The notes beneath the pieces are model-generated. The model was given only the letters and a program-made list of their open reading frames with translations. It had not been told where the DNA came from and searched no databases. From NCBI GenBank assembly GCA_017434295.1, contig JAFRFO010000102.1, forward strand, positions 1 to 32,258: a stretch of 32,258 nucleotides of DNA. Direction: 5' to 3'. How positions within the stretch are numbered: the first letter of the stretch is position 1; every line of letters starts with the position of its first letter. Of this stretch, positions 1-32,258 are shown piece by piece. The stretch is from Clostridia bacterium (GTDB taxonomy: Bacteria > Bacillota > Clostridia > TANB77 > CAG-508). Made by a program: the position numbers and the translations under genes.

Positions 1-141
1 AAAATAATTATATAAATAAAATAGTTATAACTTCTAAACAAAAGGATTCAACAGAAAATCAATATCTTTTTAAAACAGATGACAACGGAGATATTAAATC
101 TTTAAGCGAAAATGAAATTGCTGAACTTATAGATAGTGTTA
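1..141. repeat. Terminal direct repeat, left copy (circular contig overlap)
   Basis: Bases 1-141 are identical to 32118-32258 at the other end. A reading frame crosses the join without interruption (start 31997, stop 171-173), and 141 is a common largest assembly k-mer. I read this as the overlap left when a circular molecule is assembled, not as a biological terminal repeat. The true circle would be about 32,117 bp. Confidence 0.93.
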
Positions 142-173
142 AAAGAAATGATGAAAATATTATTGTAGTATAA
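3..173 (+). CDS. Hypothetical small acidic protein, C-terminal part (continues from 31997)
   Basis: This is the 3' part of a gene that starts with ATG at 31997 and crosses the circle junction; the first complete codon here is at 3-5 and the TAA stop is at 171-173. The whole protein is 97 residues. The visible C-terminal half is polar with an acidic stretch (SENEIAELIDSVKRNDENI). I recognise no family. It is the last gene of the adhesin operon, directly before a strong terminator, so it is probably co-expressed with the thioester adhesin. Confidence 0.8.
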   Translation, partial: NNYINKIVITSKQKDSTENQYLFKTDDNGDIKSLSENEIAELIDSVKRNDENIIVV

Positions 174-204
174 AAATGAGGTTATTAATAACCTCATTTT
201 TTTT
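172..204 (+). terminator. Rho-independent terminator of the adhesin operon
   Basis: A perfect 24-base inverted repeat (AATGAGGTTATT / AATAACCTCATT, 175-198) overlaps the stop codon region and runs into an eight-T tract. A-run and T-run flank it symmetrically, so it could work in both directions. It ends the operon that starts at the 29449 leader. Confidence 0.85.
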
Positions 205-218
205 GAAAGGAGTTTTTT

Positions 219-404
219 ATGTTTTCAAATTTTGCTTTTTACAAAACTGAAGATAAACTACTAATTATTTTATTTTTAATAATAATGTTATTAATTTCTA
301 TTATATTATATGTTATAGAACAGAAATATAAAGAAAAAATTAATAAAAGTAATAATAAACTTATAAAATTAATATTTTGTGACAGAAACAAAGCCTCAAA
401 ATGA
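219..404 (+). CDS. Small single-pass membrane protein, unknown function
   Basis: A 61-residue ORF with a good ribosome site (GAAAGGAG, 205-212, about 6 bases before ATG). One strongly hydrophobic segment lies at about residues 14-33 (LLIILFLIIMLLISIILYVI) followed by a lysine/asparagine-rich cytoplasmic tail. It lies right after a terminator and has no obvious promoter of its own, so it may depend on read-through. No family recognised. The ribosome site and codon use make it a likely real gene. Confidence 0.6.
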   Translation: MFSNFAFYKTEDKLLIILFLIIMLLISIILYVIEQKYKEKINKSNNKLIKLIFCDRNKASK

Positions 405-426
405 AAAATAAGCGATTTTTATAAAG
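403..426. repeat. Direct repeat copy A next to integrase region
   Basis: AAAAATAAGC followed by GA and TTTTTATAAAG is seen here, and the same sequence without the GA is seen at 534-556. The two copies flank a possible promoter and the first 11-bp repeat cluster. They may be protein-binding sites of an attachment region, but I cannot assign them. Confidence 0.4.
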
Positions 427-446
427 AATTAGTATAATTATATACC

Positions 447-475
447 TTGACAAATATAAATAAATATATTATTAT
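447..475 (+). promoter_or_regulatory. Possible promoter in the candidate attachment region
   Basis: TTGACA at 447-452 and TATTAT at 470-475 are separated by 17 bases. Transcription would start at the first 11-bp repeat cluster (483-504), so a protein bound there would act as a repressor. No convincing gene follows; the transcript would run into the hairpin at 636-665. It could produce a short non-coding RNA of about 190 bases, but this is inference. Confidence 0.35.
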
Positions 476-482
476 TACAATG

Positions 483-504
483 CTACTGCAGTACTACTGC
501 AGTA
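483..504. repeat. 11-bp repeat cluster 1 (CTACTGCAGTA x2)
   Basis: Two exact tandem copies of CTACTGCAGTA. A second cluster lies at 713-745; the two clusters share 22 identical bases (487-508 and 717-738). Their position beside the integrase 3' end suggests integrase arm-type sites or accessory-protein sites around the attachment core. Confidence 0.7.
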
Positions 505-533
505 CTATAGAGATTTACATTAGTCAAGAATAC

Positions 534-556
534 CTAAAAATAAGCTTTTTATAAAG
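534..556. repeat. Direct repeat copy B next to integrase region
   Basis: Near-identical to 403-426 apart from a two-base deletion, 131 bases downstream of it. Confidence 0.4.
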
Positions 557-635
557 GTTGAACATAGAAAAGTTTATGACTACCCCTGCCATTTTATACA
601 TATTTTATATGTATTTGAGTTTATTTATAAAGTAT

Positions 636-680
636 CCTGTATACACTTATTTCAGTATATACAGGGCTTTTTATATTTTT
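636..680 (+). terminator. Terminator-like hairpin upstream of int 3' end
   Basis: CCTGTATA (636-643) pairs with TATACAGG (658-665) and is followed by GCTTTTTATATTTTT. It fits a rightward terminator for any transcript from 447-475. It would also separate the region from antisense transcription into int. Confidence 0.5.
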
Positions 681-712
681 GAGATAAATGTAAATATATT
701 ACAAATAATTTT

Positions 713-745
713 GCGTTGCAGTACTACTGCAGTACTATTGCAGTA
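713..745. repeat. 11-bp repeat cluster 2 (CTAYTGCAGTA, three units)
   Basis: One degenerate unit (GCGTTGCAGTA, 713-723) and two good units (CTACTGCAGTA 724-734, CTATTGCAGTA 735-745) lie in tandem at the 3' edge of the integrase gene. See the cluster at 483-504. Confidence 0.7.
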
Positions 746-753
746 CAAATTAT

Positions 754-1935
754 TTAATTATCATCATAAAATTGCAAACCAGTTTGCTTAAGGTATTCAT
801 TAAATCTTTTCGAATGTTCTTCTTTATATTTATTAAAAATGTCCGTATATGTGTCAAGAGTTGTACTTATTTCTTCGTGTCCTAAAATTTCTTTTAGAAT
901 TTGTGCAGGAGTTCCTGATTCTATTTGTCTTGTTGCAAATGTATGTCTTAACATATGTTGATTTACATTTGAATTTGTTATATTGTATTTTTCACATAAC
1001 CTTTTGAATGCCATATTTACTTGAGATGTACTTATTACTCTTTGCTTTTTGTGATCATAAAAAAGTAAGTTTAGATCATTAGGTATATAATAGTTTTCAA
1101 TATATTCTTTTAAAATATTACATACTTGATTATCTATTGTAATTTCTCTAGTTGCTTTTTTTGTTTTTCCTTTTTTACCAACTACACCTTTATTTTCTAT
1201 ATTTCTAGTAATTGTTTTGTCAATGTAAATACTTCTTTCTTGAAAATTTATATTTTCAAGTTTTAAAGCATTTATTTCTCCCATACGCATACCTGAAAAA
1301 AGCTCCAATAAATATTGATATTTATACAATACATCTTCATTCTTTAAAACAGATATAAGTTTCTTTTCTTCTTCAATGGTTAAACTTCTTATTTTTTTAT
1401 CTTGTTTATTAGATTTTGGCATAAAAAATTCTTCTTTATCATCTAAATAGTTATATGATATTATATTTTTTCTTACTGCTTTTTTGAAAGTACTATTAAC
1501 TAAGCCGTAGATTTTTCCAATTGTACCATTTGAGTATTTGATAATATAACTAAAAAAATCTTTTATGTCATATTCAGTTATTTTCTGAATTTCTAAATCA
1601 GCCATATAATGATTACAAATCATTTTATATGTTTCTTTCTTTCTAATATAAGAACAATCTGATAATTTATTCATCTTATAGCCATATTCTATAATTTCCA
1701 TACATAAGTCTTTGAAAAGTATATTTGATTTATCTACAAAATTGTTTGTATTTATATCAGTTATTAGTTTCTCATATTTTTCTTTTACTTCTTTCCTTGT
1801 TTTGCCATATAAAGTTTTTCTTTTAAAATTTCCTTCTTGTGTTCTTCCAAGTGTGTATTGCATAACCCATAATTTTTTGCTTTCTTTAAAATAAATTGTT
1901 CCTTCTCCGTTTCCACGAGTTCTTTTCTTTGACAT
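754..1935 (-). CDS. int: Tyrosine recombinase / integrase
   Basis: A 393-residue site-specific recombinase that would integrate and excise the circle. The N-terminus (about 8-60, GNGEGTIYF.., WVMQYTLG) looks like the AP2-like arm-binding domain of Tn916-type integrases. A SAM-like core-binding domain follows (about 70-165) and the catalytic domain covers about 180-380. Catalytic residues are visible: R217 in SGMRMGE, H327 and R330 in HMLRHTF, H353 in LGHEE and the nucleophile Y363 in TYTD. On the minus strand a perfect AAAGGAGG (1943-1950) precedes the ATG. Its upstream region contains the 11-bp TTTTAAAG array (1968-2033), which probably controls it. It is transcribed away from the rest of the element. 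Length and motifs are complete. Confidence 0.96.
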   Translation of the reverse strand: MSKKRTRGNGEGTIYFKESKKLWVMQYTLGRTQEGNFKRKTLYGKTRKEVKEKYEKLITDINTNNFVDKSNILFKDLCMEIIEYGYKMNKLSDCSYIRKKETYKMICNHYMADLEIQKITEYDIKDFFSYIIKYSNGTIGKIYGLVNSTFKKAVRKNIISYNYLDDKEEFFMPKSNKQDKKIRSLTIEEEKKLISVLKNEDVLYKYQYLLELFSGMRMGEINALKLENINFQERSIYIDKTITRNIENKGVVGKKGKTKKATREITIDNQVCNILKEYIENYYIPNDLNLLFYDHKKQRVISTSQVNMAFKRLCEKYNITNSNVNQHMLRHTFATRQIESGTPAQILKEILGHEEISTTLDTYTDIFNKYKEEHSKRFNEYLKQTGLQFYDDN

Positions 1936-1967
1936 TTTAAGCCTCCTTTAAACTAATAAATTCAGTA

Positions 1968-2033
1968 TTTTAAAGCATTTTTAAAGTTGTTTTAAAGTCC
2001 TTTAAAATTAGTTTAAAATCAGTTTAAAGCAAA
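1968..2033. repeat. 11-bp AT-rich array A (TTTTAAAGTNN x6) upstream of int
   Basis: Six units start at 1968, 1979, 1990, 2001, 2012 and 2023, exactly 11 bases apart, each with a TTTTAAAG or TTTAAAA core. They lie in the promoter region of int (minus) and directly before the rightward promoter at 2050. The same family occurs at 2267, 3163 and 9282. Phasing with the helical turn suggests cooperative protein binding or DNA bending. Confidence 0.85.
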
Positions 2034-2049
2034 ATATTTTACATAATTT

Positions 2050-2078
2050 TTGACAACAAACTCCTTTCATTTTATAAT
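2050..2078 (+). promoter_or_regulatory. Consensus sigma-A promoter for the 46-residue ORF
   Basis: TTGACA (2050-2055) and TATAAT (2073-2078) with a 17-base spacer, a perfect consensus. It lies between two 11-bp repeat arrays and reads into the small ORF at 2126. Confidence 0.8.
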
Positions 2079-2125
2079 ATATATAAGTAGTATTATTACT
2101 TTCATTTTTTAATGGAGGTAATGAA

Positions 2126-2266
2126 ATGAATAAAATAAAAATTTTTTTACTAAAGATAAGAGAAAGAAAATTAGTATTTAAAGTCCAATATCTTTATTGT
2201 AGAAAAATTAAAAAATATAGTATATTAAAATCAATACATATAATTATAAAATACTTATTAAAGTAG
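2126..2266 (+). CDS. Small basic protein, 46 residues, unknown
   Basis: A short ORF with a strong ribosome site (GGAGGTAATGAA) and a perfect promoter 50 bases upstream. The product is very basic and hydrophobic (MNKIKIFLLKIRERK.., ending IIIKYLLK), with about a third lysine and arginine. Its stop codon touches the first unit of the second 11-bp array. Position next to int and the repressor would fit a small regulator or excisionase, but the sequence shows no known fold. It could also simply be the leader of a regulatory transcript that reads through the repeats to the terminator at 2361. Confidence 0.55.
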   Translation: MNKIKIFLLKIRERKLVFKVQYLYCRKIKKYSILKSIHIIIKYLLK

Positions 2267-2354
2267 TTTTAAAGTTGTTTAAAAGTACTTTAACATTAAT
2301 TTAAAAAGTATTTAACATTAGTTTTAAAGTTATTTTAAAGTAGTTTAAAAGCAA
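2267..2354. repeat. 11-bp AT-rich array B (TTTTAAAGTNN x8)
   Basis: Eight units start at 2267, 2278, 2289, 2300, 2311, 2322, 2333 and 2344, exactly 11 bases apart, with a degenerate ninth at 2256 inside the small ORF. It is the longest copy of this repeat family and lies between the small ORF and a bidirectional terminator. Confidence 0.88.
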
Positions 2355-2360
2355 ATAAAC

Positions 2361-2395
2361 AAATAGGAGATACCCGTAGGTAACTCCTATTTTAC
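2361..2395. terminator. Bidirectional terminator between small ORF and repressor
   Basis: A 14-pair stem with one mismatch (left arm 2361-2374, loop CGTA, right arm 2379-2392) with A-rich and T-rich flanks on both sides. It separates the rightward small transcript from the leftward repressor gene. Confidence 0.75.
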
Positions 2396-2436
2396 ATTTT
2401 AATTACGATTTTAAATTACCTTAATGGTATAGAATA

Positions 2437-2766
2437 CTATCTATCCTCTTGTTCTTCTACAAATTCTATAAACTTTTTAATTTGTTCTTTAGATTTTAAA
2501 GATAGGTTCGCATATTTCTGTTTATCAATCCCCAATAAATCAAGTATTTCCTTTTCCGTATTTGTTGATTTTTTTATTGAACTTAATCCTAATAAATAAT
2601 CAGCCGATACATTAAAAAATTTGCATAAATTTATAATCTGATCTTCTCTCAATAATATTTTTCCAGTTTCATATTTACTTACATTTGAGCGTTGAACATT
2701 TAATATTTTAGAAAGTTGTTCTTGTTTAATATCATTTTCTTCTCTTAAATTTTTAATTTTATTCAT
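2437..2766 (-). CDS. XRE-family (C1-like) transcriptional repressor
   Basis: A 109-residue helix-turn-helix regulator. Residues 1-60 form a typical XRE domain: KIKNLREENDIKQEQLSKIL, then the recognition helix around RSNVSKYETG, then LCKFFNVSADYLLG. The C-terminal 45 residues are charged and probably helical (dimerisation). A metallopeptidase-cleaved repressor would need a longer domain, so induction is not by self-cleavage of a LexA type. It is divergent from the Cro-like gene at 2932; the shared intergenic region has two palindromic operators over the opposing promoter. It probably holds the element quiescent. A minus-strand -10 (TATAAT) is seen at 2789-2794, with an AAGGGG ribosome site before the ATG. 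Confidence 0.92.
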   Translation of the reverse strand: MNKIKNLREENDIKQEQLSKILNVQRSNVSKYETGKILLREDQIINLCKFFNVSADYLLGLSSIKKSTNTEKEILDLLGIDKQKYANLSLKSKEQIKKFIEFVEEQEDR

Positions 2767-2851
2767 AATAAAAACCCCTTATGTCTTTATTATAAAGGAT
2801 TTTAACAATATTATTAATAAAAAGATTTAAAAAAGAACAAATATAAAAAAA

Positions 2852-2866
2852 GTTCTTGACAGGAAC
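2852..2866. promoter_or_regulatory. Palindromic operator O1 (GTTCTTGACAGGAAC)
   Basis: GTTCT-TGACA-GGAAC, a near-perfect inverted repeat that contains the -35 hexamer TTGACA of the rightward promoter. Its partner O2 lies 33 bases downstream, three helical turns away. It is the likely site of the XRE repressor or its Cro-like opponent. Confidence 0.85.
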
Positions 2867-2884
2867 TAAAAAAAGATATATAAT
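2856..2884 (+). promoter_or_regulatory. Main rightward promoter of the maintenance operon
   Basis: TTGACA (2856-2861), 17 bases, TATAAT (2879-2884). The -35 lies inside operator O1 and operator O2 begins one base after the -10, so occupation of either site should block RNA polymerase. It drives the operon from 2932, probably up to 10748. Confidence 0.9.
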
Positions 2885-2899
2885 GTTCCTGACAGGAAC
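2885..2899. promoter_or_regulatory. Palindromic operator O2 (GTTCCTGACAGGAAC)
   Basis: A perfect 5-base-arm palindrome (GTTCC / GGAAC) around TGACA, covering the start point of transcription. Confidence 0.87.
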
Positions 2900-2931
2900 A
2901 AAAACGAGAAAAGAAAAAAGGAGGAACAAAA

Positions 2932-3159
2932 GTGGAGAAAAAAATAAAAAAATTTTACAGAATTAAATTAATAAGAAAAGAAAGAAATATAAGAGCAAAA
3001 GAATTAGCAGAAAAAATGGGATATAAATCAACTAATATATTATATAAAAAAGAGAACTTAAGTGTTCCATTTACAGACAAAGATTTAAAGATAGCTTCAG
3101 AAATATTAAAATGTAAAATAGATAAACTTGTTGAAATTGTTGAAAGCACTGAAATATAA
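2932..3159 (+). CDS. Cro-like helix-turn-helix regulator
   Basis: A 75-residue DNA-binding protein with a GTG start chosen because AAAGGAGGAAC lies at 2917-2927 and no ATG follows soon. RIKLIRKERNIRAKELAEKMG and the following YKSTNILYKKEN resemble the first helices of a Cro/C1 domain. It is the first gene of the operon under the O1/O2-controlled promoter and faces the C1-like repressor, the usual arrangement of a lysogeny-type switch. I infer that it competes at O1/O2. An 11-bp repeat array follows directly, so it may control the downstream genes at a second level. Confidence 0.75.
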   Translation: MEKKIKKFYRIKLIRKERNIRAKELAEKMGYKSTNILYKKENLSVPFTDKDLKIASEILKCKIDKLVEIVESTEI

Positions 3160-3162
3160 ATG

Positions 3163-3239
3163 TTTTAAAGTAATTTTAAAGTGATTTAAAAGTAGTTTAA
3201 AGCAACTTTAAAACCAATTTAAAAGTAATTTAAATGTAT
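3163..3239. repeat. 11-bp AT-rich array C (TTTTAAAGTNN x7)
   Basis: Seven units start at 3163, 3174, 3185, 3196, 3207, 3218 and 3229, exactly 11 bases apart. They fill the gap between the Cro-like gene and the next gene, just before the ribosome site. Candidate operator or centromere for the Par-like protein or one of the small HTH proteins. Confidence 0.88.
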
Positions 3240-3259
3240 TAAGAAAGAGAGGGATAGAT

Positions 3260-3520
3260 ATGAATATTAAAGTTGATGGTAATTTACAAGAACAAATAAA
3301 TCAACTAGAAAGAATTATACAGCTTTTAGATCAAATTGAAGAAAGAGAACCATTAAATTTTATTAGTATAAAAGATATGTGTAAAATGACTTCCTGGAGT
3401 GAACCAACAATTAAAAAATTATTTAATAGACCTGATTTTCCTAGTTGCGATTTTGGAAAAGAAAAAATAGCAGAAGTTTCTGCTGTTAAAAAATATTTTA
3501 GCGTACCAAGAAGAAAATAA
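3260..3520 (+). CDS. Excisionase-like / MerR-type small DNA-binding protein
   Basis: An 86-residue protein with an N-terminal short coiled coil (QEQINQLERIIQLLDQIEER) and a C-terminal winged-helix segment (FISIKDMCKMTSWSEPTIKKLF..FPSCDFG..AVKKYF) like the HTH_17/excisionase family. Such proteins bend DNA in excision or regulate plasmid operons. It sits at the head of the replication gene cluster, so a copy-control or excision role is equally possible. Ribosome site GAAAGAGAGGG precedes the ATG. Confidence 0.7.
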   Translation: MNIKVDGNLQEQINQLERIIQLLDQIEEREPLNFISIKDMCKMTSWSEPTIKKLFNRPDFPSCDFGKEKIAEVSAVKKYFSVPRRK

Positions 3521-3539
3521 ATACGAGGGGGATTATACA

Positions 3540-4478
3540 ATGGCAGAAGAAAAAAAGAAAAAAAATTATAGTAAATATAACAAAAAATATTATTGGCTTA
3601 AATTTAAACAAGATTTTTTTGAAGAAGATACTATTAAGTGGCTTGAAGAACAAGAAGGTGGAAAAGATTATGTGTATTTTTATCTAAAATTATGTAGTAA
3701 AGCAATAAGCACAGATGGTATTCTGATTAGAAAAGTGGGAGATATGCTAATTCCTTATAATGAAAAAACAATAGCAGATTTAACTAATACTAATATTGAT
3801 ACTGTTCGAGTTGCAATGCAAGTTTTAATTAAAGTAAAACTAATTACAATTTTAGAAAATGGAGCAATTTTTTTGGAACAAATTATACCGTTAATTGGAA
3901 CAGAAAGTAATAAAGCAGAACTAATGAGAAGAAAAAGACAAAGAGACAAATTACTTACAGCTTCAAGTAAAAAAGATATATTAGGAGTTGGTAACAATGT
4001 TACCAATATGTTACCAACAGGTTACCAAGAAGTTACTAATCCGTTACCAAAAAGTTACCTAGATATAGATAAAGATAAAGATATAGATACAGAAGAAATA
4101 AGGACAATGACATTTGACACTTTATATAATTTAATAAATGAAATAATCAAACAAGCCAAGGAAGATTCTGAACTTTTAGAAAGAGATACTGATATTTTTA
4201 AAGAACTAAAAAGGTTAAATTACTATATTTCAGATATTTCATTTTTTAATAATGATATATTACCCAAAGAAAGTAAAGAGTATTTTATGGTAGTAATATA
4301 TGCTATAAATGAAATCATAAATGGAAAAAATGGCGAAAAAATTTATAAATTAACTGAAGAAGATATAAAGACAATTTTTCTTAAATGTAAAGAAAAAATG
4401 GAAATTGCAGATGAAAACGGGGATTATATAAGATTTTTAAATTATTTCATCAAGAGTTTGATAAACAAAATAAAATAA
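3540..4478 (+). CDS. Replication initiator, phage replisome-organiser type
   Basis: A 312-residue protein. The first about 120 residues (YYWLKFKQDFFEEDTIKWLEEQ.., LCSKAISTDGILI, TIADLTNTNIDTVRVAMQVLIK) match the phage replisome organiser N-terminal winged-helix domain related to RepA_N initiators. A linker at about 150-185 is encoded by the origin iterons (3988-4061), which forces the repeated NVTNMLPTGYQEVTNPLPKS-like pattern. The C-terminal part is charged and probably interacts with helicase or loader. Binding to its own coding sequence would start replication, as in phages and RepA_N plasmids. The next gene encodes a Par-like protein, supporting autonomous replication of the circle. Ribosome site GAGGGGG lies upstream. 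Confidence 0.88.
   Translation: MAEEKKKKNYSKYNKKYYWLKFKQDFFEEDTIKWLEEQEGGKDYVYFYLKLCSKAISTDGILIRKVGDMLIPYNEKTIADLTNTNIDTVRVAMQVLIKVKLITILENGAIFLEQIIPLIGTESNKAELMRRKRQRDKLLTASSKKDILGVGNNVTNMLPTGYQEVTNPLPKSYLDIDKDKDIDTEEIRTMTFDTLYNLINEIIKQAKEDSELLERDTDIFKELKRLNYYISDISFFNNDILPKESKEYFMVVIYAINEIINGKNGEKIYKLTEEDIKTIFLKCKEKMEIADENGDYIRFLNYFIKSLINKIK
3988..4061. other. Candidate replication origin: 11-bp iterons inside rep
   Basis: GTTACCAA-type octamers start at 3999, 4010, 4021, 4032, 4043 and 4054, exactly 11 bases apart (fourth GTTACTAA, sixth GTTACCTA). An inverted copy TTGGTAAC at 3988-3995 forms a perfect palindrome with the first. A run of GATATAGATAAAGATAAAG follows (about 4060-4092) and is a natural unwinding region. 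Iterons inside the initiator gene are known from phage replisome organisers and RepA_N plasmids. Confidence 0.85.
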
Positions 4479-4491
4479 GGGGGAAGATAAA

Positions 4492-5001
4492 ATGTATACA
4501 ATTAACGAGGTTGCAAAAAATTTAGATTGTTCAGTACAAAATATATATAATCAAAAAAATGAACTAATTGAAAAAGGATATATAGTAGATGGAGCAAATG
4601 GAAAAGAAATAACCAAAGAAGGATATAATTACTTATTACAAAAAAGAGCAAAGAATTCCAAAGTAATTACACCGATAAATACTCAAGAAAAAAACGAAAG
4701 CGAAATTGAAATTGAAAATAAATATTTAAAGAGAGAGATTGAGTTGTTAAAAGCTCAATTACAAGTGGCAAACGAAAGAGAAAAAAGTTATAGCTCAAGG
4801 GAACTATATTATCAAGAACAACTAAAAACAACAATGGAAGATAAAAATCTATTCAAAGCTATGTATCTTCAGGTTGATGAAGCTAACAAAATGTTATTAG
4901 ATACTGCAGAAAATAATAAAAAGAAAATGTTGTTAGATATGGCAGAAAATAATAAAAAGAAAAAAGGATTGTTCAAATTTTTTAATAGTAAAAATAAATA
5001 A
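4492..5001 (+). CDS. pSK1 Par-like partition protein
   Basis: A 169-residue protein with an N-terminal helix-turn-helix (MYTINEVAKNLDCSVQNIYNQ) and a long central coiled coil (about 70-150), ending in a basic-aromatic tail (KKKKGLFKFFNSKNK). This order matches the single-protein partition system of staphylococcal plasmid pSK1 (Par, N-terminal HTH plus coiled coil). It follows rep directly. Residues about 134-157 are a tandem 12-residue duplication (MLLDxAENNKKK twice). I infer that it binds one of the 11-bp arrays nearby as a centromere. It needs no ParA partner, and no classic ParA is encoded here. Confidence 0.75.
   Translation: MYTINEVAKNLDCSVQNIYNQKNELIEKGYIVDGANGKEITKEGYNYLLQKRAKNSKVITPINTQEKNESEIEIENKYLKREIELLKAQLQVANEREKSYSSRELYYQEQLKTTMEDKNLFKAMYLQVDEANKMLLDTAENNKKKMLLDMAENNKKKKGLFKFFNSKNK
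4891..4962 (+). repeat. 36-bp tandem duplication inside the Par-like gene
   Basis: Two copies (4891-4926, 4927-4962) differ at a few bases and extend the coiled coil by 12 residues. It preserves the reading frame. Confidence 0.85.
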
Positions 5002-5124
5002 AGCAAAATTTGAAACGAGAATCAACATATAAGAAATTTATTATATTAAATAATAAAGTTTATCTTTATAAAAATAATTAGTCTTAAAATTAGATTTAAC
5101 GAGAATAAAAAGGAGATGAAAGAA

Positions 5125-5700
5125 ATGGGTAAGGTATTAAATCCTGAACTGGAAAAATTGTTAGAGGAATCTATACAAAGAAATATAGAAAAAGCATTAG
5201 AAAAAACAATGAAACAGGTTCAACAAAATGAAGAAAATGATATTTATACACAAAAAACAGAGATAATATTAAAGAATTATAATATATTAAAACTGCAAAC
5301 CGAAGATGTAATACTAGATATTAATACATTACAAGAAGTTAAGGAAAAAAAGATAAACGAATTAATGAAAGATATTTTTGTTAAAGATGATGATTCAATA
5401 GAAGAAGTAATTTTAAATAGTAAAAAGAAAACTAAAATATTCGTTGATTATATGGAAAAAATTTTAAAAAAATATATTGATGAAAGAAAAAGCTTAAAAG
5501 CTATTGATAATAGAAAACATAAAAAAGAAATTAGAAAAATACTTATTTTGGAAAATTATTATATGACTAAAAAATACGAAAGAGAAGATTTTTTAGTTGA
5601 ATATAATATGACATTACCAACATTTCTAAAAGACAATAAAGAACTAATTGAAGAAATTAAAATTCTAATTTATGGAATTGATGGGCTTAATGTTCTTTAG
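5125..5700 (+). CDS. ArpU-like / sigma-like helical protein
   Basis: A 191-residue, highly charged, mostly helical protein. The C-terminal part (RKILILENYYMTKKYEREDFLVEYNMTLPTFLK, shown in part) resembles the region 4-like HTH of ArpU/YqaQ-type late regulators: a tyrosine-rich helix followed by a recognition helix. The ATG at 5125 is preferred over 5116 because AAAAGGAG ends one base before 5116. Membership in the ArpU family is tentative. It is the last gene before the candidate oriT and may link replication genes with the transfer genes. Confidence 0.6.
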   Translation: MGKVLNPELEKLLEESIQRNIEKALEKTMKQVQQNEENDIYTQKTEIILKNYNILKLQTEDVILDINTLQEVKEKKINELMKDIFVKDDDSIEEVILNSKKKTKIFVDYMEKILKKYIDERKSLKAIDNRKHKKEIRKILILENYYMTKKYEREDFLVEYNMTLPTFLKDNKELIEEIKILIYGIDGLNVL

Positions 5701-5721
5701 AATAGTAGGCTTATATTTTTA

Positions 5722-5768
5722 CCTTGCTTTTTATTAGCAAGGCAGGATAGCAATTATTACATAATTGC
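5722..5768 (-). other. oriT: Candidate oriT with MOBP-type nick motif
   Basis: On the minus strand a perfect hairpin (GCAATTAT, GTA, ATAATTGC; 5768 to 5750) is followed at once by TATCCTG and CC. TATCCTG followed by a pyrimidine is the nick consensus of RP4-like MOBP origins, where an inverted repeat lies just upstream. The predicted nick is between 5743 and 5742 of the minus strand. A second perfect hairpin (CCTTGCT / AGCAAGG, 5722-5742) lies on the other side. The nick consensus of MobL-type relaxases may differ, so this is a candidate. Confidence 0.6.
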
Positions 5769-5777
5769 GAAAACAAC

Positions 5778-5815
5778 TAGAGGGACAAGCCCTCTAAATG
5801 TAATTTTTTTAAAAA
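5778..5815 (+). terminator. Hairpin with T-run, possible terminator
   Basis: TAGAGGG (5778-5784) pairs with CCCTCTA (5790-5796) over a five-base loop, followed after a short gap by seven T residues (5804-5810). It may end the rep-par transcript or be part of the oriT structure. Confidence 0.5.
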
Positions 5816-5832
5816 AATGTATTATAAAAAAA

Positions 5833-5861
5833 TTACAAAGTCCACCAGGTGGACTTTGTAA
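5833..5861 (+). repeat. Perfect 14-bp inverted repeat before topoisomerase operon
   Basis: TTACAAAGTCCACC (5833-5846), one central A, GGTGGACTTTGTAA (5848-5861). It ends one base before the AAAGGAGG ribosome site of the next gene. It could be an operator, a translation-control hairpin, or a single-strand structure used during transfer. Confidence 0.85.
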
Positions 5862-5878
5862 GAAAGGAGGTAAAAGTT

Positions 5879-6040
5879 ATGAAAGCAACTAATATTTTTA
5901 CAAAAATAATGGACTTGATAGAAAAAGAAACCGATATGCCATTACTTGAAAAAGACTTAAATAAATGGTTAGTAAAAGAACCAAGAAATCATATTATTTA
6001 TGAAATATATAAAAATGCAAGTAAAAATAGAGAAGTATAG
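5879..6040 (+). CDS. Small hypothetical protein, 53 residues
   Basis: The ATG at 5879 is chosen because a perfect AAAGGAGG lies at 5863-5870; the frame can be read from 5849 but that start lies inside the palindrome. The product is charged (MKATNIFTKIMDLIEKETDM.., ..EIYKNASKNREV) with no recognised domain. It lies 17 bases before the topoisomerase gene, so the two are probably translated from one message. Confidence 0.65.
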   Translation: MKATNIFTKIMDLIEKETDMPLLEKDLNKWLVKEPRNHIIYEIYKNASKNREV

Positions 6041-6057
6041 AAAGGAAAAAAAAGAAA

Positions 6058-8142
6058 ATGTCAAAAGCACTAATTATAGCTGAAAAGCCAAGTTTAGCTC
6101 AAAAAATTATAGGAGCTATAGGAAATATGAAAAGAGTAAATGACTATTACGAAAATGATGAATTTATTGTTACTTCAGTTTTTGGTCATTTATTAACTTT
6201 ATATGATATTGAAGATTATACAGGAGAGGAAAAAAAGAAATGGTCATTAGATAATTTACCATTTTTTCCTCAAAACTTCGAATATAAAATTAAAAATGAT
6301 ACAGGTATAAAAGAAAGATATAAACTAATAAAAGAATTAATAAAAAGAAATGATGTTACTGAAATAATAAATTCAGGGGACGCTGATAGAGAGGGAGAAG
6401 TATTAATAAATATTGTTGTTTATAAAATTTTTAAAGAATTAAAAATTAGTAAAAAAATAACAAGAATATGGCTTGAAGATCAAACTGAAAACACTATTAG
6501 AAAAGAATTAAAATACAGAAAAGATATTAAAAATACGGAGAATCTATACAATGAAGGATTGGCAAGAAGTTATATAGATTGGCTATATGGTATTAATCTT
6601 ACTCGTTATATATCTTTGAAAGCAGGAACTACTTTAAATACAGGAAGAGTTATTATTCCAACGGTAAAATATATTTATGATAGAGATATGCAAATAAAAA
6701 ATTTTAAAGCTGAAAAATATTATACACTATCAGCAGTAATAAACAAAGAAGGGCAAGAAATAAAACTAGATTTTTCAAAACTTAAATTTACAAAAGATGA
6801 ATACGAAAAAGCTTTAAATATTAAAAGAGAAATAGAAAATAAAAACATTAAAGTGGTTAATGTAGAAAATAAAGAAGTGACAAAAAAACCTAAAAAATTA
6901 TTTTCATTGGCTACATTACAAAATTATATGTCTAAAAATTATAAAATAAGTTTAGATAAAACATTAAGTCTTGTTCAAAGCTTGTACGAAAAAGGATATT
7001 TGACTTATCCAAGAACGAATACTGAATATATGGCAGAAGAAGAAATCCCTAAAGTTGAAAGAATATTACAAGTCTTAAATAATTCAGATTTAGAATTAAA
7101 GAAAACAAAAGCAATCTTTGATTCTTCAAAAGTTGAATCACATAGTGCTATTACAATTACCGAAAAATTAGTTGATGAAACAAAGTTATCTGATGACGAA
7201 ATAAAATTGTTTAATGTAGTAAAAAATAGATTTTTTGCTAATTTTACAAAAGAAGAGTGTATTTTATCACAGACAATAGTTACTTTTGAAATTGAGAATA
7301 CAGAGTATTCAACAAAGTTAAAAGGAACTTCTGTAATACAACAAGGATATTTAAAATTTGAAAATGATTTAAATGAAAAATCAGTTCCAATATTTAAAAA
7401 TAATGAATTATTTAAAAATAATATTAAACTTGAGGAAAAAGAAACAACGCCACCTAATAAAGTAACAGAGGCAGAGCTTAATAGATTTTTTGAAAAACCG
7501 TTTAAAAAGCAAGAAGTTGAAGATGAAAATGAAGAAGAAAATGATACTGAAGATTATAAAGCAATTCTTAAAGGAATTGAAATAGGTACTCCTGCAACAA
7601 GGTCAGGAACGGTCGAAAAAGTCAAAAAAATAGGTTATATAAGTGCCAATAAAAATATATTATCTATTACAGATTTAGGTATAAAATTTATTGAAACTTT
7701 AGATAAATTAAATATAAACTTATATAAAGAAAAAACTGTTGAACTTTCACAAAACCTAAAAAATATATATAATAAGCAGGATACAATTGATAATGTTGTA
7801 AAAAAAGAAGAAGTTACAATAAAAAACATAATGAATCAAAACATAGATGTTGAAAGAATATCTAAAAATATTAATAAGGAGAGTTTAGGAAAATGTCCTT
7901 TATGTCATAAAGATATTTTTGAAAGTAAATTATCTTATTCTTGTTCAGGATTTAAAGAAGGTTGTAAATTTTCAATATGGAAAACAATTGCAGGAAAAAG
8001 TATAACTAAAAGTCAAGCAAAAAAATTGCTTTTAAAAAACAAAACAGATTTAATAAAAGGGTTTAAAAGCAAATCAGGGAAAGAATTTAACGCATACTTA
8101 AAGTTAGAAAAAGATGGAAGTATAAAGTTTGAATTTAATTAA
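6058..8142 (+). CDS. Type IA DNA topoisomerase (TopB/TraE-like, element-borne)
   Basis: A 694-residue topoisomerase III-like enzyme that passes single strands and would relax or decatenate DNA during replication and conjugation. Motifs visible: Toprim E9 (IIAEKPS) and D108-A-D110-REGE; Y317 nucleophile in YLTYPRTN; TGRV near 196; ATR near 507 (IGTPATRSGTV). A four-cysteine zinc ribbon (C613, C616, C629, C636) closes the protein. Length and motif order are complete. Such enzymes are common in Gram-positive conjugative elements, where they accompany the relaxase. It is in the maintenance operon, not in the secretion operon. Confidence 0.96.
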   Translation: MSKALIIAEKPSLAQKIIGAIGNMKRVNDYYENDEFIVTSVFGHLLTLYDIEDYTGEEKKKWSLDNLPFFPQNFEYKIKNDTGIKERYKLIKELIKRNDVTEIINSGDADREGEVLINIVVYKIFKELKISKKITRIWLEDQTENTIRKELKYRKDIKNTENLYNEGLARSYIDWLYGINLTRYISLKAGTTLNTGRVIIPTVKYIYDRDMQIKNFKAEKYYTLSAVINKEGQEIKLDFSKLKFTKDEYEKALNIKREIENKNIKVVNVENKEVTKKPKKLFSLATLQNYMSKNYKISLDKTLSLVQSLYEKGYLTYPRTNTEYMAEEEIPKVERILQVLNNSDLELKKTKAIFDSSKVESHSAITITEKLVDETKLSDDEIKLFNVVKNRFFANFTKEECILSQTIVTFEIENTEYSTKLKGTSVIQQGYLKFENDLNEKSVPIFKNNELFKNNIKLEEKETTPPNKVTEAELNRFFEKPFKKQEVEDENEEENDTEDYKAILKGIEIGTPATRSGTVEKVKKIGYISANKNILSITDLGIKFIETLDKLNINLYKEKTVELSQNLKNIYNKQDTIDNVVKKEEVTIKNIMNQNIDVERISKNINKESLGKCPLCHKDIFESKLSYSCSGFKEGCKFSIWKTIAGKSITKSQAKKLLLKNKTDLIKGFKSKSGKEFNAYLKLEKDGSIKFEFN

Positions 8143-8159
8143 TAATATGGAGGAAAATT

Positions 8160-8555
8160 ATGGGAAAGTACATAAAAGAATACTTTGAAAAAGAGTTGAG
8201 TTATGCACAAGGAAAATTAGCAAGTATTAAATTTTGGTTAAATGATAATGAAAATGAAGAAAATGAAAAGGTAAAGAAAACAAGAGAAATCTTAAAATCA
8301 AATTTAGCATTTAGAAATATAGATGATTGGAAAGAATATAAAGAACAACAAATAAAAGAAGGCGAAGAAACAATAGAAAAAATAAAAAGCATAATAGAAA
8401 AAAGTGAAGAAATAAGTGATGAAGACCTAATAAAAGGATATGAAGAAATGCAAAAATTAAAGGACTTGTTTATTATTGATAAAAATGATAAAATATTAAA
8501 CAAGGAATTAAATTTCCGAGATTTAATTAAATATGTAAAAGGAAAGTTAAAATAA
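8160..8555 (+). CDS. Hypothetical coiled-coil protein, 131 residues
   Basis: A lysine- and glutamate-rich helical protein, strongly predicted to be coiled coil through residues 5-105 (KEYFEKELSYAQGKL.., EETIEKIKSIIEKSEE..). No membrane segment or catalytic motif is visible. It starts 18 bases after the topoisomerase stop with GGAGG as ribosome site. No family recognised; it might be an accessory of the topoisomerase or of the next DNA-binding protein. Confidence 0.75.
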   Translation: MGKYIKEYFEKELSYAQGKLASIKFWLNDNENEENEKVKKTREILKSNLAFRNIDDWKEYKEQQIKEGEETIEKIKSIIEKSEEISDEDLIKGYEEMQKLKDLFIIDKNDKILNKELNFRDLIKYVKGKLK

Positions 8556-8572
8556 TTTAGGGGTTAATACTA

Positions 8573-8785
8573 ATGGAAGAAGAAAGAGAGAATATTTTTA
8601 TTGCAAATAAAATATATACTGATGTAGTTGATTTTATTAAAACTCAAAAGGGATTTAGTTCATATACTCTTGTCAGAAAATATAAAATAGGATATACTAC
8701 AGCTAATATCATAATTGATAAGTTGATTAGAGATGGATTAATTGAAGAACATTATGGGACTTATTGGGTAATACAAAATAATTAA
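8573..8785 (+). CDS. Stand-alone FtsK gamma-like winged-helix protein
   Basis: A 70-residue protein matching the C-terminal gamma domain of FtsK/SpoIIIE: IYTDVVDFIKTQKGFSS, then LVRKYKIGYTTANIIIDKL, then DGLIEEHYG. In FtsK this domain reads orienting sequences and contacts the Xer recombinases. Here there is no motor domain; the whole protein is the gamma fold. It may therefore be a DNA-binding regulator, or act on the tyrosine recombinase of the element or host Xer. The ribosome site is weak (GGGG, 8560-8563), suggesting low expression or translational coupling. Confidence 0.8.
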   Translation: MEEERENIFIANKIYTDVVDFIKTQKGFSSYTLVRKYKIGYTTANIIIDKLIRDGLIEEHYGTYWVIQNN

Positions 8786-8808
8786 AATAATTTTAGGAGA
8801 TAACTTAT

Positions 8809-9276
8809 ATGAATAATATTATTATTTCAAAGAGATATAGTAATGATGAAATAAAATTAGAATATGGACTATTTGTAAAACCTATTGAAACACAAATAAA
8901 ATTTGAAACTAACAATAAATATGTTTTAAAAAATAATAAATATATGAATAAAATATCAGAATCTGTATTTATTTTATATAAGGAAAAGTTATTGTCAATA
9001 GAAGAAGTAAGAAAGATTATTGAAGAGCTTGATAATAGAATTAGAAGAGAAATTGAATTAAATCAAAAAGAGATTAAATATAGAAAATTGTCTGAATTAT
9101 ATCCAAAGCACAATGTAAGGAGAAGAAAAGAAATTGAAGATGAAATATTTAATGAAGTTAAAGAACTTTATTTTAATAAAAATATGAAACAAATTGATAT
9201 TGCTAAAAAATTAAAAATAGATCCAAAATCAATAAGTCATATTATTTATAAACTTAATAAAAATATTTCTAATTAA
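8809..9276 (+). CDS. Hypothetical protein with C-terminal HTH
   Basis: A 155-residue protein. The C-terminus (KELYFNKNMKQIDIAKKLK, then IDPKSISHIIYKLNK) has a clear helix-turn-helix of the resolvase/sigma-region-4 type. A charged helical stretch at about 60-115 (EEVRKIIEELDNRIRREIEL..) precedes it. The N-terminal 50 residues look like beta strands of unknown fold. It is a candidate regulator of the conjugation operons, since no other protein in the element is an obvious match for the palindromes in the four leader cassettes; this is inference only. Confidence 0.7.
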   Translation: MNNIIISKRYSNDEIKLEYGLFVKPIETQIKFETNNKYVLKNNKYMNKISESVFILYKEKLLSIEEVRKIIEELDNRIRREIELNQKEIKYRKLSELYPKHNVRRRKEIEDEIFNEVKELYFNKNMKQIDIAKKLKIDPKSISHIIYKLNKNISN

Positions 9277-9281
9277 ATAGC

Positions 9282-9325
9282 TTTTAAACTACTTTAAAAG
9301 TTATTTAAAATATGTTAAAATATTA
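9282..9325. repeat. 11-bp AT-rich array D (TTTTAAACTNN x4) upstream of fic
   Basis: Four units start at 9282, 9293, 9304 and 9315, exactly 11 bases apart, degenerating at the end. They lie in the 84-base gap before the Fic gene, where a promoter could also lie (TATTATAAAT near 9320). Confidence 0.75.
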
Positions 9326-9360
9326 TAAATATATTATACGGAAATGAAAGGAATAGAATT

Positions 9361-10125
9361 ATGATAATAAGTAAAGAACAAATTAAATATGCGAAACAAA
9401 TAGATAGTCCATATTATAATGAAATTAAAATAGAATTTTTATTTCACTCAAATAAATTGGAAGGTAGTACATTTGATGAAGAACAATTAATTTCATTAAT
9501 TGCAGAAAATAAAGTACAAGGTGAACATAGCATAGATGATGTTCAAGAAACAATCAATTCTATTAAATTATTTGATTTTGTAGTAGATACTTTAGATGAA
9601 GATCTAACACCTAGATTGTTAAAAGAATTTAATTCTTTGCTAAAACAAAACACTAAACAAGAAGAATATGGTCTAGTAGGAGTATTTAAAAAAATACCAA
9701 ATAAATTATTAGGAGTAGATTTAAAAACTGCACAACCACACGAAGTAGAAGAAAAGATTAAAGGATTATTAAATTCTAAAATTAATAGTGTAGATGATGT
9801 TGCAAATTTTCATCAGGAATTTGAACATATACACCCTTTTCAAGATGGAAATGGTAGAATTGGAAGGTTTTTAATGTTAAGGCAATGTATATTAAATAAT
9901 ATTGATTTAATTGCAGTTGATAATGAATTCGAAAAAGAATATAAAGAAAATTTATATATTGCACAAACTCAAAATAACCTAAAACCATTAGTAGATACTT
10001 TTTATAAGTGTCAAAAAAGGTTAGATAACAAATTAAAAGATATTAAAGAATTTTTTCAAGAAGTTGAAAAAATTAATAATGCTGAGGAAGTCGAAAGTGA
10101 AGATGATGAAGATCTTGATATGTAA
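9361..10125 (+). CDS. Fic-domain AMPylase with N-terminal inhibitory helix and acidic tail
   Basis: A 254-residue Fic protein, an enzyme family that usually transfers AMP from ATP to a target protein. The catalytic motif HPFQDGNGRIGR is complete (H158 to R169). An inhibitory motif SNKLEG (S30, E34, G35), the (S/T)xxxE(G/N) form, lies in the N-terminus, so it belongs to the self-inhibited class (N-terminal inhibition) and needs no separate antitoxin. Residues about 235-254 form an acidic tail ending DEDLDM, shared with the relaxase and ArdC tails. I infer that it is delivered to the recipient through the conjugation channel. Its own 11-bp array upstream suggests separate control. Confidence 0.93.
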   Translation: MIISKEQIKYAKQIDSPYYNEIKIEFLFHSNKLEGSTFDEEQLISLIAENKVQGEHSIDDVQETINSIKLFDFVVDTLDEDLTPRLLKEFNSLLKQNTKQEEYGLVGVFKKIPNKLLGVDLKTAQPHEVEEKIKGLLNSKINSVDDVANFHQEFEHIHPFQDGNGRIGRFLMLRQCILNNIDLIAVDNEFEKEYKENLYIAQTQNNLKPLVDTFYKCQKRLDNKLKDIKEFFQEVEKINNAEEVESEDDEDLDM

Positions 10126-10139
10126 AAGAAGGGAATAGT

Positions 10140-10748
10140 ATGAATAAAAGAAAAGTTTTAGGTATTAATTATTATGATATAGATAGGGTAAGGTTTAAAT
10201 GGACTAATGGAAGTGGTTCAGTGAAAATCACTTATAAAGATAATAATTATGGAGATAAAAAAGGAAATGAATTTTGCGTAAGAAATATTGAAAATTTATA
10301 TAAGTTATGTATTAGATGTTTAGAAAAAGATGATATTAGAACATATCAGAATCTTATAGGATTGGGGTTAATTAAAAAAGCTAAATTAAGAAAGGGTTCG
10401 TATATAACAATCTTTGATAATATTAATGAATACAAAAATATAACGATTAAAGGTTTGAATGTAAAAGAGTGTTTAAAATTTGTTTGCGATAATCAGGAAA
10501 AAGCGAATATAGAAATAACAGATGTGATGTATGCAGGAGTGAAATTTAATTATGATTTTAAACACAATGTTAAGGATTCTAATATTAATATAGAACAGAC
10601 TGAAAAAGATAATAGCGAAAAATTGTTAGAGGAAATAAAACAATTGAAAGATGAAATCAAAGTCTTACAAAGCAAGATTGAAACAAAGGAAAAACAGGAG
10701 CCTAAGCCTGAAATTGAAAGTGAAGATGATGAAGAACTTGATATGTAA
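10140..10748 (+). CDS. Unknown protein with coiled coil and acidic DM tail
   Basis: A 202-residue protein. Residues 1-140 are of mixed beta/alpha type (GINYYDIDRVRFKWTNGSG.., CVRNIENLYKLCIRCLEKDD..), followed by a coiled coil at about 157-187 (EKLLEEIKQLKDEIKVLQSK..) and an acidic C-terminus ending DDEELDM. The end is nearly the same as that of the Fic protein 14 bases upstream, although the rest is unrelated. No family recognised. The shared tail and adjacency suggest a Fic-linked effector or adaptor carried to the recipient. Confidence 0.8.
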   Translation: MNKRKVLGINYYDIDRVRFKWTNGSGSVKITYKDNNYGDKKGNEFCVRNIENLYKLCIRCLEKDDIRTYQNLIGLGLIKKAKLRKGSYITIFDNINEYKNITIKGLNVKECLKFVCDNQEKANIEITDVMYAGVKFNYDFKHNVKDSNINIEQTEKDNSEKLLEEIKQLKDEIKVLQSKIETKEKQEPKPEIESEDDEELDM

Positions 10749-10751
10749 AAT

Positions 10752-10901
10752 TTTATAAAAACTTTATAAAAGCTTTATAAAATCTTGTTTGACAATGCTT
10801 TTTTTAGATGATACAATACTATCATCAAAAATTGTCAAGAGAGGAAGAACTGCAAAGTTCTTCTTTTTTTGACTCTTTTTATTTTAGAAAGGAAGGTTTT
10901 T
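10752..10901 (+). promoter_or_regulatory. Conjugation leader cassette 1 (DNA-processing operon)
   Basis: Parts in order: three 11-bp boxes TTTATAAAANC (10752, 10763, 10774); -35 TTGACA 10789-10794; -10 TACAAT 10812-10817 with 17-base spacer; operator GATGATA-N6-TATCATC (10807-10826) over the -10; outer inverted repeat TTGACAAT (10789) / ATTGTCAA (10831). The 5' leader forms an 18-pair perfect stem (10834-10851 with 10856-10873) with a GCAA loop. The ribosome site GAAAGGAAGG precedes the ATG at 10902. Three further copies start at 15583, 22724 and 29449. Confidence 0.93.
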
Positions 10902-11909
10902 ATGGAAAATAATCAAAGAAAAGAAGAAGAATTGAGATTCGCAAAAATGAGGGAAAGATTTAATAAAATACATACAAATAATAATCATTCAAATAGTACT
11001 GAAAGCGTTGAAACTACAGAAACTGAACAACAGAATGAAAACATAAAAGAAATTGCTGAAGAAGTTAAAAAGGTAGCTCAAAATCAAGTTGGAACTTTAA
11101 CAGAAATAGAAATATATAAGCTAAAACCATATGAATATAAGGGAGAAGGACAGCCATTTAATGAATATAATTCAAAGAAATATGAAGATGTAAAAAATTC
11201 TATTATATTAAATGGATTGCACGAACCTATAATTGTAAGGAAAATTGCTAATGAAGATAAATACGAAATAATTGCAGGACACAATAGAACTAAAATCTTT
11301 AAAGAGCTAGGAAAAGAAAAAATACCAGCTTTAATAGTAGATTGCGATGATGATAAAGCGAGATTAATAATGGTTGAAACGAACATTATGAAAAGAGATG
11401 AAATAACACCAATGGAAAGAGCTAGAGCATATAAAATTCAAAAAGATATCTACAGCAAGAAAAAATATGGAGAAGATGAAAAAATAGCAATAAAAACTAT
11501 TTTAGAAGAGAATAGCACAAGTAAAGGGAATTTTTACAGATATTTATCATTAAACAATTTAATTCCAAAATTTCAGGAGTTAGTTGAAAATAAATTTAAT
11601 ATTAAAAATGCTGAACAAATATCATTTTTAAAAAAAGAAGAACAAGAAAATTTATATGTTTTATTAAATGATAAAAAAATAAAAGTAAATGATAAAAAAT
11701 TAAAGATTTTAAAAAATTTATCAAATGAAAATGAAAATGTGTTATCTGAAGATGAAATAGTAAATTGTTTTAAAGAAAATTTAAAACCTAATATAGAAAT
11801 ATCTATAAATCTTAATAATGAAGAGATAGAAAAGTATTTTCCTGCAAATATAGATAAAAAAGAAATAAAAGAAATAATAATTAAAGCATTAGACAAATAT
11901 TTCAATTAG
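10902..11909 (+). CDS. ParB-like nuclease/CTPase-fold protein
   Basis: A 335-residue ParB/Spo0J family protein. Residues 1-60 are a polar linker-like N-terminus. The ParB N-terminal domain covers about 64-160 with the C-motif AGHNRTKIF (G126-R129), which in ParB binds CTP. A DNA-binding helical region with HTH character follows (ITPMERARAYKIQKD.., SKGNFYRYLSL). A TTG start 33 bases upstream is in frame, but the ATG at 10902 has the ribosome site and the fourth leader copy breaks that frame. It is the first gene of the DNA-processing operon, and with no cognate ParA it may organise oriT or regulate transfer rather than segregate. Confidence 0.88.
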   Translation: MENNQRKEEELRFAKMRERFNKIHTNNNHSNSTESVETTETEQQNENIKEIAEEVKKVAQNQVGTLTEIEIYKLKPYEYKGEGQPFNEYNSKKYEDVKNSIILNGLHEPIIVRKIANEDKYEIIAGHNRTKIFKELGKEKIPALIVDCDDDKARLIMVETNIMKRDEITPMERARAYKIQKDIYSKKKYGEDEKIAIKTILEENSTSKGNFYRYLSLNNLIPKFQELVENKFNIKNAEQISFLKKEEQENLYVLLNDKKIKVNDKKLKILKNLSNENENVLSEDEIVNCFKENLKPNIEISINLNNEEIEKYFPANIDKKEIKEIIIKALDKYFN

Positions 11910-11926
11910 AATAGGGAGAAATGAAA

Positions 11927-12364
11927 ATGAAAAACGATAAAATTTTAAGAAACGCAAGAATAGATAAAAGACTAGATGAAAATGTTGTTAAGTATTGTTC
12001 GCAGAATCACATTTCATATACAAAAGCTATAAATGAAGGCTTGAAATTACTAACAAAAACACAAATGATAGAAGATAATTTACCTGAAATTTTAGATACA
12101 ATCGAACGAAAAATTAATGATATTTTAGAACCCTATACAAAAAGCTCAAGAAAGGTAATGGCAAAATGTGCCAAAAGCAGTCTTTCAGCAATATTTTTAA
12201 ATGGAGAAGTTTATAAATCAATTTTTAAAGAAGATGAAGAAATATTGCAAGAATTAATAAATAAAGCAGATAAAAAAGCTTATGTAGTTTTAAAAAATGG
12301 ATATTTAGAAGGAGATATAACTGAATTATTTAAAGCAAAAGATGAAAATGACAAGGAGGAATAA
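11927..12364 (+). CDS. CopG-like relaxosome accessory protein
   Basis: A 145-residue protein; the ATG at 11927 is preferred to 11921 by distance from AGGGAG (11913-11918). The N-terminus (RNARIDKRLDENVVKYCSQNHISYTKAINEGLKLL, shown in parts) fits a ribbon-helix-helix domain: RIDKRLDENV strand and helix, then SYTKAINEGL. The rest is helical with a central MAKCAKSSLSA segment. It sits directly upstream of the relaxase, where MobC-like accessory proteins that bind oriT are expected. Direct homology to MobC cannot be judged by eye. Confidence 0.72.
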   Translation: MKNDKILRNARIDKRLDENVVKYCSQNHISYTKAINEGLKLLTKTQMIEDNLPEILDTIERKINDILEPYTKSSRKVMAKCAKSSLSAIFLNGEVYKSIFKEDEEILQELINKADKKAYVVLKNGYLEGDITELFKAKDENDKEE

Positions 12365-12368
12365 ATAA

Positions 12369-13571
12369 ATGAGTTATAATCAAGGCTTTGTTTATAAAGT
12401 TATTAATGCTAGAAATGATAAAAGTAAAAAAATTAATGCAAAAGTAAAAAGAAACATAGAACATATAAGATATATTGCAACTAGACCAGGGGCAGAAATG
12501 GGAGAAAATGTTCACGGATTAACTGGTCATATAAAGGGGATAGAAAATGTTGAAAAAGCAGATTTAAAAGAAATATTAAAAAAAGTTGGAGATGACACTA
12601 AAAAAAATATTAAAGTATGGCAAACAATATTATCTTTAGCAGAAGATGAGGCTGTTAAAAATGATTTAACTAATAGAGAAAAATGGAATGAACTTGTTAA
12701 GAGAAAATTGTCAATAATCCAAAAGGAATATGATATTGAATATCAAAATTTGAATTATGTTTTAGCTTATCACAATGAAGAAGGACACCCACATATACAT
12801 TTAGTTTTTTGGGATAATGAGGGAGAAAATAAGGTAGAAAATGCTCGTGTTAATTATGGTAAAATTAGAAGAGAATTTACAAAAGAGATTCATAAAGGAG
12901 AATTACAAGAATTATATGATATAAAGAATTTAGAAAAAAAACAAATTAAAGATAATTTTATATCATTTGCTGAAGAAGAAAAAATAAAGGAAGAAATAAA
13001 AGAAATAGCTCCATATTTATTAAATCAGAAAATTATAGACAAAAAGTTAAGAGATAATAAATTAAAAGAGCTAATAATTGATTTGAGTATCATTAAACAA
13101 GAACATTTAAGTTCATTTAAATATCAATATTTAACACCAGAAGAAAAGGAAAAAATTAATAAAATTACTAAAGAAATTTTAAAGACAAGTTCACAATGTA
13201 AAAAGTCTTATGAAAATTATATTGAAGCTCATATAAAATCAAAAGCACTTTTAAGCAGTAATGAAGAATATATTAAAAAAGAAAAAGCCAAAGTAGAAAA
13301 AGAGATAGAAGGTATAATTGGAAATCAAGTTTTAAAATTTGTAAAGGAAATAAAAAAAGAGGATTTTGAAAAGTATGAAGATAATAAGAAAAAATATATT
13401 GTAGGAAATTTTGTAAATGAAATTAATATGATGTTAAATCAGTTAAGTGAAAGTCAAGATTTAAAAGCTAAAAGAAATATGTCAAAAATAAATCGTGAAC
13501 TGTCAAAACAAAGCAAAAAAGAACTTGCTATTAGATTACAAGATAAGTCAAATTTTGATTGGAATATGTAA
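12369..13571 (+). CDS. MobL-type relaxase with DWNM C-terminal signature
   Basis: A 400-residue relaxase that would nick oriT, stay attached to the 5' end and lead the strand through the channel. YIATRPGAEMG (about 35-45) and the metal-binding cluster H135, H140, H142, H144 in YHNEEGHPHIHLVFWD fit the MobL family of Firmicutes. Y35 is a candidate nucleophile. The C-terminal half is helical and charged. The protein ends FDWNM, comparable with DFEM and DLDM of the Fic, ArdC and unknown cargo proteins. Preceded by an AAGGAGG ribosome site and followed by VirD4 after 10 bases. Confidence 0.92.
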   Translation: MSYNQGFVYKVINARNDKSKKINAKVKRNIEHIRYIATRPGAEMGENVHGLTGHIKGIENVEKADLKEILKKVGDDTKKNIKVWQTILSLAEDEAVKNDLTNREKWNELVKRKLSIIQKEYDIEYQNLNYVLAYHNEEGHPHIHLVFWDNEGENKVENARVNYGKIRREFTKEIHKGELQELYDIKNLEKKQIKDNFISFAEEEKIKEEIKEIAPYLLNQKIIDKKLRDNKLKELIIDLSIIKQEHLSSFKYQYLTPEEKEKINKITKEILKTSSQCKKSYENYIEAHIKSKALLSSNEEYIKKEKAKVEKEIEGIIGNQVLKFVKEIKKEDFEKYEDNKKKYIVGNFVNEINMMLNQLSESQDLKAKRNMSKINRELSKQSKKELAIRLQDKSNFDWNM

Positions 13572-13581
13572 AGGAGAATGT

Positions 13582-15579
13582 ATGGAAAAGAAGAAAAAAA
13601 TAATAAAAATTATAGCAACAATTATAGCATTAATAATTTCATTTTTTTTATCAATATATATTAGTTATTTTTTACATTTATCTTTTTCACATCAAGAAAG
13701 AGAAATACTAAATATGACTTTTGAAACGAACATTAATGCTGTATTTACAGATGAAAAAGTAAGACAATTATTTTTAATAACATATTTAATTTTTGTTGGA
13801 TTACTAATGTATTTAGCTTATGGTAAAAATAAACAAAATAAGTATCAAGCAAAAGTTTATAAAGTTACAGATGATATAGAAATTCCATTACCTGTTGGAA
13901 ATAGCCAATATCAACACGGCAGTGCGTGGTTTTTAGACAAAAAGAAATATAAAGAAATCTTTGGAGTTAATGAAGTTGATTTAGATAATGAAACTATTAA
14001 AGGAATAATTGAACAATATAAAAAGGGCGAAGAAAATATTGATATAGACAATTTAAAAGAATATCCAACTATTTTTAAAAAGGGTGGAATTGTTGTAGGA
14101 AAAGAAGAAAAAGGAAATAAAGAAATTGTTTATTATATAGATAACAATTTACATACTCTAACAATAGGAGCTACAAGAAGTGGTAAAACTAGAAATTGTG
14201 TATTGCCATCTATTTGTAATTTAGGTTTAGCAGGGGAGAGTATGATTATAAGTGACCCAAAAGGCGAATTATATAGTTATACTAATATTTTCTTGAAAGC
14301 TTTAGGATATAATGTTTTAACTTTAGATTTTAAAGAACCTTTAAAATCTAGTAAATATAATTTTTTACAGCCTGTTATAGACGCTGTAAATCAAGGGGAT
14401 ATACCACTAGCTCAAAATCGTGCTGCAGATATTGTAAATGCGTTAGTAGGAGAAACAAAGGGAGAAAAAATATGGTCAGATGGTCAAAAATCCGTAATGA
14501 AAGCAGGAATAATGGCTGTTGTAATGGAGAATAAATCACACCCTGAATATCAGAATTTATACAATGTTTATAACTTTCTTGCCTCTATGTGTGCAGTAAA
14601 TCAAGAATTTAAATGTTCATTGATTGATACATATTTAAAAGATTTACCAATTGAACACCCTGCTAGACAAGGTTTTCAACCAGCCTTAATTGCAGGAGAA
14701 AAAACTAGAGCAAGTTTTTATACTTCAGTATTAAATACTTTAGAATTATTTACAGACCCATATATTGCAAATATAACAAGTGCAACAGAAATAATAAATA
14801 ATAAAATTGGAGAAGAAAAAACGGCTATTTTTATGATTCTTCCTGATGATAAAACAACTTATTATGGACTTTGTAGTTTATTTGTAAGTCAAATATATAC
14901 TGGTCTAGTTGAACAAGCCGATGACTTTGAACATGGTGGACAACTACATAGAAGAGTTAATTTTATTTTAGATGAGTTTGGAAACTTTACAGCAATACCT
15001 AATTTTGGAGGATTCTTAACGGTAGGTGGAGGAAGAAGAATAAGATTTAATTTATTTTTACAATCATTTAGTCAATTAAATGAAAAATACGGCGACAATA
15101 TGGCAAAAAATATATTAGATAACTGCTATGTATGGAATTACTTAAAGACTGCAAATGATGAAACAGCAGAAAAAATAAGTAAAAAGCTAGGAACGTATAC
15201 TACTACAACATTTTCAGAAAGTAGTAGTGATAATGGAAAAAGTTCAAGTATGAATATTGGAAGTAGACCTTTATTAACTCCTGCAGAAGTATTGATGATA
15301 AATAGACCATATCTATTAGTAATGAATTCAGGTAGCCAACCTGCAATAACTTTTAGCCCTGATTTAAGTAAATGGACTTATAATAAATTGCTAGGTTTAG
15401 GAAATGAAGAATATAATAATAATGTTAGAATGACAAGGTCAATAAAAAGATGTGCAAGAGAGTGTGAAAAATTAAGAATATGGGATATAGAAAAACAAAT
15501 TGTAGAGAGAAAAAGACAAGAAGTTGTTGAAAACAATGAGAATAGTTTATTAAGATTCAATAAAGCAAGACTACAATAA
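13582..15579 (+). CDS. virD4: VirD4/TraG-type coupling ATPase
   Basis: A 665-residue coupling protein that receives the relaxosome and passes it to the channel. Start 13582 has AAAGGAG at a good distance. Two membrane segments lie at about 9-31 and 62-80. Walker A is GATRSGKT (196-203) and Walker B FILDEFGN (about 461-468); SDPKGEL at about 224-230 is typical of the family. Polar C-terminus. It is the last gene of the DNA-processing operon. It is the expected reader of the shared cargo tail, because type IV coupling proteins recruit C-terminal signals. Confidence 0.96.
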   Translation: MEKKKKIIKIIATIIALIISFFLSIYISYFLHLSFSHQEREILNMTFETNINAVFTDEKVRQLFLITYLIFVGLLMYLAYGKNKQNKYQAKVYKVTDDIEIPLPVGNSQYQHGSAWFLDKKKYKEIFGVNEVDLDNETIKGIIEQYKKGEENIDIDNLKEYPTIFKKGGIVVGKEEKGNKEIVYYIDNNLHTLTIGATRSGKTRNCVLPSICNLGLAGESMIISDPKGELYSYTNIFLKALGYNVLTLDFKEPLKSSKYNFLQPVIDAVNQGDIPLAQNRAADIVNALVGETKGEKIWSDGQKSVMKAGIMAVVMENKSHPEYQNLYNVYNFLASMCAVNQEFKCSLIDTYLKDLPIEHPARQGFQPALIAGEKTRASFYTSVLNTLELFTDPYIANITSATEIINNKIGEEKTAIFMILPDDKTTYYGLCSLFVSQIYTGLVEQADDFEHGGQLHRRVNFILDEFGNFTAIPNFGGFLTVGGGRRIRFNLFLQSFSQLNEKYGDNMAKNILDNCYVWNYLKTANDETAEKISKKLGTYTTTTFSESSSDNGKSSSMNIGSRPLLTPAEVLMINRPYLLVMNSGSQPAITFSPDLSKWTYNKLLGLGNEEYNNNVRMTRSIKRCARECEKLRIWDIEKQIVERKRQEVVENNENSLLRFNKARLQ

Positions 15580-15582
15580 AAT

Positions 15583-15732
15583 TTTATAAAATCTTTATAA
15601 AAGCTTTATAAAATCTTGTTTGACAATGCTTTTTTCAAATGGTAAAATATTATCATCAAAAATTGTCAAGAGAGGAAGAACTGCAAAGTTCTTCTTTTTT
15701 TGACTCTTTTTATTTTAGAAAGGAAGGTTTTT
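15583..15732 (+). promoter_or_regulatory. Conjugation leader cassette 2 (secretion-channel operon)
   Basis: TTTATAAAANC boxes at 15583, 15594, 15605; TTGACA 15620-15625; -10 TAAAAT 15643-15648; right operator half TATCATC (15651-15657) conserved but left half AATGGTA differs from GATGATA at two positions; 18-pair RNA stem 15665-15682 / 15687-15704 with GCAA loop. Directly after the VirD4 stop; there is no other terminator before it. Confidence 0.9.
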
Positions 15733-16113
15733 ATGGAAAAAGAAAAATTAACAAAAAAAATTCAAAATAAGAAGGACAAACTTTTAGGATTATTACTAAC
15801 AGGAACAGCTACAATAGGTATATCTAATGTATCAATGGCTGTAGAAGAAATCTCAGGAGGAGGAGATATCCAGAATAGTAAAATTGCTCAAGGTTTTATG
15901 AAACTTATAAAAGATTTTTCAGGATATCTTATGTGGATAATTCCAATAGCAGGAGTTGTGGGTATTTTAATTTGTATTTTTAAAATTATAACAGGAGATG
16001 AACAAGATGGAGAAAGATACAAGAAAAGAATTGTTAAAATTTTAGTCTGTGTAATAGCAGCCGTTTCAGCAGTTACAATTATCAACTTAATAATGGGATA
16101 TTTCGGTAATTAA
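15733..16113 (+). CDS. VirB2-like pilin / TrbC family
   Basis: A 126-residue protein with a signal-like N-terminal segment (about 17-35, LLGLLLTGTATIGISNVSMA) and two membrane segments at about 66-86 and 100-120. Between them lies the loop FKIITGDEQDGERYKKRIVK, a short basic cytoplasmic turn typical of VirB2. It would form the channel-associated pilus or inner-membrane platform. First gene of the channel operon. It resembles the N-terminus of the protein at 16987. Confidence 0.82.
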   Translation: MEKEKLTKKIQNKKDKLLGLLLTGTATIGISNVSMAVEEISGGGDIQNSKIAQGFMKLIKDFSGYLMWIIPIAGVVGILICIFKIITGDEQDGERYKKRIVKILVCVIAAVSAVTIINLIMGYFGN

Positions 16114-16134
16114 TCCTAATGAAAGGAGCAAAAA

Positions 16135-16968
16135 ATGGTTAATGCAATTGTAGATTTAATTCAAAGCTTTATAGGTGGCTCATTTGATACTCTAAAAGGA
16201 TTATTACAAAATATGGCAAATATGGTTTTTTACATTGAGAAAGAATTAGCCCTTGCAAGTGATGGACTTCAAGGGTTTGATTTTAATAATATTTTTAGAG
16301 TGGTATATGTATTTGCTTCACTTTTATTGATAATGATTTTTATTAAAAAACTAATTGAAACATACTTTTTTTGGCAATCAGGGGATCCTGATACTAATCC
16401 AGTACAAGTAGTTGTTAGATTTATAAAAGCAATAGTAATAATGATATGTTTTGGGTGGTGCTATGATATATTCATAACAATAATGAATGAATTTTTAACA
16501 GCTTTATCAAACGGAATTGTTGCACCAAATCAAGATATTGGTACTTTATTACAAAGTCAAATGCAAGGTGGAATTTTTACAGCAATAGCTTGTTTATTTA
16601 TGTTGATATTATTACTTTCAATAATATTTCAGTTTATTACCAGGGGATTAGAAATGTTGATATTAAGAATAGCTATACCATTGGCTTGTATAGGTTTAAT
16701 TAATAGCGATGGTGGAGCTTTTACAGGATATATCAAAAAATTTATGCAAAATACTTTTACCGTAATAATTCAAGTAATTTTAGTTCAGTTAGCAATACTT
16801 CTTATGGCTAATGGTCAAATGATATATGCAATAGCAACAGGTTTAGTTGCTACTAGAACTCCAGCAATGCTAAATGAATTTATGATTTCTTCAAGTGCTG
16901 GAAAAATAATGCCTAAAGTAAGTTCTGGAGCAAGAACTATAACACATTTGGTAAGAAGACATAAATAG
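16135..16968 (+). CDS. VirB6/TrbL-like polytopic channel protein
   Basis: A 277-residue polytopic protein with about five to six membrane segments (about 50-70, 95-118, 147-167, 173-190, 205-225, and others), as in VirB6/TrbL subunits of Gram-positive systems (for example PrgH). It has a long polar N-terminus and a basic C-terminal tail (LVRRHK). It lies after the VirB2-like gene, the normal position. Ribosome site GAAAGGAG at 16121-16128 before the ATG. Confidence 0.85.
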   Translation: MVNAIVDLIQSFIGGSFDTLKGLLQNMANMVFYIEKELALASDGLQGFDFNNIFRVVYVFASLLLIMIFIKKLIETYFFWQSGDPDTNPVQVVVRFIKAIVIMICFGWCYDIFITIMNEFLTALSNGIVAPNQDIGTLLQSQMQGGIFTAIACLFMLILLLSIIFQFITRGLEMLILRIAIPLACIGLINSDGGAFTGYIKKFMQNTFTVIIQVILVQLAILLMANGQMIYAIATGLVATRTPAMLNEFMISSSAGKIMPKVSSGARTITHLVRRHK

Positions 16969-16986
16969 GGAAAGGAGATAAATCAG

Positions 16987-17610
16987 ATGTATCCAACATT
17001 AAATAATGTAATTAATGTACTTATAGGGGTATCAGGTGTTTGTTGTGTATTAATATTTCTTGTTTGTATATATAATGCTATTGTAGGAGATGAAAGCGAA
17101 ACATTTTCGGCTAGAAAGAGAGCTAAAAATAGCATTATAGCATTAATACTAATAACACTCATTTTTCCAATTAAAGGGCTTATATTAAATTATTTCCCTG
17201 ATGACAACTTAACAATAGGAAACCCTGAAACTCAAGGAGAAAATGGAAAACCTATTTTTGATGGGCTAAAAGATGTTGATTGTCAAAAAAGAGAAGTTGT
17301 CAATTATGAGGGGATACAATACGTAGTAACAGATACCTTTAAAGAAGGAGATCTTTTTAATAAATCTAATATTACTTATTCAATGCTTAAATCTTTTGTT
17401 CCAGTCGAAAGAGGAACAGAGGTTAAAATATTAAGATTGTTTTCTGATTGTCAAGGTCTAACAGCAGGACTTTTTGCTGAAATTAAAGGATATAGTATAA
17501 ATGGAAAAATATATATGAATTCTCAACTTAACGATACAGCAAAATCAAGAAGTGAAGAAATTAAAAAACAACTTGAAGAAATTATGAAAAAAGAACAAGG
17601 AGGAAATTAG
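16987..17610 (+). CDS. Second VirB2-like membrane protein with soluble C-terminal domain
   Basis: A 207-residue protein. Its first 75 residues (two membrane segments around AIVGDESETFSARKRAKNSI, then YFPD) mirror the VirB2-like protein at 15733 (IITGDEQDGERYKKRIVK, then YFGN), with the same membrane-GDE-basic-membrane-YF pattern. A C-terminal domain of about 130 residues follows (DCQKREVVNYEGIQYVVTDT..), probably outside the membrane, with two cysteines that could form a disulfide. I infer a pilin paralogue with an added surface domain. No exact family recognised. Confidence 0.72.
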   Translation: MYPTLNNVINVLIGVSGVCCVLIFLVCIYNAIVGDESETFSARKRAKNSIIALILITLIFPIKGLILNYFPDDNLTIGNPETQGENGKPIFDGLKDVDCQKREVVNYEGIQYVVTDTFKEGDLFNKSNITYSMLKSFVPVERGTEVKILRLFSDCQGLTAGLFAEIKGYSINGKIYMNSQLNDTAKSRSEEIKKQLEEIMKKEQGGN

Positions 17611-17614
17611 CTTT

Positions 17615-17971
17615 ATGGAAGATGAAAAAATAGAATCCTATAAATTAGATTTTCCTGCAAATGTAAAAACAAGGTTTGAACTTTATAATGGAATCGGAAT
17701 TAAAGAAATAATTGTAACTGTTGTTGCAGGAATAGTTTCAGTTATTTTAGCATTGTTTATTAATTCTATAATTAATAATACATTTATTTGTATATTAATG
17801 GTTTTTGTTATAACAGCAGGTACTTTACTAGGAAATATGAAAGATAAAGGAAACCAATGTATTTTTGGAACAATTAAAAATATGTTTAAATTTATGAAAA
17901 ATCAAAAATATTTTAAATATCAAAGAAAGGAGAGATGTTATGCACTTATTCAAAAAGATATTCGAAAATAA
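17615..17971 (+). CDS. VirB3/PrgI-family inner-membrane protein
   Basis: A 118-residue PrgI-like protein: a polar N-terminus (ESYKLDFPANVKTRFELYNGIG), two membrane segments (about 31-50, 55-72) and a basic C-terminal tail, the normal size and plan. AAGGAGG at 17597-17603 gives a slightly long spacing to ATG 17615. Its 3' end overlaps the next gene by 32 bases, so translation is coupled. Confidence 0.87.
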   Translation: MEDEKIESYKLDFPANVKTRFELYNGIGIKEIIVTVVAGIVSVILALFINSIINNTFICILMVFVITAGTLLGNMKDKGNQCIFGTIKNMFKFMKNQKYFKYQRKERCYALIQKDIRK

Positions 17972-18560
17972 TAAAGATGAAATACCTCAAGAATTAAAAA
18001 CAGCAAATGAATTTATTAATATCAAAGATATACAAGGAAATTTCTTATATACGAATTCAGGAGAAATAATAGTATATGTTAAGGTATTTGCTAAAAATAC
18101 AAAACTGATGAATAAAGAAGAACAATCAGAACACGCTAAAAGACTTACAAGCGAATTCGTGTCAGAAAATAAGCCTTTTAAAATATATTTTACAAATAGA
18201 CCTGTTGATACAACAAAAAATATAGATTATCAAAATACATTATTAGATTATGAAAGAGATAATAATAAAATATATTTCTTAACAGAAAGAATGAGTTCTT
18301 TTTATAGATTATCCTCTTCAGGAGAGGCACTTGAAGGAGAAACTTTTATAGTATTATGGGAAAAAAATGTTGATTATGCTGAAGAAGAATTGCTAAAAAG
18401 GGCTAATGATATGGAAACAAGATTTAGAAATTGTAATTATAAAACAAAAATATTAGAGGAAAAAGAAATAATACAATTAGTTAATAGCTATACTAATCCA
18501 ACTACTGCATATGATGAAAATCAGGAATATCTTGAATTGCCTATGCAAATAACAAATTAA
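17940..18560 (+). CDS. VirB4 N-terminal partner (TrsD/TraD-like)
   Basis: A 206-residue protein that resembles an N-terminal VirB4 region (FINIKDIQGNFLYTNSGEIIVYVKV.., RMSSFYRLSSSGE). It has no Walker motifs. Its gene lies directly before the motor gene, which recalls the separate TrsD/TrsE (pSK41) and TraD/TraE (pIP501) pairs; naming is from memory of those operons. The ATG at 17940 is preceded by AAAGGAGAG inside the PrgI gene. It is intact with its own ribosome site, so it is a normal split, not a broken VirB4. Confidence 0.72.
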   Translation: MHLFKKIFENNKDEIPQELKTANEFINIKDIQGNFLYTNSGEIIVYVKVFAKNTKLMNKEEQSEHAKRLTSEFVSENKPFKIYFTNRPVDTTKNIDYQNTLLDYERDNNKIYFLTERMSSFYRLSSSGEALEGETFIVLWEKNVDYAEEELLKRANDMETRFRNCNYKTKILEEKEIIQLVNSYTNPTTAYDENQEYLELPMQITN

Positions 18561-18574
18561 GGGGGATAGTTTAA

Positions 18575-20431
18575 ATGAAACAAAAAGAATTTCAAAAGAT
18601 GTCAAATAATACAGAATTACTTGAGTTAATAACACCTCAAGGAATTAAAGTTAAAAACACAAGTATTCAAACTGGAGAAACTTTAAGTAAAATTTTTTAT
18701 GTTAGTGGTTATCCTTCTAGCACAAATTTAGGGTGGTTAAGTGCAATTCAAAATATAAGAGCTGTAGAAATATCAATTGGTGTATCTCCGATTGACCCAC
18801 AAGTTTTCATTGAAGGTATTTCAAAGGGAATGAATACAGATTTAAATATCATAAATACAACAAGAAATGAGGCAGAAAGAACTCGTGCAGAAATGAAGGT
18901 TGCAAGTGGTAAAAGAATTATACAAGAGATTGAATCAAATAGTACTTCATACACTTATGTTAGCTTTACGGCTAAAATTAATGGTAAAGATGAAGTTGAT
19001 TTAGAAAGAAATGTAAAACATTTTAAAAATAGAATTGCTGGAATGGGATTCAAAATAAGAACAACACCATTTTTAGTTAAAAATGCTTATATGCAAACTT
19101 CTCCATTTGCTCCACTAGATGATGAAATAACAACGATGGCTAATAAAAATATGAGTTTATATACACTAATGGGGGGAATGCCTTTTTCAGGAAGTGGTTT
19201 TATTGATGAAAAAGGGTATTATCTAGGAACAGATGAAACTGGAAGAATGATTGCATTAGATCCATTTTATTCAGGAGAAGATAGAACTAATTTTAGTATA
19301 ACAATACTTGGAACTTCAGGTTCAGGTAAATCTTTTGCTACAAAAAAGATTTTATTGAACGAGTGGATGCAAGGAAGACTAACAAAAGTAGAAGATAGAA
19401 TAGAATATATACCTGAAAAAGTATTAATTATTGACCCTGAAAATGAATATGAAGATATGTGTAGAGCATTAGATGGAGATTGGATTGATTGTTCAGGTGG
19501 AACAGGAGAAAGTGTTGGGAGAATAAATCCACTACAAATAAATCCAATACCAAAAGATGAAGAAGGCGAGAAAATTACAAAATCAGCCACTTCACTACAT
19601 TATTATAATTTACATACATTTTTTAAATTGTTATTCCCTGAAATAACATCTTTCCACCAAGCAAAATTAGATGTTGTCCTAGAAGAATTATATAAAAATT
19701 TTGACATAGATTGGGATACTGACATAAATACAAAAGAGCCTAAAGATTTTCCTATAATGAAAGACTTATACGATTTATTATTAAAAAAATCAAAGGATTC
19801 AAAAACTGATGAAGACGATAAAAAAATCTACAAAGAATTATCATCTTTAATTAGAAGTTTGGCAATTGGAGCAGAGGCAGAATTATTTAACGGATATACA
19901 ACAATTGAGGGAAAGAGTAACTTTATTGTACTAGATGTTTCTAATTTGCAGGGAGCAGATCCAAAATTAAAAACAGCTCAATATTTTAACATTTTAAGAT
20001 GGTGCGAGGAAGTAGTTTTTAGAAACAGAAATGAAAGATGTGTACTTGCTTGTGATGAAGCCCATTTATTAATAGACAAAAAAGTTCCACAAGCACTAGA
20101 TTTCTTGAAAGGATTATCAAAGAGAGCAAGAAAATATGAAACATCTTTGATAATAATAACTCAATCTGTTGTTGATTTTACAGCTGAAGGAATTAAAGAA
20201 TACGGTCAAGCAATACTAGATAACTCAACTAATAAATTATTTTTTGGAATGGACGGAAAGAATTTACAACAAGCAAAAACTATATGGAATTTTAATAAAG
20301 AAGAATCTCATATATTATCAAGCTTAATTAAAGGTCAAGGACTTTTACAAGTTGGAACAGCAAGAACGTTAGTTAGAATTAAAGGTTTGCCATTCGAAAC
20401 AAAAGTCTTTGGTAATAAAGGTGGAAGATAA
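18575..20431 (+). CDS. virB4: VirB4/TrsE-type secretion ATPase
   Basis: A 618-residue motor that energises assembly and transport. The N-terminal domain (about 1-235) contacts the membrane subunits; LMGGMPFSGSGF (about 198-209) is family-typical. Walker A is GTSGSGKS (246-253) and the second acidic motif is ACDEAHLL (DEAH 494-497), with the arginine-finger-like region around ITQSVVDF. It has its own ribosome site (AAGGGGGA) and is complete. Partner of VirD4 at 13582. Confidence 0.96.
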   Translation: MKQKEFQKMSNNTELLELITPQGIKVKNTSIQTGETLSKIFYVSGYPSSTNLGWLSAIQNIRAVEISIGVSPIDPQVFIEGISKGMNTDLNIINTTRNEAERTRAEMKVASGKRIIQEIESNSTSYTYVSFTAKINGKDEVDLERNVKHFKNRIAGMGFKIRTTPFLVKNAYMQTSPFAPLDDEITTMANKNMSLYTLMGGMPFSGSGFIDEKGYYLGTDETGRMIALDPFYSGEDRTNFSITILGTSGSGKSFATKKILLNEWMQGRLTKVEDRIEYIPEKVLIIDPENEYEDMCRALDGDWIDCSGGTGESVGRINPLQINPIPKDEEGEKITKSATSLHYYNLHTFFKLLFPEITSFHQAKLDVVLEELYKNFDIDWDTDINTKEPKDFPIMKDLYDLLLKKSKDSKTDEDDKKIYKELSSLIRSLAIGAEAELFNGYTTIEGKSNFIVLDVSNLQGADPKLKTAQYFNILRWCEEVVFRNRNERCVLACDEAHLLIDKKVPQALDFLKGLSKRARKYETSLIIITQSVVDFTAEGIKEYGQAILDNSTNKLFFGMDGKNLQQAKTIWNFNKEESHILSSLIKGQGLLQVGTARTLVRIKGLPFETKVFGNKGGR

Positions 20432-20432
20432 T

Positions 20433-21011
20433 ATGGAGTTTGATTTAGTAAAAAACTTATTTAAAATAAAATTTAAAATAGCATTAGCAATTGGAATAAC
20501 AATATTTCTTGTAATAATTTGTGCTTGGTATTATATAACTTATTTATTTAAGGATAATTCATCTTCAGATAAAGTTAGTTCAGAAAATGCTGAAGAAAGC
20601 ACATATATAGAAGGTGGTAGTGGATTTTTACAAAAACCTGTAAAAGAAGGAGAAATTACAGCTAGAATGTATTATCCTAGTGGTGGATATCACGGAGCAA
20701 TTGATTATGGTGTTAGCGTTGGAACGCCAGTTTATGCAGGGGCAGATGGAGTCGTTGTAAAAACTGCAAATTTACAGACAAGCTATGGTACTTTTGTTGT
20801 AATACAACACGAAAATGGTATTCAAACTTGGTATGCTCACGGAACGCCTAATTCTATTTTGGTTACTAAAGGTCAAAAAGTAAATAGAGGACAACAAATA
20901 ATGCTGTCAGGAAATTCAGGTCATTCAACAGGTCCTCATTTACATTTTGAAGTTAGAAAAAGTCCGTATGATTACAATACTTGTAGAGTTGATCCACAAT
21001 TATATATGTAA
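20433..21011 (+). CDS. Membrane-anchored M23 (LytM) peptidoglycan hydrolase
   Basis: A 192-residue VirB1-like enzyme. A signal anchor lies at about 14-34 (FKIALAIGITIFLVIICAWY). The M23 domain covers about 75-190: H and D in YHGAIDYG are metal ligands, and HLHFE supplies the HxH pair. It would open the cell wall locally for the channel. Many Gram-positive conjugation hydrolases add a lytic transglycosylase domain; this one has only the M23 part. It begins one base after the VirB4 stop and may be coupled to it. Confidence 0.93.
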   Translation: MEFDLVKNLFKIKFKIALAIGITIFLVIICAWYYITYLFKDNSSSDKVSSENAEESTYIEGGSGFLQKPVKEGEITARMYYPSGGYHGAIDYGVSVGTPVYAGADGVVVKTANLQTSYGTFVVIQHENGIQTWYAHGTPNSILVTKGQKVNRGQQIMLSGNSGHSTGPHLHFEVRKSPYDYNTCRVDPQLYM

Positions 21012-21030
21012 CATTAAATTGGAGGTAATT

Positions 21031-21276
21031 ATGAAAGATAAAAAGAATATGAACGAACTTGCATTATGGATAATAATTTTAATTGTAGTTGTTGCAATGG
21101 CAATGATAGGAACTATGTTCTTAAATTCTATGAAAAAAGAAAATACTTCAGCTGAATCATCAAATGTAGTTGATAAAGATATGCAAAAATATTTAGGAAA
21201 CCAAACAGTAGATGAAATTGAGAAAAAGATTGATGAAGAACTTAAAGATATGGATAATAAAGAAGGAGTAGATTAA
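21031..21276 (+). CDS. Small single-pass membrane protein of channel operon
   Basis: An 81-residue protein with one membrane segment at about 9-29 (ELALWIIILIVVVAMAMIGTM) and an acidic C-terminal tail (VDEIEKKIDEELKDMDNKEG). The ATG at 21031 has GGAGG at the right distance; longer reading upstream overlaps the M23 gene and is rejected. Its stop overlaps the next start by one base. No family recognised. Confidence 0.75.
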   Translation: MKDKKNMNELALWIIILIVVVAMAMIGTMFLNSMKKENTSAESSNVVDKDMQKYLGNQTVDEIEKKIDEELKDMDNKEGVD

Positions 21277-22424
21277 TGGAAATTCAAAGAAGAAAACAAA
21301 TTATATATATAGGCAACGAAATTAATGATGTTTTAGAGAATATTATAAATGAATCAAATGATTTAAGAATAACATCAAGATATATAAATGAATATAACTT
21401 AAATACTATAATAACAGACCAAATTCATTCTTTCAATGGAATTAATATACTTATTATTGATAACAAATCGGTTACTAAAAGTACAAGCGAAAGTGAAATC
21501 ATTAAGGCTTTAACTAAAATAAGGGATTTATACGATTTAAGAATTATATACATTGCTGAAGGATATAAAAGAGGAAGTCAATTATTGTCAAATATTTTTG
21601 ATTTAGGAATTTATAATATTATTACAGCTGAAAATAGTAAGATATTAGAGGAAGAATTGAGAAAAGCATTGTCTGAAGAAGGTATGAGCTTTAGAAATAG
21701 TAAAAAATTCAAACTAGAAAATGTGCTTTTAAATATCAATTCAACTAATAAAGTTGTAGAGAAAAAAATTATAAAAGCTAAACAATATGTTTCCGTTGGA
21801 GTTGCAGGAACTCAAACTCATATAGGAACAACAACACAAGCAATAATGATGACAAAATTTTTAGTTGATTCTTGTAATACTTCTGCTTGCTATGTTGAAT
21901 ATAATAATCATAAATTTGTAGATAATTTTATTGAATGGGCTGATGAATATTTTGAGAACATAGGAAAAGTTTCATACCAAAATATAGATATGTTCCAATA
22001 TAAAGACAATATAAAGGATATAGTAAAAAATGATTATAGTATAAATATATATGATTATAGCAATTTTCAGGAAATGAGTGATGAACAAATTGCTTCATTT
22101 TTAGAAAAGGATATTAAATTTGTTGTATCAGGTACAAAGAAATGGGAAGAAGATCAATTATTTGAAGTTTTTTCTAAAGTAGGGGAATCAGCAGATATTA
22201 ATTATATATTTAATTTTGTTCCTGAAGAAGAAAAAGAATTATTTAGAAAAAGTATGCAAGAATTTAATAGTTATTTTTCAGAATATTCGGTAAATCCTTT
22301 TGTTGTGAAAAACAAAACATATTATGAAGAGATGTTTAAGAATTATATATGTGATTCTGAAATAGAGAAGAAAAAACAAACTTCTAAAATCAATTTTAAG
22401 CGACTTTTTAAGAAAGGAAGTTAA
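21276..22424 (+). CDS. CpaE-like NTPase with pseudo-receiver domain
   Basis: A 382-residue protein. Residues about 5-130 look like a response-regulator-like receiver (ILIIDN, IRDLYDLRIIYIAEG, FDLGIYNIITA), and residues about 170-350 like a MinD/ParA fold, with GVAGTQTHIGTTT in place of the usual GGVGKT loop. The loop keeps G and TT but lacks the lysine, so nucleotide hydrolysis may be lost. The plan matches CpaE/TadZ proteins that position secretion machines. Its stop-start overlap with the gene upstream places it in the channel operon. Function in a Gram-positive T4SS is inference. Confidence 0.7.
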   Translation: MEIQRRKQIIYIGNEINDVLENIINESNDLRITSRYINEYNLNTIITDQIHSFNGINILIIDNKSVTKSTSESEIIKALTKIRDLYDLRIIYIAEGYKRGSQLLSNIFDLGIYNIITAENSKILEEELRKALSEEGMSFRNSKKFKLENVLLNINSTNKVVEKKIIKAKQYVSVGVAGTQTHIGTTTQAIMMTKFLVDSCNTSACYVEYNNHKFVDNFIEWADEYFENIGKVSYQNIDMFQYKDNIKDIVKNDYSINIYDYSNFQEMSDEQIASFLEKDIKFVVSGTKKWEEDQLFEVFSKVGESADINYIFNFVPEEEKELFRKSMQEFNSYFSEYSVNPFVVKNKTYYEEMFKNYICDSEIEKKKQTSKINFKRLFKKGS

Positions 22425-22429
22425 ATTAT

Positions 22430-22720
22430 ATGTCTAAATCTCAAAAAAGATTATATGAAGCATATAAAGAGAAAAAAGAACAAGAAATTAAAAAGAATAA
22501 ATATAAAACTAATGAAGATGATAAAATTGTTGTAGAATTAAATAAAAATACAGGAATAAAAATATTGTCATTAATTTTTAATGTAATAGAGAAAATTATA
22601 AAAGCAATAATTGTTATTGCAATATTTGTTTTTATAACAATAGGATTTACGATGTTAATAAATCCTAATTTAAATATTCAAGATATATATAATGCAATTT
22701 GTAATAATTTTCATTTATAA
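22430..22720 (+). CDS. Small membrane protein, C-terminal anchor
   Basis: A 96-residue protein with a very basic, lysine-rich N-terminus (RLYEAYKEKKEQEIKKNKYK) and one to two hydrophobic segments at about 44-80 (ILSLIFNVIEKIIKAIIVIAIFVFITIGF, split in two). It ends the channel operon. No family recognised. Confidence 0.72.
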   Translation: MSKSQKRLYEAYKEKKEQEIKKNKYKTNEDDKIVVELNKNTGIKILSLIFNVIEKIIKAIIVIAIFVFITIGFTMLINPNLNIQDIYNAICNNFHL

Positions 22721-22723
22721 AGT

Positions 22724-22873
22724 TTTATAAAATCTTTATAAAAGCTTTATAAAATCTTGTTTGACAATAGGTTTTGAAGATGATACAATACTATCATCAA
22801 AAATTGTCAAGAGAGGAAGAACTGCAAAGTTCTTCTTTTTTTGACTCTTTTTATTTTAGAAAGGAAGGTTAAA
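22724..22873 (+). promoter_or_regulatory. Conjugation leader cassette 3 (accessory operon)
   Basis: TTTATAAAANC boxes at 22724, 22735, 22746; TTGACA 22761-22766; TACAAT 22784-22789; operator GATGATA-N6-TATCATC 22779-22798; 18-pair RNA stem 22806-22823 / 22828-22845 with GCAA loop; ribosome site before ATG 22874. Confidence 0.92.
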
Positions 22874-23887
22874 ATGAAAAAGAACAAAAAAATCAAATTA
22901 TTATTAATTGCCGTTCTTGTATTATGTTCTTCAGGTTATGTTTTGGCCAATGACAATAAGACCAAAACATATGTAATTAGTGAAAGCGAAGTACAAGAAT
23001 TCGAAAAAAACAAGCTAAAAAACAATTTAACTGAAAATGGAATTGAATATCAATTTAGCACATACGAAAAAGAAGAAGTAAAAGATTCTAAAACTGAAAC
23101 TAAAGTTATAGAGAAACAAAGTTTAAGAAGTAATACAGAAGAGTACTTAAAAAATAATTTCCCTCAAGAAGTTAATTTTGATGAAAACGGATATGAAGGA
23201 AAATTAATTCTACAAAACTTTGATGTTCAAGTTGTAGATCAAGGTACATATGAAATACTAGACACAAAGACAATTACAATAAGTAATGTTGATGAAAATG
23301 ATTTAGATAAAGTAGAAAAAGAAAGAATAATAAACGGAACTAGATATTATTTAATTAGAACTGATTGGAGTGTAAGTAATAATATAACTATTGATAATAC
23401 AGAAGTTCCAACTAAATATAATGGTGTTTCAACATATCAAGCAGTTTTAACAAGAGAATATCCAGATTTATATAATGTTAAAGCTAACTATACAGGTTCA
23501 GTTGAAAAAGTTAATAAAGATGTCAAATATAAAGTGTCTTATAACAAAAAAGAAATTGCTGAAGAGAAAGAAAATAATTATATTCCAGTAATTATTGGTG
23601 GAATGTCTATAATTGTACTAATTGCAATGTATTTTATTTTCAGAGGAAATGCAACAATTTACAATAATGTAGAGGGACAATTTGTTAAATTGGCAAAAAT
23701 AAGAATTAGAAAAAATAAAAAAATATATTTAAATAAATACGCATATAAAATAAAAAGCAATAATTATAAGTTAAAAATAAATGAAAAATCTTTCAACAAA
23801 TTAAAAGATACAACAATTAAATTTGTAAAAGATAATAAAGAAGTAGAGGCAACAATAAAAGTAGAGGAATTTAAATTTAATATTTAA
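22874..23887 (+). CDS. Secreted/membrane protein with large extracellular domain
   Basis: A 337-residue protein: signal peptide (about 1-27, ending SSGYVLA-N), a long extracellular part (about 28-235, with YQAVLTREYPDLYNVKANYTGSV), one membrane segment (about 237-258, YIPVIIGGMSIIVLIAMYFIF) and a basic cytoplasmic C-terminus of about 75 residues rich in KIRIRKNKK and VEF. It is the first gene of the accessory operon. No family recognised; the plan suggests a surface or mating-pair factor. Confidence 0.75.
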   Translation: MKKNKKIKLLLIAVLVLCSSGYVLANDNKTKTYVISESEVQEFEKNKLKNNLTENGIEYQFSTYEKEEVKDSKTETKVIEKQSLRSNTEEYLKNNFPQEVNFDENGYEGKLILQNFDVQVVDQGTYEILDTKTITISNVDENDLDKVEKERIINGTRYYLIRTDWSVSNNITIDNTEVPTKYNGVSTYQAVLTREYPDLYNVKANYTGSVEKVNKDVKYKVSYNKKEIAEEKENNYIPVIIGGMSIIVLIAMYFIFRGNATIYNNVEGQFVKLAKIRIRKNKKIYLNKYAYKIKSNNYKLKINEKSFNKLKDTTIKFVKDNKEVEATIKVEEFKFNI

Positions 23888-23903
23888 ACAAGGAGTTTCT
23901 AAT

Positions 23904-24029
23904 ATGAAAACTATAAAAGAAATAATTGAAGAAGAAGGTATTATCCTTTGTAGTAAAAAAGAACTTGAGGAATTAAAAAAATATGATGAAAGTAATAAAG
24001 AAGAAGTAAGGGAGATAATAAATGAGTAA
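23904..24029 (+). CDS. Tiny acidic protein, 41 residues
   Basis: A short ORF with a good AAGGAG ribosome site. The product (MKTIKEIIEEEGIILCSKKELEEL..) is acidic and helical. It overlaps the ArdC start by 8 bases, so it is probably translated and may act by coupling. No family recognised. Confidence 0.5.
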   Translation: MKTIKEIIEEEGIILCSKKELEELKKYDESNKEEVREIINE

Positions 24030-25038
24030 TCAATCATTAAATAAAGCAAGAGAATTGCTTATTCAAAAATATATAGAATCACTTAAACAAAAACAATTAC
24101 CTTGGGAGCAAGGGTGGAAATTAGATATACCACGAAATGGAATAACAAATACAAAATATAATGGTGTAAATGCTTTATTATTATCTTTTATTGCTTTTGA
24201 ACGCAATTATAGTGGGAACAGATGGTGTACTTTTAATCAAATTGCAGACAAGGATAAAAAATACCACCCAAACCAAAAATGGCATTTAAAAAAGGATAGT
24301 AAAAGCGTTCCTATAGAATTTTGGTTTGTATACAATATTAAAGATAAGCAGAAATATACATTTGAAGAATATGAAAAAATAGTAAAAAGCCAACCTGAAA
24401 GAGAAGAAGAGTTTAGATTAACTTCAAAAATATATTATGTTTTTAATGAAGATTGCATTGAAGGAATGGAAAAAGAAAAAGCAGTTAAATATGATATAAA
24501 TAGTGAAAAAGTAATTGAAAATATTATTAATAATATTAATGTTAAATATATAGAAAAAGGAACTAATGCTTATTATTCTCCAATTGATGATACTGTTGTT
24601 GTACCACCAAAAGAATTATTTAAAAATCAATATTCTTATTATTCTACACAATTACACGAATTGTGTCATTCAACAGGACATAGTTCTAGACTAAATAGAG
24701 ATTTAAATAACAAGTTTGGTAGCAAGGAATATGCAAAAGAAGAATTAAGAGCAGAAATAAGTTCATCTTTTTTAATGCAGGAACTAAATTTAGAATATGA
24801 TGAAAATCATATTATGAATCATATTGCTTATGTGCAATCTTGGATAGATATTTTAGAAGAAAAACCTAATGAATTATTTAAAGCAATTAAAGATTCTAAT
24901 AAAATTGTCGAATATATAAAAGAAAATAGCGAATTAGAAAAATTAAGAGAATTAGAAGAAAACAAAAACGAACAAGTTGAAGAAATTTTAGAAGTAATTA
25001 CTGAAGAACCTGAAGATGATGAAGATTTTGAGATGTAA
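24022..25038 (+). CDS. ardC: ArdC-like antirestriction / zinc peptidase with DFEM tail
   Basis: A 338-residue protein. The N-terminal domain (about 5-140) has the ArdC single-strand DNA-binding pattern (LPWEQGW.., NTKYNGVNALLL, CTFNQI, FWFVYN). The C-terminal part is a zinc peptidase: HELCH (212-216) followed by a glutamate near 245 (EELRAEISSSFL). ArdC of plasmid pSa is known to travel with the transferred strand and to protect it from restriction. The C-terminal tail of about 25 residues is acidic and ends EDDEDFEM, like other cargo candidates here. Its place in an operon with a conjugation leader supports delivery into the recipient. Confidence 0.92.
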   Translation: MSNQSLNKARELLIQKYIESLKQKQLPWEQGWKLDIPRNGITNTKYNGVNALLLSFIAFERNYSGNRWCTFNQIADKDKKYHPNQKWHLKKDSKSVPIEFWFVYNIKDKQKYTFEEYEKIVKSQPEREEEFRLTSKIYYVFNEDCIEGMEKEKAVKYDINSEKVIENIINNINVKYIEKGTNAYYSPIDDTVVVPPKELFKNQYSYYSTQLHELCHSTGHSSRLNRDLNNKFGSKEYAKEELRAEISSSFLMQELNLEYDENHIMNHIAYVQSWIDILEEKPNELFKAIKDSNKIVEYIKENSELEKLRELEENKNEQVEEILEVITEEPEDDEDFEM

Positions 25039-25054
25039 AGGGGGAATTGGTTTA

Positions 25055-25588
25055 ATGGAAAAAAAACAAGAACTTGAAGAAAAAATAAATAATGTATTAG
25101 AAAAAGCAATGTCTGAAACATCAAATGGTTCAGCTATTATAGGTACAGATGAAATTGATTTAAATAATGAAGAAATTAAAATGATAATTCAGAACGATCC
25201 TAGAATTTCAGATGTAGAATTTTATAAAGAAAATGGTAAAGATGTCGCAGATATTGTATTCTATTTAGAAAATTGCCCTAATTTAGATTTAGGACAAGAT
25301 GAAATGGAACAACAACAAGAAAACAGACTTGATAAAATTAAGAGCTTTTTAGAACAAATTAAAGATTTAGATTATAAGGATTATTTTTGTGCTGTTATAT
25401 TAAATGAAGTTATCGATAATAAACAAGATATAACTGATTTAACAGATAAAGATCTAAAAGTTTGTGATAAATTTTATAATGAATATAAAGAAAATGATTC
25501 AATGCAACTTTTGGGAAATGAATTGGTTGATATGATTAATGGGACATATTCTTTCCAAAATGAAAATGAATATGAAGAAGACATTTAA
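25055..25588 (+). CDS. Hypothetical acidic protein, 177 residues
   Basis: An acidic protein with a helical N-terminus (MEKKQELEEKINNVLEKAMS) and a mixed central part (IVFYLENCPNLDLGQDEMEQQQENR). It ends NENEYEEDI: acidic, but without the exact [F/L/W]-[E/D/N]-M ending. ATG 25055 is chosen from GGGG at 25040-25043. No family recognised; it lies between ArdC and another tailed protein. Confidence 0.75.
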   Translation: MEKKQELEEKINNVLEKAMSETSNGSAIIGTDEIDLNNEEIKMIIQNDPRISDVEFYKENGKDVADIVFYLENCPNLDLGQDEMEQQQENRLDKIKSFLEQIKDLDYKDYFCAVILNEVIDNKQDITDLTDKDLKVCDKFYNEYKENDSMQLLGNELVDMINGTYSFQNENEYEEDI

Positions 25589-25601
25589 AAAGGAGAAAGT
25601 T

Positions 25602-25985
25602 ATGGGAAAAAGAGAATATTTTGTATATTCAGTTAGTGGTAAATACACAGCTGAAGATATTATAAATAAATTATCAGAAAAATTTACGATAAATAATACT
25701 GATAATTTTGAACCTACAGTTTTATTATATTGTAAATCTAAAGTTTTAAAAGATTTTACACATTTAGATAATGAATTTAAGAAAGATACAGAAGGAATAA
25801 TAATTAGTCCTGAAAATATTGAAATAGGAGAAGTTAAAGAAATTTTATCTAAAGAAATGGATAATGATGTTAAAATAAATATGACAAGTTTTTTAGAGGA
25901 AGATTACAATAAATGTTTTAAAGATTATGGTTTTTCAAATGAAAATACTTTATCTGAAGAGGCTGAAGATGATTTTGAGATGTAA
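25602..25985 (+). CDS. Unknown 127-residue protein with DFEM tail
   Basis: A small soluble protein (KREYFVYSVSGKYTAEDIINKL.., TVLLYCKSKVLKDFTHLDNE) with a C-terminal tail EEAEDDFEM identical at its last five residues to those of the protein at 26604, and matching ArdC at the final DFEM. AAAGGAG precedes ATG 25602. No family recognised. By its tail it is a candidate translocated effector. Confidence 0.8.
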   Translation: MGKREYFVYSVSGKYTAEDIINKLSEKFTINNTDNFEPTVLLYCKSKVLKDFTHLDNEFKKDTEGIIISPENIEIGEVKEILSKEMDNDVKINMTSFLEEDYNKCFKDYGFSNENTLSEEAEDDFEM

Positions 25986-25999
25986 TATAGGAGTTTTTT

Positions 26000-26557
26000 A
26001 TGGATAATAGAGAAAAATTAAATAAAAAGAAATATATAACTATAAGTATAATTATTTTAATTCTTATTGCTGTTTCGATAACTTTTAATATTATTTGTCT
26101 TATGGAAAGTGTTTCTCCTGAAGAAATCAAAAATCTAGAAGTAAACACTGAAATATCTCATAGCTTTGAGTTTGAAGATGGTATAATAGGATATATACAA
26201 ATAGAAAAAATTGGTTTAAAAGCTCCAATAAAAGAGGGAACAGAACAAGAAACATTAAATAAATATGTTGGGCATTTTACTGAAACTGCTTTACTAGATG
26301 GTAATGTATGTTTTGCAGCACACAATAGAGGATATGAAAATAACTTTTTTGAAAATTTGCATAAATTAGAAAATGGAGATAAAATAAGCTATATTACAAA
26401 ATTTCAAGAAAAATGTTATAAAGTAGTTGATATTAAAGAAATAAAAGATACAGATGTATCAGTTTTAGAAGGAACTGAAGATAATAGAATAACACTTATA
26501 ACTTGTATAGCAAACAAAGGAGATAAAAGACTTTGCGTACAAGCAGTAGAAGAATAA
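26000..26557 (+). CDS. Class D sortase
   Basis: A 185-residue sortase with an N-terminal membrane anchor (about 12-34). Catalytic residues are H108 (CFAAHNRG), C169 (TLITCI) and R177 (KRLCVQA). Size and the TLxTC signature fit class D/E. It would join substrates with an LPxTG-type motif to the wall or to each other. The only LPKTG protein seen in the element is the adhesin at 29601, encoded 3 kb downstream under a matching leader cassette. Its position between tail-bearing proteins is unusual. Confidence 0.93.
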   Translation: MDNREKLNKKKYITISIIILILIAVSITFNIICLMESVSPEEIKNLEVNTEISHSFEFEDGIIGYIQIEKIGLKAPIKEGTEQETLNKYVGHFTETALLDGNVCFAAHNRGYENNFFENLHKLENGDKISYITKFQEKCYKVVDIKEIKDTDVSVLEGTEDNRITLITCIANKGDKRLCVQAVEE

Positions 26558-26603
26558 AATAATAGTAGAAAATTCTATAAGAATTAAAAAGGAGAAAAAT
26601 AAA

Positions 26604-27467
26604 GTGGTTGAAATTTTGAACGAAGAGTTATATGAACATTTAAAACAAAAAGCAAAATTTAGAGTAGAAGAATATGATGATTATATGCGTTATTCAAGAG
26701 GCATAGAGGATTATACTGCTGAATCAGTAGAATCGCATTTATTAGGTTTTATATTAGAATATATAGATAATAATGATACAATAGAAGTTTTAACAAAAAA
26801 GTTTGAAAATGATTATCCAGGTTATATTGAATCAGTTATTATAGGAAATTCTAGAAGAATATATGCAACAGAACATAAGGGAGAATGTTTAAAATTAGAA
26901 GAATTTTTAAAGGACTCGTTTTATAATAAACTTTATTTAGAAGAGTTAGAGGATAAAAAATATAATCAAGAAAATATTATTAAAAATATTGAGGAAACTT
27001 TAAAACCATTATTAGAAGAACAAAATGGTTTAAAAAATAAAAAATATAAAATTTTTCAATTATTTAATGGGGAAAGAAAAAATGATAATATAATTTATAA
27101 TGAACTATCTAATAAAATAAAAGAAATAAATGTTAATTTAGAAAATGAAAAAAATAAGTATGATTCTTTAAATAAAAATTATGAAGATGTAAAAAAAGAA
27201 CAAAACAAGCTAGATGAAAATATAAAAAATATTACAGATAATTTAAAATATGATTATAAAGAGGAAATAGAAGAAGGAATATCAAAGAAATATTATTTAA
27301 ACGAATCCTATGATTTAGAAACTATACTGGATTTTTCTACAGAATATAAAACCGAATTTTGTGAAAAAAATATAAAATTAGAAAAAATGAAAGAATTTAT
27401 AAAACAAGAAGAAGTAGAGTATGGGGAAGAATATTCTGCAGAAGACGAAGATGATTTTGAGATGTAA
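26604..27467 (+). CDS. Unknown 287-residue coiled-coil protein with DFEM tail
   Basis: GTG start with AAAAGGAG before it. Residues 1-110 are a mixed globular part (EHLKQKAKFRVEEYDDYM.., ESVIIGNSRRIYATEHKG), followed by long coiled coil about 120-230 and a C-terminus EDEDDFEM. The shared tail is the only recognisable sequence. Last gene of the accessory operon. A candidate translocated effector; function unknown. Confidence 0.8.
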   Translation: MVEILNEELYEHLKQKAKFRVEEYDDYMRYSRGIEDYTAESVESHLLGFILEYIDNNDTIEVLTKKFENDYPGYIESVIIGNSRRIYATEHKGECLKLEEFLKDSFYNKLYLEELEDKKYNQENIIKNIEETLKPLLEEQNGLKNKKYKIFQLFNGERKNDNIIYNELSNKIKEINVNLENEKNKYDSLNKNYEDVKKEQNKLDENIKNITDNLKYDYKEEIEEGISKKYYLNESYDLETILDFSTEYKTEFCEKNIKLEKMKEFIKQEEVEYGEEYSAEDEDDFEM

Positions 27468-27871
27468 ATATAATATATATTATTATTACGAGAATGGAAT
27501 TTAAGACATTTTAAAGTAAAAGATAATAAGTAATATTGATTGATTTAGGAAGGGAAACCCTTCCTCCTACAATCGTTGCAATAACAAATTCTAAATTTAT
27601 AAGAATTTGTAAATTTCACTAATTGTACCCAACCCGAAGAATTCTCAAAAGAAGACTACTCAACAATTCACTAAACAAAAATAATATTAATATATAAAAT
27701 TAGTAAAAAATATTGACAAAATACAATGAAAAATCACTAAAAAACAACAAAAAAACAATAAAATAAAAACTATGTAACCTTACAGCCACAAGGGTTTCAA
27801 GATTTACATAATTTGACTTTTTTACTAAAATATGGTATAATTAATATATAGAATACAAAGGAGGTAATACT
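27468..27871. other. Non-coding region, 404 bases, with hairpins and promoters
   Basis: No gene is seen. It holds a perfect 8-pair hairpin (27547-27565, AGGAAGGG / CCCTTCCT, loop AAA), a 9-pair hairpin (ACAAATTCT / AGAATTTGT, 27584-27610), a stray TTTTAAAGT (27510) and a strong promoter (27813-27841). The first hairpin lacks a T-tract, so it is not a standard terminator. It is the longest spacer outside the integrase region. Confidence 0.8.
27813..27841 (+). promoter_or_regulatory. Promoter for stalked surface protein
   Basis: TTGACT (27813-27818), 17 bases, TATAAT (27836-27841), ahead of a strong AAAGGAGG ribosome site. Its upstream sequence differs from the four leader cassettes, so this gene is probably controlled separately. 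Confidence 0.82.
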
Positions 27872-28633
27872 ATGAAATTAACTAAAAAGAAATTAACTAT
27901 AATATTAAGTTGTATAGTTGTAATTGCTATAATTATTTCTGTAGTATTAATAATAATTAATAAAAATAAAACAACAAATAATGTTTCATCTGCGGAAAAT
28001 ACAGATAAATTGGAAATACAAGAAGAAATAATTGAAGAACCTGAAACTGAAGAAGTTGAGATAGGAGAAGTAGAACCAGAATCTAAAGCAGAAGAAGCTA
28101 AAACCGAAGAAGTTAAGCAAGAAGAACCTAAAGTTGAAGAAAATTCTAAAATAGTAAAACAGGAAAATAAATCTTCAAATAGTTATCAAAATAATCAAAA
28201 TACTAAAGCTCAAACGACAACTCCTGCTCCAACTTCAACTCCTACACCAGCTTCTACGCCTACTCCTGCACCAACCCCAGCACCAGCACCTACTCCTACA
28301 CCAAAACCTGCACCAACCCCAACAGGAGAGTTAAGATATATTCACAATGCAGGTCTAGAAAATCAAATTATAAATGCTATTAATTCTAAATTAAAGAATA
28401 CTCTTGTGGATAATTCAGACCCATCTTTTGGAACATTAGCAGATTGTGGAGGAAAAGCAATACATGGTGGAGCTGGAAATGGATTAGGGTTTACTTATAG
28501 AAGTTTAAGCCAATGTCAAAATGTATGTAATACTCCAAGTACATATTATGTATATGTAGAAGATGAATATTGTGTATATTCAGATGGTTCAACAACTAAA
28601 ACTTCTAATACTCTTGTACATATATATAATTAA
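27872..28633 (+). CDS. Membrane-anchored stalked surface protein
   Basis: A 253-residue protein: an N-terminal anchor (about 8-28, LTIILSCIVVIAIIISVVLII), an acidic E/K-rich segment (about 48-90), an NQ-rich part, a Pro-Thr-Ala stalk of PTPAP-type repeats (about 113-150) and a C-terminal domain of about 100 residues (GELRYIHNAGLENQI.., four cysteines, GGKAIHGGAGNG). The stalk would lift the end domain through the wall. No family recognised. It might be an exclusion or surface-binding factor. Expressed alone from its own promoter and ended by a terminator. Confidence 0.78.
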   Translation: MKLTKKKLTIILSCIVVIAIIISVVLIIINKNKTTNNVSSAENTDKLEIQEEIIEEPETEEVEIGEVEPESKAEEAKTEEVKQEEPKVEENSKIVKQENKSSNSYQNNQNTKAQTTTPAPTSTPTPASTPTPAPTPAPAPTPTPKPAPTPTGELRYIHNAGLENQIINAINSKLKNTLVDNSDPSFGTLADCGGKAIHGGAGNGLGFTYRSLSQCQNVCNTPSTYYVYVEDEYCVYSDGSTTKTSNTLVHIYN

Positions 28634-28639
28634 AAATAG

Positions 28640-28668
28640 AATGCCTGTGTCCAGGCATTTCTTTTTTT
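28640..28668 (+). terminator. Rho-independent terminator
   Basis: AATGCCTG and CAGGCATT form an 8-pair stem with a four-base loop, followed by TCTTTTTTT. It closes the stalked-protein gene. Confidence 0.88.
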
Positions 28669-28678
28669 AAAAAAAGCA

Positions 28679-28707
28679 TTGACAAGTCGGTACGACTACA
28701 TTATAAT
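28679..28707 (+). promoter_or_regulatory. Promoter with palindrome in spacer
   Basis: TTGACA (28679-28684) and TATAAT (28702-28707), 17-base spacer. The spacer holds AGTCG-GTA-CGACT (28685-28697), a perfect inverted repeat directly after the -35, so it looks like an operator. It drives the GNAT/AbrB pair. The AbrB-like product may bind it. Confidence 0.88.
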
Positions 28708-28735
28708 TAATATAGATAAGGGAAAGGTGATTAAT

Positions 28736-29026
28736 ATGGAAATTAAAGTAGCAAATGGATATATAAGATACTCTGTAGATGATATGAACGAAAACGAGTT
28801 AGTTATTGATAAGGTCGAAGTGATAAAAAAGAAACAAGGAACTGGAACAGAACTTGTTAATATGGTAATTGAAATTGCCGAAAAAGATAATAAAGCATTA
28901 ACTCTATGTGCATATCCACAAGATGACAGTATAGATTTAGAATCATTAATTTCTTTTTATGAAAAATTAGGATTTTGTGTTGAATATAATGATGGATCAT
29001 CAGCCTTAATGAGATATATGTTTTAA
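28736..29026 (+). CDS. Mini GNAT-like acetyltransferase
   Basis: A 96-residue protein with the C-terminal half of a GNAT fold: VEVIKKKQGTGTELV (acetyl-CoA loop QGTGT) and SLISFYEKLGF. It is shorter than typical enzymes (about 140-180), so an N-terminal substrate part is missing or minimal. ATG 28736 is preferred because AAAGG lies at 28723-28727. It overlaps no other gene and forms a pair with the AbrB-like gene. Substrate unknown. Confidence 0.75.
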   Translation: MEIKVANGYIRYSVDDMNENELVIDKVEVIKKKQGTGTELVNMVIEIAEKDNKALTLCAYPQDDSIDLESLISFYEKLGFCVEYNDGSSALMRYMF

Positions 29027-29041
29027 GAAGGAGGTAATCTT

Positions 29042-29410
29042 ATGAAAAGATTTATAATTAGAGATCGTGAAGCAGGAAATATAATAGATTCTTTTGATAC
29101 ATTTAATGAAGCAGAAAAAAAATTAAAATCATACGAAGAAGAAGATAAAAAAGAGAATATATATAGTGAAAATTTTTATGAAATATATGATTCAAAATTA
29201 GATAAAGCCGTTGACGAGTGTGATTATATACGAAATGTAAATATGATTTTTTCAAAAAATGGAAATGGTTTTGTTACTACTAAAATAACAATTCCTGTTC
29301 CTTGGGCTAAAGAACTTGGATTTACTGAAGATAACAAAACAGCAAAATTAACACTAGAAGATAAAAAAATTATCATAGAAAAAATTGAAGTTAGAAATGA
29401 AAGTAAATGA
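29042..29410 (+). CDS. AbrB/MazE-type DNA-binding protein with N-terminal extension
   Basis: A 122-residue protein. The C-terminal about 50 residues (FSKNGNGFVTTKITIPVPWAKELG, in part) match a SpoVT-AbrB swapped-hairpin domain. The N-terminal 70 residues are charged (REAGNIIDSFDTFNEAEKKL). A MazE-like antitoxin would fit too, but the partner gene is a GNAT protein, so a GNAT-type toxin pair is possible; evidence is weak. It may bind the palindrome at 28685-28697. Confidence 0.75.
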   Translation: MKRFIIRDREAGNIIDSFDTFNEAEKKLKSYEEEDKKENIYSENFYEIYDSKLDKAVDECDYIRNVNMIFSKNGNGFVTTKITIPVPWAKELGFTEDNKTAKLTLEDKKIIIEKIEVRNESK

Positions 29411-29448
29411 TTATTTAAGAGAACAATAAGAATATTTAATAATAAAAT

Positions 29449-29600
29449 TTTATAAAAGCTTTATAAAAGCTTTATAAAATCTTGTTTGACAATAGGTTTT
29501 GAAGATGATACAATACTATCATCAAAAATTGTCGAGAGAGGAAGAACTACAAAGTTCTTCTTTTTTTGACTCTTTTTAATTTTAGAAAGGAAGGTTAAAA
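29449..29600 (+). promoter_or_regulatory. Conjugation leader cassette 4 (adhesin operon)
   Basis: TTTATAAAANC boxes at 29449, 29460, 29471; TTGACA 29486-29491; TACAAT 29509-29514; operator GATGATA-N6-TATCATC 29504-29523; 18-pair RNA stem 29531-29548 / 29553-29570. Here the stem has G at 29534 instead of A (A-U becomes G-U) and the loop is ACAA, so the pairing is kept. A one-base insertion after the stem breaks the in-frame TTG start seen in the other copies. Confidence 0.92.
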
Positions 29601-31979
29601 ATGAAAAAGAAATTTAATAATTTGAACAAAAGATTAATTGCAGTAGTTTTAAGCATAGTTATGCTATTTGCAACAATGGGAAATTGTTTTGCAAGTTATT
29701 CAATATCTAATGCTTATATATATAATAAAGGGACAGTACCATATCATTTACAAGCAAATTTTGGTGGAAGTAGTTATAGTTATGTTATAACACATTATAC
29801 AGTTTATTCTTTTAATGGTATAGAATACCCAGCTTATTGTTTGAATAGGGAATTGTCAGGAGCTGAAACAGTAGGTGCTTATTCTGTTTCTGTAGATGAG
29901 GCTGTAACAAATGCTCAAGTATATAGAGTTATAACAAATGGATTTCCTTACAAATCTGCAGCACAATTAGGGGTTTCAAATGATTACTATGCTTTTCAAG
30001 CGACAAAACAAGCTGTTTATTGTGTTTTGTATAATTTTGATCCTTATACATATTTTAGAGGTATAGATAGCGAAGGAAATGCAATAAAAAATGCAATATG
30101 TAGATTAGTAGAAATAGGAAGAAGTGGAGGAACAGGATATGTAACACCACAAGCCCAAATAAATAAACAAGGAGAATTAACTGAAGAAGAAATAAATGGA
30201 ACGAAATATCAAGTACAATATTGCAATGTAACTGGAAATTGTGAATTTACAACTTATGATATTAATATATCTAATTTCCCTGAAGGAACAAAAGTTGTAA
30301 ATCTATCTAATATTGAACAATATTCATATTCAGGAAATGAAAGATTTAAATTAATTATACCAAATTCTAATTTAAGAAACGATGTAAGAGGAATTATTTA
30401 CATTAATAATGTAAAAATGAAATCATTTCCTATTTTATATGGTAAAACTCCAAATTCTGCTTGGCAAAACTATGCGTTAGCTTCAGACCCTTGGGAAACA
30501 AGGGAATCAACTACTACATTAAGAATTAATATGCCAAATATAGTTGTACATAAAACAGAAAGAGGTACTACAAAAGGATTACCTGGAGCAGAATATGATA
30601 TTTATGAAGATACTAATAAAAATGGAAAGTATGATGAAGGAGAGAATAAGGTAACACATACACAAGCAACAGATAATTCAGGAAATGTAACTATAACAGG
30701 ACTTAAAATTGGTTCTTATGTAGCAGTTGAAACAAAAGCTCCTGAAGGTTATAATTTAGATGATATCCATCAAGTTTTTGAAGTAAAAGCTAATAATGAT
30801 ACAACAACAGTTACTTCAACAGATACTCCAAATGTTAAAATAATAAAAACAGAAAGAGGAACAACTACAAAATTAGCAGGTGCTGAATATGATATTTATG
30901 AAGATATTAATAAAAACGGCAAAGTAGATAGCGAAGATGTTTTAGTTTATACTACTGAACCAACTAATAATGATGGAACAACTACAATAAAATCGCTTTC
31001 AATCGGTTCATTTGTAACAAAAGAAAAGAAAGCTCCTGAAGGTTATAATTTAGATGATGTTGAACACGCATTTGAAATTACTGGAACAAATAATGCAATT
31101 ACTATTAATTCTGATGATACTATAATAACATCAAAAATTAAAATTTCGAAATTATCTTTAGATGATTCTGAAATAACAGGACATAAAGCAGGCGATGGAT
31201 TAAAAGGAGCTAAATTCAATATTTCAGACATAAATCATAAATTGATATATGAAAATCTTGAAACTAATGAAAATGGAGATATTGTTATTGATTTAAGATA
31301 TGGTAAATATTATATTGAAGAAGTAAAAGCACCAGAGTATTACTTGTTATATCCAAACAAAGAAGATAATATTAAAATAATTGAAGTAAAAAAACAAGGA
31401 GAGATTATTTCAGTTGAATTCAAAAATGAATCAATTAAAGTAAGATTAGATATTGAAAAAGATGGAATAGTACAAGCTCAACCTAACGATGAAATTAAAT
31501 ACACATTTCCAACTTTAGAAAATACTTCAAATGTTTCATTAGATAATTTTACTTGGCAAGATGTATTACCTACAGATTATATTAGATTGACAAAAATATT
31601 TACTGGAGTATATAATGAAGATCTACTATATTCTGTATCAGTAAAAACTAATAAGAGAGATTATTTTGTAGCAAAAGAAGGATTATCAACATTGACTAAT
31701 AATTATATAGATATTTCATCAATAGGACTTCAAGAAGATGAATATGTAACAGAATATAAATTTAATTTTGGAACAGTAAAAAAAGATTTTAAAGCTGTAG
31801 AAACTCCATTTATCTTTACTAAAGTAAATTCAACAGTAAAACCAACCGATAAATGGACTAATACAACAAAATTATCAGGAAATTATAAAGGCGTTTATTT
31901 AGAAGATAACGATGAACACACAGTAAAAAGTTATGGAAAAAAATTAAGTATAAGAAAATTACCAAAGACAGGTTTTTAG
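29601..31979 (+). CDS. Thioester-domain adhesin / SpaA-like pilin ending in LPKTGF
   Basis: A 792-residue surface protein. Signal peptide about 1-32. An N-terminal thioester domain (about 45-250) has YCLN (C80) and ATKQAVY (Q137), the pair expected to form an internal Cys-Gln thioester that binds host or partner cells. Two Cna-B/SpaA-like domains follow (KTERGTTKGLPGAEYDIYED.., KTERGTTTKLAGAEYDIYED..), each with a DxNKNGKxD calcium-like loop and APEGYNLDD. Another SpaA-like domain (GLKGAKFNISD.., VKAPEYY) and a distal domain come before the end. The protein stops at RKLPKTGF with no hydrophobic stretch or basic tail after the sorting motif. The class D sortase at 26000 is its likely enzyme. 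Confidence 0.93.
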   Translation: MKKKFNNLNKRLIAVVLSIVMLFATMGNCFASYSISNAYIYNKGTVPYHLQANFGGSSYSYVITHYTVYSFNGIEYPAYCLNRELSGAETVGAYSVSVDEAVTNAQVYRVITNGFPYKSAAQLGVSNDYYAFQATKQAVYCVLYNFDPYTYFRGIDSEGNAIKNAICRLVEIGRSGGTGYVTPQAQINKQGELTEEEINGTKYQVQYCNVTGNCEFTTYDINISNFPEGTKVVNLSNIEQYSYSGNERFKLIIPNSNLRNDVRGIIYINNVKMKSFPILYGKTPNSAWQNYALASDPWETRESTTTLRINMPNIVVHKTERGTTKGLPGAEYDIYEDTNKNGKYDEGENKVTHTQATDNSGNVTITGLKIGSYVAVETKAPEGYNLDDIHQVFEVKANNDTTTVTSTDTPNVKIIKTERGTTTKLAGAEYDIYEDINKNGKVDSEDVLVYTTEPTNNDGTTTIKSLSIGSFVTKEKKAPEGYNLDDVEHAFEITGTNNAITINSDDTIITSKIKISKLSLDDSEITGHKAGDGLKGAKFNISDINHKLIYENLETNENGDIVIDLRYGKYYIEEVKAPEYYLLYPNKEDNIKIIEVKKQGEIISVEFKNESIKVRLDIEKDGIVQAQPNDEIKYTFPTLENTSNVSLDNFTWQDVLPTDYIRLTKIFTGVYNEDLLYSVSVKTNKRDYFVAKEGLSTLTNNYIDISSIGLQEDEYVTEYKFNFGTVKKDFKAVETPFIFTKVNSTVKPTDKWTNTTKLSGNYKGVYLEDNDEHTVKSYGKKLSIRKLPKTGF

Positions 31980-31996
31980 ATTGAAAGGAGAATCTT

Positions 31997-32258
31997 ATGG
32001 CTAAAAAAATTACAATTATAACTATTAGAAATAATAATAATGAATTTAATTATATTCCATATAATATAGATTATGATAATTTTCATTACAGAAATTTTAA
32101 GAAGAAAACAGGATTAGAAAATAATTATATAAATAAAATAGTTATAACTTCTAAACAAAAGGATTCAACAGAAAATCAATATCTTTTTAAAACAGATGAC
32201 AACGGAGATATTAAATCTTTAAGCGAAAATGAAATTGCTGAACTTATAGATAGTGTTA
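31997..32258 (+). CDS. Hypothetical small acidic protein, 5' part (continues at 3-173)
   Basis: ATG 31997 follows a good GAAAGGAG ribosome site (31983-31990) 17 bases after the adhesin stop. The frame runs off the right edge and continues at 3-173 through the circle junction, giving 97 residues. The visible part is MAKKITIITIRNNNNEF.., HYRNFKKKTGLENNY. No family recognised; likely co-expressed with the adhesin. Confidence 0.8.
   Translation, partial: MAKKITIITIRNNNNEFNYIPYNIDYDNFHYRNFKKKTGLENNYINKIVITSKQKDSTENQYLFKTDDNGDIKSLSENEIAELIDSV
32118..32258. repeat. Terminal direct repeat, right copy (circular contig overlap)
   Basis: Identical to 1-141; see the left copy. Should be trimmed once to obtain the circle. 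Confidence 0.93.

Follow-up and report, generated by a model that had tools for sequence, protein, structure and literature searches.

Phased 11-bp arrays at four loci of a circular conjugative element as candidate operator/centromere sites for a Par-like protein

Which protein do four arrays of a short repeated unit serve when they are scattered over one mobile element? The question arises in a 32,258-nucleotide stretch of DNA (the window, meaning the whole stretch analyzed), where arrays of the unit TTTWAAAGTNN lie at four places (Table 1). A sequence-only reading had offered three answers: a partition centromere bound by a pSK1-Par-like protein, operators of a small HTH protein, or silencing sites.

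The window contig is circular. Its first 141 bases equal its last 141 and an open reading frame spans the joint; with the terminal overlap removed the circle measures about 32,117 bp, and it sits in a 1.4-Mb genome bin. The element encodes an integrase, an XRE repressor, Rep, a topoisomerase, a Fic protein, a ParB-like protein, a relaxase, VirD4, T4SS proteins, a sortase and a surface protein. L036, a relative of its left module from a goat-omasum genome, is joined to chromosomal DNA near tRNA-His and tRNA-Gln, and we therefore take the window to be an integrative conjugative element in circular form. No clear attB candidate was found in the window's own genome, and Rfam gave no match. The 11-bp repeats TGCAGTACTAC at 483-507 and 717-746, which flank the presumed attP next to int and are partly kept in L036, are candidate arm-type integrase sites. 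A stand-alone 70-aa protein encoded at 8573-8785 matches the FtsK gamma DNA-binding domain (PF09397, E 3e-8).

Table 1. Arrays, genes and sites in the left part of the window, by position.
Feature	Position	Strand	Description
Array 1	1968..2033	+	Six 11-bp units (1968, 1979, 1990, 2001, 2012, 2023), the last degenerate; between int(-) and a 12/12 sigma-70-type promoter
Consensus promoter	2050..2078	+	TTGACA-17-TATAAT (12/12); starts about 17 bp past the end of array 1; identical in L036
Small ORF	2126..2266	+	46 codons, basic; between arrays 1 and 2; stretch conserved in L036; served by promoter 2050..2078
Array 2	2256..2354	+	Nine 11-bp units (2256-2344), two of them TTTAACA; 3' end of small ORF
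XRE repressor	2437..2766	-	Pfam HTH_3, E 8e-13
Palindromes	2852..2899		GTTCTTGACAGGAAC and GTTCCTGACAGGAAC; overlap the promoter of the rightward operon; outside the arrays
Array 3	3163..3239	+	Seven 11-bp units (3163-3229); directly upstream of hth86-rep-par
hth86	3260..3520	+	86 aa; excisionase/Cox/BldC-fold winged-HTH protein (AlphaFold model and PDB structure matches)
Rep	3540..4478	+	Phage replisome organiser N-terminal domain (PF09681, E 1.4e-18; TIGR01714)
Rep's own iterons	3999..4059	+	11-bp GTTACCAATAA; inside rep
par169	4492..5001	+	169 aa; pSK1-Par/RocS-like: predicted winged HTH and long helix, GLFKFF segment at the C terminus; proposed array binder
Array 4	9282..9325	+	Weaker; units 9282, 9293, 9304 and a degenerate fourth at 9315; upstream of Fic gene
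Fic/DOC family protein	9361..10125	+	PF02661, E 3.6e-15; downstream of array 4

The arrays were analyzed for phasing. The period is exactly 11 bp in arrays 1-3 in the TTTWAAA register; array 4 holds this register more weakly and a 10-bp register fits it too. The sequence-only reading had given 6, 8, 7 and 4 units, all exactly 11 bases apart. Its counts for arrays 1 and 3 and its placement of the arrays relative to genes stand, array 2 has nine units rather than eight and array 4 three to four, and the exact period applies to the first three. Over 25 array units the commonest letters were T25 T24 T25 W25 A25 A23 A22 G15 T17. Scoring as a run at least four TTTWAAA cores at period 11, each with at most one mismatch, gave run lengths of 6, 10 and 7 for arrays 1-3. 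The 100 dinucleotide-shuffled control windows averaged 0.02 runs each, the longest of 4 cores. In the window, periods 9, 12 and 13 gave no runs of at least four cores and period 10 gave two (array 4 and an array at 10744). The single word TTTTAAAGT was not enriched (85 observed, 79 expected), so the signal lies in tandem phasing. Arrays 1-4 are confirmed as real, far beyond chance. Elsewhere in the family, one other genome among 292 had a 4-unit pattern, minisatellite-like there. Array 2 lies between convergent genes, and a hairpin is seen by eye just past it, at about 2362-2395.

Conservation follows the unit core. Arrays 1-3 are kept in place in the integrated relative L036, array 1 with one change, and across the three arrays 1 of 154 core sites was substituted against 7 of 88 spacer sites (Fisher p=0.004). 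Whether close relatives that keep the regulators also keep the arrays had been raised by the sequence-only reading; L036 has arrays 1-3 together with par169 (96% identical) and hth86 (73%). Rep differs there in its N-terminal half (36% identity, against 89% in the C-terminal part). The iterons inside rep differ together with that half, and the arrays are unchanged. Since the Rep half and its iterons changed in L036 while the arrays stayed, the Rep N-terminal domain is probably not the array reader and, as far as sequence comparison goes, probably reads its own iterons GTTACCAATAA. This rejection covers the N-terminal domain; the conserved C-terminal part of Rep may be a binder. Across elements of the group the 11-bp iterons differ (GTTACCAATAA at 3999-4059 of the window, a TGTAACA type in L036, GACAGACAAAT in L104 and TTGGTTGCAAT in L133), and they lie inside rep where checked. 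The XRE repressor is also an unlikely array binder, since the palindromes at 2852..2899, over the divergent promoter, are likely operators of its own, with the candidate sequence GTTCYTGACAGGAAC.

Co-occurrence of the motif with genes was examined in relatives and in small plasmids. The genomes searched for homologues of hth86 and par169 numbered up to 292 in the family, 385 in the order and 211 in the genus, and small plasmids were tested by tblastn (E <= 1e-3) for 17 window proteins. In plasmids L101, L102, L108, L149-L152 and L155, par169 was the sole detectable homologue among the 17; L154 matched par169 and, weakly, the integrase. A position matrix derived from the arrays of the window was used to score 3-unit 11-bp arrays against shuffles, with a lowest attainable p of 0.003. 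Arrays at p=0.003 lie 113-167 bp upstream of par in lineages L091/L101, L139/L152 and L141/L154. Lineage L092/L102 was borderline (p=0.05) and has two exact copies of TTTTAAAGT at a distance of 22 bp; in L155, spaced sites are visible by eye only (p=0.17). Overall, the motif lies about 100-165 bp upstream of par in the small plasmids. Because two of the three p=0.003 lineages are related plasmids, we count about two to four independent array-positive lineages.

A wider scan covered about 0.8 Mb. Apart from loci that had been retrieved through the array pattern, 3-unit scores of at least 14 fell on arrays of the window/L036 lineage, beside par, or at two weaker sites, one scoring 14.2 (in the window and its copy L131) and the other 14.5. 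A 20-mer from array 1 and the par plasmids (at most one mismatch) hit 7 of 211 genomes, four of them being the window, L036 and two par plasmids; a reversed control gave a similar total count, so this is a weak test by itself. Divergent par homologues of the L104 and L107 types, which sit in an operon, showed no TTTWAAA arrays on the stretches read. Their recognition segment is NSVQAIYNQSKEL vs SVQNIYNQKNEL, a difference that could explain the absence of arrays. No relatives of hth86 or par were found in a plasmid collection, of hth86 in phages, or of hth86, ParB or the L154 par in viral contigs, and Rep had distant matches only. As to which gene accompanies period-11 arrays in relatives, a check proposed by the sequence-only reading, the motif goes with par169 in several small plasmids and is lacking in the 15 hth86 lineages other than the window and L036.

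The main rival binder is hth86 itself, which would polymerise head to tail on direct repeats one turn apart and serve as a recombination directionality factor and regulator of int, its own operon and fic. Its model has P2 Cox, BldC, the Xis proteins of lambda, Tn916 and Pukovnik, and RdfS among the leading PDB matches (Z 5-7). Cox/Xis-type proteins bind direct repeats spaced by 10-11 bp, and int or the protein's own promoter is under the control of some of them (PMC7498355, PMC11963761). At att and in regulatory regions, P2 Cox, 186 Apl and RdfS-type factors, whose fold the hth86 model resembles, use direct repeats spaced by one helical turn (PMC7498355, PMC11963761). Array 3 directly upstream of hth86, array 1 upstream of int and the retention of hth86 in array-keeping L036 are in keeping with such a role. 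The window differs from those systems at the presumed attP region next to int (about 400-760), where no TTTWAAA array was found, and its arrays do not track hth86 homologues. Apart from the window and L036, hth86 lineages (n=15) had no arrays, with one marginal match (best p=0.017), and the int-xre-hth86 elements L112 and L115 had none upstream of hth86. The motif-bearing plasmids have no detectable hth86. The hth86 homologues are distantly related, at about 28-42% identity in alignments that span most of the protein, so hth86 specificity may have changed across them. As operators of a small HTH protein, the arrays might belong to hth86, with its array-free distant relatives against it, and less probably to XRE; we consider binding by hth86 unlikely.

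Another DNA-binding protein of the element is an improbable reader. The candidates are a 75-aa HTH protein, the FtsK-gamma-like protein, an HTH protein (8809-9276) whose gene is followed by array 4, the ParB-like protein (10869) and the RHH-like protein (11921). This class is favored by an isolated strong array in L190, a related transfer module (L190:4880-4923; TTTTAAAGTAG TTTAAAACTAA TTTAAAGGAGA; score 29.5), where it lies between mob and virD4 homologues and near parB- and rhh147-like genes. Against it, all five were undetected in the array-bearing par plasmids (tblastn, E <= 1e-3). The 64-kb L190 contig has no par or hth86 homologue; that genome does have an L104-type par, on a different contig. 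In a Mu-like prophage record (G464), 11-bp TTTAAAA arrays occur at three places close to where genes start or end (L164:3488, L164:8489, L049:1521), and none of 10 tested window DNA-binding or related proteins, par included, was found on the stretches searched. The lone L190 array and these prophage arrays are left unexplained by a Par-like binder. Viral contigs with a 4-unit TTTWAAA pattern (15 stretches) were likewise followed up; they proved to be unrelated phages, including Mu-like ones, with no par or hth86 homologue detected. The silencing sites of the sequence-only reading found no support, and it is quite improbable that the arrays are simply AT-rich DNA near promoters, acting like UP elements or as targets of a host silencer, with no dedicated element-encoded binder, as their AT-richness, their location in or near regulatory gaps and the prophage arrays beside gene starts might suggest, given core-specific conservation, strict phasing, the placement of array 2 and the near-absence of the 4-unit pattern from the family.

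A structural model of par169 was compared with known structures. It has a predicted N-terminal winged HTH followed by one long predicted helix (residues 71-167). Like that of hth86, this fold is one known to use repeats spaced by one turn. It aligns with the DNA-binding domain of pSK1 Par on centromere DNA (8csh) over 51 residues at 2.1 A (Z 6.4, 24% identity), a match that sits among other MerR-type folds at Z 6-7, a common type, and it aligns with a RacA-DNA structure too. At the sequence level no match to pSK1 Par was obtained. DUF536 was absent from the Pfam families listed for nine par169-group members at E <= 1 (25 of 40 families), and was unmatched at E <= 10 in four members. The group ends in KKGLFKFF, KKGFFARLFS, KKTFFQRLFN or KKSFWKRLFS, with moderate hydrophobic moment. 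By eye, the KKGLFKFF-type end resembles the MinD-like C-terminal helix described for RocS and Par (PMC11500499). We say that par169 may work like pSK1 Par, and we keep it out of the pSK1 Par family because it has no DUF536 match.

On balance, we think it somewhat probable that the arrays are distributed operator/centromere sites for par169. This protein is favored among the three alternatives because the motif accompanies par homologues in plasmids that are otherwise unrelated to the element: small plasmids with par169 as their one detectable match among the 17 window proteins carry both motif and spacing upstream of the gene. In the proposed mechanism, the winged HTH of par169 would sit on each 11-bp unit, one helical turn apart; units and arrays would be linked to one another through its putative coiled coil, and the aromatic/basic segment at its C terminus would contact the membrane. 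Jointly, the four arrays would form the distributed centromere of the excised, replicating circle and secure its passage to daughter cells. Those at promoters, array 3 (hth86-rep-par), array 4 (fic) and array 1 (int and the consensus promoter), would double as operators, tying copy number, excision and cargo expression to the level of Par. In the simplest model one protein would bind and bridge all four arrays, stabilise the circle at division and repress or tune adjacent genes. We infer binding, bridging, partition, membrane contact and regulation alike. The window arrays are not directly upstream of par itself; the nearest precedes the genes leading to par.

The unit of pSM19035 parS is 7 bp and that of R1 parC is 11 bp, and ParR works with the actin-like ParM. 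In pSM19035, several parS arrays (9, 7 and 10 units) lie over promoters of copy-number and maintenance genes and act as centromere and operators (PMC5016525). The window arrays are laid out alike, as separate arrays at regulatory regions, so the spread over regulatory gaps that the earlier reading called unusual has a precedent. The proteins differ: omega has a ribbon-helix-helix fold and is paired with a ParA motor (delta), whereas the window candidate is a predicted winged-HTH, putative coiled-coil protein on 11-bp units. No ParA or ParM family match was found in Pfam scans of most window proteins. An RHH-like protein seen by eye in the relaxase operon (11921-12364) was not detected in array-bearing plasmids. 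ParR-bound parC of R1 and pSK41 has its tandem repeats ahead of the operon, and those of R1 form two sets with a promoter between them (PMC5016525); arrays 1 and 2 likewise flank a promoter. In contrast, ParR is an RHH protein, and no ParR/ParM-type pair occurs among the scanned window proteins. Likeness to pSK1 Par and its fold relatives RocS and RacA extends to a predicted winged HTH, a putative coiled coil and a short C-terminal aromatic/basic segment (PMC11500499), and to repeats upstream of the par gene in several small plasmids. The par169 group differs in having no DUF536 match and in arrays at four places on a conjugative element.

We also considered whether a single Par-like protein, without an NTPase motor, is the global organiser of the integrative conjugative element, a possibility that we regard as rather doubtful. 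Arrays in the regions of integrase, replication and Fic, possibly joined in relatives by arrays at transfer genes, would then gather into one nucleoprotein cluster that partitions the circle and toggles element genes between the integrated and the circular state. If the par169 reading is right, motorless single-protein partition would extend from plasmids to a conjugative element, and shared sites would couple segregation with regulation of excision, replication and cargo. It would also provide a concrete DNA motif for finding such systems and for testing how they work without an NTPase.

Other repeats and tails were seen in the element. Four near-identical promoter-leader cassettes (10735-10905, 15570-15740, 22705-22880 and 29430-29600) precede the ParB/mob, T4SS, 22841 and adhesin genes, and occur in the L036 genome as well (L131). 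Each has 3-4 units of TTTATAAAAKC, a second family of 11-bp arrays, that stop just short of TTGACA, then an inverted repeat around the -10 (GATGATACAATACTATCATC in 3/4) and a leader with a terminator-like hairpin. The set looks like a transfer regulon with attenuation. Similar acidic tails end five otherwise unrelated proteins: Fic (9361-10125; EDDEDLDM), a 202-aa protein (10140-10748; EDDEELDM), an ArdC-like protein (24022-25038; EDDEDFEM), a 148-aa protein (25539-25985; AEDDFEM) and a 287-aa protein (26604-27467; DEDDFEM). These tails may mark co-transferred proteins for type IV secretion.
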